Assembly: GCA_947464185.1 (NCBI GenBank)
Contig: CANHVY010000012.1
Location: 1-64,000 of the forward strand
Reading direction: 5' to 3'
From: Burkholderiales bacterium
Lineage (GTDB): Bacteria; Pseudomonadota; Gammaproteobacteria; Burkholderiales; Burkholderiaceae_C
Length of the DNA: 64,000 bases
Part shown: in pieces, positions 1 through 64,000 of the stretch
Layout: each line of letters starts with the position of its first letter
Numbering within the stretch: the first letter of the stretch is position 1
Program-made: the position numbers and the translations under genes
The notes under the pieces: generated by a model
Database searches by the model: none
What the model was told of the DNA's origin: nothing
Seen by the model: the letters and a program-made list of their open reading frames with translations, nothing else

Positions 1-1
1 C

Positions 2-70
2 GAGGTGCTCACCACAGCCACCGCACACCAACAGCGCGCCATGGCGCTCATCCAGGCCATTCAGCCGTAG
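2..70 (+). CDS. C-terminal end of an unidentified protein (cut by window edge)
   Basis: An open frame enters from the left edge and ends at a TAG at 68-70, giving about 22 residues ending in ALIQAIQP. The composition is compatible with a real protein tail, but this piece is too short to assign a family. Its start lies outside the window. Confidence 0.4.
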   Translation, partial: EVLTTATAHQQRAMALIQAIQP

Positions 71-392
71 TCAGAAACCCAAACCCGAAATCCATCGCAA
101 GTGCTTGATGGAACAGGAGAATTCGGGCGCAAGGCGGCGGAACTTCAGCTTAGCGTCATCCTGGTGGACGCCGCTGCAGCCAGCAGGGATCAAGCCGGCC
201 CCCAGTGAACCGTCCCGGTGCCTCGCAATCCGCCACGTTGAGGTTCGCTCACATCACGTTGAGCGATCGCCTTCTGGCAGTTCACTGGCTGGTTGAAGGG
301 GCCGTCGTCGCACGGCACCACGCCGACATCAATCTGAAGGGGAAGGGCACGGCGCCGAGAGCCGAGTCCCGATCCCTCGTGGTGGGTGGCGC
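71..392. other. Intergenic stretch without a recognisable gene
   Basis: This 322-base stretch separates the left-edge gene from the leftward csbD-like gene. Overlapping short frames exist on the plus strand, but they have no ribosome binding site and no recognisable protein. I see no RNA gene or strong hairpin. It probably holds the terminators of the two genes that converge here. Confidence 0.4.
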
Positions 393-575
393 CTACTTCT
401 TGCTCGCGTCCTTGGCAACTTGCTTGATGTCGCCGACAGCCTTCTGCGCGTGGCCCTCCGCTTGCTTCTTGATGCCCTTGAGCTGCTGTTCCTTGCTGCC
501 GATCACCTTGCCGGTGGTTTCCTGCACATGGCCTGCGGCGTGTTTCAGGGTGCCTTTGACTTGATCCTTGTTCAT
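393..575 (-). CDS. CsbD-family stress protein
   Basis: A 60-residue, Lys/Gln/Ala-rich hydrophilic protein beginning MNKDQVKGTLKHAAGHVQ, with a second similar stretch (KEQQLKGIKKQAEGHAQKAVGD). The KG-x-x-K/A-x-G-x-x-Q repeat is the hallmark of the small CsbD family (UPF0337), predicted two- to four-helix proteins often induced by general stress. There is no signal peptide or membrane segment. Biochemical function is unknown for the family. The next leftward gene upstream encodes a PRC-barrel protein, another stress-type protein, which suggests co-expression. Confidence 0.85.
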   Translation of the reverse strand: MNKDQVKGTLKHAAGHVQETTGKVIGSKEQQLKGIKKQAEGHAQKAVGDIKQVAKDASKK

Positions 576-632
576 GGTTCGACCTGGAGTTGAAGTTGAA
601 AAATCAGCGTGACCAAAGGTTGGCGCAAGGGC

Positions 633-1043
633 TCAGTTCGGCGCGTCAGGCATGCCGTAGAACTTGTGCACGCCGCTGGCCCATTTCGGGTCCGACATCG
701 ATGGCCAATGGTCCTTGTCGAAGCCTGGCGCGTCCTTCATGGCGTCCTTCAGGACGTTGAGGGTGAAGCGCTTGTTTGTTGTATCCAATGCGAGTGCATC
801 CCACGGCACAGCGAACAGCTTGTCGCCCATGCCGAGCAAGCCACCGAAAGACAGAACCGCATAGGCGACCTTGCCGGAGGCCATGTCGATCATGAATTCC
901 TTGATGTCGCCCAGGTCCTCGCCGTCCTTGTTGTAGACATCGTTGCCCAGCATGGTGTGGGCGCCCATCAGCGCGGGGCCTGGGCCAGAGTCGCTGTGGG
1001 CGTACATGCCGAGGTTGTCACGAGTGACGTCGTTGGTTTCCAT
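633..1043 (-). CDS. PRC-barrel domain protein
   Basis: A 136-residue soluble protein. Residues about 20-90 (MGAHTMLGNDVYNKDGEDLG, then IKEFMIDMASGKVAYAVLSFGG, then KLFAVPWDAL) match the PRC-barrel pattern of short beta strands with a conserved G-D-V-Y/N-x-x-G-E-x-L-G start. I chose the second of two near ATGs (at 1043) because AAGGA sits six bases upstream; the frame stays open further up to 1199 but that part overlaps DUF2789 and lacks a good site. PRC-barrel proteins of this size occur in soil bacteria beside CsbD genes; exact role unknown. Confidence 0.8.
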   Translation of the reverse strand: METNDVTRDNLGMYAHSDSGPGPALMGAHTMLGNDVYNKDGEDLGDIKEFMIDMASGKVAYAVLSFGGLLGMGDKLFAVPWDALALDTTNKRFTLNVLKDAMKDAPGFDKDHWPSMSDPKWASGVHKFYGMPDAPN

Positions 1044-1128
1044 GTTCATTCCTTGTGTGAGGGAATCAGGACCATAGGCGCCGACAGGCTCGCGGCCTGT
1101 GCGCGAACGCACCCCAGCGCACGGCTCG

Positions 1129-1413
1129 TCAGACTTGCTGCGGTGCGGACCGCTCTTGAGGGCGCTGGCGGACAGGGGCAAAGTCCCGCAGGCTGACATC
1201 TAGTTCGCTCACCACCTGCGCCCAGTCGGCGTTTTCGGCGATGCCTTCGCCCAGGAACCGCGATTGCGCAGCGCTCCAGATCGGTGCATCGGCCAGCACC
1301 GTCTTCGCCGGCAACGGCCGGTGGCGCGTCAGAAAGGCTGCGATCTCGGCGGGCCGGTCAGCCAGGCCCAACTGGCGGAACAGGTCACGGATGCAGTGGA
1401 CGGGCGGCTCCAT
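1129..1413 (-). CDS. DUF2789 family protein
   Basis: A 94-residue protein beginning MEPPVHCIRDLFRQLGLADR. The pattern of a short amphipathic N-terminal helix, a central HRPLP motif, then DAPIWSAAQSRFL and a final acidic helix (ENADWAQVVSELD) is that of DUF2789, a small family of unknown function common in proteobacteria. AGGA lies eight bases before the ATG. The last 20 or so residues are Arg/Gln-rich and not typical of the family. The gene starts nine bases after a possible 24-codon leader frame. Confidence 0.8.
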   Translation of the reverse strand: MEPPVHCIRDLFRQLGLADRPAEIAAFLTRHRPLPAKTVLADAPIWSAAQSRFLGEGIAENADWAQVVSELDVSLRDFAPVRQRPQERSAPQQV

Positions 1414-1422
1414 GGCGCCGTC

Positions 1423-1497
1423 CTAATCTCCGCGCCGCAGGCGGCCCAGTTGCTCTCGCTGCTCGGGCGTCAGCACGATCCGCATGAAGCGTCCCAT
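1423..1497 (-). CDS. Possible 24-residue small protein upstream of DUF2789
   Basis: ATG at 1497 follows GGAG about nine bases upstream and opens a 24-codon frame, MGRFMRIVLTPEQREQLGRL plus four residues, closing nine bases before the DUF2789 start. The TPEQREQL helix resembles the N-terminus of IS630-type transposases, so it could be a remnant; equally it could be a translated leader. Too short to decide from sequence alone. Confidence 0.3.
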   Translation of the reverse strand: MGRFMRIVLTPEQREQLGRLRRGD

Positions 1498-1663
1498 TTC
1501 ACTTGGCTCCCATGACTCAACCCAACGAGCTTGCGCTGGCGCCCGGGATGGCCGTTGACCGGCCTCAAGTCAGGCGACGGGGCCGGGTGCAGGAGCCGGG
1601 GGGAGGAGCCACGGCGCGCGGGGCCCCTCAAGGCGAGTGAAGTGTCGGCAGTGGCCGCAGCGC

Positions 1664-3154
1664 CTACAGCTTGTCCAGCGGGTAGATGGGCCGGCGCACG
1701 TGCTGGAAGGCCAGCAGGTCGTAGTCCGACGTGCACACCCCCGTACCTGCGCACTCCACCACGGCGTGGGCCAGGGCGCGCAGCCCTGCGCGCCAGTGCA
1801 CGCGGCTCTTGAGCATGACGAAGCGCTTGCGCTGCGGCGCAATGCCCACGGCGGTGAAGGCGGCCAGGTCATGCGGCTCCACATGGTTGGAGATGACGAC
1901 GATCTCCACCTTGCCCGTGTCCAGCACGGCGGTCAGGCCCATGTCGTTGTGCTCGCCGGCGGCCATCGGCCCCTGGTTACGGAATTGGCCGTCGCACAGC
2001 AGCTTGACGCGGCCGCTGACGGTGCGGGGTTGGCCCTTCAGGCCGATGGCCGGCATGTCCAGCTTGCCGCCCAGCGACAGCGTGATCTCGGCACCGATGC
2101 CGGCCTGCTGCATGGCTTGTGCCGCCTCGGGGTCGAAGATGGCGAAGGCGGCCACGTCCTCCAGGCCGGCGTCCAGGATGGCGCCCAGCACCGTCATGGT
2201 GTCCATGGTGCCGCCGCTGGCGCAGTTGTCGCTGTGGTCCAGCAGCACCACGGGGCCAGCGCCTGGCGGCTTGGCCACCGCCAGGGCCTGTGCCCGGGCC
2301 ATGGACTCGGCCAGCGGCTCGATGCGGTAGACGAACTGCTCACGTGCCGCCCAGGCCATGGCCAGCAGCTCGTCGCACCAGCGGCGCGCCAGGGCTTCGT
2401 CGCCATCGGTCACCACCACGGCCGACAGGCCGGCGAACTCGATGTCCGCGTTCGGAAAGCCGACGAAGACGCTGGCGCTCAAGGCGCCCTGCGCCTCCAT
2501 CGCCTTGCAGCGGGCCTGGATCTCCTTGTTGGGCGAGTCGTCCGAGCCCTGGCGCATCACGTGCGGCAGCATGGGCTGGCGGCCCCAGGCCATGGTGGGG
2601 CGTGCCTTGCCGGCCAGTTGCGCGAGGATGGCGCGCCCGGCGCGCAGCCCGGTGCCGTGCATGTCCACGTGCGGATAGGTCTGGTAGCCGGCAATCGCCG
2701 TGGCGCACTGCGCCATGCCGTCGTACAGGTTGGTGTGCATGTCCAGCGCCACGCCGATGGGCACGTCGGGGGCGATGGCGCGAATGCGCCGCAGCAGCTC
2801 GCCTTCGCCGTCTTCATGGCTTTGCGTGACCATGGCGCCGTGCAGGTCCAGCAGCACGGCGTCGCAGCCGCGCGCCACGGCCGCGCAGATGCGGCTGGCG
2901 ATGTGCTCGAAGGCCGCATCTTCCACGTGACCGCTGGGCCAGGCCGAGGCGGCAATGGGCACGTCCACCTCGGCGCCCGCTTCCTCCGCCAGTTGCAGGA
3001 AGGCGCCTAGTGCGGAGCCCGTGCCGCGGTAGGCCCGGATGGCCTCTTCACCCTCGGGCGGCAGCGGCCCGAGGGACGAGAACCGGCCGATGGGCGTGGG
3101 CACGGGCGAGTAGGTGTTGGTCTCGTGCTTCATCTGGGCGATGACGAGTTTCAT
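1664..3154 (-). CDS. M81-family metallopeptidase (MlrC-like)
   Basis: A 496-residue protein of the microcystinase-C-like M81 family, normally about 480-500 residues. The N-terminal DUF1485-type domain carries the expected metal-site motifs: MKHETNTYSP near the start, LDLHGAMV, ALDMHTNL and YPHVDMHGTG. The C-terminal MlrC domain contains DHSDNCASGGTMDT. Family members act on small modified peptides or related amides; the real substrate is usually unknown. The start at 3154 has GGAG nine bases upstream; the frame is open further up without a site. It is divergent from an amidase gene, so the pair may share a promoter region and both process amide substrates (inference). Confidence 0.85.
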   Translation of the reverse strand: MKLVIAQMKHETNTYSPVPTPIGRFSSLGPLPPEGEEAIRAYRGTGSALGAFLQLAEEAGAEVDVPIAASAWPSGHVEDAAFEHIASRICAAVARGCDAVLLDLHGAMVTQSHEDGEGELLRRIRAIAPDVPIGVALDMHTNLYDGMAQCATAIAGYQTYPHVDMHGTGLRAGRAILAQLAGKARPTMAWGRQPMLPHVMRQGSDDSPNKEIQARCKAMEAQGALSASVFVGFPNADIEFAGLSAVVVTDGDEALARRWCDELLAMAWAAREQFVYRIEPLAESMARAQALAVAKPPGAGPVVLLDHSDNCASGGTMDTMTVLGAILDAGLEDVAAFAIFDPEAAQAMQQAGIGAEITLSLGGKLDMPAIGLKGQPRTVSGRVKLLCDGQFRNQGPMAAGEHNDMGLTAVLDTGKVEIVVISNHVEPHDLAAFTAVGIAPQRKRFVMLKSRVHWRAGLRALAHAVVECAGTGVCTSDYDLLAFQHVRRPIYPLDKL

Positions 3155-3335
3155 GGGGCGTGTCTCCGGTGGGGGGTGTTCTGGTGCGTGGATCGAATCG
3201 ATTGTGCATGTCTCAAGATCAGGGGATTCCCGCTGCTGCTGCGTGCCGCGCTCGCGCAAGATCGGATTTGTCTGCCGACAATGTCCGCACGACCCCTGAC
3301 CCAACCCACCGCATCGCCCCCGCGCTGCCACTGCC

Positions 3336-4745
3336 ATGAACCTGCCCACCGACCTGGCCGACTGCACGGCCACCGACTTGCTCGCCCTGTACCGCAGCGG
3401 CCAGGCCTCGCCCGTGGAGGCCACCCAGGCCGTGCTGGCGCGCATCGACCGGCTCAACCCCACGCTGCTCGCGTTCTGTCATGTGGCGCATGACGAGGCG
3501 CTGGCCGCCGCCCGCGCGAGCGCGGACCGGTGGACGCGCGGGGTGCCCTGCGGTGCCCTGGAGGGCGTGCCGGTGTCGATCAAGGACCTGATCCTCACGC
3601 GCGGCTGGCCCACGCGCCGCGGCAGCCACACGGTGGACCCCGCCCAGCCCTGGGACGTGGATGCACCCGTGACGGCCCGCCTGCGCGAGGCGGGTGCGGT
3701 GCTGCTGGGCAAGACGGCGACGCCGGAGTTCGGCTGCAAGGGCGAGACCAATTCCCCGCTCACCGGCCTGACGCGCAACCCGTGGAACCTGGCCAAGACC
3801 CCGGGAGGCTCCTCGGGTGGGGCCGCGGCCGCGGTGGCGTCCGGCATGGGGCCGATCGGCATCGGCACGGACGGCGCCGGCAGCGTGCGCATCCCGGCCG
3901 CCTTCTGCGGCAACGTCGGGCTCAAGCCCAGCTTCGGGCGCGTGCCGGCGTATCCGCTGTCGCCCTTCGGCACCGTGTCCCACCTGGGTCCGCACACGAT
4001 GAGCGTGCGCGACGCCGCGCTGGCGCTGACCGTACTGAGCCGGCCCGATGCGCGCGACTGGACCTCGTTGCCATCCGATGGACGCGATTACTCGATCAAT
4101 CTGGAAGACGGCGTGCGCGGCCTGCGCGTGGCCTGGTCGCCCACGCTGGGCTATGCCCAGGGCGTGGACCCCGAGGTGGCTGCGGCCTGCGAACGGGCGG
4201 TGCGCCACCTGGCCGACCTGGGGGCGCATGTCGAGACCGTCGACCCGGGCTTCGACGATCCGCTGGACATTACCATCGGCCTGTGGTTCGTGGGGGCTTG
4301 GACGCTGTGGAACACGCTCACGCCCGAGCAGCAGGCGGTCACCGACCCTGACTTCGCCACCGAAGCCCAGGCCGGCAGCGGCTACAGCGCCTTGGATGTG
4401 CAGCGCCTGAACTTGCGGCGGGGTGTGTTGGGCACGCACATGCGGCAGTTCATGCAGCGCTTTGACCTGCTGGTCACGCCCAGCGTGGCGGTGACGGCCT
4501 TTGATGCCAAGCCCGCCGGCCAGGTGACCATGACGGCCGAGGCGATGCTGGGCTGGACCCCCTTCAGCTACCCCTTCAACCTGACGCAGCAGCCGGCCAT
4601 CACCGTGCCCTGCGGGTTGAGTTCGCAGGGCCTGCCGATCGGCCTGCAACTCGTGGGGCCCATGTTCGACGACGCCCTGGTGCTGCGGGCGGCCCGCGCG
4701 TTTGAGTCCGCCTGCCCGGTGCGCAGGCCCCCCGCCGCCGCTTAG
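3336..4745 (+). CDS. Amidase, amidase-signature family
   Basis: A 469-residue amidase-signature enzyme of normal length. The Ser-cisSer-Lys triad can be placed at K83 (VSIKDL), S159 (TPGGSSGG) and S183 (GTDGAGSVRIPAAF), with the usual 24-residue spacing between the two serines. There is no signal peptide, so it should act in the cytoplasm on an aliphatic or aryl amide that cannot be named from sequence. It is transcribed away from the MlrC-like gene across a 181-base region. Confidence 0.9.
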   Translation: MNLPTDLADCTATDLLALYRSGQASPVEATQAVLARIDRLNPTLLAFCHVAHDEALAAARASADRWTRGVPCGALEGVPVSIKDLILTRGWPTRRGSHTVDPAQPWDVDAPVTARLREAGAVLLGKTATPEFGCKGETNSPLTGLTRNPWNLAKTPGGSSGGAAAAVASGMGPIGIGTDGAGSVRIPAAFCGNVGLKPSFGRVPAYPLSPFGTVSHLGPHTMSVRDAALALTVLSRPDARDWTSLPSDGRDYSINLEDGVRGLRVAWSPTLGYAQGVDPEVAAACERAVRHLADLGAHVETVDPGFDDPLDITIGLWFVGAWTLWNTLTPEQQAVTDPDFATEAQAGSGYSALDVQRLNLRRGVLGTHMRQFMQRFDLLVTPSVAVTAFDAKPAGQVTMTAEAMLGWTPFSYPFNLTQQPAITVPCGLSSQGLPIGLQLVGPMFDDALVLRAARAFESACPVRRPPAAA

Positions 4746-5107
4746 GGCCAGGGCTGCGCGCCAGTGCGCGGGCTGGCGGCGGGCGCCGGCGCGCTTCTGG
4801 GGTGACCGGTTCATGCGCTCCGGCATGATCCAGGTCATCTGCTGGTCTGGCGTGCTGGCACACAGTGCACGGGGAGGATGTTCCCGTGAAAGAGGAAGTT
4901 CCGGGTGTGCAGGGCGGCAGGTGCCGCAGTGCGGGTGGCGTGACTGACCGTGACCTCGCCTGGCGTTCGCGAATTGACCGTTCGGGCTGAGCCCTTCGAC
5001 TCCGCTCAGGACATGCTTGTCGAAGCCCTCGCGTGCACTTCGACAGGCTCAGTGCGAACGGCTTCTTGGGTCGGGCAGCGTCGTTTTCTTGTGAGCATCC
5101 CAAGCCC
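4746..5107. other. Intergenic region with REP-like repeats
   Basis: There is no credible gene between the amidase and the ABC adaptor. The right part (from about 4951) is the first copy of a tandem repeat that contains the inverted pair CCGTTCGGGCTGAGC and GCTCAGTGCGAACGG. The left part contains CACGGGGAGGATGTTCCCGTG, a short hairpin at about 4868-4888. No promoter stands out. Confidence 0.6.
4951..5098 (+). repeat. REP-like tandem repeat, copy A
   Basis: This 148-base unit runs from TGACCTCGCCTGGCGTTCG to CGTTTTCTTGTGAGCA. Inside it, CCGTTCGGGCTGAGC and the reverse-oriented GCTCAGTGCGAACGG can fold as a stem. The CTTCGACAGGCTCAGT core is a dispersed repeat type I know from Burkholderiales intergenic regions. 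Copy B follows ten bases later and lacks about 25 internal bases. Confidence 0.75.
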
Positions 5108-6481
5108 ATGACCTCGCCCGGCGTTCGCGAAGAAACCGTTCGGGCTGAGCTCGTCGAAGCCCTCGAGAGCACTTCGCCGGGCTCAGTGCGAACGGCTTCT
5201 TGGGTCCGGCAGCAACGTTTTCTTGTGATCACTCTATTGGCTGTGGCCGTCGCGCTTCTGGCTGCCCTGGCAGCTTGGTGGGTCACACGTGCGCCTCTGG
5301 TGCCGGCGGCAAGCGCCCGCATGGCGCCCCTGGTGCGCAGCTTGCAGTTTTCTGCGCGCGTGGCCACCTTGTCGCGGGTCGACGTGGGCAGCACGCTGAC
5401 CGGGCGCGTGCTGCAGGTCGCCGTGGCCGCAGGCGCGATGGTCAAGTCGGGCGACGTGCTGGTGCGGCTGGAGAGCGACGAGTTGCGTGCCACGCTGGCG
5501 CAGGCCCGGGCCAGCGAAACACAGGCCGCCGCGCGCCTGGCCGGCTTGCGCAGCACCGGACGCAGCGCGGCGCAGGCGGGTGTGGCGCAGGCGGCTTCGG
5601 TGCTGGTGGCCGCGCAGGCCGACCTGCAGCGCACGCAGGAGCTGATAGCCCAAGGCTTCATCAGCCAAGCGCGCCTGGACGAGGCGCGCCGCGCGCTTGC
5701 CGTGGCGCAGGCGCAGCTGGACGGTGCCGCCGCACAGCGCGCTGCTGTGGCCGAACCAGGCGCCGACGTGGCCCAGGCGCAGGCACAACTGGCCCTGGCT
5801 ACCTCGGCCAGGGCGGCCGCTGCGGCACGCCTGGACCAGGCCGTGCTCCGCGCGCCGGCCGATGCGCGCGTGCTGGCGCGCGCCGTAGAGCCTGGGCAGA
5901 TCGTGCAGCCTGGCCGCGCGTTGTTCACCCTGGCGCTGGCCGGGCCGCTGCAACTGGTGGCGCAGGTGGACGAGCGCTACCTGGAGCAGTTGCAAGCCGG
6001 GCAAGTGGCCAGCGTGCTGGCCGACGCCTACCCGACACAGCGTTTCACGGCCCGGGTGTTGTCCATCGCGCCGCTGGTCGATGCGCAGCGCGGGGCGATC
6101 GAGGTCAGGTTCTCGGTGGCGCAGCCCCCGGCCTTTCTTCGGGAAGACATGACACTGTCGGTGGAAGTGGAAACCGCACGCCGCGAGCAGGCACTGGTGG
6201 TGCCTGCTGATGCGCTGCGGGGCGATACGTCGGCCGGCCAGAGCGTGTGGCTCGCCCGCGACGGGCGTGTGCAGGCGCGCGCGGTACGCTTGGGGCTGCG
6301 CACCCTGGCTGCTGCCGAGATCGTTGACGGCCTGAGCGCGGGCGACGTCGTCCTGCTGGGCCCGGCACCGCAGCCCGGCAAGCGCGTGCGCCCCGACACC
6401 GCGGCCGCGCCTGCTGCCAACACAGTCAAGGGCAGCAAGGAAGACGCCGGCGCCGCGATGAGCAACGCCATGGGCCGCTGA
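5108..6481 (+). CDS. HlyD/MacA-type periplasmic adaptor protein
   Basis: Membrane-fusion protein of an ABC efflux system. Counting from ATG 5108 it has 457 residues: about 38 hydrophilic residues encoded by repeat DNA, one membrane anchor (ITLLAVAVALLAALAAWWV), a lipoyl half-motif (TGRVLQVAVAAGAMVKSGDVLVRLES), a long Ala/Gln-rich helical hairpin, the second lipoyl half (DARVLARAVEPGQIVQPG) and beta-barrel domains. It should link the inner-membrane permease to an outer-membrane channel. The start is uncertain: ATG 5108 has no good ribosome site; GTG 5225, just before the membrane segment, is a plausible alternative. The permease and ATPase follow, giving a three-gene operon. Confidence 0.85.
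   Translation: MTSPGVREETVRAELVEALESTSPGSVRTASWVRQQRFLVITLLAVAVALLAALAAWWVTRAPLVPAASARMAPLVRSLQFSARVATLSRVDVGSTLTGRVLQVAVAAGAMVKSGDVLVRLESDELRATLAQARASETQAAARLAGLRSTGRSAAQAGVAQAASVLVAAQADLQRTQELIAQGFISQARLDEARRALAVAQAQLDGAAAQRAAVAEPGADVAQAQAQLALATSARAAAAARLDQAVLRAPADARVLARAVEPGQIVQPGRALFTLALAGPLQLVAQVDERYLEQLQAGQVASVLADAYPTQRFTARVLSIAPLVDAQRGAIEVRFSVAQPPAFLREDMTLSVEVETARREQALVVPADALRGDTSAGQSVWLARDGRVQARAVRLGLRTLAAAEIVDGLSAGDVVLLGPAPQPGKRVRPDTAAAPAANTVKGSKEDAGAAMSNAMGR
5109..5231 (+). repeat. REP-like tandem repeat, copy B
   Basis: Second copy of the unit at 4951-5098, with the same flanks (TGACCTCGCCCGGCGTTCG to CGTTTTCTTGTGATCA) and the same internal inverted pair. It is 123 bases because it lacks CCTTCGACTCCGCTCAGGAC and a few more bases. 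It is read in frame as the first 40 or so codons of the downstream adaptor gene. Confidence 0.75.
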
Positions 6482-6484
6482 AAT

Positions 6485-6516
6485 CCTGAAACCCTGAAAA
6501 CCTGAAACCCTGAGGC
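6485..6516 (+). repeat. Short tandem repeat CCTGAAAN x4
   Basis: Four consecutive 8-base units (CCTGAAAC, CCTGAAAA, CCTGAAAC, CCTGAGGC) fill the gap between the adaptor stop and the permease start. Slippage here would alter spacing inside the operon, not a reading frame. Confidence 0.7.
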
Positions 6517-6525
6517 AAGCCGGCC

Positions 6526-7742
6526 ATGCTGGGATTCGAACGCCGCGTCGCAACGCGCTTCCTGCGCGAAGGGCGCATGCAGACGCTGCTGATCATCGTC
6601 GGCGTTGCTGCGGGCGTGGCCGTGGTGGCCTACATCTCGGCGCTGATCACCGGGCTGCAGCGCAACACCATCGAGAAGACCCTGGGGGCGCAGGCGCACC
6701 TGACGCTGAGCCCGCGCGACGACGTGGTGCTGGCCGCCCGCGCCCCGGCCAGCGCCGGCACCAACGAACTTGTGCAAACGCAGCCGCGCGCCCAGCGGCC
6801 CCGTTCCATCAGCAACTGGCAGCTGCTGGTGCCCCTGCTCGAAGCCATGCCCGAGGTGGCTGCGGTCTCCCCGATGGTCTCGGCCGCGGGCCTGGCGGTG
6901 CGCGGCGAGGCTTCCAAGGCCATCGCCCTGGTGGGCGTGGACCTGGACCGCTACGACCGCATCGTAAGCCTGCGCTCCAAGGTCGTCGATGGCCAGGCGC
7001 GCCTGGGACCCGGCGAAGGCATCATCGGCCGCGAACTCGCCGATGACCTCGGCGTGCGTGTGGGCGACCGGGTGGGCATCGTCACGGGCGGTGTCAGTGA
7101 TTCATTGCGTGTGACCGCGCTGGTGGACCTGGGCGTGCGTGAACTGAACCGGCGCACGGTCATCGTGCCGCTGCGCACCGCGCAAAGCCTGGTGGGCTTG
7201 CCTGGCGGCGCGACCAGCCTGGACCTGACCTTGGTCGACATCTGGGCGGCGCAGAGCCTGGCCGCCGACCTCGCCAGGCGTTGGCCCTACAAGGCCGAAA
7301 GCTGGCAGCAGGCGAATGCGCAGTTGGTGGCGGCGCTGAATGCGCAGTCGGTGAGCACAGGTCTGATCCGCGGCGTGGTCATGATCGTCGTGGTGCTGGG
7401 CATCGCCAGCGTGCTGGTGGTGTCGGTGGTGCAGAAGCGGCGCGAGATCGGCATCCTGCGCGCGATGGGAGCCACCCAGGGCCAGGTGCTGCGCATCTTC
7501 CTGCTGCAGGGCGCGATCGTCGGTGCGCTGGGCTCGGCGCTGGGTGTGCTGCTGGCCGTGCTGCTGATCTGGGCCTTCACACACTTCGTTCGCGGCTCCG
7601 ACGGCCTGCTGCTGTTCGACATCACGCTGGCGCCCGGGTTGGCGCTGCGCGTGGCCGCTGTCGCCACGATGTGTGGCGTGCTCGCGGCCGTGGCGCCGGC
7701 ACGGCGCGCCGCCCAGCTCGACCCTGCCCAGGCGATCCGGCT

Positions 7743-7746
<4 letters not shown>
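6526..7746 (+). CDS. ABC transporter permease, FtsX/MacB-like
   Basis: A 406-residue inner-membrane permease. It starts with a cytoplasmic amphipathic stretch and a first membrane helix (LLIIVGVAAGVAVVAYISAL), has a periplasmic MacB-type core domain of about 230 residues, then three C-terminal helices with the FtsX signature (VVSVVQKRREIGILRAMGAT). This layout fits the LolCE/MacB four-helix type-VII ABC superfamily, which moves lipoproteins, peptides or drugs by mechanotransmission rather than through a pore. It lies between an HlyD-like adaptor and a LolD-like ATPase, and overlaps the latter by four bases. Confidence 0.88.
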
Positions 7747-8468
<722 letters not shown>

Positions 8469-8479
8469 GCGGGCCTGGG

Positions 8480-9061
8480 TTAGCGCACCAGCGTGATGCT
8501 GCGCGCCGGCCGCTTGAGCGTCACCTTGGATTGCCCCTTGGGCCCGGCCACCTGCACGTGGATGCGCTGGATGCGTTTGTAGGCGTCGAACAGGCCGAGT
8601 TCCAGGGTGCGCAGCGGCGTGGACTGGGCGCACTGGAAGGTGTAACTGGCTTCCAGGTCGGCATGTTCGCCGCCGCTTTTGTGGGCGGCCGGGGGTGAAG
8701 CTGGCGCAGTTGCTGACTTCGCTGCCGGCTTGGCGCCTGGCTCCAGCACCGGGGCTAACACCTCGGCCTTGACCAGTTGGCACTGCGCAGCAGCGTCCGG
8801 GACGAACAAGGGCGTGCCCTGCTGAGGATTCCGCAAGCGCGCCAGCACCTCTGCCGCTGCCTTGCGCTCGGCATCGGTGCGTGGCGCACGCTCGAAGCCC
8901 AGCCAGTTGTCCAGCGCCGCCACCATGTCGATGGTCAGCCTGGAACCCTCGACGCTGACGTCCAGCCGGACCACGCCATGCTCATGGGCCTTGCCGGCGT
9001 GGGCTGCAGAGGCGGCCAGGGCCATGCAGGCCACCAGAAAGCTCAGGGAGGTGCGTGCCAT
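8480..9061 (-). CDS. DUF2796 (ZrgA-type) periplasmic protein of zinc locus
   Basis: A 193-residue protein with a signal peptide (MARTSLSFLVACMALAASAAHA) and then HEHGVVRLDVSVEGSRLTIDM, the start of DUF2796. The family includes ZrgA, a zinc-uptake helper in vibrios. A Pro/Ala/Lys linker separates the N- and C-terminal strands. The start at 9061 has AGGAG five bases upstream; a second ATG lies five codons further out. It is the last gene of the leftward zinc operon, 21 bases after znuA, which supports a zinc role. Confidence 0.8.
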   Translation of the reverse strand: MARTSLSFLVACMALAASAAHAGKAHEHGVVRLDVSVEGSRLTIDMVAALDNWLGFERAPRTDAERKAAAEVLARLRNPQQGTPLFVPDAAAQCQLVKAEVLAPVLEPGAKPAAKSATAPASPPAAHKSGGEHADLEASYTFQCAQSTPLRTLELGLFDAYKRIQRIHVQVAGPKGQSKVTLKRPARSITLVR

Positions 9062-9082
9062 GGGGTCTCCTGCCAACGGGTC

Positions 9083-10006
9083 TCAGCCCTGCAGCGCAGC
9101 CACCAGGCTGCGGGCGTTGTGTTCCATCATTTTGAGGTAGCTCCCAGCCGGACCGTCGGGGCGGGACAGGGCATCGGAATACAGCTTGCCGCCGATGCGC
9201 ACGCCGCTCTCGCGCGCGATGCGCTCGATCAGCCGCGGGTCGCTGATGTTCTCGACGAACAGGGCGCGCACGCCCTCCTGCCGGATCTGCCGGATCAGCC
9301 GGGCCACAGCAGCCGCCGAGGGCTCACTGTGCGTGCTCCAACCCTGCGGCGCCAGGAAGTCGACGCCGTAGGCAGCGCCGAAGTAGCCGAAGGCGTCATG
9401 CGAGGTGATGACCCGGCGCTGGGCTCGCGGCACGGCGTCCAGCCACTGGCGAACCTGGGCGTCCAGTGCGTCGATGCGGGCGACGTACTCGCGCTGCCGG
9501 GCCTCGATCTCGTCTCGCCGCTGCGGCCAGCGTTTTGCCAGGCCCGCTGCGAGGTTGGTGGCGTAAGTGCGGGCGTTGCGCAGGTCCTGCCAGGCATGAG
9601 GGTCCTGGCCATGGTGGTGCCCGCCACGCCGGGTCTGGATGCCTGCGGTGGCTTCCACCACCGGGCCCTTGTAGCCCGAGGCCTTCACCATCCTGAGCAT
9701 CCAGCCCTCGAATCCGAGGCCGTTGACCAGCACCACGTCGGCCTGCGCCAGACGCCTGCCATCGGCCGGACTGGGGGCGTAGACGTGCGCGTCGGCATCG
9801 GGCCCCACCAGGGCCGTGATCTCCATGTCCGCCGGTGCCACTTCGCGGGCCATGTCCCCGAGGATGGAGAAGCTCGCCACCACACGCGCCGTGGGCGATG
9901 GGGCCTGGCCGAAGGCCGGGCCGATCAGGCCGGCGGCGGCGCCGCCCACCAGAACGGCGCGTCGGGAGCAGCGTGGGTTCAGCAAGGGACAGGGCGTGTT
10001 GTGCAT
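9083..10006 (-). CDS. znuA: Zinc/manganese ABC transporter substrate-binding protein
   Basis: A 307-residue cluster A-I periplasmic binding protein. The N-terminus has RRAVLVGGAAAGLIGPAFGQ, a Tat-like or Sec signal. Metal-ligand candidates are in ADAHVYAPSP, the His-rich loop RRGGHHHGQDPHAWQD, TSHDAFGYF, and a late Asp/Glu. The short His loop favours zinc. It captures periplasmic metal for the ZnuB/ZnuC pair encoded immediately upstream; znuB ends five bases before its start region. Confidence 0.88.
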   Translation of the reverse strand: MHNTPCPLLNPRCSRRAVLVGGAAAGLIGPAFGQAPSPTARVVASFSILGDMAREVAPADMEITALVGPDADAHVYAPSPADGRRLAQADVVLVNGLGFEGWMLRMVKASGYKGPVVEATAGIQTRRGGHHHGQDPHAWQDLRNARTYATNLAAGLAKRWPQRRDEIEARQREYVARIDALDAQVRQWLDAVPRAQRRVITSHDAFGYFGAAYGVDFLAPQGWSTHSEPSAAAVARLIRQIRQEGVRALFVENISDPRLIERIARESGVRIGGKLYSDALSRPDGPAGSYLKMMEHNARSLVAALQG

Positions 10007-10011
10007 GGGAG

Positions 10012-10878
10012 TCAGCGGGTGAGGTGAGTTCTGGCCAGCACGCGACGCGTGACGATGCCTTCCCTGGCGCCCAGGAGCACCGAGGCCACGTAGAAGGCGC
10101 CACAGACGAGCACGATGCAGGGGCCTGAGGGCAATTCGGCGTGGTAGCTCAGCAGCAGCCCAGCCACGCCGCTGGCGGCTGCGATGAGCACCGCGCAGGC
10201 CGCCATGGCCGGCAGACTGGCGACCCAGAATCGGGCGGCAGCGGCGGGCAGCATCATGAGGCCCACGGCCATCAGCGTGCCCAGCGCCTGGAAGGCGCTC
10301 ACCAGGTTGGCCACCAGCAGCACCAGCAGCAGCACATGCGCCGTGGCACCCGGGCCGCCCACGCTGCGCAGAAAGCCAGGGTCCGCGCTTTCCAGCACCA
10401 GGGGCCGGTACATGCCCGCCAGGGCCCACAGCGTGAGGCTGGCCACGGCGGCAATTTGCAGCAGGGCCGCGTCATCGACGGCCAGCACGCTGCCAAACAG
10501 CATGTGCATCAGGTCCACCTGGCTGCCGCGCAGCGACACCAGCAGCACACCGAGCGCCAGGGCGATGAGGTAGAACGCGGCGAAGCTTGCATCCTCTCCC
10601 TGAGGGGTTGAGCGCGTGACGAAACCTGCTGCCAGCGCCACCGCCAATGCAGCCACGAAGCCCCCCGCGCTCATGGCCGGCAGCGACATGCCCGCCAGCA
10701 GAAAGCCCGCGGCGGCACCCGGCAGCACCGCATGGGCCATGGCATCGCCCACCAGGCTCATGCGCCGCAGCACCAGCACGCAGCCGATGGGGGCGCAGCC
10801 CACCGCCAGGGCCAGCGTGGCCACCAGCGCGCGGCGCATGAAGGCGAACTCGGTGAAGGGTTCTGCCCAGCCTGTCAT
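10012..10878 (-). CDS. znuB: Metal ABC transporter permease (ZnuB-like)
   Basis: A 288-residue, strongly hydrophobic protein with about eight membrane helices and the ABC-3 family signature VLVLRRMSLVGDAMAHAVLPGA, where the GDAxxH motif contacts the ATPase. It imports metal delivered by ZnuA. Its ATG (10878) overlaps the znuC stop by four bases, so the two are translationally coupled. The C-terminal Arg-rich tail REGIVTRRVLARTHLTR is cytoplasmic by the positive-inside rule. Confidence 0.9.
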   Translation of the reverse strand: MTGWAEPFTEFAFMRRALVATLALAVGCAPIGCVLVLRRMSLVGDAMAHAVLPGAAAGFLLAGMSLPAMSAGGFVAALAVALAAGFVTRSTPQGEDASFAAFYLIALALGVLLVSLRGSQVDLMHMLFGSVLAVDDAALLQIAAVASLTLWALAGMYRPLVLESADPGFLRSVGGPGATAHVLLLVLLVANLVSAFQALGTLMAVGLMMLPAAAARFWVASLPAMAACAVLIAAASGVAGLLLSYHAELPSGPCIVLVCGAFYVASVLLGAREGIVTRRVLARTHLTR

Positions 10879-11645
10879 GCCGCCACCTTGCAGATCGGGG
10901 CCTGGTCGTCCCAGGCCTGGGCCATCTGGCGGGCCTTGAACAGGTTCTCCGCGCGCAGCACGTCGGCCGTCGGACCCCAGGCTACGCCCTCCCGCGCCAG
11001 CAGCAGCGCTTCCTCGAAGTGCTCGCGCACCTGCTCCAGGTCGTGCAGCACGGCGATCACGGTGCGCTGCTCGCGCTGCCAGCGGTGCAGCAGCGCCAGC
11101 AGGTCCGCCGTGGTGCGCGAATCGATGGCATTGAAGGGCTCGTCCAGCAGGATCAACGCCGCATCCTGCAGCAGCACGCGCGCGAACAGCACCCGCTGGG
11201 CCTGGCCTGCCGAGAGTTCGCCCATCCAGCGCTTCTCGAAGCCGGTGAGCCCCACCGCAGCCAGGGCGTCGCTGACCGCGCTTCGGTCTTCCCGGCGCAG
11301 CCCGCCGAAGCTGCCGATGCGCGACCAAAGGCCCATGGCCACCACCTCGTGCACCCTCATCGGAAAGGCTCGGTCCATGGTCGACACCTGCGGAAGGTAG
11401 GCGCGACGCAGCGAGGCAGGCTGCTCGATCCGGCCTTCGAACGACCGCAGCGAGCCTCCCAGCGCCGCCAGCAGCGTGCTCTTGCCTGCGCCGTTGGGCC
11501 CGACGAGCGCCGTCATCCTGCCGCTGGCGAAAGCGCCGCTCAGGTGGTGCACGGCGGGATGGCCCCGGTAGGACACCGTGAGGTTGTGCAGCCGCACCAG
11601 GGCGGGTGTGTCTCCGAGGCCGGTGGGGGTGGAGGCCTGCGTCAT
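10875..11645 (-). CDS. znuC: Metal ABC transporter ATPase (ZnuC-like)
   Basis: A 256-residue ATPase. Walker A is GPNGAGKST, the signature LSAGQAQRVLFAR, Walker B AALILLDEPFNAID, and the switch His in AVLHDLEQVREHF. I chose ATG 11645 because it overlaps the stop of a small hydrophobic frame as ATGA; the frame also runs further upstream. This is the only ATPase in a locus with two binding proteins and two permeases, so it may serve both (inference). Confidence 0.9.
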   Translation of the reverse strand: MTQASTPTGLGDTPALVRLHNLTVSYRGHPAVHHLSGAFASGRMTALVGPNGAGKSTLLAALGGSLRSFEGRIEQPASLRRAYLPQVSTMDRAFPMRVHEVVAMGLWSRIGSFGGLRREDRSAVSDALAAVGLTGFEKRWMGELSAGQAQRVLFARVLLQDAALILLDEPFNAIDSRTTADLLALLHRWQREQRTVIAVLHDLEQVREHFEEALLLAREGVAWGPTADVLRAENLFKARQMAQAWDDQAPICKVAA

Positions 11646-11731
11646 GTCAGCGCCCAGGCCACGGCCACCCACAGCAGCGCCACCAGTGCCGAGGCCCACA
11701 GCAGCCGGACCGCCAGGCCGGCGGTCAGCAC
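11642..11731 (-). CDS. 29-residue single-span membrane peptide in the zinc operon
   Basis: A GTG at 11731, seven bases after AGGAG and 17 bases after the zur stop, opens 29 codons, MLTAGLAVRLLWASALVALL then WVAVAWALT. Nearly the whole peptide is one membrane helix. Its TGA overlaps the znuC ATG (ATGA), so translation would be coupled. It could be a real small membrane protein of the transporter or only a coupling leader. No family is recognised. The ribosome site and operon fit are what support it. Confidence 0.55.
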   Translation of the reverse strand: MLTAGLAVRLLWASALVALLWVAVAWALT

Positions 11732-11747
11732 GCGCTGGCTCCTGCGG

Positions 11748-12185
11748 CTAGGCGGCCGAAGCGCCCGAACGGCGCGGAGCGCGTGTTGTCTCGGTCGGTG
11801 CGAGGTGCGCCTTGGAAGGCGTGCAGTCGCTGCAGCGCCCGTACAGCGTCAGGTCGTGGTCTTCCACGGTGAAGCCTTGGGGCGCCAGGCGGCCCAGGTC
11901 GCCGGGGCAGGCGTGCACGTCGAACACCCGCTGGCACTGGCGGCACTGGAAATGGTGGTGATGCCGATGCCCCACCACCTCGAATCTCGGGTTCTCGCCC
12001 GGCAGGTTCACGACCTGGAGTTCGCCTTCCTCGACCAGCGCCTTCAGATTGCGGTAGACCGTGGCGATGCCCAGCCCGGGCACTTCTGTGCGGGCGGCCT
12101 CCAGCACCTCCTGCGGCAGCAGCGGGCGCTGGGCTTGAGCAATCGCGTCGCGGATGGCGCTGCGCTGGCGGGTGTTGCGTTCCAT
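11748..12185 (-). CDS. zur: Fur-family regulator, probably zinc-responsive Zur
   Basis: A 145-residue Fur superfamily repressor. The winged helix covers residues 1-80 (GIATVYRNLKALVEEGELQVV is the recognition region). The metal-binding dimerisation half contains HRHHHHFQCRQCQRVFDVHACP and a late CSDC, giving the two CxxC pairs of the structural zinc site and a His-rich sensor site. It is first in an operon with ZnuCBA and faces zinc genes transcribed the other way, so zinc sensing is more likely than iron. The C-terminal 20 residues are low-complexity. Confidence 0.85.
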   Translation of the reverse strand: MERNTRQRSAIRDAIAQAQRPLLPQEVLEAARTEVPGLGIATVYRNLKALVEEGELQVVNLPGENPRFEVVGHRHHHHFQCRQCQRVFDVHACPGDLGRLAPQGFTVEDHDLTLYGRCSDCTPSKAHLAPTETTRAPRRSGASAA

Positions 12186-12485
12186 GCATGGAGGTTACAG
12201 GAAGTCAGGGGGAGGGGAATAGCGCATGAACCAGAGCACGCTCGCCCTGGTGACCGCTGCACCACCAGCCATGTGTGCTCCGCGACGCAGACGCGAACCG
12301 GGATTCGCAGGTAGCTTGGCTGCAGCGTGCGGGGATCCCTCGGATGGCGTTACAGGTGCGTTGCAGCTTTAGGGGGTTGTACGGTCCTAAATGATAATGC
12401 ATACTCAATACAATATTCGGTAGCCAGATCCTACCGTCCAAGCCGACCGATCACAAGCCATCTCCCTGACCTAGAGGATCACAAC
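12186..12485. promoter_or_regulatory. Divergent zinc-locus control region with candidate Zur box
   Basis: The 300 bases between zur (leftward) and the AztD-like gene (rightward) become AT-rich only around 12388-12420. There TAAATGATAATGCATACTCA (12388-12407) resembles an imperfect Fur/Zur operator: a TGA...TCA dyad over an AT-rich core. It lies 80 bases before the rightward start. The rest of the region looks unstructured. The site call rests on pattern and context only. Confidence 0.45.
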
Positions 12486-13799
12486 ATGCGAACCCCCTTG
12501 CTGAAGTCCCTGCTGAATCCCCTGTCGCTGATGGCCAGCCTGGGCGTGGCCCTGCTGGTGTCGGCCTGCGGCGGCGGTGTCGACAGCCAGGACAAGGACG
12601 ACCACGTGAACGTCTACATCGACACCGCGGGCCGGTTGGCTGTTACGGAAGCCAATGCCAGCACGGTCCGAATACACGACCTGGACAGCGGCAGCGTGGA
12701 AGCCAGCCACGTGATGACCAGCGTGCCCTCGGCCGTGTACGCCAGCCCGGGCGGCCGCTACGCCGTGCTGCCGCAGCGCCTGCAGGACCGGGTGCAGTTC
12801 GTCGATGGTGGCATCTACCAGGAAGATCATGGCGACCACCTGCACGACTACAAGCAGGCTTCCAAGGCCATCGCCTTCGTGGTGAACGGTCCGCGTCCTA
12901 CCCACTACGACGTGCAACCCGGTGTCCAGGCGGCCATCTTCATGGACGGCGACACCACCGCCCCGGTGCGCAATGCTGCGGTTCGCATGCTCACCGATGC
13001 TTCCATAGGCTCGGCGGCCACGACGGCATCGCTGGAGCTGAGCGCACCGCTGCATGGGCTGGCCGAGCCCATGGGCAACAAGCTGCTGGTGTCTGCGCGC
13101 GCTGCCGATGCGGCCGATACGCTTCCCACCCACCTGGTGCTGCATCAGCGCAGCGGCAATGCCTTGAGCCTCGTGCGCGAACTGCCAACGCGTTGCAACG
13201 GCATGCATGGCAGTCTCAGTTCGGGCGACAGCACACTGACCGGCTGCATCAACGGCATGCTGCTGGTGCGCCACCTCACGGCCACGACGGTCAGTGACGG
13301 TCAGTTGCTGGCCACTCCCCTGCGGGTGGGCACCATCGCGGGACACCCGCGGCTGCCCGACCAGTTCATCGGTATCGCCTCGGAGGGCGCCCCACCGTCG
13401 CCCGTGACCACGCGCTTCTACGCCGTCAATGGACAGTCCGCCACGGTGGGTGGCTTCACGCCGGATGGCTGGACGACGGGCCGGGTCCGTCGAGCACACA
13501 GCTTTGACCGAAGCGGTCAGCGCTTCTTCATCCTGGATGACCAGGGCACCCTGACCGTATCCCAGTGGCAGGCGGGGGCCTGGACCAAGCTCTCCCGCGT
13601 GACGGGGGCCATTCCCGCCATGCCGGCTGCGGCGCCCTGGCCGGCCCTGGCGGCCAACGGGGCCCGTGACGAGATCTACCTCACCGACCCCGTGGCCCGG
13701 CAACTGGTGGTGGTCAACAGCATTACGGGTGCCGTGGTGACGCGGCGCGACCTGGGCTACTCGCCTTCGGCCCTTGCATGGCTAGGCATCACGCGCTGA
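12486..13799 (+). CDS. aztD: AztD-like zinc metallochaperone lipoprotein
   Basis: A 437-residue protein with a lipoprotein signal (SLGVALLVSACGGG, Cys about residue 24), so probably membrane-tethered in the periplasm. The body is beta-propeller-like with repeated YAVLP, LLVSARAAD and ILDDQGTL strands. Metal-binding candidates are the acidic/His stretch QEDHGDHLHDYKQ and GPRPTHYDV. This combination matches AztD, which hands zinc to the AztC binding protein. GAGG lies eight bases before ATG 12486; an upstream-extended frame has no site. It heads the rightward zinc operon with the binding protein two genes on. Confidence 0.65.
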   Translation: MRTPLLKSLLNPLSLMASLGVALLVSACGGGVDSQDKDDHVNVYIDTAGRLAVTEANASTVRIHDLDSGSVEASHVMTSVPSAVYASPGGRYAVLPQRLQDRVQFVDGGIYQEDHGDHLHDYKQASKAIAFVVNGPRPTHYDVQPGVQAAIFMDGDTTAPVRNAAVRMLTDASIGSAATTASLELSAPLHGLAEPMGNKLLVSARAADAADTLPTHLVLHQRSGNALSLVRELPTRCNGMHGSLSSGDSTLTGCINGMLLVRHLTATTVSDGQLLATPLRVGTIAGHPRLPDQFIGIASEGAPPSPVTTRFYAVNGQSATVGGFTPDGWTTGRVRRAHSFDRSGQRFFILDDQGTLTVSQWQAGAWTKLSRVTGAIPAMPAAAPWPALAANGARDEIYLTDPVARQLVVVNSITGAVVTRRDLGYSPSALAWLGITR

Positions 13800-13818
13800 C
13801 GGAGTCAAGGAGGTGGTC

Positions 13819-14985
13819 ATGATGAAGCTTGCGGGAAGACGGACTTTGCCACTGGCCCTGGCCCTGGCCCTGGCCCTGGGAGTCGCGGCTGGCGGCGCTG
13901 CTGCGCGATCGTTGGGGGAGTGGGAGTTCGGCGCAGTGTTGGACCTCACGCAGACCTCGCGCGCCCTGGCGCTGGGGGGGCGTGACCGGGGGCTGCAGTT
14001 GGGCCACAGCGACCTGACGGCCAGCGGTCCTTTGGGGACGCAGCTCAAGGCGCACCTCGGTGCGGTGCTGGCTACCCACGAAGGCAGACTGGAGCGGGGC
14101 GTCGAAGAGGCGTGGCTGGAAACCACGCGCCTGCCTGGCGGGCTTCAGGTGCGAGCAGGGCGCTTCGCGTCGCAGATCGGCTACCTCAACCAGCAGCATC
14201 CGCATGCCGACGACTTCGTCGAGCGACCTCTGCTGTACCGTGCATTCTTCGGCGGGCATTGGAATGACGACGGCTTGCGGCTGAACTGGACGGCGCCCAC
14301 GCCGGTCTACCTCATGCTGGGGCTGGAGACCTTGCGCGGCAAGCGGCTGGTGCAGGAGGCCGTACCGCTCTCACGCCGTCTGGCAGTCACCACCTTCGTG
14401 CTCAAGACCGGTGCGGATCTCGGGCGCTCCCACAGTTGGCAACTGGGCCTATCGCACGTCCGGAACACGCGCGAGGCCGTGACCGAGGACCATGAGGAGG
14501 ACGGACCGCATGGCATGCACGATCATGAGCACGACCATGCCCATGCCCATGGCGCGCAGTTCAGCGGCCGCAGGACCTGGATGATCGATGCCGTGTGGAA
14601 GTGGGCTCCGGGCGGCAACTACCGCGGACAGCAGGTGCGGGCGGTGTTCGAGGCAGCACGCATCAGCGGCATCAACCGCTTTGCGACTTCGAAGGACAGG
14701 CACGAGTCCAACGCCCTCGCCTTGGTCTGGCGCCTGCGTCCGTCATGGGAGGTGGGTGCGCGAGCGGACTGGCTGCGGGTTCGGGCGCCGCATGGGGAAC
14801 ACTTTCATGGCGCCCTGCTGCGCGAGCGCTCGCTCATGCTGGCCTGGAAGCCCAGCCACATGCAATCCCTGCGCTTGCAGGTCACCGGTCAGCGCGACGC
14901 AGTGGAGTTCGAGAACCCGGCACGGCGGGCGTGGCAGCTGCAGTACGTCCTGGCCTTCGGGGCACACGGTGCGCATGCGTTCTGA
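13819..14985 (+). CDS. Zinc-associated outer-membrane beta-barrel protein
   Basis: About 388 residues. The signal peptide has an (LA)n core encoded by CTGGCC hexamer repeats. Alternating hydrophobic strands follow and the protein ends in Phe after AWQLQYVLAFGAHGAHAF, as outer-membrane barrels do. A central loop is packed with metal ligands: TEDHEEDGPHGMHDHEHDHA then HAHGAQF. AAGGAGG precedes two adjacent ATGs (13819, 13822). It is probably a porin or zinc-binding outer-membrane protein induced under zinc limitation; I cannot name a characterised homologue. It lies between the AztD-like gene and a binding protein whose start overlaps its end by 11 bases. Confidence 0.7.
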   Translation: MMKLAGRRTLPLALALALALGVAAGGAAARSLGEWEFGAVLDLTQTSRALALGGRDRGLQLGHSDLTASGPLGTQLKAHLGAVLATHEGRLERGVEEAWLETTRLPGGLQVRAGRFASQIGYLNQQHPHADDFVERPLLYRAFFGGHWNDDGLRLNWTAPTPVYLMLGLETLRGKRLVQEAVPLSRRLAVTTFVLKTGADLGRSHSWQLGLSHVRNTREAVTEDHEEDGPHGMHDHEHDHAHAHGAQFSGRRTWMIDAVWKWAPGGNYRGQQVRAVFEAARISGINRFATSKDRHESNALALVWRLRPSWEVGARADWLRVRAPHGEHFHGALLRERSLMLAWKPSHMQSLRLQVTGQRDAVEFENPARRAWQLQYVLAFGAHGAHAF

Positions 14986-15949
14986 ACCGGTCGGGCGGCC
15001 AGGGTGCGGAGCCGGGTCTGGCCTGAAAGCTGCGCTGGCGCGTGGTGCAGCAGCGGGGTTCGCCCTGCTCAGTGCCCTGCTGGCCTTCCCGGCATCGGCC
15101 TTCACCGTGTTCGCCTGCGAGCCGGAGTGGGCGGCGCTCACGCGCGTACTGGTGCCTTCGGCCCGGGTGCACGTGGCCACACACGCCGGGCAGGATCCTC
15201 ATCACATCGAAGCCCGTCCCGCGCTGATCGCGTACTTGCGCTCGGCCGATCTGGTGGTGTGCACGGGGGCCGAGCTGGAGGCCGGCTGGCTGCCCATGCT
15301 GCAGGACCGCGCCGGCAACCCCAGGGCGCGTGACGTGTTCTTCGCGGCCGACCATGTGGAGTTGATCGACCCCCAGCCCGGCGCCATCGGCACCCCCTGG
15401 GCGGGGGATGTGCATGCCCAGGGCAACCCCCACCTGCACCTGGACCCGCGCCGGCTGCTGCAGGTTAGCCGGGCGCTGGGGGAACGGCTGGCCAAGGAAC
15501 TTCCTGCCGAGCGCATGGCCATCGAGCAGCGCAGCCGCGCCTTCGAGGCCGCCTGGCGCCAGCATCTGGCCGATTGGGAGCGCCGTGCGGCGCCGTTGCG
15601 CGGGCGCCGCATCGCGGCCCAGCACACCACCTTCGGCTACCTGTGGCACTGGCTGGGGGTGCAGCCACTGGCCGATCTGGAGCCCAAGCCCGGCATGTCA
15701 CCCACGCCGGGCCACCTGCAGCGCCTGCTGGAGGGCCTGCGGGCCTCGCCGCCGGCGGCGGTGGTGATCGCCTCGTACCAGGACCCGCGGCCAGGGCGCT
15801 GGCTCACCGGTCAGCTCTCCACGGCGGCGGCGGGCACCCGGGTGCCGTTGCTGACCCTCCCCGCCACCGTGCCGGAGACGGCGGGCGAGAAGGATCTGGT
15901 CCTGTGGATGGAGGGCCTGGTGCGTGAACTGCTGCAGGGTCTGAGGTGA
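14975..15949 (+). CDS. Second zinc-type ABC substrate-binding protein
   Basis: A 324-residue cluster A-I binding protein with signal FALLSALLAFPASA. Ligand motifs appear in order: HAGQDPHHIEARP, GNPHLHLDPRR, AQHTTFGYLWHWLG and SYQDPRPGRW, giving the typical three His plus one Asp/Glu. It differs clearly from the znuA product in the same locus and lacks its His loop. Together with the neighbouring AztD-like protein it resembles AztC, but the His pattern alone does not prove this. It starts inside the preceding gene and overlaps the following permease by one base (TGATG). Confidence 0.82.
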   Translation: MRSEPVGRPGCGAGSGLKAALARGAAAGFALLSALLAFPASAFTVFACEPEWAALTRVLVPSARVHVATHAGQDPHHIEARPALIAYLRSADLVVCTGAELEAGWLPMLQDRAGNPRARDVFFAADHVELIDPQPGAIGTPWAGDVHAQGNPHLHLDPRRLLQVSRALGERLAKELPAERMAIEQRSRAFEAAWRQHLADWERRAAPLRGRRIAAQHTTFGYLWHWLGVQPLADLEPKPGMSPTPGHLQRLLEGLRASPPAAVVIASYQDPRPGRWLTGQLSTAAAGTRVPLLTLPATVPETAGEKDLVLWMEGLVRELLQGLR

Positions 15950-16737
15950 TGGGTGCCGGCTTGGCCTGGGCCGACGCCTGGTTCCTGGCCCCGGCTGCCG
16001 CGCTGCTGTTCAGCGTCTGGGCGCTGGCGCCCTTGGGCGCTCAGGTGCTGGCACGTGGCGTGGTCTTCATCGACCTGGCGGTGGCCCAGGCCGCTGCGGC
16101 AGCCGCGCTGTGGGCCGGTGCCCTCATGGACCATCCAGACTGGCTCACCACCCAGTTGCTGGCGGCCTTCGGTGCCTTGGCCTGCGCCGCCCTGGTGGCC
16201 TTTCTGTCGCGCACATGGCCGGCGCAGCGCGAGGCCTTGATCGGCCTGCTGTACGTGCTGGGGGCCAGTGCGGCGCTGTTGGGGGCGCGCCAGGATGCCC
16301 ATGGCCGCGAGCGCATGACCGAACTGCTGGCGGCGGACATCCTGTGGGCGCAGGGCCCGCAGGTCGCGGTGCTGGGGGCCTGCGCGTTGGCAGTGGGCCT
16401 GCTGGGTGCCAGGTTGCAGCGTGACCGCGTCTTCTTTCCGGTGTTCGCCGTCGTCGCCAGCCTGGCCGTCCCGGTGCTCGGCCTCTTCCTGGTGTTCGCC
16501 ACGCTCATCGCGCCGGCGCTCTGGCAGCGCGCAGGCGCTGCGCCGCGCTGGGCCCGGCTGGGCGCGGTGGCCGCAAGCGGCCTGGGCCTGGGCACCAGCT
16601 GGGCCCTGGACGCCCCCAGCGGCGCCTGCATCGCGCTGGCCCTGTCGGCGTATGGCGGGCTCAGTGTCCTGAAGGCGGCTGCAAGCTCACCGGCCCCGGC
16701 CCAGGTACCCCCACGCTCTTCAGGAGGATCCACATGA
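15949..16737 (+). CDS. Second metal ABC transporter permease
   Basis: A 262-residue hydrophobic protein of the ABC-3 (ZnuB) family with about seven membrane helices. The coupling motif reads [17 protein letters not shown], i.e. IDLAVAQ in place of the usual GDALSHA, a deviation from the other permease in this locus. A Ser/Pro-rich tail follows. No ATPase gene accompanies it, so it probably shares ZnuC. Start and stop overlap the neighbouring genes (TGATG and ATGA), so it is fully coupled in the operon. Confidence 0.82.
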
Positions 16738-17753
16738 GTGCCATTCCCGTCACCATCCTCACCGGCTTCCTGGGCAGCGGCAAGACGACGCTGCTCAACC
16801 GCATCCTGAAGGAACACCACGGCCACCGCATTGCGGTCATCGAGAACGAGTTTGGCGAGGCGGGCATCGACAACGAGCTGCTGGTGCAGGACCGGGAAGA
16901 GCAGATCGTGGAGATGAACAACGGCTGCATCTGCTGCACCGTGCGCGGCGATCTGGTGCGCATCCTGGGCGAATTGCACGCCAAGCGGCAGGCCGGCCAG
17001 TTGCAGTTCGACCGCGTCATCATCGAGACCACCGGGCTGGCCGACCCTGCGCCCGTGGCCCAGACCTTCTTTGTCGACGACGACATCTCGCAGCAGTACC
17101 TGCTCGACGCGATCGTCACCATGGTCGATGCCAAGCACGCGCCGCAACAGCTCGATGAACATCATGAGGCGCAGGAACAGGTGGGTTTTGCCGACCGCAT
17201 CCTCATCACCAAGACCGACGTGGTGCAGCCTGACGAGGTGGCGCAGCTGCGCCAGCGCCTGGTGCGCATGAACCCGCGTGCCAAGATCGGCGAGGCCCGG
17301 CATGGCGTGGCGGCCATCGAGGACCTGCTGGACATCCGCGGCTTCAACCTCCACGCCATCCTCGAAATCGAGCCCGACTTTCTGACCGACGTCGACCACG
17401 AGCACGACGACGATGTCAGCTCCTTCGTGTTCCGCGAGGACAAGCCTCTGGACCTGGACCGTGTGGAAGACTTCCTGGGCGGGATCGTGCAGGTCTACGG
17501 CACTCGGCTGATGGGCTACAAGGGCGTGCTGAACATCAAGGGTATGAAGCAGCGCGTGGTGCTGCAAGGTGTGCACATGCTGATGGGCTCGGAAGAGGGC
17601 TCACCTTGGAAGCCCGGCGAGAAGCGCGAGTCCAAGATGGTCTTCATCGGCCGCGACATGCCTCGGAATGTGCTGCTGGACGGATTGGCGCATTGCGTCA
17701 GTGGCAACGGCGGTCGGGTTGACCATCTGTCCGCCGCTTCACGTGGCCGTTGA
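16734..17753 (+). CDS. COG0523 (CobW/ZNG1) GTPase metallochaperone
   Basis: A 339-residue G3E-family GTPase. Walker A is GFLGSGKTT at residues 11-19; the metal motif GCICC is at 64-68; [12 protein letters not shown] and a later TKTD guanine motif are present. The middle carries [12 protein letters not shown], a ligand-rich loop, and the C-terminal CobW_C domain follows. GCICC GTPases under Zur deliver zinc to priority enzymes during starvation. As the last gene of the rightward zinc operon it fits that role, not cobalamin synthesis. Confidence 0.88.
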
Positions 17754-17755
17754 GC

Positions 17756-18700
17756 CTACGGTGACCTCGGCCCCGCCCTCGACTCCCTCCTCGCCACCCA
17801 CACCGTGGCCGCGCTGATGAGCAGGCCGCCGGCGATGGTGCTGAAGGTGGGGATGTCGGCAAACAGGGCCCAGCCCAGCAGCACGGCCCACACCAGATCC
17901 AGGAACTTGATGGACTGGGTGGCCGAGATGTCGGCGGCGACAAAAGAGCGTGTGAGGCAGTAGTGCCCGCTGCTGCCCAGCAGCCCGCAGGCCAGAAAGC
18001 CCAGCCATTGCCACGGCGTCAAGGGCTGCCACACCCACAGGGCGAGTGGCAGGCTCAGCAGGCTGATGGTCAGGGCCTGCCACACCAGGATGGTGCCCGT
18101 GGTCTCGTAGCGCGTCAGCGCCTTGATCACCAGAAACGAGGCGGCGAACAAGGGAGCGGAGGCCAGCATCAGCAGGTGGTACAGGCCCGGTCCGGCCCCG
18201 AAGCCATCGGTCAGGGACAGCTTCGGGCCCACCACCACCATCACGCCGACAAAACCGAGGGCCGTCGCGAGCCAGCGCTCCCAGCGCATGGCCTCCTTGA
18301 AGAACAGCCACGCGCCCAGCATGATGAACAGCGGTATGGTGAACCCGATGGCCGTCATGTCGGCCAGCGGAATCTTCGGCAGCGACACGAACCACAGGTA
18401 CAGCCCGGCGGTGTGCAAGCCGCCGCGCAGGAACTGCCCTCCCACCGCCTTGGGTCGGTAGGCCGCCAGGCCGTGGTGCCACACCAGCGGCAGCAGCACC
18501 AGCAAGCCAAAGAAGTAGCGCAGGAACTGCGACTGGAACGGGTCCACCTGCTGGCCCAGCCCGCGCATCAGCGCGTTCAGGAAGCTGAAGATCACCCCGG
18601 CCGCGGTGGCCCACAGCAGGCCCTGCACCGTGGGCGGCAGATGCGCCGTGCGCCGGTGCACGGCATCGTGCACGCGTCGCCAGGCGGCCTGAAGGCTCAA
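17756..18700 (-). CDS. EamA/DMT-family transporter
   Basis: About 314 residues with ten predicted membrane helices in two EamA repeats (VIFSFLNALMRGLGQQVDPF and SAPLFAASFLVIKALTRYE open the halves). The best start is a TTG at 18700 overlapping the soeC stop as TTGA; no ATG lies near. DMT proteins export metabolites such as amino acids. Coupling to soeCBA hints at exporting a product or substrate of sulfite or sulfonate metabolism, but the sequence does not show this. A GTG 20 codons later is an alternative start. Confidence 0.8.
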   Translation of the reverse strand: MSLQAAWRRVHDAVHRRTAHLPPTVQGLLWATAAGVIFSFLNALMRGLGQQVDPFQSQFLRYFFGLLVLLPLVWHHGLAAYRPKAVGGQFLRGGLHTAGLYLWFVSLPKIPLADMTAIGFTIPLFIMLGAWLFFKEAMRWERWLATALGFVGVMVVVGPKLSLTDGFGAGPGLYHLLMLASAPLFAASFLVIKALTRYETTGTILVWQALTISLLSLPLALWVWQPLTPWQWLGFLACGLLGSSGHYCLTRSFVAADISATQSIKFLDLVWAVLLGWALFADIPTFSTIAGGLLISAATVWVARRESRAGPRSP

Positions 18701-19668
18701 GACACCGCCTGGTAGTACAGGTTCTGCGGGTGGCGCGCCTGGGCGAAGAACAGCCAGCGTTCGGCCCCGATGCCGGGTACCTGGCTGGCCACGGCAGCCC
18801 ACCACAGTGCGGTGATAAGCGTCGGACCGTAGCCGGCCGAAGCGGCCCACAGCGCCGCGGCCATGAGGACTGCCGGCAAGGCGAAGCCCAGCAGGTGCAG
18901 CGCACGCCGCACCTGGGCGATGGCGGCCTGCGTGGCGCCGTGGAAGAACTCACGTGTGTTGAAGGCGCCGGCCGACATGCCCATGGACTTCTGCACCAGT
19001 CGCGGCGCCTGCAGGCCGGTGGCGGACTGCACGCTGGACTTCGGCTTCAGGCGTGCGTTGCGCCGCAGCGCCAGCGTGCGCGTGCCCCAGGCGGCCAGGG
19101 TGGCTGCCAGCGCCCGCGGGGCCCATTCGGCCAGCACCGCGCGTTCGCCCAGCGTCGCGGCCAGCGCGCACCCCAGCACCAGGCCAGTGGCCAGGCCAAT
19201 CAAGGCGAAGTTCAGCAGCGTGAGCGGATGCGCCCACTCCTGGATGAAGCGCAGGCAGGCGTAGATCTGCCCGGTGCACCACCACAGCAGGGCTGCGCCC
19301 AGCAGCGCCAGCACGGGCAGGCCTTGCGTCACCGCGCGGGATGCCGTCCACTCGGCGGGGCCCCAGCGCAGCAACGCCCCCCACAGCGCCACCACCGCCA
19401 TGAAGGCGGGCAGCACGATGACCTCACGGCTCAGCCAGGAGGTGCGCCACATGGCCATGGCACGCCAGGCGCGCTCGGGCCGGCCCAGGTGCAGGAAGGA
19501 CGCAGCCAGGCCCACCCCCAGCATCACCAGGGCCAGCAGCAGCGCGCTGGCGGTGAAGCGGGCGGACAGGGGCACGCCCGTCACAGCGGACACCGCCAGC
19601 GCCACCACCAGGCCCTGCGCAGCGCCCGCTACCGCGGTGAAGGAGATGACGGAGAAGGCGGGCTTCAC
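18697..19668 (-). CDS. soeC: SoeC-type membrane anchor of sulfite dehydrogenase
   Basis: A 323-residue DmsC/NrfD-like protein with about eight membrane helices (AAQGLVVALAVSAVTG, ALLLALVMLGVGLAASFLHLG and so on). The FLHLGRPERAWRAMAMWRTSWLSRE loop is characteristic of DmsC-type anchors that hold an A-B oxidoreductase to the inner face of the membrane and pass electrons to quinone. GTG 19668 overlaps the soeB stop as GTGA. Gene order A-B-C matches soeABC. Confidence 0.85.
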   Translation of the reverse strand: MKPAFSVISFTAVAGAAQGLVVALAVSAVTGVPLSARFTASALLLALVMLGVGLAASFLHLGRPERAWRAMAMWRTSWLSREVIVLPAFMAVVALWGALLRWGPAEWTASRAVTQGLPVLALLGAALLWWCTGQIYACLRFIQEWAHPLTLLNFALIGLATGLVLGCALAATLGERAVLAEWAPRALAATLAAWGTRTLALRRNARLKPKSSVQSATGLQAPRLVQKSMGMSAGAFNTREFFHGATQAAIAQVRRALHLLGFALPAVLMAAALWAASAGYGPTLITALWWAAVASQVPGIGAERWLFFAQARHPQNLYYQAVS

Positions 19669-20393
19669 AGGGCAGGCTCCTGTGGCGCTCTCGGCGCAGT
19701 GCCTTCGGCATGCGGGGCCACTTTGGTGGACGTGGGTGTGGCTGCGGCCGTGATCTGCCGCGGCAGGTACTGGTTGGCGGGCTGGGTCTCCCATTCCGGC
19801 ATGAGCGAGTAGCCCCCGCGCTCACGGATGGCCTTGGACACCTCGGAGTCGGGGTCCTTCACGTCGCCGAACAGGCGCGCGCCCGTCGGGCAGGCCATGA
19901 CGCAGGCGGGCTTGCGGTCTTCCGGCGCCATCTTCTCGTCGTAGATGCGGTCCACGCACAGCGTGCACTTGGTCATCACCTGGCGCTCTTCGTCCAGCTC
20001 GCGCGCGCCGTAGGGGCAGGCCCAGGCGCAGTACTTGCAGCCGATGCACTTGTCGTAATCGACCAGCACGATGCCGTCTTCCTTGCGCTTGTAACTCGCA
20101 CCCGTGGGGCACACCGGCACGCAGGGCGGGTCTTCGCAGTGCAGGCAGCTCTTGGGGAAGTGGACGGTCTCTGTACCGGGGAAGCTGCCGGCCTCCCAGG
20201 TTTGCACCCGGTTGAAGAAGGTGCCGGTGGGGTTGGCGCCATAAGCGTTCTCGTCGGCCAGCGGCCCCGCGCTGCCCGAGGTGTTCCACTGCTTGCAGGA
20301 AGTGACGCAGGCGTGGCAGCCCACGCACACGTTGAGGTCGATGACCAGGGCCAGTTGCTTGGCCAGGGTTTCGGTGGTGCCTGTGCTGCTCAT
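19665..20393 (-). CDS. soeB: SoeB-type iron-sulfur subunit
   Basis: A 242-residue DmsB-like ferredoxin subunit with 16 or so cysteines in four 4Fe-4S groups: CVGCHACVTSCKQW, CLHCEDPPCVPVC, CIGCKYCAWACPYG and CTLCVDRI...CVMACPTGA. There is no signal peptide, so it faces the cytoplasm. It relays electrons from the molybdopterin subunit to the membrane anchor. The N-terminal LALVIDLNVCVGCHACVTSC and NTSGSAGPL resemble SoeB of sulfur oxidisers. The Pro/Thr-rich tail is variable. It overlaps its neighbours by four bases on both sides. Confidence 0.9.
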   Translation of the reverse strand: MSSTGTTETLAKQLALVIDLNVCVGCHACVTSCKQWNTSGSAGPLADENAYGANPTGTFFNRVQTWEAGSFPGTETVHFPKSCLHCEDPPCVPVCPTGASYKRKEDGIVLVDYDKCIGCKYCAWACPYGARELDEERQVMTKCTLCVDRIYDEKMAPEDRKPACVMACPTGARLFGDVKDPDSEVSKAIRERGGYSLMPEWETQPANQYLPRQITAAATPTSTKVAPHAEGTAPRAPQEPAL

Positions 20394-23350
20394 CGAGCCT
20401 TCCTCCCCGCAAAGTACGTCAACACTTTCTGCGCCCGTCCCAGCACCCCAGGTGCTGGGGGATTGGCCTTGACCTGCGGAAAAGTTTCCTCGGGTTCTGC
20501 CGGGTCGGCCGGGCGGATGCGCACCCGCACGTCGTACCAGCCGGCTTGCCCGGTGATGGGGTCGGAGTTGCTGATGGTGCCCGCGGATTGGCCGTCGCCG
20601 TCGGTCAGCGGCAGTTCCTCGCTGATCAGGTGGTTCAGCAGGAAGCCCTTGCGCGATTCGTCGGCGCCCGCCTCCAACTGCCAGGCGCCGCTGGCCTTGC
20701 CGATCGCGTTCCAGGTCCACACCGTGCCGGGTTCCACCGCCTCGCTGTGGCGCACCATGCAGCGCACCTTCCCCCAGCGGCTTTCCACCCAGCACCAGCC
20801 ACCGTCGGCAATGCCCGCGGCCAGGGCCGTGACCGGGTTCACATGCAGGTAGTTGTGGCTGTGGATCTGGCGCAGCCAGGCGTTCTGCGAATCCCAGGAG
20901 TGGTACATCGCCATGGGCCGCTGGGTGATGGCGTTCAGCGGGTAGGCCTCCAGGTCGCTGCAGGCGGATTCCAGCGGCGGGTACCAGAAGGGCAGGGGGT
21001 CGAAATAGGTGGCGATGCGTTCGCGCAGATGCTCAGGCGGCTGGCGGCCGGTGGTCTTGCCTTGTGCGGCCAGGCGAAAACTCTGCAGCACATCGGAGTA
21101 GATCGCCAGTTGCACCGGGTCGTTCTTCTGGCGCCAGCCCTTGTCCTTGGCGAAGTCCAGGTAGGCCTGGTTCCAGTTGCGCATGTACTGCTGGTCTTCG
21201 CGCAGGTGGTACTGGAAGACGCAGCCGTTCTTTTCGTACATCTCCCACTGCTTTTGGTTGGGCGCGCCGCGCAGGTGCTCGGTGCCGTTCTCCCCGCGCC
21301 AGCCCATCAGAAAGCCGATGTCCGGTGCGGGCTGGAAGTTGACGATGAAGTCCGGGTAGTCCTTGAACTTGCGCGCGCCTTCGGCGCCCGTGAAGGCCGG
21401 GAACTTCAGACGCGAGGCCAGCTCGATCAGCACCTCCTGGAAGGGCTTGCACTGGCCCAGCGGCGGCACCACCGGCACGCGCACCGAGTCCACCGGCCCG
21501 TCGAACTCGCTGATCGGGCGGTCCAGCATGCTCATCACGTCATGCCGCTCGAGGTAGGTGGTGTCGGGCAGTACCAGGTCGGCGTAGGCCACCATCTCGC
21601 TCTGGAAGGCGTCGCACACCACCAGGAAGGGGATCTGGTACTCGCCGTCCTCGCCCCGCCGGTTCAGCATCTCGCGCACGGCCATGGTGTTCATGGTGGA
21701 GTTCCACGCCATGTTCGCCATGAAGATCATCAGCGTGTCCAGCCGGTAAGGGTCGGCCTTGACCGCGTTGGTGATCACGTTGTGCATCATCCCGTGGGCG
21801 GACAGTGGGTGCTCCCACGAGAAGGCGTGGTCGATGCGGATGGGCGAGCCATCGGCATGGATGGCCAACTCTTCCGGGCTGGCGGGAAACCCCAGCGGCG
21901 CGGCGTTCAGCGGCGTGTTGGGCTTGACCTGCTCGGGGTCGTTGAAGGCCCGGTAGTTGGGCACGATGTGGCGCGGGTAGGGCGCCTTGTGCCTGAATCC
22001 TCCAGGCCGGTCGATGGTGCCCAGCAGGCTCATCATCACCGCCAGCGAGCGCACGGTCTGGAAGCCGTTGGAGTGCGCCGCCAAGCCGCGCATGGCGTGG
22101 AAGGCCACGGGTCTGCCGATGGTGGTGGGGTGGGTCTTGCCCCAGGCGTCGGTCCATGCGATGGGCAGCTCGAAGGCCTGCTTCAGCGCCGTGTCGCCGA
22201 TCTCCACGGCCAGCGCGCGGATGCGGTCTGCGGCGATGCCGGTGATGCTTTGCGCCCACTCGGGCGTGCAGTGGGCCACCTGCTGCGTGAGCAGTTGGAA
22301 GGCCGGCGCCACACGGGTGCCGTCAGCGAGCGTGTAGGTGCCGGTGAGCGCCGGGCTGCGGCCCTCGGCGATGCCCTCGGGGTAGGCTGCCACCACCTGG
22401 CCTGAGACGCTGTCCCACACCAGCTTGTTGTGCGGGTTCCGGCCGTCGCCCGGCGGGCCCTTGGCCGGGTCCGGGTCGAAGGCGAACAGGCCCTCTCGCT
22501 CACCTTCGTCCAGCACCACCAGCTGCGGGGCGTTGGTGAAGCGCTGCAGGAAGGGGTGGTCGATGCGGTCGTGCTTGATCAGCTCGTGCATCAGCGCCAT
22601 GAAGAGCGCGCCGTCGGTGCCCGGCTTGATGGGAATCCACTCGTCGGCAATGGCCGAGTAGCCCGTGCGCACCGGGTTGATGGAGATGAAGCGCCCGCCG
22701 CGCCGCTTGAAGGCCGACAGGGCCATCTTCATCGGGTTGCTGTGGTGGTCCTCGGCCGTGCCGATCATCACGAAGAGCTTGGCATGGTCCAGGTCCGGCC
22801 CGCCGAACTCCCAGAAGCTGCCGCCCACCGTGTAGATCATGCCCGCGGCCATGTTGACCGAGCAGAAGCCGCCGTGTGCGGCGTAGTTGGGCGTGCCGAA
22901 CTGGCGCGCGAACAGGCCGGTGAGGGCCTGCATCTGGTCGCGCCCGGTGAAGAGGGCGAACTTCTTCGGGTCCGTGGCGCGGATACGGCCCAGGCGCTCG
23001 GTGAGGATGGCGAAGGTCTCGTCCCAGGAGATGGGCTCGAACTCGCCAGCCCCGCGCTCGGCGCCGGGCTTGCGCCGCAGCGGCTGCGTCAGGCGCGCGG
23101 GCGACACCTGCTTCATGATGCCCGAGCTGCCCTTGGCGCAGATCACGCCCTTGTTGATGGGGTGGTCGGGGTTGCCGTCGATGTAGCGCACCTCGGGGCC
23201 GTTCTCGCCCTGGCGCAGGTGCACGCGAATGCCGCAGCGGCAGGCACACATGTAGCAGGTGGTGCACTTGACCTCCGTGGCTCCGGTGCCTGCGTCCGCC
23301 AGTGGGGCCAGCGGGTCGTGCAGGGGAGGGCTTGCGCTGAACAGGGCCAT
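20390..23350 (-). CDS. soeA: SoeA-type molybdopterin sulfite dehydrogenase, catalytic subunit
   Basis: A 986-residue bis-MGD oxidoreductase. An N-terminal cysteine cluster (VKCTTCYMCACRCGIRV, residues about 27-43, plus C in GVICAKGSSG near 70) binds 4Fe-4S; MGD-binding regions follow and the molydopterin dinucleotide domain is near the end. There is no Tat signal, as in SoeA and unlike periplasmic DMSO or thiosulfate reductases. SoeABC oxidises cytoplasmic sulfite to sulfate with quinone as acceptor. GGAG sits nine bases before ATG 23350. Location beside xsc, which releases sulfite, supports this function over polysulfide or DMSO reduction. Confidence 0.88.
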   Translation of the reverse strand: MALFSASPPLHDPLAPLADAGTGATEVKCTTCYMCACRCGIRVHLRQGENGPEVRYIDGNPDHPINKGVICAKGSSGIMKQVSPARLTQPLRRKPGAERGAGEFEPISWDETFAILTERLGRIRATDPKKFALFTGRDQMQALTGLFARQFGTPNYAAHGGFCSVNMAAGMIYTVGGSFWEFGGPDLDHAKLFVMIGTAEDHHSNPMKMALSAFKRRGGRFISINPVRTGYSAIADEWIPIKPGTDGALFMALMHELIKHDRIDHPFLQRFTNAPQLVVLDEGEREGLFAFDPDPAKGPPGDGRNPHNKLVWDSVSGQVVAAYPEGIAEGRSPALTGTYTLADGTRVAPAFQLLTQQVAHCTPEWAQSITGIAADRIRALAVEIGDTALKQAFELPIAWTDAWGKTHPTTIGRPVAFHAMRGLAAHSNGFQTVRSLAVMMSLLGTIDRPGGFRHKAPYPRHIVPNYRAFNDPEQVKPNTPLNAAPLGFPASPEELAIHADGSPIRIDHAFSWEHPLSAHGMMHNVITNAVKADPYRLDTLMIFMANMAWNSTMNTMAVREMLNRRGEDGEYQIPFLVVCDAFQSEMVAYADLVLPDTTYLERHDVMSMLDRPISEFDGPVDSVRVPVVPPLGQCKPFQEVLIELASRLKFPAFTGAEGARKFKDYPDFIVNFQPAPDIGFLMGWRGENGTEHLRGAPNQKQWEMYEKNGCVFQYHLREDQQYMRNWNQAYLDFAKDKGWRQKNDPVQLAIYSDVLQSFRLAAQGKTTGRQPPEHLRERIATYFDPLPFWYPPLESACSDLEAYPLNAITQRPMAMYHSWDSQNAWLRQIHSHNYLHVNPVTALAAGIADGGWCWVESRWGKVRCMVRHSEAVEPGTVWTWNAIGKASGAWQLEAGADESRKGFLLNHLISEELPLTDGDGQSAGTISNSDPITGQAGWYDVRVRIRPADPAEPEETFPQVKANPPAPGVLGRAQKVLTYFAGRKAR

Positions 23351-23439
23351 GCTGAACTGTCTCCATTCTGTTGCCGTCATCGATGCCGACGGTCTTGTTC
23401 GTGGTCAAAGTCCTGAGCAGGCGACAGTCGCCTTGGGTC

Positions 23440-23874
23440 TCAAGCCAGGAAAGGGTTCTCGACGTGCAGCCCGTCGATGCGCTGACCGTGCTGGAGATCT
23501 TCGGTCAGCAAGCGTTTGCAGCCGCTGTCCAATGCGGCGGCGACGATCAGGCTGTCGTAAAAAGAGAAGCCCTGGCCCGACTGGATGCGCAGGGCCCTGG
23601 CGTAGATCGTCGTGCTCGGGTGCACCTTCCACAGCGGCGTCAGGACCTTCACCAGGAAGTCTTGTGCATCTTCTGCACTGGCGACCACACGGCTCTTGCG
23701 CGTCAAGGCTTGCAGGGTTTCCTGCACCACCTGGAAGCTGATCACGGCCGTCTGTCGGGTGAGTGCGCTCGCCACGAGGGCTTGGGCAACAGCACGCTTG
23801 GCGGGACTGTCCCGATCGACTGCGTAGACCAAGACGTTGGTATCGAAGAAATCAGCGCCGTTCATTGAGTTCAT
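23440..23874 (-). CDS. vapC: PIN-domain toxin, VapC-like
   Basis: A 144-residue PIN-domain RNase. Acidic residues of the active site are visible in FFDTNVLVYAVD (first Asp), QVVQETLQAL (Glu) and SFYDSLIVAAAL (Asp), with a late DLQHGQ. VapC toxins usually cut tRNA or rRNA and are blocked by the partner encoded upstream. Two in-frame ATGs (23874, 23865) both lie within the end of vapB, so expression is coupled. It has a normal length and intact motifs. Confidence 0.87.
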   Translation of the reverse strand: MNSMNGADFFDTNVLVYAVDRDSPAKRAVAQALVASALTRQTAVISFQVVQETLQALTRKSRVVASAEDAQDFLVKVLTPLWKVHPSTTIYARALRIQSGQGFSFYDSLIVAAALDSGCKRLLTEDLQHGQRIDGLHVENPFLA

Positions 23875-24076
23875 CCCGCGTCGCCGCGCGACCGCCAGTG
23901 GCGACGTACTGCCCCAGGCGGTCCATCACCTCGACGGCCCGGGCCGCTTGGCGCTTGCGGGCGTACTGCTCCAACCATTGACGGAATTGCTCGTTCAGGG
24001 TGGTCTGCTCTTCCCGCGCCTGCTCACGCGCAGCCTCGATCAGGTTCTCGTCGGCGGTGAACGTGATGTTCTTCAT
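23852..24076 (-). CDS. vapB: VapB-like antitoxin
   Basis: A 74-residue protein. The N-terminal ribbon (MKNITFTADENLIEAAREQA) followed by two helices is a ribbon-helix-helix DNA-binding fold, and the basic C-terminal half would occupy the toxin. The toxin gene starts 14-23 bases before this gene's stop. Such antitoxins repress their own operon, so an operator should lie in the 216 bases upstream of 24076. Confidence 0.82.
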   Translation of the reverse strand: MKNITFTADENLIEAAREQAREEQTTLNEQFRQWLEQYARKRQAARAVEVMDRLGQYVATGGRAATRDELNERR

Positions 24077-24292
24077 CGTGGTTTTCTCTTCGTGTTTGCA
24101 CGGCAGTGTACCAAGGCCCGTGTGATCGGGGCGGCTCTCGGAACCCGCCCAGTGGCCACGCACGCGTGCACGGCACAGCGTTTGTCACGGTGGGCGAGGC
24201 ACTCGCCCACCGGTGCGCCCGCAGGGCCGACTGCCTGGTCAGGCTTCCGCGCGGCTCTCATCGATCCTTTCGAAGGGATCTCCGGGCCGCGC

Positions 24293-25417
24293 TCAGGCCA
24301 CCCCAGTCAACCGCGCCGTATGCCCGGCGATCACGGCTTCCTCGCCTGTGCGCAGCACCAGGGCCTGCACGTTGCTGTCGACAGTGCTGATGCGCCCGGG
24401 CGGACGCTGGAGGTTGGCCTCCGCATCCAGCCGCAGCCCCAGCCATCGGGCACCGTCGAGGAGGCGTGCACGGATGGCCGCGGCGTTCTCGCCGATGCCG
24501 CCAGTGAACACCAGGGCGTCCAGCCCGCGCAGCGCTGCGGCCAGCGCGGCGAGTTCGCGCAGTACCTGTTCGACAAAGTGGTCCAGCGCGCGCTGCGCAC
24601 CGGCATGGCCGGCGGCGGCCGCAGCTTCCAGTTCACGCATGTCACTGGACAACCCGGACAGCCCCAGCAGCCCCGAGCCCTTGTGCAGCAGCCGCGACAC
24701 CTCCTCGGCGCTGAACCCTTCCTGCTGCTGCAGGTGCAGCACCACGGCGGCGTCCAGCCGACCGCAGCGCGTGCCCATGGTCAGGCCGTCCAGCGGCGAG
24801 AAACTCATCGTCGTGGCCACAGAGCGGCCGTCGCGGACTGCCGTCATCGAGCAGCCATTGCCCAGGTGAGCGATCACCACGCGGCCGGCGGCCAGCTCAG
24901 GGTGATGCTGGCGCAGTTGGGCGGTGATCGACTCGTAGCTCAAGCCGTGGAAACCGTAGCGACGGATGCCGCGCTGGAACAGGTCGTCAGGCAGCGCGAA
25001 GCGCTGATGCACCTCGGGCATGGTGCGGTGGAAGGCGGTGTCGAAGCACGCCACCTGCGGCACGCTGGGGAACGCTTCCTGCGCCGCCCGCACGCCGGCC
25101 AGGTTGTGGGGCTGGTGAAGGGGGGCCAGGCTGGTCAGGCGCTCGATGCCTTGCAGCACGTCGTCATCGATCAGGCGGGGCTGGTCGAACTGCGTGCCGC
25201 CATGCACGATGCGGTGGCCCACCGCGGTGATGGGCGTGTTGCCGATCCGCTCCATCACCTGCCGCAGGGCCTGGGCGTGGTCTGCCGGGCCGCTGCGGGT
25301 GCCGATGCCGTCCACCTGGCCGGCTTGCTGCGGCGTGTGCAGACCTGTCGCCGGGTCGAACAAGGCGAACTTGATCGACGAGGAGCCGGCGTTGAGGGTG
25401 AGCAGGTGGCCGGTCAC
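24293..25417 (-). CDS. ackA: Acetate kinase
   Basis: A 374-residue ASKHA-fold acetate kinase of slightly short but normal length. It starts MTGHLLTLNAGSSSIKFALF, carries AVGHRIVHGG, VACFDTAFH, RRYGFHGLSYE and VIAHLGNGCSM, and FTGGIGENAAAIRARL. It makes ATP and acetate from acetyl phosphate and ADP, or the reverse. It is the nearest downstream gene to xsc, whose product is acetyl phosphate, so it most likely completes sulfoacetaldehyde use with ATP gain, in place of the phosphotransacetylase often found beside xsc. Confidence 0.95.
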   Translation of the reverse strand: MTGHLLTLNAGSSSIKFALFDPATGLHTPQQAGQVDGIGTRSGPADHAQALRQVMERIGNTPITAVGHRIVHGGTQFDQPRLIDDDVLQGIERLTSLAPLHQPHNLAGVRAAQEAFPSVPQVACFDTAFHRTMPEVHQRFALPDDLFQRGIRRYGFHGLSYESITAQLRQHHPELAAGRVVIAHLGNGCSMTAVRDGRSVATTMSFSPLDGLTMGTRCGRLDAAVVLHLQQQEGFSAEEVSRLLHKGSGLLGLSGLSSDMRELEAAAAAGHAGAQRALDHFVEQVLRELAALAAALRGLDALVFTGGIGENAAAIRARLLDGARWLGLRLDAEANLQRPPGRISTVDSNVQALVLRTGEEAVIAGHTARLTGVA

Positions 25418-25504
25418 GTTCAGGGTCTTTGGAGGGCGTGGGTTGCGGCGGTGGGCTGATCTGCTTGCACTGGTCTTGCGCGCGCGCCAGCTCGGCAGGC
25501 GCCT

Positions 25505-26017
25505 GGGCGCTTCGGTGGAGCGGCCGGCCCCTTGGGCCGGCTGCCCTGCGGTGCTCGGCCCGGAGTCCCCGCCGCCGAACTCGCTTCGCTCACTGCGTTC
25601 GCTGCGCTCAAACAGCGGCGGCGAGTTGGATGAGGAGGCGCGCTTGCGCGCGCGGGACTCCAGGCCTGTGCTCCTCGGCGCTCCACAGGCGCGCGCAGAC
25701 GCCTGCCGAGCCGACGCGGATCGTGGCCGGTCGACGTGTGGTCTGTTTTCGGCAGGCCACGCGCAGTAACGATGCGACGCACGACCAGCTTGCCGACCAA
25801 GACCCGGGGCGGGAGGTGGTGCGTGCTGGCGCGCCTGTGGGGCGCCGAGGCGCGCAGGGCATGACGACTGCGCGCGCAGCGCGCCACGTCCACATGCTTG
25901 CCGCCGCTGTTTGAGCGCAGCGAACGCAGTGAGCGAAGCGAGTTCGGCGGCAGGTCGGCGTGGCCGAGCACCGCAGGGCAGTCGGCCTGATAGGCCGACC
26001 GACCCACCGAAGCGCCA
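25505..26017. repeat. Large imperfect inverted repeat filling the ackA-xsc gap
   Basis: The 667 bases between ackA and xsc (25418-26084) hold no gene. Arms at about 25505-25621 and 25901-26017 are reverse complements: CGCTTCGGTGGAGCGG...CCCTGCGGTGCTCGG on the left returns as CCGAGCACCGCAGGGCAG...CCACCGAAGCG on the right. The inner part AACTCGCTTCGCTCACTGCG mirrors CGCAGTGAGCGAAGCGAGTT. Even the spacer contains paired parts (CTCGGCGCTCCACAGGCGCGC against its near complement). It looks like two head-on copies of a dispersed Burkholderiales repeat. Confidence 0.8.
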
Positions 26018-26084
26018 GCGCGCACCGCCTCCCGCCCTGCGAGCGCTGCCAACTCAAGCGCCCCGTCAGCCATCACCAGTCGGC

Positions 26085-27905
26085 TCAGGTGTAGTCCTTG
26101 TACTTGTCCAGGAAGCGCACCGGCTTGGACAGTGCATCGCGGCGGAACGGGTCACCCAATTCGCGCGTGCACATGATCTCGATCACGCAGGTCTTGCGCT
26201 GGTTCATCTGCAGGTCGATGGCGCGCCGGAGTGCCGGGCCCACGTCCTCCAGCTTGTCGACCGTGATGCCCTCGGCGCCCATGGCGCGTGCGATGCCGGC
26301 GAAGCTCTCGCTCTCCAACTCGCCCGCCACGAAGCGTCGGTTGTAGAAGTCCACCTGGTTCTTCTTCTCCGCACCCCACTGCCGGTTGTGGAACACCACC
26401 GCGGTCACGGGGATGTCGTGGCGCACGGCGGTCATGATCTCGCTCATGCTCATGCCCCAGGCGCCGTCTCCGGCGTAGGACACCGCCGGGCGGTCGGGGC
26501 GGGCCACCTTGGCGCCGATGATGGTGGGCAGGGCGTAGCCGCAGTTGCCGAAGCTCATGGGCGCGAAGAAGCTGCGCGGCTCCTCGAATCGCAGGTAGCT
26601 GTGCGCCACGGAGTTGATGTTGCCGATGTCGGTGGACACCATCACGTGCGCCGGCATGGCCTTTTCCAGCTCGCGCAGCACCTGGCGCGGGTGCAGCCAC
26701 TGGCCGCCCGTGGGCGTCTTCTCGCCCTTGGCCTCTTCGATCATGTCCAGGCTGTAGGCGTCCTTCTCGTGCGTCCATTCGGAGAGTTCCTTCTCCCAGG
26801 CGGCCTTTTCCTCAGCCGTCTTGGCGGCTCGCTCGGCGCGCGTGGCGTCGCAGGCCAGCGTGCGGCCGGCCAGACGCTCCAGTAGCGCCAGCGCGGCGGC
26901 CTTGGCGTCGCCGCAGATGCCCACGTCCACCTTCTTCACCAGGCCCAGCATCTTGGCGTCGGCGTCGATCTGCACCAGCTTGGCACCCTTGGGCCAGTAG
27001 TCCATGCCGTACTGCGGCAGCGTGCCGAAGGGCCCCAGGCGGGTGCCCAGGGCGATGACCACGTCGGCCTGCGCAATCAGCCGCATGCCGGCCTTGCTGC
27101 CCTGGTAGCCGAGCGGGCCGCACCACTGCGGGTGGCTGGCCGGGAAGCTGTCGTTGTGCTGGTAGCTGTTGACCACCGGGCAGCCGATGCGCTCGGCCAG
27201 CGCAATGGCTTCCTTGAAGGCGTCGCCCATCACCACCCCACCGCCAGAGATCATCACCGGGAACCTGGCGCTGGCGATCAGGTCGGCCGCCGCGTTCAGG
27301 CTTTCCACGCCGCCCGCGCCGCGCTCGATGCGGATGGGCTTGGGGATCTCCACCGTGATGTCGCCGTAGAACAGGTCGCGCGGGATGTTGAGCTGCGTCG
27401 GGCCCATCTCCAGCAGCGCGCGATCGAAGGCCCGCGCGGTGAGTTCGGCCATGCGCTTGCTGTTCGAGACATGCGCCTGGTACTTGGTGAACTCGGCAAA
27501 CATCGGCAGCTGCGCCGCCTCCTGAAAGCCGCCCAGGCCCTGGGTGAGCGTGCCCGTCTCGGGGGTGATCACCACCACCGGGCTGTGCGCCCAATAGGCC
27601 GCGGCAATGGCGGTCACGGCGTTGCTGATGCCCGGGCCGTTCTGGCCAATGATCACGCCGTGGCGGCCGCTGACGCGCGAGTAGCCGTCGGCCATGTGGC
27701 CGGCGCCCTGCTCATGCACCACCGGAATCAGGCGGATGCCGGCGGGCGCGAAGATGTCCATCGCGTCCATGAAGGCCGAGCCCATGATGCCGAACATGGT
27801 GTCCACGCCCTGCGCGACCATGGTCTCCACAAAGGCCTCGGAGGGCGTCATGCGGGTGGGGCCCACGGGGACGGTGCGGGCAGCGATGGGTTGCGGAGCG
27901 TTCAT
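26085..27905 (-). CDS. xsc: Sulfoacetaldehyde acetyltransferase
   Basis: A 606-residue ThDP-dependent enzyme of normal Xsc length. It opens with MTPSEAFVETMVAQGVDTMF and IMGSAFMDAMDIFAPAGIRL, carries VVHEQGAGHMADGYSR (catalytic Glu), and has the ThDP site GDGAWGMSMSEIMTAVRHDI near the end; it finishes PVRFLDKYKDYT as Xsc proteins do. It converts sulfoacetaldehyde and phosphate to acetyl phosphate and sulfite in the cytoplasm. Its neighbours ackA and soeABC can consume both products. The divergent IclR gene is its likely regulator. No taurine-pyruvate aminotransferase or Tau transporter gene lies nearby. Confidence 0.93.
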   Translation of the reverse strand: MNAPQPIAARTVPVGPTRMTPSEAFVETMVAQGVDTMFGIMGSAFMDAMDIFAPAGIRLIPVVHEQGAGHMADGYSRVSGRHGVIIGQNGPGISNAVTAIAAAYWAHSPVVVITPETGTLTQGLGGFQEAAQLPMFAEFTKYQAHVSNSKRMAELTARAFDRALLEMGPTQLNIPRDLFYGDITVEIPKPIRIERGAGGVESLNAAADLIASARFPVMISGGGVVMGDAFKEAIALAERIGCPVVNSYQHNDSFPASHPQWCGPLGYQGSKAGMRLIAQADVVIALGTRLGPFGTLPQYGMDYWPKGAKLVQIDADAKMLGLVKKVDVGICGDAKAAALALLERLAGRTLACDATRAERAAKTAEEKAAWEKELSEWTHEKDAYSLDMIEEAKGEKTPTGGQWLHPRQVLRELEKAMPAHVMVSTDIGNINSVAHSYLRFEEPRSFFAPMSFGNCGYALPTIIGAKVARPDRPAVSYAGDGAWGMSMSEIMTAVRHDIPVTAVVFHNRQWGAEKKNQVDFYNRRFVAGELESESFAGIARAMGAEGITVDKLEDVGPALRRAIDLQMNQRKTCVIEIMCTRELGDPFRRDALSKPVRFLDKYKDYT

Positions 27906-28033
27906 GGAGTGTCCTCTCGGCCGTTGGCGGGGGTGGTGTCGGGATGGTCTTGCAGGTCTTGCCAGGGGTCTGGCCCGTCTCGTCGGACAGAGGCTGCCTG
28001 AGGCGGGCGGGTGCCCCGGATGATAGCCACCGA

Positions 28034-28070
28034 TTCCGTTTTGTGGAACTCCCAGCGACAAAAGTTGGAA
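28034..28070. promoter_or_regulatory. Dyad in the xsc-iclR divergent region, candidate operator
   Basis: TTCC-G-TTTTGT (28034-28044) and ACAAAA-GTT-GGAA (28058-28070) form an imperfect inverted repeat with a 13-base centre. It lies 31 bases before the IclR-type start and 128 bases before xsc. IclR-family proteins often bind such dyads between themselves and their target gene. No clear -35/-10 pair is visible. Confidence 0.5.
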
Positions 28071-28100
28071 TGCGAATGCCCGCCGGCTATCATCAAGGCC

Positions 28101-28937
28101 ATGAAACTGGTGTCCCAACGGGTGGCGCAAACTCCCGAAGTGCAGGGCGACACGCCCGCCTTGCGCCTGGTGTCGCTGCTGGAGCATGTCGCCTCGCGCG
28201 ACCATCTGCATACCTTGCAGGGCCTGGCCGAGGCCACGCGGCTGCCCAAACCCACGCTGCACCGCATGCTGCAGCAGCTGGAGGCGGCAGGCCTGCTGCA
28301 GCGGGAGGGTGACGGCAGGCATTGGGGCACGGGCGCGCGCCTGCGTCGCCTGGCCGAGAACCTGTTGCTCAACAGCAGCCTGCATGCCGCGCGCCACCAG
28401 GTGCTGCGCCGGCTGGTGGACGAGGTGGGCGAGAGCTGCAACATCACCGCCTTGTCCGGTGGCGAGGTGCTGTACCTGGACCGCGTGGAGACCGCCGCGC
28501 CGCTGCGTTTTTATCTGCAGCCCGGCTCTCGCGTGCCGGTGCACTGCTCGGCCAGCGGCAAGGTCTTCCTGTCGCAGATGACGCCGGCCCAGCGCCGGCG
28601 GCTCCTGGGGGCCACGCCGCTGGAGGCCTGCACGCCACGCACTGTCACCGACTTGAACGTGCTGGAGCAGGAACTGCACCGGGTCAAGGTCCAGGGGTGC
28701 GGCTTTGACGACGAAGAATTCCTGCCCGGTCTGACCTGTGCGGCCGTGCCCGTGCCTGCCGCCGACCCCAAGGCCCGCTCCAGCCTGTGCGTGGCCCTGC
28801 AGGGCCCGACGTTGCGCCTGAACCGCGACAAGCTGCACGCCCTGCTTCCTGCCTTGCGCACCGCCGCACAGGCCTTGTCCCGATTGGAAGAGGGTGCCCC
28901 GTCGTCCGAAAGAGTCGAGACAAGAAAGACCTCATGA
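28101..28937 (+). CDS. IclR-family transcriptional regulator
   Basis: A 278-residue regulator. The N-terminal winged helix covers residues about 15-85 (LRLVSLLEHVASRDHLHTLQ and RLPKPTLHRMLQQLEAAGLL). The effector domain follows with VPVHCSASGKVFLSQM and GCGFDDEEFLPGLTCAAVPV, the usual IclR pattern. It is divergent from xsc across a dyad, so it most likely controls sulfoacetaldehyde use. Its stop overlaps the cobS-like start by four bases, placing that gene in the same transcript. Confidence 0.88.
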   Translation: MKLVSQRVAQTPEVQGDTPALRLVSLLEHVASRDHLHTLQGLAEATRLPKPTLHRMLQQLEAAGLLQREGDGRHWGTGARLRRLAENLLLNSSLHAARHQVLRRLVDEVGESCNITALSGGEVLYLDRVETAAPLRFYLQPGSRVPVHCSASGKVFLSQMTPAQRRRLLGATPLEACTPRTVTDLNVLEQELHRVKVQGCGFDDEEFLPGLTCAAVPVPAADPKARSSLCVALQGPTLRLNRDKLHALLPALRTAAQALSRLEEGAPSSERVETRKTS

Positions 28938-29908
28938 GCGACTTCACCACCCTGCAGCCCGACCGTCAGGTCAGCGTGCGCGACACCTTCGGCATCGACA
29001 GCCCGATGACGGTGCCGGCCTTCAGCCAGCGCACCGGGTATGTGCCCGAGGTGGACGACGCCTACCGCTTCAACGCGGACGTCACGCTCGCGCTGCTGGC
29101 CGGCTTTTCTCGTGACCGGCGCGTGCTGGTACAGGGCCTGCACGGCACGGGCAAGAGCTCGCACGTCGAGCAGGTGGCCGCGCGCCTGAACTGGCCCTGC
29201 GTGCGCGTCAACCTGGACGGGCATGTGAGCCGGCTCGACCTCGTGGGCCGCGACGCCGTGGTGCTGCGCGAAGGCCAGCAGGTGACCGAGTTCCAGGAAG
29301 GCATCCTGCCCTGGGCGCTGCAGCGCCCGGTGGCCTTGGTCTTTGATGAGTACGACGCCGGCCGGCCGGATGTGATGTTCGTCCTGCAGCGCCTGCTCGA
29401 GCGCGACGGTCGCTTCACGCTGATGGACCAGAACCGCGTGCTCAAGCCGCACCCGGCGTTCCGCCTGTTCGCCACCGCCAACACCGTGGGCCTGGGCAAC
29501 CTCAACGGCCTGTACCACGGCGCCCAGCGCCTGAACCACGCGCAGATCGACCGCTGGAACATCGTGGCCGCGCTGAACTACCTGCCTGCGGCGGAGGAAG
29601 CCGCCATCGTCACCGCCCGCGTGCCCTTCCTGAACGACGAGAGGGGCCGGGCCCTGGTGCGCCAGATGGTGGCGTTGGCTGCGCTCACGCGCAAAGGCTT
29701 CGAGGCCGGCGACCTTTCCACGCTGATGTCGCCGCGCACCGTCATCACCTGGGCGGAAAACTTCGAGCTCTTTGGCGATGTCGCCCAGGCGCTGCGCCTG
29801 TCCTTCGTCAACAAGTGCGACGCCGCCGAGCAGCCCGTGGTGGCGGAATACTTTCAGCGCTGCTTTGACCGGGAGCTGGGATTGACGGGCGTGATGGCTG
29901 CTCTCTAA
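28934..29908 (+). CDS. cobS: CobS-like AAA+ ATPase
   Basis: A 324-residue MoxR-type AAA+ ATPase with Walker A GLHGTGKSS (residues 68-76), Walker B ALVFDEYDAG (134-143) and the sensor TANTVGLGN. The N-terminal DTFGIDSPMTVPAF is typical of CobS of the aerobic cobaltochelatase. CobS with CobT powers cobalt insertion by CobN. No cobN or other cobalamin gene is in the window; the gene follows an IclR regulator, so it may serve another metal-insertion or chaperone task. The family call is strong, the substrate is not. Confidence 0.85.
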   Translation: MSDFTTLQPDRQVSVRDTFGIDSPMTVPAFSQRTGYVPEVDDAYRFNADVTLALLAGFSRDRRVLVQGLHGTGKSSHVEQVAARLNWPCVRVNLDGHVSRLDLVGRDAVVLREGQQVTEFQEGILPWALQRPVALVFDEYDAGRPDVMFVLQRLLERDGRFTLMDQNRVLKPHPAFRLFATANTVGLGNLNGLYHGAQRLNHAQIDRWNIVAALNYLPAAEEAAIVTARVPFLNDERGRALVRQMVALAALTRKGFEAGDLSTLMSPRTVITWAENFELFGDVAQALRLSFVNKCDAAEQPVVAEYFQRCFDRELGLTGVMAAL

Positions 29909-29958
29909 GCAGCAGCCGTCCGTCGTCATTCCACAGAACTCCACGGCACCGCCGACCC

Positions 29959-31689
29959 ATGGCAGACCACGCCAGCCTCGCCAGCACCATCCGGGGCCAG
30001 CAGCGCCTGGACGAGCTGTGCGCCGCCGCCCTGCGCGCCTTGGCGGGGCAGGGCGACCTGCATTTCCGTGGAGGGCGGCTGTTCCGGGGGCGGCAGCGCT
30101 TGCCGCTGTACGCCGCACACCTGCACCCGTCGCATGAGCAGGACGGTCTGGATTCGTTCCGCGGCGCGGCCGATGGCCTGGCGCTGCGGCTGTCGCGCTC
30201 TGACCCGGGGCTGCACCGCGTCCACCAACCCGAAGATCCGGTGGAGCGCGCGTTGTTCGACCTCTTCGAGCAGTTGCGCGTCGAGGCGCTGGCAGGCGAC
30301 GAGTGGCCTGGCGTGCGGCACAACCTGCGCCACCGCTTCGAAGCCTGGCTGCTGGCCTTCCACCATGGGGGGCTGACCGAGACGGCCAGCGGCCTGCTGG
30401 TGTTCACGGTGGCCCAGACCACCCGCGCGCGGCTGACCGGCGACCCCGTGCTCGAGGAAACCGAAGACCTGATGGAGGCCACCCGCGCGGGCATCGGGCC
30501 GGCCATCGGCCATGCGCTGGCCGCCATGCGTCGTCAACGGCTCGATCAGGCGGCCTTTGCGCCGCACGCGCTGGAGCTCGCCCGCTGGGTGGCGCAGCAA
30601 CTGGCCGATGCCGCCGCCCTGGCTGCCGAGGACGGCGGCGAAGACAAGCCCTTCGACAGCCGCATCGCGCTGGGCATGCGCATGGAGTTCGAGGAAGGCG
30701 ACGTCGAGGATGACGCGGCGGCCTGGGTGCTGACCGCTGCGCGCGACGTGCGTGACGGCGAAGACGCCTACCGCGTCTTCACCACGGACCACGACAGGGA
30801 GCTGGATGCGTCCGCCTTGGTGCGCGCAGCCCAGCTCGACGAGTTCCGCGAGCAGCTGGACCGCCACGTGCAGTCCCAGGGCGTGAACGTGGCGCGGCTG
30901 GCGCGCGAGCTGATGGCGTTGCTGGCCACGCCGACCCGCGACGACTGGGCGCAGGCGCAGGAAGAGGGCTTCATCGACGGCCGGCGCCTGGCCCAGCTCA
31001 TCACCTCGCCCACCGAGCGGCGGCTGTTCCGCCAGCCCGTGCGCGAGCCTGTGGCCGATGCGGCGGTCACCTTCCTGATCGACTGCTCGGGCTCCATGCG
31101 CACGCACCGCCAGGCGGTGTCGGCGATGGTGGACGTGTTCGCCCGCGCGCTGGAGCTGTCTGGTGCGACCAGCGAGATCCTGGGCTTCACCACGGGCGCC
31201 TGGAACGGCGGCCGTGCCGCCAAGGATTGGCAACGCGCCGGCCGCCCGACCCGTCCGGGCCGGCTCAACGAGGTGCTGCACCTGGTGTTCAAGGCCGCCG
31301 AGACCCCGTGGCGCCGTGCCCGGCGCGACCTCGCTGCCATGCTCAAGGAAGACGCCTTCCGCGAGGGCATCGACGGCGAGGCATTGCGATGGGCGGCGCA
31401 GCGGCTGCGGTCCCGGCCCGAGCGGCGCAGACTGCTGATCGTCATCTCCGACGGCTGCCCCATGGACGCAGCCACCGGCTTGGCCAACGACCCGCATCTG
31501 CTGGACCGTCACCTGCAGCAGGTGGCCGGCGACCTGGAGGCCGCCGGCGACATCGAACTCGCGGCCGTGGGCGTGGGCCTGGACCTGAGCCCCTACTACC
31601 GCTGCAGCCAGGTCATTGACCTGGCCTCTTCAGGCCTGCGGCACCGCGTGTTTGCCGAAGTGATGGGCTTGATGGGTCGCCGCGGCTGA
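29959..31689 (+). CDS. cobT: CobT-like protein with VWA domain
   Basis: A 576-residue partner of the CobS-like ATPase. Residues 1-300 are helical with a His/Arg-rich start and an acidic middle (LAAEDGGEDKPFD). The C-terminal VWA domain begins TFLIDCSGSMRTHRQAVSAM (about residue 373) with an intact MIDAS DxSxS, followed by the GFTTGAWNGGRA and DGCPMDAA motifs of CobT. It should form the CobST AAA/VWA complex. The Ser-rich MIDAS binds Mg. It starts 50 bases after cobS ends; CobN is not nearby. Confidence 0.85.
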   Translation: MADHASLASTIRGQQRLDELCAAALRALAGQGDLHFRGGRLFRGRQRLPLYAAHLHPSHEQDGLDSFRGAADGLALRLSRSDPGLHRVHQPEDPVERALFDLFEQLRVEALAGDEWPGVRHNLRHRFEAWLLAFHHGGLTETASGLLVFTVAQTTRARLTGDPVLEETEDLMEATRAGIGPAIGHALAAMRRQRLDQAAFAPHALELARWVAQQLADAAALAAEDGGEDKPFDSRIALGMRMEFEEGDVEDDAAAWVLTAARDVRDGEDAYRVFTTDHDRELDASALVRAAQLDEFREQLDRHVQSQGVNVARLARELMALLATPTRDDWAQAQEEGFIDGRRLAQLITSPTERRLFRQPVREPVADAAVTFLIDCSGSMRTHRQAVSAMVDVFARALELSGATSEILGFTTGAWNGGRAAKDWQRAGRPTRPGRLNEVLHLVFKAAETPWRRARRDLAAMLKEDAFREGIDGEALRWAAQRLRSRPERRRLLIVISDGCPMDAATGLANDPHLLDRHLQQVAGDLEAAGDIELAAVGVGLDLSPYYRCSQVIDLASSGLRHRVFAEVMGLMGRRG

Positions 31690-31699
31690 GCCGTGGCCG

Positions 31700-32221
31700 T
31701 CAGGCCACCATCGAGTGCGCGAGGGCAAACACCGAGTTGGGCGCCCGGGTGCGCACCGGCTTGACCACAGGGGCGGCCGAGATCCCGAGCCTGTGGGATG
31801 GCAACTCGATCTTCACGCCCTTGTCGATCTGTTCCTGGGCCAGGCTGGCCAGCGTGATGGTCGACATGTGCCGCAGCATGACATCGTGCAACTGTCGCCA
31901 GAGGTCTCGAGAGAAGTCCGTGGACGTGGACTCACCGTGCGTGTCGGCTGCCAGGTCCTCCACCGGGTCGTCCACCGCCGAGACGATCTGCGCCACCGAG
32001 ATCTCGCGGGCGTCACGCCCCAGTCGGTAGCCGCCGCCGGGCCCGCGGGCGCTTTCCACCAGACCGTCACGGCGGAGGTGGCTGAACAATTGTTCCAGGT
32101 ACGACAGCGACACCTGCCGCCGCTTGCTGATGGACCCCAAGGACACGGGGCCCCGTGGCGCGTGCAGGGCCAGGTCGATCAGTGCCGCCACAGCTACTCG
32201 GCCTTTGGTGCTCATCCGCAT
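31700..32221 (-). CDS. Rrf2-family regulator (IscR-like, no cysteines)
   Basis: A 173-residue regulator starting MRMSTKGRVAVAALIDLALH, with the Rrf2 winged helix (SLSYLEQLFSHLRRDGLVES and GPGGGYRLGR). It is close to IscR along its length but the region that holds three Fe-S cysteines in IscR reads VEDLAADTHGESTSTDFSRD; in fact the whole protein has no cysteine. It therefore cannot bind an Fe-S cluster in the IscR manner. AGGA lies seven bases before ATG 32221. It faces nhaR across 105 bases. Confidence 0.85.
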   Translation of the reverse strand: MRMSTKGRVAVAALIDLALHAPRGPVSLGSISKRRQVSLSYLEQLFSHLRRDGLVESARGPGGGYRLGRDAREISVAQIVSAVDDPVEDLAADTHGESTSTDFSRDLWRQLHDVMLRHMSTITLASLAQEQIDKGVKIELPSHRLGISAAPVVKPVRTRAPNSVFALAHSMVA

Positions 32222-32284
32222 GGTGCTTTCCTTTCGGGGTTGAACGAAGAGTGGCGCGACTTTAGGATTGCGCATGATTCGAGT

Positions 32285-32296
32285 AAATTCGAATTT
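32285..32296. promoter_or_regulatory. Perfect 12-base palindrome AAATTCGAATTT
   Basis: The palindrome lies between the Rrf2-like gene and nhaR, 42 bases before the nhaR start. A half-copy ATTCGA begins ten or so bases upstream. Either regulator could bind here. It stands out because the surrounding sequence is GC-rich. Confidence 0.4.
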
Positions 32297-32326
32297 CAAT
32301 CGTTTGTACTTCGAGAAAAACGCATC

Positions 32327-33226
32327 ATGGGTGTCAACTTCAAGCACTTGCATTACTTCTGGGTGGCCGCCAAGGCAGGGGGCGTGGTGCGGGCTGGCGA
32401 GCAGTTGCACACCACGCCGCAGACGCTGTCGAGCCAGATCAAGCTGCTCGAAGACCGCCTGGGCCGGAGGCTGTTTCGCAAGAGCGGTCGCAAGCTTGAG
32501 CTCACCGAAGACGGGCGGGTGGCCCTTCGTTACGCCGAAGAAATCTTCGGCCTTGGCAGCGAACTGGAAGCGGCCATGCGCGAGCGGCGCAGCGGCGGTG
32601 GCGAGGTGCTGGAGTTTCGTGTCGGCATCGAGGATGCGGTGGCCAAGTCCGTGGCCTACATGCTGCTGGAACCTGCACTGGCGCTGGCGCAGCCCATGCG
32701 GCTGATCTGCACCGAGGGTCGTTTCGATGACCTGCTCGCGCAGCTGGCGCTGCACCGCATGGACCTGGTGATCGCCGACGAGCCGCTGCCCCGCGGGCTG
32801 GCGGTGAAGGCCTACAACCACGTGCTGGGCAGTTCGTCGATGAGCTTCTTCTGCGCCCCGGCGCTGGCTCGGCAGCTGGAGGGTCCGTTTCCCGAATGCC
32901 TGAACGATGTGCCCATGCTGATTCCCAGCGCCCAGTCGACGGTGCGTTCGCAGGTCGAGTCCTGGTTGACCTTGCACGGCCTGCGTCCCCGCATCGTGGG
33001 CGAATTCGATGATGGTGCGCTGATGAAGGCCTTCGGTCGCGAGGGGCGCGGCGTCTTCATCTCCCCCAGCGCCGTCGAGCAGCAGACATGCGCGCAATAC
33101 GACGTGCAGGTCATCGGCCGCAGCAGCGAACTGGTCGAGCAGTTCTACGCGATCTCGGTGGAGCGGCGCATCTCGCACCCGGGCGTGGCGGCCATCACAC
33201 AGGCGGCGCGCGCCACCTTGCTGTGA
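32327..33226 (+). CDS. nhaR: LysR-family regulator, NhaR-like
   Basis: A 299-residue LysR protein. The N-terminal helix-turn-helix (FKHLHYFWVAAKAGGVVRAG, then TTPQTLSSQIKLLEDRLGRR) is the NhaR variant, with HYFW and SGRKLELTEDG. The effector domain follows (EFRVGIEDAVAKSVAYMLLE). NhaR activates sodium/proton antiporter or surface-polysaccharide genes in enterobacteria. No nhaA is nearby, so its target here is unknown. The start at 32327 was chosen by family alignment; the frame is open far upstream. Confidence 0.85.
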   Translation: MGVNFKHLHYFWVAAKAGGVVRAGEQLHTTPQTLSSQIKLLEDRLGRRLFRKSGRKLELTEDGRVALRYAEEIFGLGSELEAAMRERRSGGGEVLEFRVGIEDAVAKSVAYMLLEPALALAQPMRLICTEGRFDDLLAQLALHRMDLVIADEPLPRGLAVKAYNHVLGSSSMSFFCAPALARQLEGPFPECLNDVPMLIPSAQSTVRSQVESWLTLHGLRPRIVGEFDDGALMKAFGREGRGVFISPSAVEQQTCAQYDVQVIGRSSELVEQFYAISVERRISHPGVAAITQAARATLL

Positions 33227-33461
33227 GCCCCCGAGGGCTGGGCGGTGCCCGGCCCGGCCCCCCGCGGGGGCGCTGGAAAACTTGGGAGCGGCCCTGCGTT
33301 TTCTTGTGAGCCCGAAAGATGCGTGTGGTGCTCTTCACTGGCGCCTTGTCGGGAGCCTGGCTTGAAGCGGCTTGTTCAGCTTGAGGGACATGCCTGTCAG
33401 CCCATGCCTGTCAGCACGTGCGAGCTGCGGGCCCCAACAGCGCCAGGCCGCTGTAAGAAGG

Positions 33462-34229
33462 TCAATCTGCATACCCGGGATGGGTGTTGTCCAGCACCCT
33501 CATCATGGCCGCGAAGTAGAGCCTTTCACGCTCGGAACGGGAGTGGCTGTCGTCCTGACTGGGTGTCTGCACTCGGCTGATCACTTCGTCGCTGAGCACT
33601 TGCAGGGGCTTGCCGGTGCTCATCGCCAGCACTTGAGTCTGGCAGGCCTTTTCGAGCTTGTACAGCCGTCGGTAGGCCTGCGCCACGGTGTCGCCAATCG
33701 CAATGACACCATGGTTCTTCATGAACAAGATCGTCTTGTTGCTCATCAACCGGGCCAATCGCTCGCCTTCATCCAGCGTCGATGCCACGCCCGTGTAGGT
33801 GTCGTCGTAGGCGATGTGGCCGTGAAAGAAGGCGGCTGTCTGTGTGGATGGCAGCAGACGGTTGTCTTGCAGCATGTTGAGTGCAAGAGCCCATGGCTGA
33901 TGCGTGTGCATCACGACTTTCGCTCCCGTCAATCTGTGCAGGGGAGCGTGGATGCACTGGGCCGAGCGTTCGACCAGGCCTTCTCCCTCGATCGTCTGGC
34001 CCGCCTCGTTGAAGACCATCATGTCGCTGGCACGTGCCTCAGACCAATGCAACCCGAATGGCAGCACGAGGTACTGGTCCTGACGTCCGGGAACGCTGGC
34101 CGTGAAATGGTTGTCGATACCTTCTTCAAAGCCGTCCAGAACTGCCAGGCGCAGCGCGGCGGCCAGATGGATCTTGACTTGCTGGAGCGCGTCAGATTGA
34201 ACGGCCGCCGGCAGTGAGTGAATGGTCAT
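33462..34229 (-). CDS. Class II aldolase/adducin family protein
   Basis: A 255-residue zinc-type aldolase/adducin domain. Zinc ligands are visible in VVMHTHQPWAL and MKNHGVIAIG, with the N-terminal LAVLDGFEEGIDNHFTASVP typical of this family's substrate loop. Members include fuculose-phosphate aldolase and many decarboxylase-like enzymes of unknown substrate. It is divergent from a TRAP transporter operon, so the transported organic acid may be its substrate or precursor (inference). Start 34229 precedes MTIHSLPAAVQ. Confidence 0.85.
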   Translation of the reverse strand: MTIHSLPAAVQSDALQQVKIHLAAALRLAVLDGFEEGIDNHFTASVPGRQDQYLVLPFGLHWSEARASDMMVFNEAGQTIEGEGLVERSAQCIHAPLHRLTGAKVVMHTHQPWALALNMLQDNRLLPSTQTAAFFHGHIAYDDTYTGVASTLDEGERLARLMSNKTILFMKNHGVIAIGDTVAQAYRRLYKLEKACQTQVLAMSTGKPLQVLSDEVISRVQTPSQDDSHSRSERERLYFAAMMRVLDNTHPGYAD

Positions 34230-34448
34230 GATGGGGCTCTTCGAAAGGGGCCAGAAGTGGGTTCCATACATCATGCCCGTGTTCGAGCCGGATCCGGCAT
34301 GGACAGCCACCAGCGCAGGCCTTTTCCCGGGCACTTCCAGGGTCATGGACCCCGCAAAAACCCGGATGGTGACAGCGGGTCGCGGCCCCATAATCTTCAC
34401 GGTTCGGGCCATGTACAGGCCTGCATCTGCGTCATGAGGAGACCTCAA

Positions 34449-35423
34449 GTGAAGCCAAGCAAATTCCTGTTGACCCTGGGACTGGCCCTGGGTCTGACCT
34501 CCGCCGCCGTTGCGCAGCAGATCACCATGCGCAATGCCATCTCGGTGGCGCAGAACTCCCATGCGGGTGAGGCCATCGACACCCTGGCCCGCGAGGTGGA
34601 AAGGCGTACCAACGGCCGCATCGTCATCAAGAACTTCTACTCGGGCTCTCTGGGCGGCGAGCGCGAGGTGATGGAGTCGGTGCAGCTGGGCACGCAGGAG
34701 CTGGCCCACAACTCCACTGGCCCGGTGCCGAATTTCGTGCCTGAGACCCGCATCCTGGACGTGCCCTTCCTGTTCCGCGACAAGGCCCACGCCCGTGCGG
34801 TACTGGACGGGCCTATTGGTCAAGAGCTGCTGGCGAAGTTCGAATCCAAGGGCTTCAAGGCCCTGGCCTGGACGGAGAACGGCGTGCGTCACATGACCAA
34901 CAACAAGCGCCCCATCAACGAGCCCAATGACCTCAAGGGCTTGAAGATGCGCACCATGGAGAACCCGGTGCACGTGGCCGCCTACAAGGGCCTGGGCATC
35001 GTCACCACGCCCATGGCCTTCCCTGAAGTGTTCACGGCCCTGCAGCAAGGCACCGTGGATGGCCAGGAGAACCCGCTGTCGGTGATCATGGCCGCCAACT
35101 TCGACCAGGTGCAAAAGCACATGACCCTGACCGGTCACGTGTACTCGCCCTCGGTCTACCTGATGAACAAGGCGGTGTGGGACAAGCTCAGCGCGGGCGA
35201 CAAGCAGATCTTCCTGGATGCCGCCAAGGAGGGCGTCAAGGCCAACCGCGCGCGGGTGGACAAGGACGATGCCAACGGTGTGGCGGAGTTGCGCAAGAAG
35301 GGCATGACCGTGATCGAGAACGTGGACAAGGCCAAGTTCATCGCCACACTGGGCCCGGTTTACGCGGAGTTCGAAAAGCAGTTCGGCAAGGCCAACCTGG
35401 ATCGCATCCGCAACTACAAGTGA
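34449..35423 (+). CDS. dctP: TRAP transporter substrate-binding protein, DctP family
   Basis: A 324-residue periplasmic binding protein. The signal is KFLLTLGLALGLTSAAVA, cut before QQITMRN. Family motifs are ERRTNGRIVIKNFYSGSLGG, KGLKMRTMENPVH (Arg that clamps the carboxylate) and VDGQENPLSVI. I prefer GTG 34449 because GGAG stands seven bases upstream; an ATG five codons earlier also exists. It delivers a carboxylate-bearing compound, possibly a C4-dicarboxylate, sugar acid or sulfonate, to the DctQM pair downstream. Confidence 0.9.
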   Translation: MKPSKFLLTLGLALGLTSAAVAQQITMRNAISVAQNSHAGEAIDTLAREVERRTNGRIVIKNFYSGSLGGEREVMESVQLGTQELAHNSTGPVPNFVPETRILDVPFLFRDKAHARAVLDGPIGQELLAKFESKGFKALAWTENGVRHMTNNKRPINEPNDLKGLKMRTMENPVHVAAYKGLGIVTTPMAFPEVFTALQQGTVDGQENPLSVIMAANFDQVQKHMTLTGHVYSPSVYLMNKAVWDKLSAGDKQIFLDAAKEGVKANRARVDKDDANGVAELRKKGMTVIENVDKAKFIATLGPVYAEFEKQFGKANLDRIRNYK

Positions 35424-35456
35424 TCTGACCCCGTCTCAAGACGCTTGACGATTCCG

Positions 35457-35489
35457 ACGCCCGTCCGGTTCACACTGGCGGGCGTTTTG
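35457..35489 (+). terminator. Hairpin with T-rich tail between dctP and dctQ
   Basis: ACGCCCG (35457-35463) pairs with CGGGCGT (35479-35485) over a 15-base loop, followed by TTTGTCTTTT. It has the shape of an intrinsic terminator or attenuator inside the TRAP operon. It would let the binding protein be made in excess over the membrane subunits. Confidence 0.7.
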
Positions 35490-35512
35490 TCTTTTCTACA
35501 GGCAGCCTGCCG

Positions 35513-36007
35513 ATGAAACAACAGTTCTTGCGCCTTGAGCGCTGGACCACTTCAGTCTCGATGGCGGTAGCGTGTCTGATGCTGGCGCTGGCGTCCTGCT
35601 TCGCCATTCATCAGATCGTCACCCGGTTCATCCTGGAGTCCCCCGCGGAGTGGACGGAGGTGTTGATCCGCTTCAGCCTGATCTGGATGGTCTTCCTGGG
35701 CATTCCGACCGCCTTTCGGCAGGGGGCCATGGTGAGCGTGGACTTGCTGTACCGCATGAGCGGCGGGCGCATGCGCCGCGTGCTGGACACCGTGGTGGCC
35801 GTCGCTGCGCTCATGCTCAGCGGCGTCATCCTGTGGTGGGGTTGGGACTACGCCCAGCGTGGCCGTGTGCAGTCGATGATCGGCCTGGAGGGCGTGTCGA
35901 TGTTCTGGGCTTACCTGGCACTGCCCGTGGGGGCCGTGTTCAGCATCATCGGCATCGTCGGCAACTGGCTGGACCCCCAGCGTCTCGAACTGGAGAACGC
36001 GCAATGA
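35513..36007 (+). CDS. dctQ: TRAP transporter small permease, DctQ family
   Basis: A 164-residue membrane protein with four helices. The family motif is visible in SPAEWTEVLIRFSLIWMVFLGIPTAFRQGAMVSVD. It pairs with DctM as the small subunit of the sodium- or proton-driven TRAP transporter. Its stop overlaps the dctM start as ATGA. It follows the hairpin after dctP by 24 bases. Confidence 0.9.
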   Translation: MKQQFLRLERWTTSVSMAVACLMLALASCFAIHQIVTRFILESPAEWTEVLIRFSLIWMVFLGIPTAFRQGAMVSVDLLYRMSGGRMRRVLDTVVAVAALMLSGVILWWGWDYAQRGRVQSMIGLEGVSMFWAYLALPVGAVFSIIGIVGNWLDPQRLELENAQ

Positions 36008-37281
36008 GCACCGCCATGCTGATCACGATGATGCTGTGCTTTGCACTGAGCGTCTCGGTGGCCGTCTCCATCGGTCTGTCCGCCATCCTCGGCATCCAGC
36101 TGGCCAACGCCAACATGCTCATCTCCGTCAAGGAGATGTTCAACTCGATCAACAAGTTTCCGCTGGCCGCCATCCCCTTCTTCATCCTGGCCGGCAACCT
36201 GATGGAAACAGGGGGCATCTCCAAGCGCTTGATCGAGTTCTCCAAGAGCATCGTCGGGGGCATTCAGGGCGGCCTGCCCATCACGTGCGTGATGACCTGC
36301 ATGATCTTTGCGGCAGTCTCGGGTTCTTCAGTGGCCACCACCTTCGCGATTGGCGCCATCCTGATCCCGGCCTTGATCAAGCACGGCTATCCGCGCCCTT
36401 GGGCCACGTCCCTCCAGGCCACGGCGGCCGAACTGGGGGTGATCATTCCGCCGTCGATTCCCATGATCTTGTTCGGCGTCAGCGCCGAGGTCTCCATCGG
36501 CGAGTTGTTCATTGCAGGTTTTGGCCCTGGTCTGCTGATCGGTGTGGCGCTCATGTTCTTCGTCTGGGCGTACTCGAAGTACAAAGGCTGGGGCAAGAAC
36601 GACGGTGATGGCCGGCTGAGTTTTGGCAAGGCCACCTGGCAGGCGGGCTGGGCCTTGTTCATGCCGGTGATCGTGCTGGGCGGCATTTATGGAGGGGTGT
36701 TCACACCCACGGAAGCTGCCGCGGTTGCGGTGCTGTATTCCTTCATCGTGGGCACCTTCATTCACCGGGAAATCAAGTTCAAGGACCTGTATCCCATTCT
36801 GCGCAAGTCCGTGATCTCCAGCGCCGTGATCATGTTCATCATCGCCAACGCGGGGCTGTTCGCATTCCTGATCACCCGGGCGGGCGTGCCGGGCGCCATT
36901 GGGCAGTGGCTGGAGCAGGTGCTGCAGTCGCCCTTCTATTTCCTTCTGGGGGTGAACGCGGCCCTGTTCGTCATCGGCATGTTCATCGAAACCGGCGCGG
37001 CCATCATCGTGCTGGCCCCGATCTTGGTGCCGGTGGCCATCCACTTCGGCATCGATCCGGTCCACTTCGGCACGATCATGGTGGTCAACCTGGCCCTGGG
37101 CATGATCACGCCACCCTTTGGCGTCAACCTGTTCGCAGCGTGTACGGTGGCCAGGATCTCGCTCGATCGCATCATCAAGGACCTGATACCGTTCATTTGC
37201 GTGATCCTGACCTGCCTGATGGTGATCACCTACGTGCCCGAGATCTCGCTGGCCTTGCGAGACCTGGTTTACGACAAGTAG
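36004..37281 (+). CDS. dctM: TRAP transporter large permease, DctM family
   Basis: A 425-residue protein with about twelve membrane segments. DctM signatures include NKFPLAAIPFFILAGNLMET, AAVSGSSVATTFAIGAILIP and VVNLALGMITPPFGVNLFAA. It forms the translocation channel, using an ion gradient with substrate from DctP. The length is normal. It ends the TRAP operon; the next gene is convergent 57 bases on. Confidence 0.93.
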   Translation: MSTAMLITMMLCFALSVSVAVSIGLSAILGIQLANANMLISVKEMFNSINKFPLAAIPFFILAGNLMETGGISKRLIEFSKSIVGGIQGGLPITCVMTCMIFAAVSGSSVATTFAIGAILIPALIKHGYPRPWATSLQATAAELGVIIPPSIPMILFGVSAEVSIGELFIAGFGPGLLIGVALMFFVWAYSKYKGWGKNDGDGRLSFGKATWQAGWALFMPVIVLGGIYGGVFTPTEAAAVAVLYSFIVGTFIHREIKFKDLYPILRKSVISSAVIMFIIANAGLFAFLITRAGVPGAIGQWLEQVLQSPFYFLLGVNAALFVIGMFIETGAAIIVLAPILVPVAIHFGIDPVHFGTIMVVNLALGMITPPFGVNLFAACTVARISLDRIIKDLIPFICVILTCLMVITYVPEISLALRDLVYDK

Positions 37282-37338
37282 CCGCAGCGTGGAGCCGGGC
37301 CTGTTCGGGCCTCGGCGCCTTGAGCTGAGCTTGCACCT

Positions 37339-37986
37339 TCAGCGCAATTGCGCGAAGTAGTGCGCCATGTCGGCGATGTCGCGGTCGCTGAAGCCGCGCA
37401 GCACGCCGTTCATCATGGTGTCGCGTCCCTGGGCCTTGTTGTCGCGGAACTCGCGCATCGATTGCACCAGGTAGTCCTCGCGCTGGGCGGCCAGGCGCGG
37501 CATCTGCTGCTGGCCGGCGTAGCTGGGCAGGTGGCAGGTGCCGCAGAGCGCGCGCGAGGCGATGGCCTCACCGCGGCGGAAGGTGGCCTCATCGCGCGGT
37601 GTTTCTTGTGCCACTGCCGGCTGGCGGCTGTAGTGATCTGCCAGCGCCACGATCTCGGCATCGCTCACGCCGTTGAGCAGGCCCTGCATCGGCGCTATCT
37701 GCCGCAGGCCCTCGCGGATGAGGATCAGCGTGTTCTCCAGGAACACCTTGGGCTGGCCGGCCAGCGAAGGGCTGAGCGCCAGCACCGAGTTGCCGTTGGC
37801 GCCGTGGCAGGCCCCGCACATCGCAAGCGTCGCTGGCGGCGCGGCCGCCGAAGTTGCTGCGGTGGGCTGTGGGGCTGGGGCAGTGGCTGGGGATTGGGCC
37901 TGCGCCAAGGCAGGGTTCAGCGCCAGCATCGTCACGAAAAAGGCCACCGCCTTGCGGGCGGTGGCCATGCGGCCAGACACGGGCAT
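37339..37986 (-). CDS. Di-heme c-type cytochrome
   Basis: A 215-residue periplasmic cytochrome. After the signal (AVAFFVTMLALNPALAQA) and a Pro/Ala/Thr linker come two heme sites, CGACH at 57-61 and CGTCH at 148-152, and Met ligands later in each half (candidates in APMQGLL and TMMNGVL). The two-domain c4-like layout suits electron transfer between a periplasmic dehydrogenase and an oxidase. It follows the PQQ-type dehydrogenase by two bases, so it is the likely electron acceptor. Confidence 0.88.
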   Translation of the reverse strand: MPVSGRMATARKAVAFFVTMLALNPALAQAQSPATAPAPQPTAATSAAAPPATLAMCGACHGANGNSVLALSPSLAGQPKVFLENTLILIREGLRQIAPMQGLLNGVSDAEIVALADHYSRQPAVAQETPRDEATFRRGEAIASRALCGTCHLPSYAGQQQMPRLAAQREDYLVQSMREFRDNKAQGRDTMMNGVLRGFSDRDIADMAHYFAQLR

Positions 37987-37988
37987 GC

Positions 37989-39248
37989 TCAGCGCGAGTA
38001 GCTCACGCGGTAGACCGCACCCATCTGCTCGTCCGACACCAGCAGCGAGCCGTCAGGCTGCTGGTGGATGTAGGCCGGGCGGCCGTTGAAGGTGTCATCC
38101 GCGTTCAGGAAGCCGGTCAGGAAGGGCGTGGTCTTGGCGTTGCGGCCATCGGCATCGGCCGTGACGGCCACCACGTCGAAGCCCAGCTTCTTGGAGCGGT
38201 TCCACGAGCCCTTGCGCGCGATGAACATCGCGTTGCGGTACTCGGCCGGGAACATGTTGCCGGTGTAGAACTTCAGGCCCATCACGGCCGTGTGCGGGCC
38301 CATGTTGGCCACGGGCAGCGTCACGCCGTCGCAGGGCTTGGCCTTGACGATGTCACGGTCAGGCACGCCGCTGGCATGGCAGTAGGGGAAGCCGAAGTTC
38401 AGGCCCACCTTGCTCATGCGGTTGAGCTCATCGTCGGGCGTGTCGTCACCCATCCAGTCGCGACCGTGATCGGTGAACCACAGCTCCTTGGTGACCGGGT
38501 GCCAGTCAAAGCCCACCGTGTTGCGCACGCCGCGGGCGATGACTTCCATGCCCGAGCCGTCGGCGTTGTAGCGGCGGATCTGCGCGTACTCCTGTCCCGG
38601 CAGGCAGATGTTGCACGGCGCACCAAAGGGCACGTACAGCTTGCCGTCCGGGCCGAAGGCCACGTATTTCCAGTTGTGGTGCTGCTCGGGCGGCAGGTTG
38701 AACGCCTTGGTCATGTCCACCGGCGCCACGTTCGGGTTGGTGGCGATGTCGTCGAACCGCAGCACCTTGTCGATGGCGAACACATACAGCGTGTTGCCAC
38801 GCACCGCCACGCCCGCGGGCTGCGTGAGCTTGTCGATCACGGTGCGCACGGTGCGCTGACCACCGGCGTCGGTGATCTCGTACACGCGGCCGATGCCACG
38901 CGTGCCCACGTAGATCTTGCCGTTGTCAGCGCGCGCCATGGCGCGGCCGCCTGGCATGCCGTGCGCCCACAACTCCAGCTTGAAGCCTTGCGGCACCTTC
39001 AGGCGGTTCAGCGGAATCTGCTCGGGCGGCGTCGCGGTGAGGCGACCTGCCAGTGGTGCGAGGGTGCTGGTGGCCTGCTCGGGTGTGCGGCCCTGCTGCC
39101 ATGCCAGCTGCACAGGTGCGCTGACGATGGGCGAGATGGTGGGCGGTGCCGGCGGCTGCGATGCGCAGCCGGCGACGATCGCTGAGGCGGCCGCGATGGC
39201 GAACAGCGCCGTGCGGCGGCGCGCGGAGGTGAGGGCGGAAAGAACCAA
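37989..39248 (-). CDS. PQQ-dependent sugar dehydrogenase-like lipoprotein
   Basis: A 419-residue six-bladed propeller protein of the glucose/sorbosone dehydrogenase group. The lipobox is IVAGCAS (Cys28), so it sits at the outer face of a membrane. Family motifs: KLYVPFGAPCNICLPG, WFTDHGRDWMGDDTPDDELN (the DDxPDDE loop that binds Ca in these enzymes) and GSWNRSKKLGFDVV. It oxidises an unknown sugar or alcohol and probably passes electrons to the cytochrome encoded downstream. A perfect palindrome lies 17 bases before its start. Confidence 0.86.
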   Translation of the reverse strand: MVLSALTSARRRTALFAIAAASAIVAGCASQPPAPPTISPIVSAPVQLAWQQGRTPEQATSTLAPLAGRLTATPPEQIPLNRLKVPQGFKLELWAHGMPGGRAMARADNGKIYVGTRGIGRVYEITDAGGQRTVRTVIDKLTQPAGVAVRGNTLYVFAIDKVLRFDDIATNPNVAPVDMTKAFNLPPEQHHNWKYVAFGPDGKLYVPFGAPCNICLPGQEYAQIRRYNADGSGMEVIARGVRNTVGFDWHPVTKELWFTDHGRDWMGDDTPDDELNRMSKVGLNFGFPYCHASGVPDRDIVKAKPCDGVTLPVANMGPHTAVMGLKFYTGNMFPAEYRNAMFIARKGSWNRSKKLGFDVVAVTADADGRNAKTTPFLTGFLNADDTFNGRPAYIHQQPDGSLLVSDEQMGAVYRVSYSR

Positions 39249-39265
39249 GGCGGTCTCCTGTTATG

Positions 39266-39279
39266 TGATCGATCGATCA
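39266..39279. promoter_or_regulatory. Perfect 14-base palindrome TGATCGATCGATCA
   Basis: Located in the divergent gap between the PQQ-type dehydrogenase and the secreted hydrolase, 17 bases upstream of the dehydrogenase start. It contains repeated GATC sites. The position suits a repressor operator or Dam-sensitive site, but no cognate regulator gene is adjacent. Confidence 0.4.
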
Positions 39280-39472
39280 TTGTTGGGGTGCCCGGCCAAG
39301 CGTTTACGCCATGCCTGACTGCGCCCCTCCTCGGAACTCGGGTTTTGGATCGGGTTTTCCCTGTGTCGCGGGTCTTCCCCAGCGCCGAAGACCAGCCCCG
39401 TGCTTCCCCGAGGACCGTTCAGGGACATCGCGGCATAAAGTCCGTCGTTCCCCAACGCTTTGGCGAACCAAC

Positions 39473-40819
39473 ATGAACTTTGCTCAACGTCTCCTGAATG
39501 GGCATGCCACGGGCCTGGCCGGCTGGGCGGTCCTCGCGGCGACCCTGGGGCTTTCAGGCTGTGCCCTGACTTCGCTGCCACCTGCACCCGCAGAGGCACC
39601 GCCTCAGGCCATGTCCTGCCCGGATGGTGTGCCAGCAGGCGCGCGCTGCCTGCGCGGACAGGACTCTGCCACCTCGCACTACCTCATCGTGATGCCCGAG
39701 AAGTGGAGTGGCGTGCTGGTGGTGCACGCCCATGGCGGACCCACCCTGGGGCCTCCCACGGCTGCCCGGGCTGACGAGGACATCAAGCGCTGGGCCATCA
39801 CCGTGCGCGAGGGCTATGCCTGGGCGGGTTCGGTGTTCCGTCAGGGGGGCTTTGCCGTCACCACGGCCGCCGAGGACACCGAGCGGGTGCGTCGCATCTT
39901 CCTGCAGCATGTGGCCACGCCGCGCCGCACCCTGCTGCACGGCCAGTCCTGGGGGGCGATGGTGGCGGCGCGCGCCGCCGAGATGTACCCCAAGAGCTGG
40001 GAGGGCATCCTGCTGACCAGCGGTGTGGTGGCGGGCCCTGCCACCTACGACTTCCGGCTGGACCTGCGCGCGCTGTACCAGCACCTGTGCGGCAACCATC
40101 CGCGCCCCGGCGAGCCGGCTTATCCCTTGTCCGTGGGGCTGCCTGCGGAATCCAGCATGACCAACGCCGATCTGGCGGCGCGGGCCGACGAGTGCCTGGG
40201 CTTGCGCAAGCCCGCAGCCCAGCGCACGGTCGAGCAGGCGCAGCGCATCAAGACGCTGGTGGACGTGGTCAAGACGCCTGAGAGCTCGCTCATCGGCCAC
40301 CTCAATTGGGGCACCTTCATGTTGCGGGACGTGGTGCAGAAGTCCGGCGGGGCGCCGTTTGGCAACGAGCGCGTGCGCTACACCGGCTCAGCCGATGATG
40401 CGGCCCTGAATGCAGCCGTGCCCCGCTTCAAGCCCGACCCGCAGGCGCAGGCACGCTTTGTCGCCGACGTGGACCACGCGGGCCGCTTCGGCGTGCCCGT
40501 GCTCACCACCCACGGGGTGGGTGACTCCACCGTGTTCGTCGAGGGTCACGACACGCTGCGCCAGCGCATGCAGGCCGCGGGCAATGGCCATCGGCTGGTG
40601 CAGACCTTTGTCGATTCGCGCGAGCACAGCTACCTGGGCGATGCCATCTACCCTCCGTTGTTCGAGTCCTTGCTGCGTTGGGTGGAGCAGGGCGAGAAGC
40701 CGACACCCTCGGGCATCGCCCAGCGCTGCCGCGACCTCAAGCCTGCTCAGGTGGCGGAATGCCGCTTCCTGCCCGACTTCACGCCGCGTGCGCTGGCTTC
40801 GAGGATTGCGCCGCGGTGA
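39473..40819 (+). CDS. Secreted alpha/beta-hydrolase lipoprotein
   Basis: A 448-residue protein with lipobox LGLSGC (Cys30), a hydrolase fold and the nucleophile elbow GQSWG (Ser159), preceded by HAHGGP as oxyanion-type loop. The late catalytic His is likely in SREHSYLGDA, and the acid in TTHGVGDSTVF. Such proteins act at the cell envelope as esterases or peptidases; the substrate cannot be named. The Cys pairs (SCPDG...RCL and RCRDL...ECRFL) suggest disulfides, in keeping with export. ATG 39473 fits the signal peptide. Confidence 0.8.
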   Translation: MNFAQRLLNGHATGLAGWAVLAATLGLSGCALTSLPPAPAEAPPQAMSCPDGVPAGARCLRGQDSATSHYLIVMPEKWSGVLVVHAHGGPTLGPPTAARADEDIKRWAITVREGYAWAGSVFRQGGFAVTTAAEDTERVRRIFLQHVATPRRTLLHGQSWGAMVAARAAEMYPKSWEGILLTSGVVAGPATYDFRLDLRALYQHLCGNHPRPGEPAYPLSVGLPAESSMTNADLAARADECLGLRKPAAQRTVEQAQRIKTLVDVVKTPESSLIGHLNWGTFMLRDVVQKSGGAPFGNERVRYTGSADDAALNAAVPRFKPDPQAQARFVADVDHAGRFGVPVLTTHGVGDSTVFVEGHDTLRQRMQAAGNGHRLVQTFVDSREHSYLGDAIYPPLFESLLRWVEQGEKPTPSGIAQRCRDLKPAQVAECRFLPDFTPRALASRIAPR

Positions 40820-41008
40820 ACAGCAGCCTGTGATGCGGCCTGGCGCGCTCCTGTGGGGCGCGGGGTGCTTTCAAGCTGTCCAGTTAGTGCTCTTTCGGGC
40901 CGAGCGGCATCAGCGTTTCTGGGCTCCCAGGCTGTGGCGCTTGGCGTCTGCACTCACTTTGCGTCTCGTCTGTTTCGAGCCCGACGAGGACGGTACGCTG
41001 TCGATCCT

Positions 41009-43012
41009 GTGCCTTCCGAACGCGCCGCCCATCCTTTAACTCGCACCGCTGGCGCGTCCCGCGCCCCCCGCAGGCTGGAGTATCTGGAGCGCATCCGCAC
41101 GCTCGACGATTGGGCCTGGCTGCGCGCGCGCCCGGGGCATCACACGGTGGCGCGTACCGAGACCGTCAAGTTTCTGATCGATCTCCACAACGGCGCAAAG
41201 ACCTACTTCCTGGACACCAACAAGTGGGAGGTGCACTTTGACTTCGTGCACCGCTTCCTGGACCCCTATGCCGACTACGAGCGCTTCAACATCCGCGAGT
41301 ACACGCAGGATGAGCGGCGCTTCGTGCTCGGCTCGCTGATGCATTACCTGGATGGCGGCCACTGGACGGTGGAGCTTTCGGGTGGTGACACCTTGTCGAC
41401 CGAGCGCATTGCCTGGATGGTCGAGCACATTACGGCCCGGGTGGGGTGTGTCGCGGGCTTGATGTTTCGGCCCGTGTCGCCGCTGCAGATCACGCAGGCG
41501 GCGCGGCTGAACGGACGGGTGCCCGTGCTTTCCAGCGATGCGCTGAACGCCTCGGTGGTCTACCAGCCGGTGGTGCTGGGTGTGGCCTATGGCCATGTGC
41601 GGCTCATTCGCGGCGCGCTGCAGGTCTCGGCTGTGCGGCCCTCCGACATCGTGGTCAGTGAGTTGGTGCCGGAGCAGATACCGCCCGTGGCTGGCCTGGT
41701 GACCAGTCAGCTGCAGGCACCTCTGGCGCATGTGGCGGTGCTGTGCCGCAACCGCCACACGCCCGACATGTCCTTGCGCGGGGCCATCGATCTGGATGTG
41801 TTCACCCGATGGGAGGGGCAACTGGTCAAGCTCAGCGTCGCAGGCCAGGACTACACGGTGGAACTGGCCGACCCTGCCGAGGCGCAGGCCGCCTGGGCCG
41901 CCAGACGTCCGGCCGCCACCTGGTGCCCCGACGCAGATCTTCTGCCGCGCGGGCTGTTCGACGTGGCCACGCTGGACGTCGCTGCCGCCCGCTTCGTGGG
42001 TGCCAAGGCCGCGCAGATGGGACGGCTGGCCTGCATCGACGGACTGACGATCGCGGGTGGCTTTGCCATCCCGTTCTCGGCTTATCGAGACCACCTCGAG
42101 GCTGCGGGCCTGAACGCCGAGATCGATGCGATGCTGAATGAAGACGCGTTTGCCCGTGACGCGGGTGTGCGCTCGGTCCGCCTGGCGGCGCTGAGAGCGG
42201 CCATCCAGCAGCACCCGGTGCGCAGTGAGTTGTTGGCGGAGGTGTGTGAACGGCTGCAGCCGTGGGCGTTGCAGGGTCGGTCCATCTTCCGCAGCAGCAC
42301 GAACGCTGAAGATCTGGATGGCTTCAACGGAGCCGGCCTGTACGACAGCATCGAGGTGTCCGCCATGCCCTCACCACAGCAGGTGGCCGATGCCCTGCGC
42401 GGGGTGTGGGCCAGCGTCTGGCTGGAGCGGGCTTTCGAAGAGCGCGACTGGTACCGCATCGATCATCTCGGGGTGGCGATGGGCGTGCTGGTGCAGCCTT
42501 TTGTCGAAGGCGCCGTGGCCACCGGCGTGGCCATCACCGGCAACCCCTACAAGCAGGGCCTGGACGCCGTGTTCATCAACACGCAGTGGACCGGTGCCAC
42601 CGTGACAGGGGCGCAGGGTGACCAGCTGCCCGAGCAGTACCTGGTGGCCACCTGGACCGGGACCTTCGAGCCCGAGCTCATCAGCCGCAGTTCGCTGGCG
42701 GGAAGGGCACCCATCCTGCGTGATGAGGAGCTTGTGGATCTCACGACCCAGCTGCTGCAGGTTCACCGGTCCTTGTTGGCAGAGCACGCGGGCACCGCCA
42801 ATGCGATGGATGTCGAGTTCGCCCTGACGCGCGAGCGTGGGTTCGTGATGCTCCAGGCGCGGCCTTATCGCATCGTCTACAGCCTGGATCGCGCCGGCCG
42901 TGAGCGGCCCGGCTCGGAGTGGGTGCAGCGTTGGCAGGGCAGACTGCGACGCCTGGCTCATCAGCTGCGCACGGGTTGGCGCAGGCGAACCGTGCTCAGC
43001 TGGCAGGATTGA
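41009..43012 (+). CDS. Glucan-water-dikinase-like / PEP-synthase-type ATP-grasp protein
   Basis: About 667 residues from GTG 41009 (an ATG at 40853 gives 719, with an unlikely N-terminus). The middle has a phosphohistidine-like segment, SQLQAPLAHVAVLCRNRHTP, then a PPDK_N ATP-grasp domain: RSIFRSSTNAEDLDGFNGAG and, at the end, VMLQARPYRIVY. The His segment comes before the ATP-grasp domain, the order found in glucan water dikinases and the reverse of PEP synthase. It could phosphorylate a polysaccharide or another acceptor. The N-terminal 300 residues (NGAKTYFLDTNKWEVHFDF) are conserved-looking but not assigned. No signal peptide. Confidence 0.75.
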   Translation: MPSERAAHPLTRTAGASRAPRRLEYLERIRTLDDWAWLRARPGHHTVARTETVKFLIDLHNGAKTYFLDTNKWEVHFDFVHRFLDPYADYERFNIREYTQDERRFVLGSLMHYLDGGHWTVELSGGDTLSTERIAWMVEHITARVGCVAGLMFRPVSPLQITQAARLNGRVPVLSSDALNASVVYQPVVLGVAYGHVRLIRGALQVSAVRPSDIVVSELVPEQIPPVAGLVTSQLQAPLAHVAVLCRNRHTPDMSLRGAIDLDVFTRWEGQLVKLSVAGQDYTVELADPAEAQAAWAARRPAATWCPDADLLPRGLFDVATLDVAAARFVGAKAAQMGRLACIDGLTIAGGFAIPFSAYRDHLEAAGLNAEIDAMLNEDAFARDAGVRSVRLAALRAAIQQHPVRSELLAEVCERLQPWALQGRSIFRSSTNAEDLDGFNGAGLYDSIEVSAMPSPQQVADALRGVWASVWLERAFEERDWYRIDHLGVAMGVLVQPFVEGAVATGVAITGNPYKQGLDAVFINTQWTGATVTGAQGDQLPEQYLVATWTGTFEPELISRSSLAGRAPILRDEELVDLTTQLLQVHRSLLAEHAGTANAMDVEFALTRERGFVMLQARPYRIVYSLDRAGRERPGSEWVQRWQGRLRRLAHQLRTGWRRRTVLSWQD

Positions 43013-43015
43013 TGC

Positions 43016-44167
43016 TCAGGGTTTTGTGGGCCGCTGCTGACGAAGGGCGGAAGGAATCGCGGGTGCGGGCGGCCCGATCAGCCGTCGTCGCAGGACCGAC
43101 AGCGCCTTGGCTGTCTGCGCCGCGGCTCTCGTGAGCGCCCCCAGCGCGATGGACCCCGAATGCAGCAGGACCCGGTCGGGCCAGAGTTGCTCGATGAAGG
43201 ACCCCGGTTCCGAGCCGCTGTCAATGGAGCCGAAGTGGTCCACCGGGCTCTCCAGGCCCTTCAGAAAGCCCAGCTCGTTCAAGAGGCCGGGGCTTCGCTT
43301 TGCGTAGCGTGGGTCGAAGCTCACCTTGAACGCGAAACCGTCGCGGCCTGATACCAGATTGCAGGTGGAGGCGATGACCTCGCCGTTCAGCCTCAGCTCG
43401 GTGAAGAAGAGGTCGCCGTCGTCCCGGAAGGCGCGGGTCATCTCGTGGAAGAACCCCGTATGACGAGGGTCTGAGCGCAGCGAGGTGCCTTGCTCACCTT
43501 TCCAGCCTGCGTGCTCCAGTTCGATGAAGCGGTCGATCGTCCGGTCCTGCACCTCGTCACCCCGAAGGTAATGCCACGTGGCCGCGCCAGACTCGGCCAG
43601 CTTGCGCCACTGGCGTTCGTAGCCTTGCAGGCGCGAGGCCGCTACGTGCTGGCGCCATCGGCTGGCCCAGCCCTTGGCAGGCACGATGCAGGCCCGCTCA
43701 TGCCACTCCTCCTCGTGCCAGGAGGCTCCTCGCTCGGCCACCACGTCATGCACCACCCGGGCGGTGGCGCCTGCGCGGGGCACCTGGTTCAGTCGCAAGC
43801 CGTTCGTGCGCCTGGACAGCGCTTCCAGCATGGTGTTGAGCGCGGGGTGTGCCTTCTCGGCATCCAGCAGCACCCCCCCGAGGAAGGAATGCGGTGAGGT
43901 GTAGACCTGCGCATGCGGCAGTGGAAACAGCGGCCTGGGCGCTCTCGGCTGAAACAGGCCCAACCCCCGCAGTTCAGCACCGCGCGCCGCGCTGTCGTGC
44001 ACGCTCACGGCCCATACGGGAGTGGTGGCAGGCAGCCACTTCAGGGCCGGCAGCACAAAGCGGGCCGACAGGTAGGCATTGGGCTCCAGCGCCCGGGACT
44101 CCAGGGCCCGCCACGGGGCGTGCAGCGCCGCCAGCGTGTCAATCCGGTCATGAAATTCGGCCCTCAC
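43016..44167 (-). CDS. GNAT/FemAB-like acyltransferase (CelD-type)
   Basis: A 383-residue protein with a GNAT_6 (CelD/BcsL) type C-terminal domain: FFHEMTRAFRDDGDLFFTEL and LNGEVIASTCNLVSGRDGFAF, then YAKRSPGLLNELGFLKGLE and IDSGSEPGSFIEQLWPDR. Family members transfer acyl groups in exopolysaccharide or cell-envelope synthesis. It ends three bases from the convergent dikinase-like gene. With the ABC exporter encoded upstream on the same strand, an envelope-glycan task is likely (inference). Confidence 0.8.
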   Translation of the reverse strand: MRAEFHDRIDTLAALHAPWRALESRALEPNAYLSARFVLPALKWLPATTPVWAVSVHDSAARGAELRGLGLFQPRAPRPLFPLPHAQVYTSPHSFLGGVLLDAEKAHPALNTMLEALSRRTNGLRLNQVPRAGATARVVHDVVAERGASWHEEEWHERACIVPAKGWASRWRQHVAASRLQGYERQWRKLAESGAATWHYLRGDEVQDRTIDRFIELEHAGWKGEQGTSLRSDPRHTGFFHEMTRAFRDDGDLFFTELRLNGEVIASTCNLVSGRDGFAFKVSFDPRYAKRSPGLLNELGFLKGLESPVDHFGSIDSGSEPGSFIEQLWPDRVLLHSGSIALGALTRAAAQTAKALSVLRRRLIGPPAPAIPSALRQQRPTKP

Positions 44168-44222
44168 CGTGGATTCCTTCGAAGGGCTCGCTCGGCCTGA
44201 CCGATGATGGCTCCGGGCGGCA

Positions 44223-46040
44223 TCAGCCAGCAGCCTGAGTTGCTGGCCGTAGCTGGCGCAGTGCCGGCAGGTCAGAGTCGCTGCTCACGGCGTGCAGTTG
44301 GCCGCCGGCAAGCTCGACGATCTGGTCGCAACCCCCCAACGTGGTGAGGCGGTGCGCCACGATGAGGATGGTGAGGTCGCGCCCAAGGCCATCGATCGCG
44401 TCCATCACGGCGCGTTCCGTGGTGTTGTCCAGGGCGCTGGTCGCTTCGTCCAGCACCAGCACGTCAGCCTGCTTGTACAGCGCTCGGGCGATCCCGATGC
44501 GCTGGCGTTGCCCCCCCGACAGGCGAACTCCTCGCTCGCCGACGAAGGTCTCGTAGCCCTGAGGCCACTCCTGGATGGTCGGTGCCATCTGCGCCTTTGT
44601 CGCGGCCTGACGCACGCGCTCCATGTCGATGTCCTCTCGCGGCACTCCGAAAGCGATGTTCTCGGCGATGCTCGCGTCTGACAGGTAGATGGTCTGGGGC
44701 ACGTGGGCGATGCGGCGTTGCCACAGGCCGGCGTTGGCCTCGGTGATGGGCTGGCCGTCCACGCGCAGCTGCCCTTCAGAAGGCTGTAGCAGGCCCATGA
44801 TGATGTCCAGCAGGGTGCTCTTGCCGCTGCCAGTGGTGCCGATGAAGCCCACGCGGCTGCCCTTGGCGATGCGCATGTTCAGGTTCCTGAGGGCCCAGGG
44901 CCTGTCAGGTTGGTATCGATAGCCCAGGCCGCTGCACTCCAGCACGCGCTCAAAGGGCACGCGTTCGCCCGGCGCCGCGGTTGGCGTGGCGGGCATGCGC
45001 TGCTCCAGCAGGGCCAGGGTGTCCTGCAGGGACTGATCGCTCCCGCTCAGGCTCGTCAAGGCGTAGTAAATCTGCTGCAGCAGGGGCAGCATGCGTTGCG
45101 CCGCAATGGCCAGCGCACCCACCACGGGCAGGGCGGCCGAGAACCCTTCGGGCTGCAGCGCCAGGGTGTAAGCCAAAGCGGCAATAAAGCACACCCCCAG
45201 CGCCTCGATCGCGAAACGCGGCGTATCCCCTGTCACGGCGGTGTGGGCCTGCGCGCGGCGCATACGTTGGTCGGCCTTCCGGTACTCGTTGCAGTAGACG
45301 GCCTGGGAGTTGTCCAGCAACACGTCGCGGATGCCACCCAGACCCTCCTGCAGGGACTTGATGCGCCGCGTAGAGCTGTCCGCCACGCGCTGGCTGTTGG
45401 CACGAAGGTGCGCGCGGCTGACCCGGTAGATGCCCAGGTAGATCAGGCCGAACCCCGTGAACGTGGCCAGGGCCACGACCGGCTTGTACAGCAGCAGCGC
45501 CACCAGGATGACACCCAGCATCAAGATGTTGGACACGATGATGAGCAGCGGACCTATGACGCTGAAGATCACCGTGTTGACCTTGCCTGAGACAGCGTCT
45601 ATGACTTCGCTGCTGTTGCGAGCAAGATGCACGGCGTAGGGCTGATAGAGCGTGCGGCGGTACACCTCTACGCTGAGATCTGCGCCTGTGGCAAAGGTCA
45701 TGCGCGTACGAAGCCAGATGGCAAAAATCCTGATGATGGCGGACAGCAGCGCTGCGCCGCAGAACAGCACGGTGGCGGGCAACAACAGGCCCTCCGGCGT
45801 GGTGATGCCCAGGCGGGTGATCAAGGGCTGCGCGTAGGCATGGGCAAAGACCTTCTCCGGCGCCGTGAGCACGCCCAGAAAGGGCAGTACCGCGCCGATG
45901 GAGAAGACTTCTGCCAGCGAGGCCACCAGCGTGAAGCCCAGCAAGGCCACCAACTGCAACCGTCGCCTGCCAGGAATGGCAGCCCAAAGACGGACAAGAG
46001 GTGAAGTGGGGAGCAAGGAAGGGGCGGCGTCGATGTTCAA
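44223..46040 (-). CDS. ABC transporter, fused permease-ATPase (MsbA/PglK-like)
   Basis: About 605 residues from TTG 46040 (an in-frame TTG at 46202 gives 659). Six membrane helices are followed by an ATPase: Walker A GTTGSGKST, signature LSGGQRQRIGIARAL, Walker B VLVLDEATSALD and the His loop VAHRLTTLGGCD. The layout fits exporters of lipids or lipid-linked glycans (MsbA, PglK). The extra 54 residues upstream (Trp/Arg-rich) look non-coding or a remnant, so the shorter form is preferred. Lies between the acyltransferase and a BLUF gene on the same strand. Confidence 0.85.
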   Translation of the reverse strand: MNIDAAPSLLPTSPLVRLWAAIPGRRRLQLVALLGFTLVASLAEVFSIGAVLPFLGVLTAPEKVFAHAYAQPLITRLGITTPEGLLLPATVLFCGAALLSAIIRIFAIWLRTRMTFATGADLSVEVYRRTLYQPYAVHLARNSSEVIDAVSGKVNTVIFSVIGPLLIIVSNILMLGVILVALLLYKPVVALATFTGFGLIYLGIYRVSRAHLRANSQRVADSSTRRIKSLQEGLGGIRDVLLDNSQAVYCNEYRKADQRMRRAQAHTAVTGDTPRFAIEALGVCFIAALAYTLALQPEGFSAALPVVGALAIAAQRMLPLLQQIYYALTSLSGSDQSLQDTLALLEQRMPATPTAAPGERVPFERVLECSGLGYRYQPDRPWALRNLNMRIAKGSRVGFIGTTGSGKSTLLDIIMGLLQPSEGQLRVDGQPITEANAGLWQRRIAHVPQTIYLSDASIAENIAFGVPREDIDMERVRQAATKAQMAPTIQEWPQGYETFVGERGVRLSGGQRQRIGIARALYKQADVLVLDEATSALDNTTERAVMDAIDGLGRDLTILIVAHRLTTLGGCDQIVELAGGQLHAVSSDSDLPALRQLRPATQAAG

Positions 46041-46226
46041 CGCCCATCGTCGGCGGTGATGCCAGTGCCGTGACTGCGCATCCTCACGCTGGATCCAGTC
46101 CCCGGGTTGGGCCTGTCTGCGCGGCAGAGCCCATAGGCGGGGCGCAGGCTTGAAGGCCCAAACCTCGGCGGCCAGGGTGACCAAGCAGCACAGGGTCGGC
46201 AACTGCTGGTCGATCTCAAGAGGCGG

Positions 46227-46706
46227 CTACACCTCTCGCATCAGCCTGCCCAGGTCATTCGAATCGATCTTCTCCAGCAGCCGGGTCAGCGATTCGGCGT
46301 TCTTCTCATCCTCCGTGCTCGCCAAGGCGTCGAGCAAGACCTCGCGGATCTGGTCGGGTGTCACCAGTTCCATGCTCCAGTCTGGAAAGAGACGCTCCTG
46401 GACCTCTTCGTTTTGGCTCAGCATGACAACTTCATCGTGACGGGGATCGCGCCTGATCCGGGCCATCAACCCGGTGATGTGGTCCCGTGGGCCTTCCAAC
46501 CACTGGAAGAACACCCCACTGCCAAACACCAGCAAGCCCGTGATGCCCTGCCTGGGATTGGTACGCCGGGCCGTGGCCACGATGTGGTCCACGACCGAGT
46601 CGTCCACCTCGCGGGCTGCGCGGCTGCAGTACACCGCCTGATGCAGCAGCGGCAGTTGGGGGCCGGGGCCAGGCTCGTCGCCCTGACGGAGATGCTGTGC
46701 GCTCAT
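46227..46706 (-). CDS. BLUF-domain blue-light sensor
   Basis: A 159-residue single-domain BLUF protein. Flavin-site residues are visible: Tyr in QAVYCSRA, Asn in RRTNPRQGITGLLVF, Gln in GVFFQWLEGP, and the Trp/Met pair in PDWSMEL. After the domain come about 50 helical, acidic residues (PDQIREVLLDALASTEDEK) with no enzyme, so it acts by protein contact. GGAG stands nine bases before ATG 46706. It sits head-to-head with the suyAB genes and just upstream of an ABC exporter. Confidence 0.9.
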   Translation of the reverse strand: MSAQHLRQGDEPGPGPQLPLLHQAVYCSRAAREVDDSVVDHIVATARRTNPRQGITGLLVFGSGVFFQWLEGPRDHITGLMARIRRDPRHDEVVMLSQNEEVQERLFPDWSMELVTPDQIREVLLDALASTEDEKNAESLTRLLEKIDSNDLGRLMREV

Positions 46707-46908
46707 GGGGCGTGTCTCCAGAAGATGCCACGCAGTGCGTCGTGAGCGCTGCAAGACTTCCAGGATAGCGCACACCTGCGGCGGCAGCGGCCTTCGGGGT
46801 CAGCTGCTGACGGAATTTTGCTTCCGATGGATTGACGCCCGCGAACCCGCCTGCCGATACTGGGCGCCGGACCTGCCGCGGGCAGGAGGTGTGGATCAGG
46901 AGCAAGCG

Positions 46909-47190
46909 ATGAATCACTTCGTGTTGCACGACGCGAACGACTGCGTGGCAGTCGTGGTCGTGGAAGGGGTCAAGGCCGGCATGGCCTTGAACGGCTGGAT
47001 CATGGACGAGGACCGGATGGTCACGCTGCAGGCGCAGCAGGACATCCCCATCGGTCACAAGGTGGCGCTCAAGGACATGAGCCCGGGCGACACCGTCGTC
47101 AAGTACGGCATCGACATGGGGCGCGTGGTCGCGCCCATCAAGGCGGGCGAGCACGCCCATGTCCACAACATCAAGACCAAGCGGTGGTGA
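46909..47190 (+). CDS. suyA: (R)-sulfolactate sulfo-lyase small subunit, SuyA-like (SAF domain)
   Basis: A 93-residue SAF domain ([20 protein letters not shown], later [20 protein letters not shown] and [15 protein letters not shown]). This is the N-terminal module of UxaA hydro-lyases, here as a separate chain. A split SAF plus large chain is the SuyAB arrangement; altronate dehydratase is normally one polypeptide of about 495. SuyAB cleaves sulfolactate to pyruvate and sulfite. The call over altronate or galactarate dehydratases rests on the split, the ComC-like remnant downstream and the xsc/soe genes in the window. Confidence 0.75.
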
Positions 47191-47195
47191 ATCCC

Positions 47196-48371
47196 ATGAG
47201 CGTCATCGACAAGAACACCACCTTCCTCGGCTACCGCCGCGAGAACGGCCGCGTGGGCGTGCGCAACCACGTCATCATCCTGCCGCTGGACGACCTGTCC
47301 AACGCTGCCAGCGAGGCCGTGGCCCACAACATCAAGGGCTCCATGGCCATCCCGCACCCGTACGGGCGCCTGCAGTTCGGGGCCGACCTGGACCTGCACT
47401 TCCGCACGCTGATCGGCACGGGCTGCAACCCCAACGTGGCGGCGGTGGTGGTCATCGGCATCGAGGACGGCTGGACCAAGAAGGTGGTGGACGGCATCGC
47501 CGCCACGGGCAAGCCCGTGGTGGGCTTCGGCATCGAGGGCCATGGCGACCACGACACCATCATGCGCGCCAGCAAGGCGGCGCGCGAGTTCGTGCAGTGG
47601 GCCAGCGAGAAGCAGCGCGAGGTCTGCCCGCTGCACGAGCTGTGGGTGTCCACCAAATGCGGCGAGAGCGACACCACCAGCGGTTGCGGGGCCAACCCCA
47701 CCGTGGGCAACGCCTTCGACAAGCTGCACGCCCTGGGCAGCTACCTGTGTTTTGGCGAGACCACCGAACTCACGGGCGGCGAGCACATCGTGGCCGCGCG
47801 CTGCGCCACCGACGCCGTGCGCGAGAAGTTCATGTTCATGTTCAACCGCTACCAGGCGGTGGTGGACCGCCACAAGACCTCGGATCTCTCTGAAAGCCAG
47901 CCTACCAAGGGCAACATTGCCGGCGGCCTCACCACCATCGAGGAGAAAGCGCTGGGCAACATCCAGAAGATCGGCAAGAGCTGCACGGTGGACGGCGTGA
48001 TCGACAAGGCCGAGATGCCCACCCACCCGGGCCTGTGGTTCATGGATTCGTCCTCGGCCGCGGCCGAGATGGTGACCTTGTGCGCAGCCTCCGGCTACGC
48101 GGTGCACTTCTTCCCCACGGGGCAGGGCAACGTGATCGGCAACCCCATCGTGCCGGTGATCAAGATCTGCGCCAACCCCCGCACCGTGCGCCTGATGAGC
48201 GAACACATCGACGTGGACAGTTCCGGCCTGCTGCAGCGGCAGATCACGCTGGACCAGGCCGGGGACCTGCTGTTGGAGAACATGCTGCGCACCGCCAACG
48301 GGCGGCTGACCGCGGCCGAAGCCCTGGGGCACCGGGAGTTCGTGCTGACGCGTCTGTACGAGTCTGCATGA
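47196..48371 (+). CDS. suyB: (R)-sulfolactate sulfo-lyase large subunit, SuyB-like
   Basis: A 391-residue UxaA-family C-terminal domain: [20 protein letters not shown] at the start, [20 protein letters not shown] (Cys/Asp/Glu metal site) in the middle, and [20 protein letters not shown] with [20 protein letters not shown] near the end. It needs the SAF subunit encoded just upstream. Predicted to eliminate sulfite from sulfolactate in the cytoplasm, leaving pyruvate. Three Cys in the KCGE...GCG...LCAA regions may hold Fe. Its TGA is directly followed by the dehydrogenase remnant. Confidence 0.78.
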
Positions 48372-48587
48372 ATGGGGGGCTTGGGCTTCGCCAATTTCCC
48401 GGCTGCCATGCCGGCGGCAGGGGGGCGCCACCCGATCTTCGGCACCAACCCGGTGGCGGCCATCTTCCCGCGGCGCGGCGCCGCCCCGCTGATGATCGAC
48501 CTGAGCCTGTCTGAAGTGGCGCGCGGCAAGCTGATGGTGGCCGCGCAGCAGGGCCCCACGCCGCAGGGCCCGCAGGCGGCGGCTTGA
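48372..48587 (+). pseudogene. Remnant of a ComC/Ldh2-type malate/sulfolactate dehydrogenase
   Basis: A 71-codon frame starts right after the suyB stop. GGLGFANFPAAMPAAGGRHP and IFGTNPVAAIFPRRGAAPLM then IDLSLSEVARGKLMVAAQQG match the central part of Ldh2/MDH2-type NAD(P)H dehydrogenases (normally about 340 residues). The N- and C-terminal thirds are missing and the frame ends in unrelated PQGPQAAA. ComC of this family oxidises (S)- or reduces to (R)-sulfolactate beside suyAB in other bacteria, so this is most likely a decayed comC. Confidence 0.75.
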
Positions 48588-48592
48588 GCGCC

Positions 48593-49498
48593 ATGACCCG
48601 CCCCGTCAACATCCTGGGTGTCGGCCACGTGGCGCTGGACCACCAGTTCAGCATCCAGGCGTTTCCCGAGCATCCTGCCAAGACGCCTGCCCACGGCTAC
48701 CGCAGCGGTGTGGGTGGCATGACGGCCAATGCCTGCGTGGCGGCGGCCCGCCTGGGCGCCCATGTGCGCATCGCCAGCCCGGTGGGCGACGATGCTTTGG
48801 CGCCGTTCATCGAGGCTCATTTCCGTCAAGAAGGCGTGGACCCGGGCGGGCTCGTTCGCGTGGCCGGCGCGCACAGTTCGGTGGCGGCCGTCATCGTCGA
48901 TGCGCAGGGTGAGCGCCTGATCGTCAGTCACCGCGGTGATGCCCTGCGGCTGGCCCCTGCTTTGGACGCCGCGCAGGTCGATGCGGCCGACGTGCTGCTG
49001 ACCGACCCGCGCTGCCCGGCCTGGGCCCAGGCCGCGCTTGAAAGAGCCCGCGCGCTGCGCCGCCTGTCCATCCTGGACGGCGATGCTGCGCCCCGGCAGG
49101 ACCTGCAGCGGCTGGTCGGCCTGAGCGCCTGGGCGGTGTTTTCCCGGCCGGGCCTGCAAGCCTTTGAGCCGGGGACGGTGGAGCAAGGCCTGGCAGCGGC
49201 CCTGGCGGCCGGGGCCGAGGTGGCAGTGGTGACGCAGGATGACCAGCCGATGTGGTGGCAGCGTCGCGGCGGGCCGTTGCGCGGCCTGCCGTCGTTCGTC
49301 GTGCAGCCCGTGGTGGACACCACCGCAGCGGGCGACACCTTCCACGGCGCCCTGGCCGTGGCCCTGGGTGAAGGGGCCGCTGACGAAGATGCACTTCGAT
49401 TCGCGGCCGCTGCAGCTGCGCTGAAGTGCCTGCAGCCCGGGGGTATCGCCGGTGCCCCCCGCCGCGAACAGGTCCGGGCCTTGCTCGCAGCCTCCTGA
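48593..49498 (+). CDS. PfkB-family carbohydrate kinase, YihV-like
   Basis: A 301-residue ribokinase-fold kinase. Features: GVGGMTANACVAAARLGAHV near the start, SILDGDAAPRQDLQRLVGLS in the middle, and the phosphate-transfer motif VVDTTAAGDTFHGALAVALG (catalytic Asp in AAGD). From memory, LDGD...AFSEPGL-like, DTTGAGDVFHGALAVAL and AALKCTRPGGRAGIP stretches occur in E. coli YihV, the sulfofructose kinase, and this protein follows that pattern. Sulfofructose as substrate is inference. A TTG at 48584 overlaps the remnant's stop and is an alternative start. Confidence 0.78.
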   Translation: MTRPVNILGVGHVALDHQFSIQAFPEHPAKTPAHGYRSGVGGMTANACVAAARLGAHVRIASPVGDDALAPFIEAHFRQEGVDPGGLVRVAGAHSSVAAVIVDAQGERLIVSHRGDALRLAPALDAAQVDAADVLLTDPRCPAWAQAALERARALRRLSILDGDAAPRQDLQRLVGLSAWAVFSRPGLQAFEPGTVEQGLAAALAAGAEVAVVTQDDQPMWWQRRGGPLRGLPSFVVQPVVDTTAAGDTFHGALAVALGEGAADEDALRFAAAAAALKCLQPGGIAGAPRREQVRALLAAS

Positions 49499-49620
49499 GG
49501 CACCTGCATCGGCCTGGCCTGAGCCGCGCCGCCGGAGTGAAACGCACCCCCAGCGCCGGCTGGCACTGGCCGCGCCTTTGCCTACCGGCGGTTTAGGGCA
49601 CTTTTGGGCCACCAAAGCGA

Positions 49621-49640
49621 AGCGGCCCCAAGGGGCCGCT
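49621..49640. terminator. Perfect 9-bp hairpin between kinase and tRNA-Val
   Basis: AGCGGCCCC and GGGGCCGCT are separated by AA only. It lies 122 bases after the kinase stop and 30 bases past the 3' end of the leftward tRNA-Val. Neither side has a strong T-run, so it may be a weak bidirectional terminator. Confidence 0.45.
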
Positions 49641-49669
49641 GCTAGGTTGTTGATTTCACTCGGAAATCC

Positions 49670-49744
49670 TGGTGGGCGGTGCAGGGTTCGAACCTGCGAC
49701 CCCTGCCGTGTGAAGGCAGTGCTCTACCGCTGAGCTAACCGCCC
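49670..49744 (-). tRNA. tRNA-Val(CAC)
   Basis: On the minus strand the sequence starts GGGCGGTTAGCTCAGCGGTA, has an anticodon stem-loop CTGCC-TTCACAC-GGCAG with CAC at the anticodon, T-arm GCAGGTTCGAACCCTGC, and closes with ACCGCCC then ACCA, so CCA is encoded. All stems pair. It reads GTG valine codons. Confidence 0.95.
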
Positions 49745-49798
49745 GGTCGGTTTCAACCGGAGCCGTAAATTATGCCACCAGCGCGCGCTGCTTTCGCT

Positions 49799-50533
49799 TC
49801 AGGGCAGGGAGCGTGTGAGGATCGCGCCAATGGCGTGGTTGCGCTCTTCCGCCGCCAGGGCCCTCAGCGAGGGCAGGCGGCCGGCCACCATCAGGTCGGC
49901 CAGGCCATGGGCCAGGGCCCAGGCCGCCGCCACATCGGCGGAGCCGGCGGCTTGCAGCAAGTGGGCCGGCGGGACTCCGGTGGCGTGTTCCGGGGCGCCG
50001 GTGCTCAACAGTTGGCTGGCCTGTGAAGGCGTTGCGGGCAGTTGCGGCCTGGACGGTGCGGCGCCTTTCGACGTGACCCGCACCACGCCGTCGACGAGCG
50101 TGAAGAAGGCCGCCTGCGCGCTGCTCTTGAGTTCGGGGTCGTTGTAGTCGGTGCGGTCGGAGCCGAACATCAGCCGGAACAGGGCCGGGTTCTCCAGGGC
50201 GAAGTTCACATAGCCCACCCCTATGGCCTCCATCTGGGCACGGGGTTCGGCCGGAGCCTGACGTTGGAAGTCCTGCTGCCGCGCGACGAAGCGCTGGAAG
50301 CCGCGCGTGGCCAGGGCGGTGAGCAGGCCGTTGGCATCGCGAAAGTGGTGGGCCGGCGCGGCGTGGCTGACGCCGGCCCGCTTGGCCACACCCCGCAGTG
50401 AGAACCCCTCGATGCCGTGTGCTCCCAGCTCGGCCTCCGCTGCGTCTAGCAGCGCGGCGCGCAGGGCACCGTGGTGGTAGCGGCGCTCCGGTGGCGACGG
50501 CTGATCTTCCGCAGTTCCTGCAGGCTTGTTCAT
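49799..50533 (-). CDS. TetR-family regulator (WHG-type C-terminal domain)
   Basis: A 244-residue TetR regulator. The DNA-binding part is RYHHGALRAALLDAAEAELG and GFSLRGVAKRAGVSHAAPAH then HFRDANGLLTAL, residues about 15-75. The C-terminal domain has VGYVNFALENPALFRLMFG, the TetR_C_33/WHG pattern, and an extra Ser/Pro/Ala insert in the middle. It is divergent from a TPR-like lipoprotein; the intervening DNA holds a promoter framed by an inverted repeat, so it probably represses that gene. Confidence 0.88.
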   Translation of the reverse strand: MNKPAGTAEDQPSPPERRYHHGALRAALLDAAEAELGAHGIEGFSLRGVAKRAGVSHAAPAHHFRDANGLLTALATRGFQRFVARQQDFQRQAPAEPRAQMEAIGVGYVNFALENPALFRLMFGSDRTDYNDPELKSSAQAAFFTLVDGVVRVTSKGAAPSRPQLPATPSQASQLLSTGAPEHATGVPPAHLLQAAGSADVAAAWALAHGLADLMVAGRLPSLRALAAEERNHAIGAILTRSLP

Positions 50534-50607
50534 GTACGGACGTGGCGCGCTGGTTGTCGAGAAAGGGTCTCGAAAGACAGGGAGCGAAAGACGCAGCGAA
50601 AGAGTAA

Positions 50608-50655
50608 CTTGACATTGTATAGATGCGCGCCTACAGTAATCTTTACGATGTCAAG
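50608..50655 (+). promoter_or_regulatory. Promoter (TTGACA-17-TACAGT) enclosed by an 8-base inverted repeat
   Basis: TTGACA at 50609-50614 and TACAGT at 50632-50637 are separated by exactly 17 bases, a strong sigma-70-type pair for the gene at 50715. CTTGACAT (50608-50615) and its complement ATGTCAAG (50648-50655) frame it. A repressor bound to the repeat would cover the -35 and -10. The divergent TetR gene is the likely source. Confidence 0.75.
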
Positions 50656-50714
50656 ACCAGATCTCCTGACCCCTGACATCCGTTTCCAGTTCGCTCATCC
50701 GCTTGGAGCCCACC

Positions 50715-51848
50715 ATGTCCTCAGTTCCATCCACTTTCGCCACTTCCTTCAAGTTCCGTGCGTCTGCCGTCTTGCAATGCTGGAGGCTGCTTCGCGCCGC
50801 TGTTGCACGTCGCGTCGCGGTGGTCCTGGATGCCTGTCGTGTCCGAGAGTCGTGGTCGCCCGCTTCCTCCCGAATCGCCCCAGCGCGGGCGGCGCGCACC
50901 GTCGCAGCGGTCGCCCTGGCTCTGTCAGCCTCGGGCTGTGCCTACGTCGCCGTGGCCACCGCCCCTGCCAAGCCTTCCAGCGCCACGCGTACGGCCCTCG
51001 CGTTGCAAGCCGACGCGGTCTTCTGGCAGACGCTGCATGCAGGCCGCTACGAGGACATCGGTCGGGCGCTGGAACTGAAGACCGCAGCCTATCTCGAGAA
51101 CCCGGGCGACGCGCTGACGGCCGCACACGCTGGTTGGCTGCACATCTGGCGCCTGGCCGAGAGCGGACGCCTGGCGCAGGTGCCGGCCACCATCACCAAC
51201 GACGCCGTCATGGCGCGCAAGTACTTCGAGGAGGCCGTGCGGCTGCAACCGAGCGAGGCGCGCTTCCAGGGTTTCCTGGGTTCGGCACTGCTGGCAGAAG
51301 GCTCCATCCACCGCGATGAGAAGCTCACCCGCCGGGGCTACTACACGCTGCTCGACAGCGTTGCCGCCTGGCCCGAGTTCAACCTCTTCACGGCCGGATA
51401 CTCGATGTCGCGGCTGCCTGCCGATTCAGCGCGCTTCAAGGAGGCCCTGGAGATGCAGTGGCGAACGCTGGATCTTTGCTCTGGACAGGCTCTCGACCGC
51501 CTGGATCCCGACTTCGGCAGGTACATGGCCCTGGCGACGACCAGCGGCCCCAAGCGCGCTTGCTGGAACTCGTGGATTGCCCCGCACAACTTTGAAGGAT
51601 TCTTCCTGAACATGGGTGACATGCTGGTGAAAGCCGGCGATGTGGCCACGGCGCGAAAGATCTACGCCAACGCGCGCCACTCGCCGACCTACTCCGAGTG
51701 GAAGCATCGATCACTGCTCGAGCAGCGCATCGCCCAGGCCCCCGACAACGTGCAAAGCTTCAACGCCGTTCCCGGCAGTCAGGGTGGGGATGCCAAGCGC
51801 CAGATGTTCCAGACCACAGTGGCCTGCATGGCCTGCCATCAGCAATAG
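50715..51848 (+). CDS. TPR-like lipoprotein with C-terminal CxxCH motif
   Basis: About 377 residues. GGAG lies six bases before ATG 50715. A long, basic N-terminus precedes a lipobox (LALSASGCAYV, Cys75); a start nearer the lipobox is possible. Helical repeats follow: AVRLQPSEARFQGFLGSALL, YTLLDSVAAWPEFNLFTAGY, and VKAGDVATARKIYANARHSP, resembling TPR units. The protein ends TTVACMACHQQ, with a CMACH motif that could bind heme c or metal. No enzyme fold is seen. It is probably controlled by the divergent TetR protein. Confidence 0.7.
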   Translation: MSSVPSTFATSFKFRASAVLQCWRLLRAAVARRVAVVLDACRVRESWSPASSRIAPARAARTVAAVALALSASGCAYVAVATAPAKPSSATRTALALQADAVFWQTLHAGRYEDIGRALELKTAAYLENPGDALTAAHAGWLHIWRLAESGRLAQVPATITNDAVMARKYFEEAVRLQPSEARFQGFLGSALLAEGSIHRDEKLTRRGYYTLLDSVAAWPEFNLFTAGYSMSRLPADSARFKEALEMQWRTLDLCSGQALDRLDPDFGRYMALATTSGPKRACWNSWIAPHNFEGFFLNMGDMLVKAGDVATARKIYANARHSPTYSEWKHRSLLEQRIAQAPDNVQSFNAVPGSQGGDAKRQMFQTTVACMACHQQ

Positions 51849-51973
51849 TGTGCCGGTTGTTCCGGGGCTTCGAGCCCCGGTACGCGACCTGATGCAAGCG
51901 CGCCTGGTGCTGTTCACTTTCGGTCAGGCGCTGATGGGCCCGCCCTTCCCGGCCGGGCTTGGCGCATGAAGCG

Positions 51974-52048
51974 TGGTCCCCCCGACAGGAATCGAACCTG
52001 TATCTAGCGCTTAGGAGGCGCTCGTTCTATCCATTGAACTACGGCGGG
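51974..52048 (-). tRNA. tRNA-Arg(CCT)
   Basis: On the minus strand: acceptor CCCGCCG, D-arm TAGTTCAATGGATAGAAC, anticodon stem-loop AGCGC-CTCCTAA-GCGCT with anticodon CCT, T-arm ACAGGTTCGATTCCTGT, then CGGGGGG and ACCA with CCA encoded. Position 4 (G) faces position 69 (G), an unpaired step in the acceptor stem; all other stems pair. It reads AGG arginine codons. Confidence 0.92.
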
Positions 52049-52086
52049 ACGGGGCATTCTAGGCACCCTGCAAAGCACCGGGGACG

Positions 52087-52590
52087 CTACTTGACCAGAC
52101 CCTTGACCGTGCCGAGCGGCAGATACTGGAGAAGCGGGTTTCCCGAGGTGGCGATGAACCTGTGGTGTGCATAGAACCCCGCGGCCGCCAGGTCCTTTGC
52201 GTCGACCACCAGGGCATAGGCGGCGATCTCTGCGGTGGTGGCTCGACGCAATGCGTCAGCGAGCAAGGCTGCCCCCAGTCCCTGCCCCTTGAAGTTCTGA
52301 TCCACGGCCAAGCGACCCATGCGTACGGCGGGCACGTTGGGGTAGCGCGGCATCTTCCTGGCCAGAGGTTCCGCCAGGTCTGTCAACAAGATGCTGGCTG
52401 AAGCCAGGGTGTAGTAGCCGGCGATATGCCCCTGTGCATCCAGTGCCGTGAAGCAGGCGGTCACGCGCCGTTTGATGTCCTGGCTGACCTGTGTCTTGAA
52501 GTAGCGGTCCAGCGGTTCAACCCCGCACTCGAAGTCGGACCGGTCGGCATCGAGATCGAGCAGAGCGACCGAAAAGCGTGGGCCGCGCAT
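52087..52590 (-). CDS. GNAT toxin, TacT-like
   Basis: A 167-residue GNAT acetyltransferase. The N-terminus has FECGVEPLDRYFKTQVSQDIK, the CGxxxLDxYLxxQA-type signature of toxins such as TacT; the acetyl-CoA loop is QNFKGQGLGAALL; the catalytic Tyr is probably in AGFYAHHRFI. These enzymes acetylate aminoacyl-tRNA and arrest translation. Its ATG overlaps the antitoxin stop as TGATG. It appears complete. Confidence 0.87.
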   Translation of the reverse strand: MRGPRFSVALLDLDADRSDFECGVEPLDRYFKTQVSQDIKRRVTACFTALDAQGHIAGYYTLASASILLTDLAEPLARKMPRYPNVPAVRMGRLAVDQNFKGQGLGAALLADALRRATTAEIAAYALVVDAKDLAAAGFYAHHRFIATSGNPLLQYLPLGTVKGLVK

Positions 52591-52898
52591 CAGGAGGCCA
52601 GAAGCCGGTCTGCCTTGGCAAAAGCACGCTTCAACGCCGCATTGGGCTTGGCAGGTGAGATCAGGGCATTGGCAAAGGCTTCCTGATCAGCCACAGCAAG
52701 CCGCACCTGATCCGCTTGCTCAATGGCTTGAGACGCAGCCGACTGCAGGGCGTGGATCACAAAATCAGTCATGGTCCTGCCTTGAATTTCTGCGGCGCGC
52801 TTTACGACAGCGTGCAGGTCAGGGCTGATCCGAGCCTCCAGCCGCGCCGACTGAGGTCGGTTGGAAGTGGGGATGGCGGCAGCGGTCCTTGCAGTCAT
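52590..52898 (-). CDS. DUF1778 (TacA-like) antitoxin
   Basis: A 102-residue DUF1778 protein. SARLEARISPDLHAVVKRAA and EIQGRTMTDFVIHALQSAAS form the ribbon-helix-helix DNA-binding part; the C-terminal KPNAALKRAFAKADRLLAS is the segment that neutralises the toxin. It is encoded directly upstream of the GNAT toxin with one-base coupling. It should repress the operon together with the toxin. Confidence 0.87.
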   Translation of the reverse strand: MTARTAAAIPTSNRPQSARLEARISPDLHAVVKRAAEIQGRTMTDFVIHALQSAASQAIEQADQVRLAVADQEAFANALISPAKPNAALKRAFAKADRLLAS

Positions 52899-53060
52899 TG
52901 AGCTTCTCCAGCGCTAAGGTGCAAATTGTGCGGCAATATGCCGTACAGGGTCATTGCGTTGCTCATGCGGCGTGCTGACGGAGCCCGGTTGCTTCCTGGG
53001 GGGCGTCCCCTTGAGTTCGGTGTCAGCTTCGGCCCATACCTTCCGCGCAAGAATGGGTTG

Positions 53061-53681
53061 ATGAACCCTGGCCCCCGCCGCCTGGCCTGCGAGCGTTGCC
53101 TGCGACCGCAGGTCACCTGCCTGTGCGCCCTGGTGTGCCCCACGTCTCACCGCACCGAGGTGCTGGTGCTGCAGCATCCGCAGGAGCAACGCCAGGCGAA
53201 GAACAGTGTGGCGCTGTTGCGGCTGTCCCTGGCGCAGTGCGAGGTGGTGGTGGGCGAGCGCTTTGCGCCCGGGGAACTGGCGGCCTTGCTGCATCGCCCT
53301 GGTCGGGACACATGGCTGCTGTACCCGGACGTGCCGGCAGCGCCTGCACCGGTGCAGGCCGAGGCTGGCGGCGCGGGCGGTGAGGGGCCGATGCGCCTGG
53401 TGGTCATCGACGCGACTTGGCGCAAGAGCCTGCGCATGTTGCTGGAGCACCCGGCGCTGCTCGCGTTGCCCAGGTTGGCTCTGGCTGCGCCGGCCCCCAC
53501 CTGCTACCGCGCCATCCGGGCGGCGCGCCGGGCCGACCAAGTCTCCACCCTGGAAGCCACCGTCCAAGCCCTGTCGATGCTGGAAGGGCCGTCTTTCGAC
53601 GCCTTGCCTTTGCTCAATGCTTTCGCTCGTTTTGTGGCGGGCCTGGCTTCGAGGTCGGCCGGGTCTTCGCCGCTTCGCTAA
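53061..53681 (+). CDS. DTW-domain tRNA-uridine aminocarboxypropyltransferase
   Basis: A 206-residue DTW enzyme that makes acp3U in tRNA from SAM. The N-terminal zinc-type cysteines are CERCLRPQVTCLCALVCP; the DTW motif reads VIDATWRKSLRM, i.e. D-A-T-W; then PALLALPRLALAAP and RAARRADQVSTLEATVQAL follow. ATG 53061 gives a start at MNPGPRRLACERC, as in homologues; the frame is open further up without a good site. The gene is 9 bases before the copper-type locus but functionally separate. Confidence 0.83.
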   Translation: MNPGPRRLACERCLRPQVTCLCALVCPTSHRTEVLVLQHPQEQRQAKNSVALLRLSLAQCEVVVGERFAPGELAALLHRPGRDTWLLYPDVPAAPAPVQAEAGGAGGEGPMRLVVIDATWRKSLRMLLEHPALLALPRLALAAPAPTCYRAIRAARRADQVSTLEATVQALSMLEGPSFDALPLLNAFARFVAGLASRSAGSSPLR

Positions 53682-53690
53682 ACTCGATTC

Positions 53691-54182
53691 ATGCGTGGAC
53701 TGACCCGTACGCTGTGCATCTGGTGGGTGGCCATCGCCTTGCCCGTGCACGGGTGGGCGGCAGCGGCCATGCTGTTCTGCGGAACAGGTTCAGCGCATCA
53801 CGCGCACATGCAGGCAAGCGCACCTGGGCCTGCTCCTGCACCTGCACCTGCGCAGGCGCAGGCGCAGGCGCAGGCGCAGGCGCACCATCCAGCGACGGCG
53901 GATGACGCGGCTCCCCACTGCCATGGGCACGCGGCCAGCACTGCCGGCCCTTCCGATGAGCGCTCGCCGCACATGGACAGCCCCGACGGCCCAGGGCTGA
54001 TGAGCCCTCACGGCCCGTGCAGCGTGTGCATCGACTGCTGCGCCATGTTCGCGCTGCCTGCGGCGCGAGCGCTGGCGGAGCCCGCGCCAACGGCCGAAGA
54101 GCTGCACTCGCCTCGTGTGCAGCCGGTGGCGTCACGCGCCACCGATACCCCCGAGCGACCGCCTCGACCGGACCTCGCCTGA
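53691..54182 (+). CDS. His/Cys-rich periplasmic protein at head of copper locus
   Basis: A 163-residue protein with a signal-like N-terminus (TRTLCIWWVAIALPVHGWA). Ligand-rich parts are SAHHAHMQ, APHCHGHA, DERSPHMDS and GPCSVCIDCCAMFAL. A (Pro/Gln-Ala) stretch is encoded by GCGCAG hexamers at 53850-53885. It resembles short DUF2946-type proteins that precede copper-resistance genes, and the downstream TolC-like, multicopper oxidase and CusF-like genes support metal binding. No enzyme activity is predicted. Confidence 0.6.
   Translation: MRGLTRTLCIWWVAIALPVHGWAAAAMLFCGTGSAHHAHMQASAPGPAPAPAPAQAQAQAQAQAHHPATADDAAPHCHGHAASTAGPSDERSPHMDSPDGPGLMSPHGPCSVCIDCCAMFALPAARALAEPAPTAEELHSPRVQPVASRATDTPERPPRPDLA
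53850..53885 (+). repeat. GCGCAG hexamer repeat in coding sequence
   Basis: Five perfect GCGCAG units plus one GCGCAC encode alternating Ala-Gln and end at His. Length change by six bases would add or remove Ala-Gln pairs without a frameshift. It sits in the linker of the metal-binding protein. Confidence 0.8.
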
Positions 54183-54349
54183 CCGGGCGTGGCTCTGTCG
54201 GGGCACGGCTGCTGGCTCGCGCCAGCCGGTCGGTGCCGATGACAGGTCATCCGGGAGGACGACGGTCCCTTCCCAGTCCATCGCGGCGAAGCGCCTGTGG
54301 TCGCTGACCGCAGGCTTGTCGCTGACGCACCCACGAGGTCGAGGTTGCC

Positions 54350-54718
54350 ATGTTCAAGATTTCTCTGCGCCACGCAAGGCTTCGCGGCCTGGCCCTGGCC
54401 GTCGCAGGTTCGGCCGCTGGCCTGGTCCACGCTCAGAACGCTCCAGGCCGGGCTGAGCGTGCCGATCCGCTCGACGCCAAGGCGCCGGTGCCGGCCGCTA
54501 CCTACGCATCGCCGCTGGCGGGCTATCGCCGCCTGGGCGACGACAAGCGCGTCTCCTGGAAAGACGCCAACGAGACCGTGAACCGCATCGGCGGCTGGCG
54601 CGTCTATACCCGCGAGGCGCAGCAGCCGGACGCTGCGGGTTCGGCGCCTGCTGCGGGCGCCGTGCCAGCGCCTGCTGCAGACGCTGCGCCTGCACACGGT
54701 GGCCACAAGAAGCACTGA
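54350..54718 (+). CDS. Small exported protein of copper locus
   Basis: A 122-residue protein with a basic N-terminus and signal (LRGLALAVAGSAAGLVHAQ). The middle is SPLAGYRRLGDDKRVSWKDA NETVNRIGGWRVYTREAQQ in one block, then an Ala/Pro tail ending HGGHKKH, a possible metal site. The LAGY/W-K-x-A-N-x-x-V-x-x-I-G-G-W-x-x-Y pattern is that of small uncharacterised proteins encoded before CusC-like genes. It stands ten bases before the TolC-like gene. Confidence 0.68.
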   Translation: MFKISLRHARLRGLALAVAGSAAGLVHAQNAPGRAERADPLDAKAPVPAATYASPLAGYRRLGDDKRVSWKDANETVNRIGGWRVYTREAQQPDAAGSAPAAGAVPAPAADAAPAHGGHKKH

Positions 54719-54728
54719 GGGGTCCGAG

Positions 54729-56183
54729 ATGAATCCACAACCGCAAGCGGTGGGTGCCCAGGCACGGTCATCGCCGGTGGGCCTGCCCGCGCTGGTGGCC
54801 GGGGTGCTGGTACTGGCCCTCACGGGGTGCGCCTCGCTCAGCCCTGATGGCAGCTTCGGCGCCGTCGAAAGCGCCACGGCCGAACGCCTGGGAACCTCAG
54901 CGCAACTGGTCTGGGCCCGTCAGCCCGAGGACCTGGACCGTATCGACAAGCGCGTGGGCGAACTGCTGGACAAGCCCCTGACGATGGACGCGGCGGTGCA
55001 GCTTGCGCTGCTGAGCAACCGCGGCCTGCAAGCCGCCTACGCCGATCTGGGCATCACCGAGGCGGAGGTGGTGCAGGCGGGGCGGCTGCCCAACCCCGGC
55101 TTCAGCTTCGGCCGCGTGACCCAGGGCGACGAGATCGAATGGGAGCGGGGCCTGCACTTCAACCTCGCGCGCCTGCTGGCGCTGCCGCTGGTGCAGCGGG
55201 TTGAGGCGCGCCGGCTGGAGCAGGTACGCACCGCCGTGGCGCAGCAGGTGCTGGCGCTGGCGGCGGACACGCGTAAGGCCTGGGTGCAGGCCGTGGCCGC
55301 CGAGGAATCGGTGCGTTACAGCCGCCAGGTCATGCAGGCAGCCGAAGCCAGTGCCGAGCTGGCGCGGCGCATGGCGCAGGTGGGCAACTTCAACAAGCTG
55401 CAGCAGGCGCGCGAACAGGGCTTCTACGCAGACGCCGCCTTGAATCTGGTGCGGGCCGAACAGCAAAGGAGCGCCACCCGGGAACGCCTGACACGCCTTC
55501 TGGGGTTGTGGGGCGAGCAGACCGGCTTCAGGCTGCCCGAGCGCCTGCCCGACCTGCCGGCCCAGGCCCGCGAGTTGCCGGATATCGAGCGGCAGGCGCT
55601 GACCCAACGGCTGGATGTGGCTGCGGCCCGTGTCGCTGCCGAGGCCACCGCACGCAACCTGGGCCTGACCCGCACGACGCGCTTCATCAACGTGCTGGAG
55701 TTGGGCCTGGTGCGTAACAGCAGCAACGAAGCCCCCACGCAGAAGGGCTGGGAGATCGGCCTGGAACTCCCGCTGTTCGACTGGGGCGGGGCCCGCGTCG
55801 CCCGCGCCGAAGGCGTCTACATGCAGGCGCTGCACCGCGCGGCAGAGACCGCGATCAACGCCCGCTCGGAGGTGCGCGAGGCCTATGGCGCCTACCGTGC
55901 CGCCTGGGACATGGCGCGCCACCACCGCGAGGAGATCGTCCCCTTGAAGGCGCGCATCTCGGAGGAGAACCTGCTGCGCTACAACGGCATGCTGATCGGC
56001 GTGTTCGAACTGCTGGCCGATGCGCGTTCGCAGATTGCCAGCGTCAACGCCGCCATCGACGCCCTGCGCGACTTCTGGATCGCCCAGGCCGACCTCGACA
56101 TGGCGCTGGTGGGCAAGCCCAGCCTGAGCGCAGTCGCCGGGCCGGCGACGGTCGCCGGCCCGGCGGGCGGCCCCGGCCACTGA
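54729..56183 (+). CDS. TolC/CusC-family outer-membrane lipoprotein
   Basis: A 484-residue outer-membrane efflux protein. The lipobox is LVLALTGCAS; residues 70-270 and 280-470 form the two OEP repeats (VQLALLSNRGLQAAYADLGI and EAYGAYRAAWDMARHHREEI are helix regions). The RRLEQVRTAVAQQVLALAADTRKAW coiled coil is typical. It would form the outer channel of a copper efflux system. No RND pump or adaptor follows; the next gene is a multicopper oxidase, so the operon is a CopB-free or incomplete version. GAGG stands eight bases before ATG 54729. Confidence 0.85.
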   Translation: MNPQPQAVGAQARSSPVGLPALVAGVLVLALTGCASLSPDGSFGAVESATAERLGTSAQLVWARQPEDLDRIDKRVGELLDKPLTMDAAVQLALLSNRGLQAAYADLGITEAEVVQAGRLPNPGFSFGRVTQGDEIEWERGLHFNLARLLALPLVQRVEARRLEQVRTAVAQQVLALAADTRKAWVQAVAAEESVRYSRQVMQAAEASAELARRMAQVGNFNKLQQAREQGFYADAALNLVRAEQQRSATRERLTRLLGLWGEQTGFRLPERLPDLPAQARELPDIERQALTQRLDVAAARVAAEATARNLGLTRTTRFINVLELGLVRNSSNEAPTQKGWEIGLELPLFDWGGARVARAEGVYMQALHRAAETAINARSEVREAYGAYRAAWDMARHHREEIVPLKARISEENLLRYNGMLIGVFELLADARSQIASVNAAIDALRDFWIAQADLDMALVGKPSLSAVAGPATVAGPAGGPGH

Positions 56184-56224
56184 CGCAAGCGCCTCGACCC
56201 GAACCGGACAAAAGGATTCCATCC

Positions 56225-57640
56225 ATGTTCTCAAGAAGAGACTTCGTTGGTGGTGCCGGCATTGTGGCCGCAGCCGCCACGGCCAGCGCCATCAGCAAGG
56301 TGGCCATGGCGGCCCTGCCCGAACCCGTCATCCAGACCAAGCCCGACACCATGCCGCCGCTGGTGCCCAGCACCGGGCGGTCCTACAACCCGGTGGTCAC
56401 GCTCAACGGCTGGACGCTGCCCTGGCGCATGAACAACGGCGTCAAGGAGTTCCACCTGGTGGCTGAGCCGGTGGTGCGCGAAATGGCGCCGGGCTTCAAG
56501 GCCCACCTCTGGGGCTACAACGGCCAGAGCCCCGGCCCCACCATCGAAGTGGTGGAGGGCGACCGCGTGCGCCTGTTCGTCACCAACAAGCTGGGTGAGT
56601 TCACCAGCATCCACTGGCATGGCCAGCGCCTGCCCAACGGCATGGACGGTGTGACGGGCCTGAACCAGCCCGGCATTCCGCCAGGCAAGACCTTCGTCTA
56701 CGAGTTCGTCGCGCGCCGGCCCGGCACCTTCATGTACCACCCGCATGCCGACGAGATGGTGCAGATGGCCATGGGCATGATGGGCTTCTGGGTGACGCAC
56801 CCCAAGGCCGGGCACCCGCTGATCGAGGAGGTGGACCGCGACTTCTGCTTCCTGCTGGCCAGCTACGACATCGACCCCGGCAGCGCCACGCCGAAGATCA
56901 TGACCATGCTGGACTTCAACCTGTGGAGCTGGAACAGCCGCATCTTCCCGGGCATCGACCCGCTGGTGGTGCGGCACATGGACAAGGTGCGCATCCGGGT
57001 GGGCAATCTCACGATGACCAACCACCCCATCCACCTGCACGGCCATGAGTTCCTGATCACCGGCACCGACGGCGGGCCGACACCGAAGAGCACGCGCCAG
57101 TACGAAGTGACGGCGGACATCGCGGTGGGCCAGATGCGGCAACTGGACTTCCTGGCCGACGAGGAGGGCGACTGGGCCTTCCACTGCCACAAGAGCCACC
57201 ACACCATGAACGCGATGGGCCACAACGTGCCCACGATGATCGGCGTGGACCACCGTGGCGTGGCGCGCCAGATCACCCGGCTCATTCCCGACTACATGGT
57301 GATGGGCGAACGCGGCATGAAGGACATGACCGAGATGGAGATGCCGCTGCCCGACAACACCGCGCCCATGATGGCCGGCCAGGGGCCCTTTGGCGCCGTG
57401 GGCATGGGCGGCATGTTCAGCATCCTGAAGGTGCGCAAGGACCAGAAGCCGGGCGACTATCGCGACCCGGGCTGGTACACGCATCCGCCCGGCACGGTGG
57501 CCTACGAATTCACCGGCAGCCTGCCGGACCCGGCCCGCTTCAAGGCGGAGAGCGCGGGCGCAATGCCTTTGGCTGCCCGCCCGGCGCAGGACATCGAGGT
57601 CAAGGTGCGCAAGCCATCGGCCGGGCACGGCGGACATTGA
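56225..57640 (+). CDS. Multicopper oxidase (copper-resistance type)
   Basis: A 471-residue multicopper oxidase with a twin-arginine N-terminus (SRRDFVGG). All copper motifs are present: HWHG (130-133), HPH (172-174), NHPIHLHGHEF (266-276) and HCHKSHH (320-326) with the type 1 Met in MNAM. Residues after 370 are Met-rich (MKDMTEMEMPLPDN), a cuprous-ion loop, ending HGGH. It oxidises Cu(I) in the periplasm. It follows the TolC-like gene by 41 bases and precedes a CusF-like protein, forming a copper-detoxifying operon. Confidence 0.93.
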   Translation: MFSRRDFVGGAGIVAAAATASAISKVAMAALPEPVIQTKPDTMPPLVPSTGRSYNPVVTLNGWTLPWRMNNGVKEFHLVAEPVVREMAPGFKAHLWGYNGQSPGPTIEVVEGDRVRLFVTNKLGEFTSIHWHGQRLPNGMDGVTGLNQPGIPPGKTFVYEFVARRPGTFMYHPHADEMVQMAMGMMGFWVTHPKAGHPLIEEVDRDFCFLLASYDIDPGSATPKIMTMLDFNLWSWNSRIFPGIDPLVVRHMDKVRIRVGNLTMTNHPIHLHGHEFLITGTDGGPTPKSTRQYEVTADIAVGQMRQLDFLADEEGDWAFHCHKSHHTMNAMGHNVPTMIGVDHRGVARQITRLIPDYMVMGERGMKDMTEMEMPLPDNTAPMMAGQGPFGAVGMGGMFSILKVRKDQKPGDYRDPGWYTHPPGTVAYEFTGSLPDPARFKAESAGAMPLAARPAQDIEVKVRKPSAGHGGH

Positions 57641-57703
57641 GGCCTCACCCTCAAGTCACTGCAGGTTCCCTCTTTCAACCCCCTCAACGATCCAGGAGTC
57701 CGT

Positions 57704-58072
57704 ATGAATCGACAGCACCCCGCCGCCATCGCCTGTGCACTGCTTTGGGCTGCTGCGCTGCTGGCCAGCCCGGCCTCGGCGCAGCCCAAGGCCCCTGATC
57801 ACGCCGCGCACCACGCGGCCAGCCCTGCGGCGGCTGACGTGAACAAGGCCGACATGGCCGAGGGTGAAGTCCGGCGCATTGACAAGGAGGGCGGCAAGGT
57901 CACGCTCCGGCATGGGGAGATCAAGAGCCTGGACATGCCGCCCATGACCATGGTGTTCGCCGTGCGCGACAAGACCCTGCTGGACAGTCTCAAGGCCGGT
58001 GACAGGGTCAGGTTCAAGGCGGTCAATGAAGCGGGCAAGTACATCGTCACGGAGATCCAGCCTCAACGCTGA
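57704..58072 (+). CDS. CusF-like copper-binding protein
   Basis: A 122-residue periplasmic OB-fold protein. After the signal (LLWAAALLASPASA) comes a His-rich linker (DHAAHHAA), then GEVRRIDKEGGKVTLRHGEI, LDMPPMTMVFAVRD and GDRVRFKAVN. His in LRHGEI and the two Met in PPMTM match CusF copper ligands; the conserved Trp of CusF before PPMTM is Met here. It carries Cu(I) or Ag(I). Last gene of the copper operon. Confidence 0.88.
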   Translation: MNRQHPAAIACALLWAAALLASPASAQPKAPDHAAHHAASPAAADVNKADMAEGEVRRIDKEGGKVTLRHGEIKSLDMPPMTMVFAVRDKTLLDSLKAGDRVRFKAVNEAGKYIVTEIQPQR

Positions 58073-58429
58073 GGGGCCGGGTGGCAACGGGGGCGGCTCC
58101 AGCGGGATCGTCTCGGGGATACGCTCGTTGAGTACCTGAACGACCTTCAAAGGCTGCCCAGCGCATGGCGCACCAGCGGTGCCGACAGCACGAACATGGT
58201 GACGCCGATCAGCGCGTCCAGCACCTGCCAGGGTCAGAGCCTGGGCCAGACGCGGGCTTTCCCCCTGCGCCTGCGCCCATCCCCCACACGCCGCCCAGGG
58301 CCCGCGACGCCGGCCCGCTGCGCGAGCCCGCTGCGCCGGCACCCAGGCGCCATCGCTCGGCCACTCGCAGGCGGGCCCGAGAGCGTAGGATGGTCCCACC
58401 CCCCGACAACCCTCCAGGAAGGTCCGACC
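58073..58429. other. Gap between copper operon and lrgAB, with a gene remnant
   Basis: No complete gene fits these 357 bases. A LysE-like C-terminal remnant lies on the minus strand at 58147-58230. The rest is GC-rich and unremarkable apart from the ribosome site AGGAAGG before lrgA. Confidence 0.5.
58147..58230 (-). pseudogene. C-terminal remnant of a LysE/RhtB-type transporter
   Basis: On the minus strand about 27 codons between two stops read PWQVLDALIGVTMFVLSAPL then VRHALGSL. The W-x-x-L-D-A-L-I-x-x-x-M hydrophobic end is typical of LysE-family exporters. Upstream an in-frame stop and loss of the rest of the gene show it is not functional. The match is short, so the family call is tentative. 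Confidence 0.4.
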
Positions 58430-58789
58430 TTGATACACGGCCTGCTGCAACTGCTGCTCTTCCAGGCCCTGGGCGAGGTGATCAGCGCGTTCGTCATCCC
58501 CTTCATTCCCGGCCCGGTGGTGGGCTTGGTGCTCTTGCTGGCGTTCCTGGGTTGGCGAGGTCGCGTGCCACCTTCCATGGAACTGGTGGGTGGCGGCATC
58601 CTGCAGCACCTGGGGCTGCTGTTCGTGCCGGCCTCTGTCGGGGTGGTGATGTTCTGGCCCTTGCTGAAAGAGAACGCGCTGGCGGTCTCGGCCGCCCTGC
58701 TGCTGAGCGTGGTGGCCACCATCTTCGTCACGGCCCTGGTGCTCAAGCGGCTGGCCCCGCCAGCGGCGCGGGACGAGCATGCGCCCTGA
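58430..58789 (+). CDS. lrgA: LrgA/CidA-family holin-like protein
   Basis: A 119-residue membrane protein with four helices. AGGAAGG sits seven bases before a TTG start at 58430 (MIHGLLQLLLFQALGEVISA). The family core is FIPGPVVGLVLLLAFLGWRG and LLFVPASVGVVMFWPLLKEN. With LrgB it modulates murein hydrolase export or pyruvate/metabolite transport. Its end overlaps the lrgB start by 11 bases. Confidence 0.87.
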   Translation: MIHGLLQLLLFQALGEVISAFVIPFIPGPVVGLVLLLAFLGWRGRVPPSMELVGGGILQHLGLLFVPASVGVVMFWPLLKENALAVSAALLLSVVATIFVTALVLKRLAPPAARDEHAP

Positions 58790-59507
58790 ACTGCCGCCCA
58801 TCCACGAGATCTGGGTCTACCTGGCGGGCTCTCCGCTGTTCGCGCTCGTCCTGACGCTGGGGGCCTACGCCTTGGGCCTGGCGGTCTACGAGCGCACGCA
58901 GCGCAACCCGCTGGCCAATCCGGTGCTGATCGCCGTGGTGCTGGTGGCGGCCGGTCTGGCGCTGGCCGGCATGCCCTACCAGCGCTACTTCGAAGGCGCG
59001 CAGTTCGTGCATTTCCTGCTGGGCACCGCCACCGTGTCGCTGGCCATCCCCATCTACAAGGGGTGGGCCTCCGTCAAGGGCCGTCTGGGTGCGCTGACGC
59101 TGGCCATGGCCGCCGGAGGTGCCACGTCCATCGCCGTGGCGGTGGCTGTGCTGAAGGCGCTGGGTGCCGACGAGGCGCTGGTGCGGGGAATGTGGGCGAA
59201 GTCGGTCACGGCGCCCATCGCCATGGGTATTGCCGAGCGGGTCCAGGCCTCTCCGACGCTCACGGCCATCTTTGCGGTATCCACCGGCGTGCTCGGCGCG
59301 GTGCTCGGGCGTTTCGTGCTGAACGCCGCCGGCGTCACGGCCTGGTGGCAGCGTGGCTTCGCCCTGGGCGTGGCAGCGCACGGCATCGGCACGTCGCGCG
59401 CCTTCAGCGTGCATCCGGTGGCCGGCGCCTACGCCAGCCTCGGGATGGGCCTGCACGGTATCGTCAGCGCGGTGCTCTTGCCGGTGGTGCTGATGCAACT
59501 GAGCTGA
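58779..59507 (+). CDS. lrgB: LrgB-family membrane protein
   Basis: A 242-residue protein with about seven membrane helices: YAKSVTAPIA-type motif as MWAKSVTAPIAMGIAERVQA and the C-terminal AAHGIGTSRAFSVHPVAGAY, both LrgB hallmarks. It works with LrgA in the same operon. The start lies inside the end of lrgA. Confidence 0.9.
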   Translation: MRPELPPIHEIWVYLAGSPLFALVLTLGAYALGLAVYERTQRNPLANPVLIAVVLVAAGLALAGMPYQRYFEGAQFVHFLLGTATVSLAIPIYKGWASVKGRLGALTLAMAAGGATSIAVAVAVLKALGADEALVRGMWAKSVTAPIAMGIAERVQASPTLTAIFAVSTGVLGAVLGRFVLNAAGVTAWWQRGFALGVAAHGIGTSRAFSVHPVAGAYASLGMGLHGIVSAVLLPVVLMQLS

Positions 59508-59628
59508 GATGCGGGAGATGACGGAACCGTGACGTGCCGTCCGCCCAGCTTTTTCAGGCCGACCTGTGTCCCAGGACCCACCGCACCCCCAGCCCCACCC
59601 AGGCCGACCTTCCAGAACAGTTCCTGCC

Positions 59629-62067
59629 ATGTTCGTCACCAACCCCAGTGCTGACCGGCGGCCTTACGACGCCGAACTGCGCGCCCAGCTCAGCCAGGCG
59701 CAGGCCCGCGCCGCCCGTGGGCGGCTGGCCGCCTGGGACGGGCTCTTTCCCTTCCCTACGCCGGCCTGGCCGATGCCGGGCCTGGCGCGGGCGCTGGGCA
59801 TCGCCAGTTTGACGATCAAGGATGAGTCCTGCCGCTCGGCCCTGTGCAGCTTCAAGGCGCTGGGCGCGCCCCATGCGCTGGTGAAGCTGCTGCAACGTCG
59901 CTTCTCCGACCGTGGCTGGTCGGCGGCGGCCCTGCTGACCGGCCATCATGCCGAGGAACTCCGCGGCTTCGTCGTCATCAGCGCCACCGACGGCAATCAT
60001 GGTCGCGCGCTGGCAGCAGCCGCGCAAAGCGTGGGGTGCCGCTGCGTGATCGTGCTGCACGCGCAGGTCAGCCTGGAGCGTGAGCAGGCCATCGCGGCCT
60101 TCGGCGCCGAGATCGTGCGCGTTCCCGGCAACTACGACGACTCGGTCACCGAGGCGGCCCGCCTGGCCCATGCCCACGGCTGGGAGGTGGTGTCCGACAC
60201 CTCGTACGAGGGCTATGTGGAGGTGCCGCGCGATGTGATGCAGGGCTACGGCGTCATCGCCGAGGAGCTGCTGGCCGACCTGGGGGGTGCCGAAGACTGC
60301 CCCTGGACGCATGTGATCCTGCAAGGCGGCGTGGGGGGCATGGCCGCGGGCATCGTCAGCGGCTTCTGGGATCGCTTCGGCGCGCGCCGCCCGACCGTGA
60401 TCGTCGTCGAGCCCGAGCAGGCCGACTGCCTGCTGCAAAGCGCCCTGGCCGGCCAGCCGACCCGCGCGCTGGGCACGGTCGATTCCGTGATGGCCGGCCT
60501 GGCGTGTGGAGAGACCTCGCCGCTGGCCTGGCGCTTTCTGCAGCCTGCGGTGGACTTCTTCATGACCGTGCCGGACGCCCAGGCCGAAGACGCCATGCGT
60601 GTGCTGGCCGAAGGCGCGCACGGTGACCTGCCGCTCGTGGCCGGGGAGTCTGCGGTCGCAGGCCTGGCGGCGCTGCAGGTGCTGGCACGGTCAGCCCAGG
60701 AGGGCAGGGCCGCCGGGCTGGACGCCAATGCCCGGGTGCTGCTGATCAGCAGCGAGGGCGCCACCGCCCCTGGCGTGTACGCGGCCATCGTCGGGCGCAC
60801 TGCCGAGGAGGTGTGGGCCGAGCAGCAGGCCCGGTTGCAGGAGGAAGGTCTGCAGCAAGACCGACTCATGGCGCGATTGCAGGCCCATGCAGCCCTGGGG
60901 GCCACGGCAGGCGGCGGCGTGTGCCGCATCGCCCTGACCGACGCGGACCGGCTCGGCCGCGACCAGCTCGTCACCTGGATGCGCGCCCTGGGCCTGACGG
61001 TGCAGGTGGACCGCATCGGCAACCTTTTCGGCCTGCGCCCTGGCAGAACCGAGGCCGCGCCGGTGATGACCGGTTCGCACATCGACACCGTCGCCACGGG
61101 TGGCCGCTACGACGGTGCCTACGGCGTCATGGCCGGGCTGGAGGTGGTGCGCTGGCTGAACGACCGGCAGATCGTGACGCAGCGGCCCCTGGTGGTGGCC
61201 GCCTTCACCAACGAGGAGGGCGTGCGCTTTCAGCCCGACATGATGGGCTCGCTGGTGCACGCGGGAGGGCTGCCGTTGCAGCAGGCGCTGGACGCAGTGG
61301 ACACCGACGGCCGGCGCCTGGGCGATGAACTGACCCGCATCGGCTACGCCGGCGACATGGCCTGCGGGTCGATCGTGCCGCATGCCTTCGTCGAGCTTCA
61401 CATCGAGCAGGGCCCGGTCCTGGAGGCCGAAGGCCTGGAGATCGGCGCGGTGGAGGACCTGCAAGGCATCTCGTGGCAGGAATTCATCTTCACCGGGCAG
61501 TCCAACCACGCGGGTACCACCCCCATGCACCTGCGGCGGGATGCCGGCTACTGCGCGGCGGCCGTGGCGGTGTTCGTGCGCGAACTGGCGCAGCGCCTGG
61601 GCGGCCCCCAGGTTGCCACGGTCGGTGCGCTGCAGCTGCACCCGAACCTGGTGAACGTCATCGCCTCCCGCGCCACCGTGACGGTGGACTTGCGCAACAC
61701 CGACGAACCCACCTTGCAGCGCGCCGAGGAAGAACTGGCCGCCTTCGTGCAGCGCCTGGCGCAGGCGCAGCAGGTCACGGTCGAGACCCGGCGCCTGGTG
61801 CGCTTCCCGCCCGTGCGCTTCGACGAGCGCCTGGTGCGTCTGATTGAAGCCCGTGCGCAGGCGCGCGGCCACCGCAGCCGCCGCATGACCTCCGGTGCCG
61901 GCCACGATGCGCAGATGATGGCCCGGATCTGCCCGGCGGCAATGATCTTCGTGCCCAGCGTGCAGGGCATCAGCCACAACCCACGCGAGCACACCGAGCC
62001 CGCGGACCTGCTGCGCGGTGCCGACCTGCTGCGCGAGGTGCTGCTGGCGCTGGCCTCGGAAGGCTGA
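59629..62067 (+). CDS. Fusion: diaminopropionate ammonia-lyase + M20 hydantoinase/carbamoylase amidase
   Basis: An unbroken 812-residue frame joins two enzymes. Residues 1-400 form a fold-II PLP lyase with the PLP Lys in ALCSFKALGAPHAL (K76), substrate motif SATDGNHGRALAAAA and a Gly loop QGGVGGMAAG; this is the diaminopropionate ammonia-lyase (DapAL/YgeX) type. Residues about 425-812 are a Zn amidase of the allantoate/carbamoyl-amino-acid group: TGSHIDTVATGGRYDGAYGV (about 480), NEEGVRFQPDMMGS (about 527) and VELHIEQGPVLEAEG. Each part is about full length. The lyase makes pyruvate and ammonia; the amidase may release its substrate. Confidence 0.9.
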   Translation: MFVTNPSADRRPYDAELRAQLSQAQARAARGRLAAWDGLFPFPTPAWPMPGLARALGIASLTIKDESCRSALCSFKALGAPHALVKLLQRRFSDRGWSAAALLTGHHAEELRGFVVISATDGNHGRALAAAAQSVGCRCVIVLHAQVSLEREQAIAAFGAEIVRVPGNYDDSVTEAARLAHAHGWEVVSDTSYEGYVEVPRDVMQGYGVIAEELLADLGGAEDCPWTHVILQGGVGGMAAGIVSGFWDRFGARRPTVIVVEPEQADCLLQSALAGQPTRALGTVDSVMAGLACGETSPLAWRFLQPAVDFFMTVPDAQAEDAMRVLAEGAHGDLPLVAGESAVAGLAALQVLARSAQEGRAAGLDANARVLLISSEGATAPGVYAAIVGRTAEEVWAEQQARLQEEGLQQDRLMARLQAHAALGATAGGGVCRIALTDADRLGRDQLVTWMRALGLTVQVDRIGNLFGLRPGRTEAAPVMTGSHIDTVATGGRYDGAYGVMAGLEVVRWLNDRQIVTQRPLVVAAFTNEEGVRFQPDMMGSLVHAGGLPLQQALDAVDTDGRRLGDELTRIGYAGDMACGSIVPHAFVELHIEQGPVLEAEGLEIGAVEDLQGISWQEFIFTGQSNHAGTTPMHLRRDAGYCAAAVAVFVRELAQRLGGPQVATVGALQLHPNLVNVIASRATVTVDLRNTDEPTLQRAEEELAAFVQRLAQAQQVTVETRRLVRFPPVRFDERLVRLIEARAQARGHRSRRMTSGAGHDAQMMARICPAAMIFVPSVQGISHNPREHTEPADLLRGADLLREVLLALASEG

Positions 62068-63177
62068 CTACAGCTCCAGCGTCATGAACACGCTGAACGG
62101 GTCTGGCGTGTAGTCGCCAAACGGCCCGCAGTAGGCGAAGCCGAAGCGCTCGTACAGGCGCTGCGCCGGCTGGAAGGGCTCTGTAGTGCCGGTTTCCAGG
62201 CTCAGGCGTTGGAAGCCGCGGGCCCGCGCGTGGTCGATCAGGTGCGCGAGCAGCGCCCGGCCGGCGCCACGGCCGCGCAGGTGGCGGGGCGTGCGCATGG
62301 ACTTCACCTCGCCATGGCCGTCGCCCAGGTCCTTCAGCGCTGCCGAGCCCAGCAGCAACGGGCCCTCCCAGGCCGTCCAGAAGGTGATGGCGGGCAGCCG
62401 CAGGCGGTCCAGGTCCAGCGCATGCACGCTTTCCGGGGGCGACCACGCATACATGTCGTCCAGGTGTTCCTGCAGAAGGGCGTGCACCTGCGGGCGGCTC
62501 AGGTCGTCGATCTCGATGTGCATGGGGTGGCCGCCAGAAGGGACGAGACCGTGCTCGATGGCGTAGGCAGTCAAGGCCTGGGGGCTGGTCAAGGCCAGCT
62601 TGTCCTGGATGCGGGCGCGGCTGTTCATCACCGTCTTGGGCGCCAGCCCCAGCTGCTCGGCGATGTCGGTCACGCCCAGACCGCCTGCCAGCCGGCGAAG
62701 AATGTCCAGTTCGCGATCGGACAACTGCGCATGCCGGGGCACGGCAACTTCCCCGTTCATCGTCAGGACCACGCGTTCGGTGAGCGCTGCGGGCACATGG
62801 GCCCCGCCGCCCGCCACCCTGCGCACAGCGGCCACCAGCTCTTCGGCAGCACGGTCCTTGGCGATGTAGCCATTGGCGCCGGCCTTGAAGGCCCTCAGGG
62901 CGTAGGCCTCTTCGGCGTGCATGCTCAGCATCAACAGCGGCATGCGCAGGCCCTGCGCGCGCAGCGCACGCACCAGCTCGATCCCGTTCATGCCGGGCAT
63001 GGACATGTCCACGATGCCGACGTCAAAGGCCTGCAGCGCCAGGATGTCCAGGGCGGCTTCCGCGCTGGGCGCGCTGTCGACCTGCCACTTGTCGTCGCCG
63101 CTGGTCAGGATCCGGATCAAGCCCTCACGCACCGTCGCATGATCGTCCACCACCAGCACCTTGAAGGGCGGGGTCAC
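62068..63177 (-). CDS. Response regulator (NarL type) fused to GNAT acetyltransferase
   Basis: A single 369-residue frame. Residues 5-120 are a receiver domain with DD11-12, phospho-acceptor D57 (VGIVDMSMPG) and Lys107. Residues 150-210 form a LuxR-type HTH (LSDRELDILRRLAGGLGVTD then APKTVMNSRARIQDKLAL). From M219 a GNAT domain begins (MHIEIDDLSRPQVHALLQEH), with the acetyl-CoA loop RHLRGRGAGRALL (about 298-310) and LYERFGFAYCGPFGDY. GNATs of this type are normally free-standing. The gene overlaps the sensor kinase stop by four bases. A separate translation start at M219 lacks a good site. Confidence 0.88.
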   Translation of the reverse strand: MTPPFKVLVVDDHATVREGLIRILTSGDDKWQVDSAPSAEAALDILALQAFDVGIVDMSMPGMNGIELVRALRAQGLRMPLLMLSMHAEEAYALRAFKAGANGYIAKDRAAEELVAAVRRVAGGGAHVPAALTERVVLTMNGEVAVPRHAQLSDRELDILRRLAGGLGVTDIAEQLGLAPKTVMNSRARIQDKLALTSPQALTAYAIEHGLVPSGGHPMHIEIDDLSRPQVHALLQEHLDDMYAWSPPESVHALDLDRLRLPAITFWTAWEGPLLLGSAALKDLGDGHGEVKSMRTPRHLRGRGAGRALLAHLIDHARARGFQRLSLETGTTEPFQPAQRLYERFGFAYCGPFGDYTPDPFSVFMTLEL

Positions 63178-64000
63178 GCCGACCCTCCTGCGGCGTCGAT
63201 GGGCAGGCGGACGGTCATCCGGGCGCCGCTGCCCGGGGCGTTTTCAAGGACGAGAGCGCCGCCGCACAGGTTCACGCGCTCGAGCAGCCCGCGCAGGCCC
63301 CAGGAGCCGGTCCGCTCCAGTGCGTCCTCCGGCAGGCCGACGCCGTTGTCCTCCACCTTGAGCACGATCTCGCGGCCTTGCATCCGCAGGTCGATGCTCA
63401 CGTCCGTGGCGTGGGCATGGCGGGCCACGTTGGTCAGCGCCTCCTGCACGATGCGGTACAGCGCCGTGGCCACGCTGGGCTGGATCGGCGGATCGGCTTC
63501 ATCGTGCCGGACGGTGACCTCGATGCCCATGCGCGAAGCTGCCGTGCGCGCCAGGGACTCCACCGCCGCGTTCAGGCCCAGGTCGTCCAGCATCAACGGC
63601 CGCAGATCGTCAGAGATTCGGCGCACGGCCACCATGGTTTCATCGATCAGCGCTTTCATGGAGACGATGCGTTGCGCTTGGGCGGGCTCCTTGGCGACGA
63701 GGGCCAGACTGGCGAGCTCCAGCTGCAAGGCGGTGAGCAGCTGCCCCAGTTCGTCATGCATGCCTCGGGCGATGCGCAGGCGTTCTTCCTCCCGCGCGTC
63801 CACCAGGCTGACGGCCCAGGCCCGCAAGGCTTCCGGGCTGGGTGGCCCTGGAGCATGCAAGGCTCTTCTCTCCGCGAACGGCGGCGCTGTGTCTGTCTGC
63901 GTGGCCTGGTCTTGGGGCACCGGGCGGGGAGGCGTGTTCGGCGAGGGCGTCACAGAGGGATCAAGGGCATCAGCGGCAGGTGGCCCGCACGACACTGGGC
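63174..64000 (-). CDS. NarX-type sensor histidine kinase (probably truncated by window edge)
   Basis: At least 273 residues. The HisKA_3 dimerisation region has phospho-acceptor His in RIARGMHDELGQLLTALQLE (H80 counting from a GTG at 63995), then VRRISDDLRPLMLDDLGLNA, and the HATPase domain with VQEALTNVARHAHATDVSID, VEDNGVGLP and GSWGLRGLLERV. The sensor part and true start lie beyond the window or in the Pro/Thr-rich first 50 residues. It phosphorylates the response regulator encoded downstream, with ATGA-type coupling. Confidence 0.88.
   Translation of the reverse strand, partial: PVSCGPPAADALDPSVTPSPNTPPRPVPQDQATQTDTAPPFAERRALHAPGPPSPEALRAWAVSLVDAREEERLRIARGMHDELGQLLTALQLELASLALVAKEPAQAQRIVSMKALIDETMVAVRRISDDLRPLMLDDLGLNAAVESLARTAASRMGIEVTVRHDEADPPIQPSVATALYRIVQEALTNVARHAHATDVSIDLRMQGREIVLKVEDNGVGLPEDALERTGSWGLRGLLERVNLCGGALVLENAPGSGARMTVRLPIDAAGGSA

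Follow-up and report, generated by a model that had tools for sequence, protein, structure and literature searches.

SuyAB, the (R)-sulfolactate sulfo-lyase, releases sulfite from (R)-sulfolactate in an iron-dependent reaction, and clusters in which suyAB stands together with slcC and comC have been described from Chromohalobacter and Paracoccus. YihV is the sulfofructose kinase of the sulfo-EMP pathway. The available parts of two papers give (R)-sulfolactate as the substrate of SuyAB and describe SlcC and ComC as converting the (S) form into the (R) form (PMC11382572, PMC9594981). As far as the available text of one of them goes, SuyAB is one of three sulfolyase routes for sulfolactate, HpsN makes (R)-sulfolactate from (R)-DHPS, and the cluster of Cupriavidus pinatubonensis JMP134 is published as hpsRNOUPsuyAB (PMC11382572). 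A further relevant system is sulfofucose cluster 2 of Paracoccus wurundjeri. As far as the accessible text shows, it is complete, with an Entner-Doudoroff set, and besides suyAB, slcC and comC it holds a gene with a threonine dehydrogenase annotation, a kinase of family PF00294 and an aldolase of family PF01791; sulfofucose did not induce this kinase or this aldolase, and no role has been demonstrated for them (PMC12421959).

The window, by which we mean the whole stretch of 64,000 nucleotides that was analysed, has just suyAB, a scar of comC and a kinase gene to set against that cluster, and the likeness between the two is by family name only. In the hps-suyAB locus of C. pinatubonensis HN-2 (L140), as in the window, no slcC or comC was found within the stretch, but there suyAB is immediately preceded by hpsN, hpsO, an MFS transporter and a dehydrogenase, and the window has none of these in that place. 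A racemase-free hps-suyAB layout exists in C. pinatubonensis. With the suyAB-slcC-comC clusters, which make up 58 of the 80 loci assessed below, the window shares suyAB and the comC family, but slcC is absent from it and just 61 of the 338 residues of ComC are left. The enzyme is of an already known kind, and the interest of the locus is in how the cluster got pared down. Our reading, to which we give a probability of about 0.7, is that an intact and selected SuyAB, seated in what is left of a larger sulfonate cluster, would cleave (R)-sulfolactate and only this form, that an HpsN-like dehydrogenase encoded on another contig (C76) would supply the substrate, that the sulfite would pass to an SoeABC-like complex, and that the kinase is a leftover.

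The remnant and its parent cluster

All features of the remnant lie on the forward strand. The genes for the small and the large subunit of the lyase, suyA (46909..47190, 93 residues) and suyB (47196..48371, 391 residues), are both intact, with a further GTG start upstream of suyB, at 47184, that is also open. They are followed by the comC scar (48372..48554), which covers ComC residues about 132-192 of 338 and lacks both gene ends and all of slcC, and by a full-length gene for a YihV-like kinase of the PfkB family (48593..49498, 301 residues). On the other side of the kinase, a tRNA-Val gene on the opposite strand (49670-49744) is followed by a TetR-type regulator gene.

In the closest relative found (G011) the order is suyA, suyB, slcC, comC, a phosphodiesterase-type gene (c-di-GMP), hpsR, TRAP, hpsN, hpsO, two zinc dehydrogenases, a YihV-like kinase, a LacD-like aldolase, tctC, sauS and an AMP-binding ligase. 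Genes for DHPS, for sulfolactate and for sulfoacetate are here united in a single run with the kinase and the aldolase, and SauS scores 772.8 bits against a cut-off of 600. The two halves of this cluster lie on contigs C618 and C343 (L114 and L132), which share an exact end of 141 bases, as neighbouring contigs in a k-mer assembly do; the genome is listed at 7% contamination. A run of hpsN, hpsO, two dehydrogenases, kinase and aldolase is also present in G070, and at locus L090 it stands directly upstream of suyAB. Of this parent cluster, suyAB, part of comC and the kinase remain in the window.

The YihV-like kinase

The kinase matches PF00294 (E 4.6e-44), its homology to other kinases begins at the ATG at 48593 and not at 48584, and it carries the catalytic motif DTTAAGD, of the GAGD type. 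Among solved structures the sulfofructose kinase 7ag6 matches it best (E 6.9e-45), followed by 2rbc, a sugar kinase without an assigned substrate, and by ribokinases, and the window kinase is 38% identical to E. coli YihV, all of which agrees with the YihV-like kinase recognised in the original prediction. Since it is full length and has a dN/dS of 0.23 against the kinase of the G011 hps cluster (78% identity), it looks not decayed but still constrained.

The sulfonate contacts of YihV, which we take to be Lys27, Asn109 and Arg138 (Sharma et al. 2021), are not all present. The Lys27 and Arg138 positions are kept, as they are in all 19 other aligned sequences, YihV included, but the Asn109 position holds Ser. 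The window kinase and YihV therefore have in common the family, the catalytic motif and two of these three contacts, and differ in the third and in that no aldolase partner was found for the window kinase. The G011 kinase, its closest relative, has Asn at this position. So do seven of the eight distinct kinases from loci that also hold suy or hps genes (the exception, at L090, has His), three of the five accompanied by the aldolase in a stretch that lacks suyAB and hpsN, and none of the three with neither kind of neighbour, although these counts are of few and related sequences and take no account of kinship.

A search with the cluster-type aldolase gave no match in the window's own draft genome, and the same search was positive in 9 of 60 genomes of the genus, in all of which a YihV-like kinase is nearby, directly adjoining the aldolase in eight. 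A search for the YihS-type isomerase (PF07221) was empty as well, yet among 14 controls it found only Caulobacter and Bacteroides and missed E. coli, whose YihS is annotated, so that its empty result carries no weight. A role in sulfofructose metabolism is not supported here because of the absence of a cluster-type aldolase match together with the change of Asn109 to Ser, and the earlier suggestion that the sulfolactate might come from sulfoquinovose breakdown finds no support in this genome.

It could still be argued that the kinase is a working kinase of sulfofructose or another sulfosugar and that the window continues to feed sulfosugar carbon to SuyAB. The closest solved structure, the two kept contacts, the dN/dS and the constant company of kinase and aldolase in the nine genomes would all suit such a role, as would the sugar-type ABC importer and the GabD-type and MR_MLE-type enzymes that accompany the pair in one genome (G001), but this genome is one of the 51 in 60 that miss the aldolase and its kinase has Ser where the sulfonate-binding Asn would be, and we consider this quite unlikely. 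The reading of the kinase as a remnant of the old cluster, whose former substrate was probably a sulfosugar or a related compound, seems to fit better.

The recurring module of kinase, aldolase and dehydrogenase in or near the sulfonate clusters of the genus is the part that we find worth following. Six genomes of the genus (L167-L172) have a YihV-like kinase, 39-47% identical to E. coli YihV, together with a LacD-like aldolase. In G001 the kinase stands with the importer and enzymes named above, an SDR and an aldolase, a neighbourhood that resembles cluster 2 of P. wurundjeri as far as the available description of that cluster goes and by family names only. In G002 a YihT-like aldolase (53%) sits between the kinase and the LacD-like aldolase. 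The accessible parts of the literature name no shown substrate for the kinase-aldolase pair of sulfonate clusters. We speculate, and regard it as possible though on the doubtful side, that a module of YihV-like kinase, LacD-like aldolase and second zinc dehydrogenase, wired into the DHPS, sulfolactate and sulfoacetate (sauS) clusters of the genus, feeds a sulfosugar into sulfolactaldehyde, and that the window is a collapsed remnant of it which would have kept SuyAB for (R)-sulfolactate and dropped racemase and aldolase, with a constrained kinase that may be shifting its substrate through loss of the sulfonate-binding Asn.

The comC scar and the loss of slcC

The scar is recognisable by its match to positions 132-190 of 333 of the PF02615 profile (48372-48587, E 1.1e-15) and by 90% identity to ComC residues 132-192; like the domain match of the kinase, its E-value is far beyond chance. 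No full-length Ldh_2 fold is left for ComC. Window positions 46897-48371 align to contig C618 of G011 at 93.8%, with homology starting just 12 bases before suyA, and positions 48372-48544 align to the G011 comC at 85.5%, but 1391 bases further along, with slcC in between. Because the two alignment blocks lie this far apart, slcC and the front of comC are absent here, and the back part of comC is missing from the window too. The original prediction was right to see a decayed comC in this Ldh2-type remnant and had missed slcC; a loss of comC alone is rejected, the two having gone together. A deletion or a recombination would have brought suyB up against the middle part of comC, and this part up against the kinase.

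Against the G011 comC the scar has a dN/dS of 0.05 (59 codons) and a dS of 0.82; most of the divergence therefore arose while comC was still constrained. Synonymous divergence from the same genome is much lower for suyA (0.15), suyB (0.28), cobS (0.36) and cobT (0.32) than for the scar and the kinase (0.69), the excess over suyB having a Fisher P of 0.0005 for the scar and 7e-8 for the kinase. A plain deletion from a G011-like cluster does not explain all of this, because the dS of scar and kinase exceeds that of the other four genes, and recombination with the cluster of another lineage is likely to lie behind the raised values.

To place the scar among other loci, 91 suyB-bearing loci were gathered from named contigs (the best 80 of 588), annotated plasmids, stretches of the genus and the window, leaving out the short repeat stretches L003-L020, L118, L122 and L152. 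Eleven were too short to judge, and the 80 assessed are at most 78 independent ones, L073 and L135, and likewise L084 and L120, being from the same genomes. Both slcC and comC are present in 58, nine have comC without slcC, nine are without comC (three of these with hpsN and hpsO nearby), in three the stretch ends within comC, and the window is the one locus with an 18% fragment; in 67, comC coverage exceeds 80% of the gene length. Absence of comC is uncommon yet known, and, the three end-cut genes aside, the stump is unique within this set. When 60 genomes of the genus were searched with window positions 48300-49600, the window's own genome alone spanned the scar among the matches listed, and the others matched pieces of the query. 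The flanking genes, one at 46227-46775 and the TetR-type gene, both have relatives in four of 60 genomes (G003, G014, G071 and G083), always on different contigs, and hence give no information on an empty site for an island between them.

The scar is known from a single assembly, and this assembly is a draft of 169 contigs, 95.94% complete. A chimeric contig, with slcC and comC intact in the cell, would fit a draft of this kind, would fit the 67 loci that keep comC, and would account for the jump in synonymous divergence at the join of suyB and comC; such an artefact needs two joins within about 220 bases, and an Ldh_2 search of the whole assembly gives only the scar fragment and two distant genes, which makes it improbable.

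These two Ldh_2 genes are only 29 and 33% identical to ComC, so that the search for a ComC elsewhere, proposed in the original prediction, did find members of the family in this draft assembly but none of them close. For SlcC the best matches in the 169 contigs reach just 30-34%. A replacement SlcC or ComC in the own genome is accordingly rejected for want of a close match in the draft assembly, with the caution that genes missing from a draft of this contig number and completeness are not proof of absence. One of the Ldh_2 genes, on contig C26, scores 262.6 bits on the sulfolactate dehydrogenase model, above the 202.7 bits of the G011 ComC, and by this score it could conceivably stand in for ComC; the model is useless as a test here because the ComC of the G011 cluster fails its cut-off of 500 too.

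With the scar taken as real, the SlcC-ComC racemase would be gone from the locus and, because of this loss, the SuyAB of the window would be limited to (R)-sulfolactate. It had been proposed that losing comC rewires the pathway to take sulfolactate directly. The loss narrows the range of substrate instead, because SuyAB uses the (R) form directly in any case, and SlcC and ComC serve to convert the (S) form. The observation on the sequence was right and slightly understated, and this genome gives no backing to a rewiring towards sulfosugars. Since the racemase was lost here while the lyase stayed under selection, whether (R)-sulfolactate by itself suffices can be tested directly.

The lyase pair, its supply and the fate of sulfite

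Compared with the UxaA-family pair that closes the C. pinatubonensis hps cluster, SuyA and SuyB show 72% and 86% identity, the match of SuyA spanning all 93 residues, and they have the split UxaA-type architecture of a small SAF-like and a large GD_AH subunit. SuyB carries both galactarate/altronate dehydratase domains in Pfam searches (PF04295 and PF20629); SuyA has no Pfam match at E 0.01 and aligns with the N-terminal part of the model for galactarate dehydratase (E 3.1e-07). Against G011, suyA has 95.7% identity, a dN/dS of 0.13 and a dS of 0.15, and suyB 98.5%, 0.035 and 0.28; because of these dN/dS values both genes look to be under selection.

Comparison with altronate and galactarate dehydratases in a tree, the check suggested at the outset, sets SuyB apart from E. 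coli GarD and UxaA. Of its 36 rows, 21 form a clade with support of 100/100, in which it stands with Burkholderiales SuyBs, those of Paracoccus versutus and Sinorhizobium mexicanum and that of Cupriavidus, L140, L141 and L142 being among the rows, and outside this clade fall GarD, UxaA and 13 other UxaA-family proteins of relatives, several of them long-branched. The clade is clear; its placement in the wider family is unsure because the branches to the outsiders are long. A split galactarate or altronate dehydratase is a very improbable identity for the pair, even though the domain families are the same and the sole NCBIfam match of the pair is to galactarate dehydratase (147 bits against a cut-off of 730.85), and we rejected it on the tree and on identity (86% to the hps-cluster SuyB and 29% to E. 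coli GarD), hps, slcC, comC or sulfate-exporter-type genes being found near the homologues as well. The identification of SuyAB therefore stands. Among the own genome and 60 relatives, 41 of 61 have any SuyB match and 17 have one of at least 80%.

On a contig of G029 (C369, L137, 537-3700) a UxaA protein of the galactarate dehydratase type is grouped with an Ldh_2 protein and a YihV-like kinase, no sulfonate genes being found there, and because of this case the trio by itself is not proof of a sulfonate pathway.

If SuyAB acts as predicted, it would convert (R)-sulfolactate into pyruvate and sulfite. The most likely supplier of (R)-sulfolactate is the predicted HpsN-like dehydrogenase on contig C76, encoded beside cuyA, cuyB and a taurine-type importer; the compound might instead be taken up from the surroundings or come from a substitute for ComC, of which the Ldh_2 gene on C26 is an example. 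The C76 protein is 59-63% identical to cluster HpsNs. A cluster-type HpsN was not found in the own draft genome, which gave only this 59% type and a weaker HisD-like match on C1; of the 60 genomes of the genus, 16 have one at 76% identity or more, a number that includes G011, from which the query was taken. The neighbourhood on C76 (L151, own genome G000, 1052-10707) has CuyB and CuyA with the HpsN-like dehydrogenase and a taurine-type ABC importer. CuyA, the D-cysteate sulfo-lyase, scores 560.2 bits (cut-off 450), the cysteate racemase CuyB 248 bits (cut-off 190), and the taurine-like binding protein, at 267.9 bits, stays short of its cut-off of 304.25. In G011 the HpsN-like and cuyA genes have close counterparts, both on a single contig, with dS values of 0.09 and 0.14.

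On the reverse strand of the window, xsc (26085..27860, with an approximate start in a frame open as far as 28838) encodes a sulfoacetaldehyde acetyltransferase well above the curated cut-off (TIGR03457, 1012.9 bits against 676.4). The two routes of C-S cleavage originally claimed, through SuyAB and Xsc, hold for the window but undercount the genome, which with CuyA appears to encode three C-S lyases, that is, all three lyases of the sulfolactate routes. The sulfite could be handled by a putative SoeABC-like complex, encoded at 18697..23380 on the reverse strand as a molybdopterin oxidoreductase with ferredoxin-type and DmsC/NrfD-type subunits; its large subunit reaches no NCBIfam cut-off, and the SoeABC label describes the layout only. 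Near xsc, also on the reverse strand, is a gene for an acetate kinase-type protein (24293..25417, TIGR00016, 364.5 bits against 293.4). Between 24293 and 33226 these ackA- and xsc-type genes adjoin cobS- and cobT-type genes, and the protein encoded at 31715-33226 exceeds the cut-off of the NhaR model.
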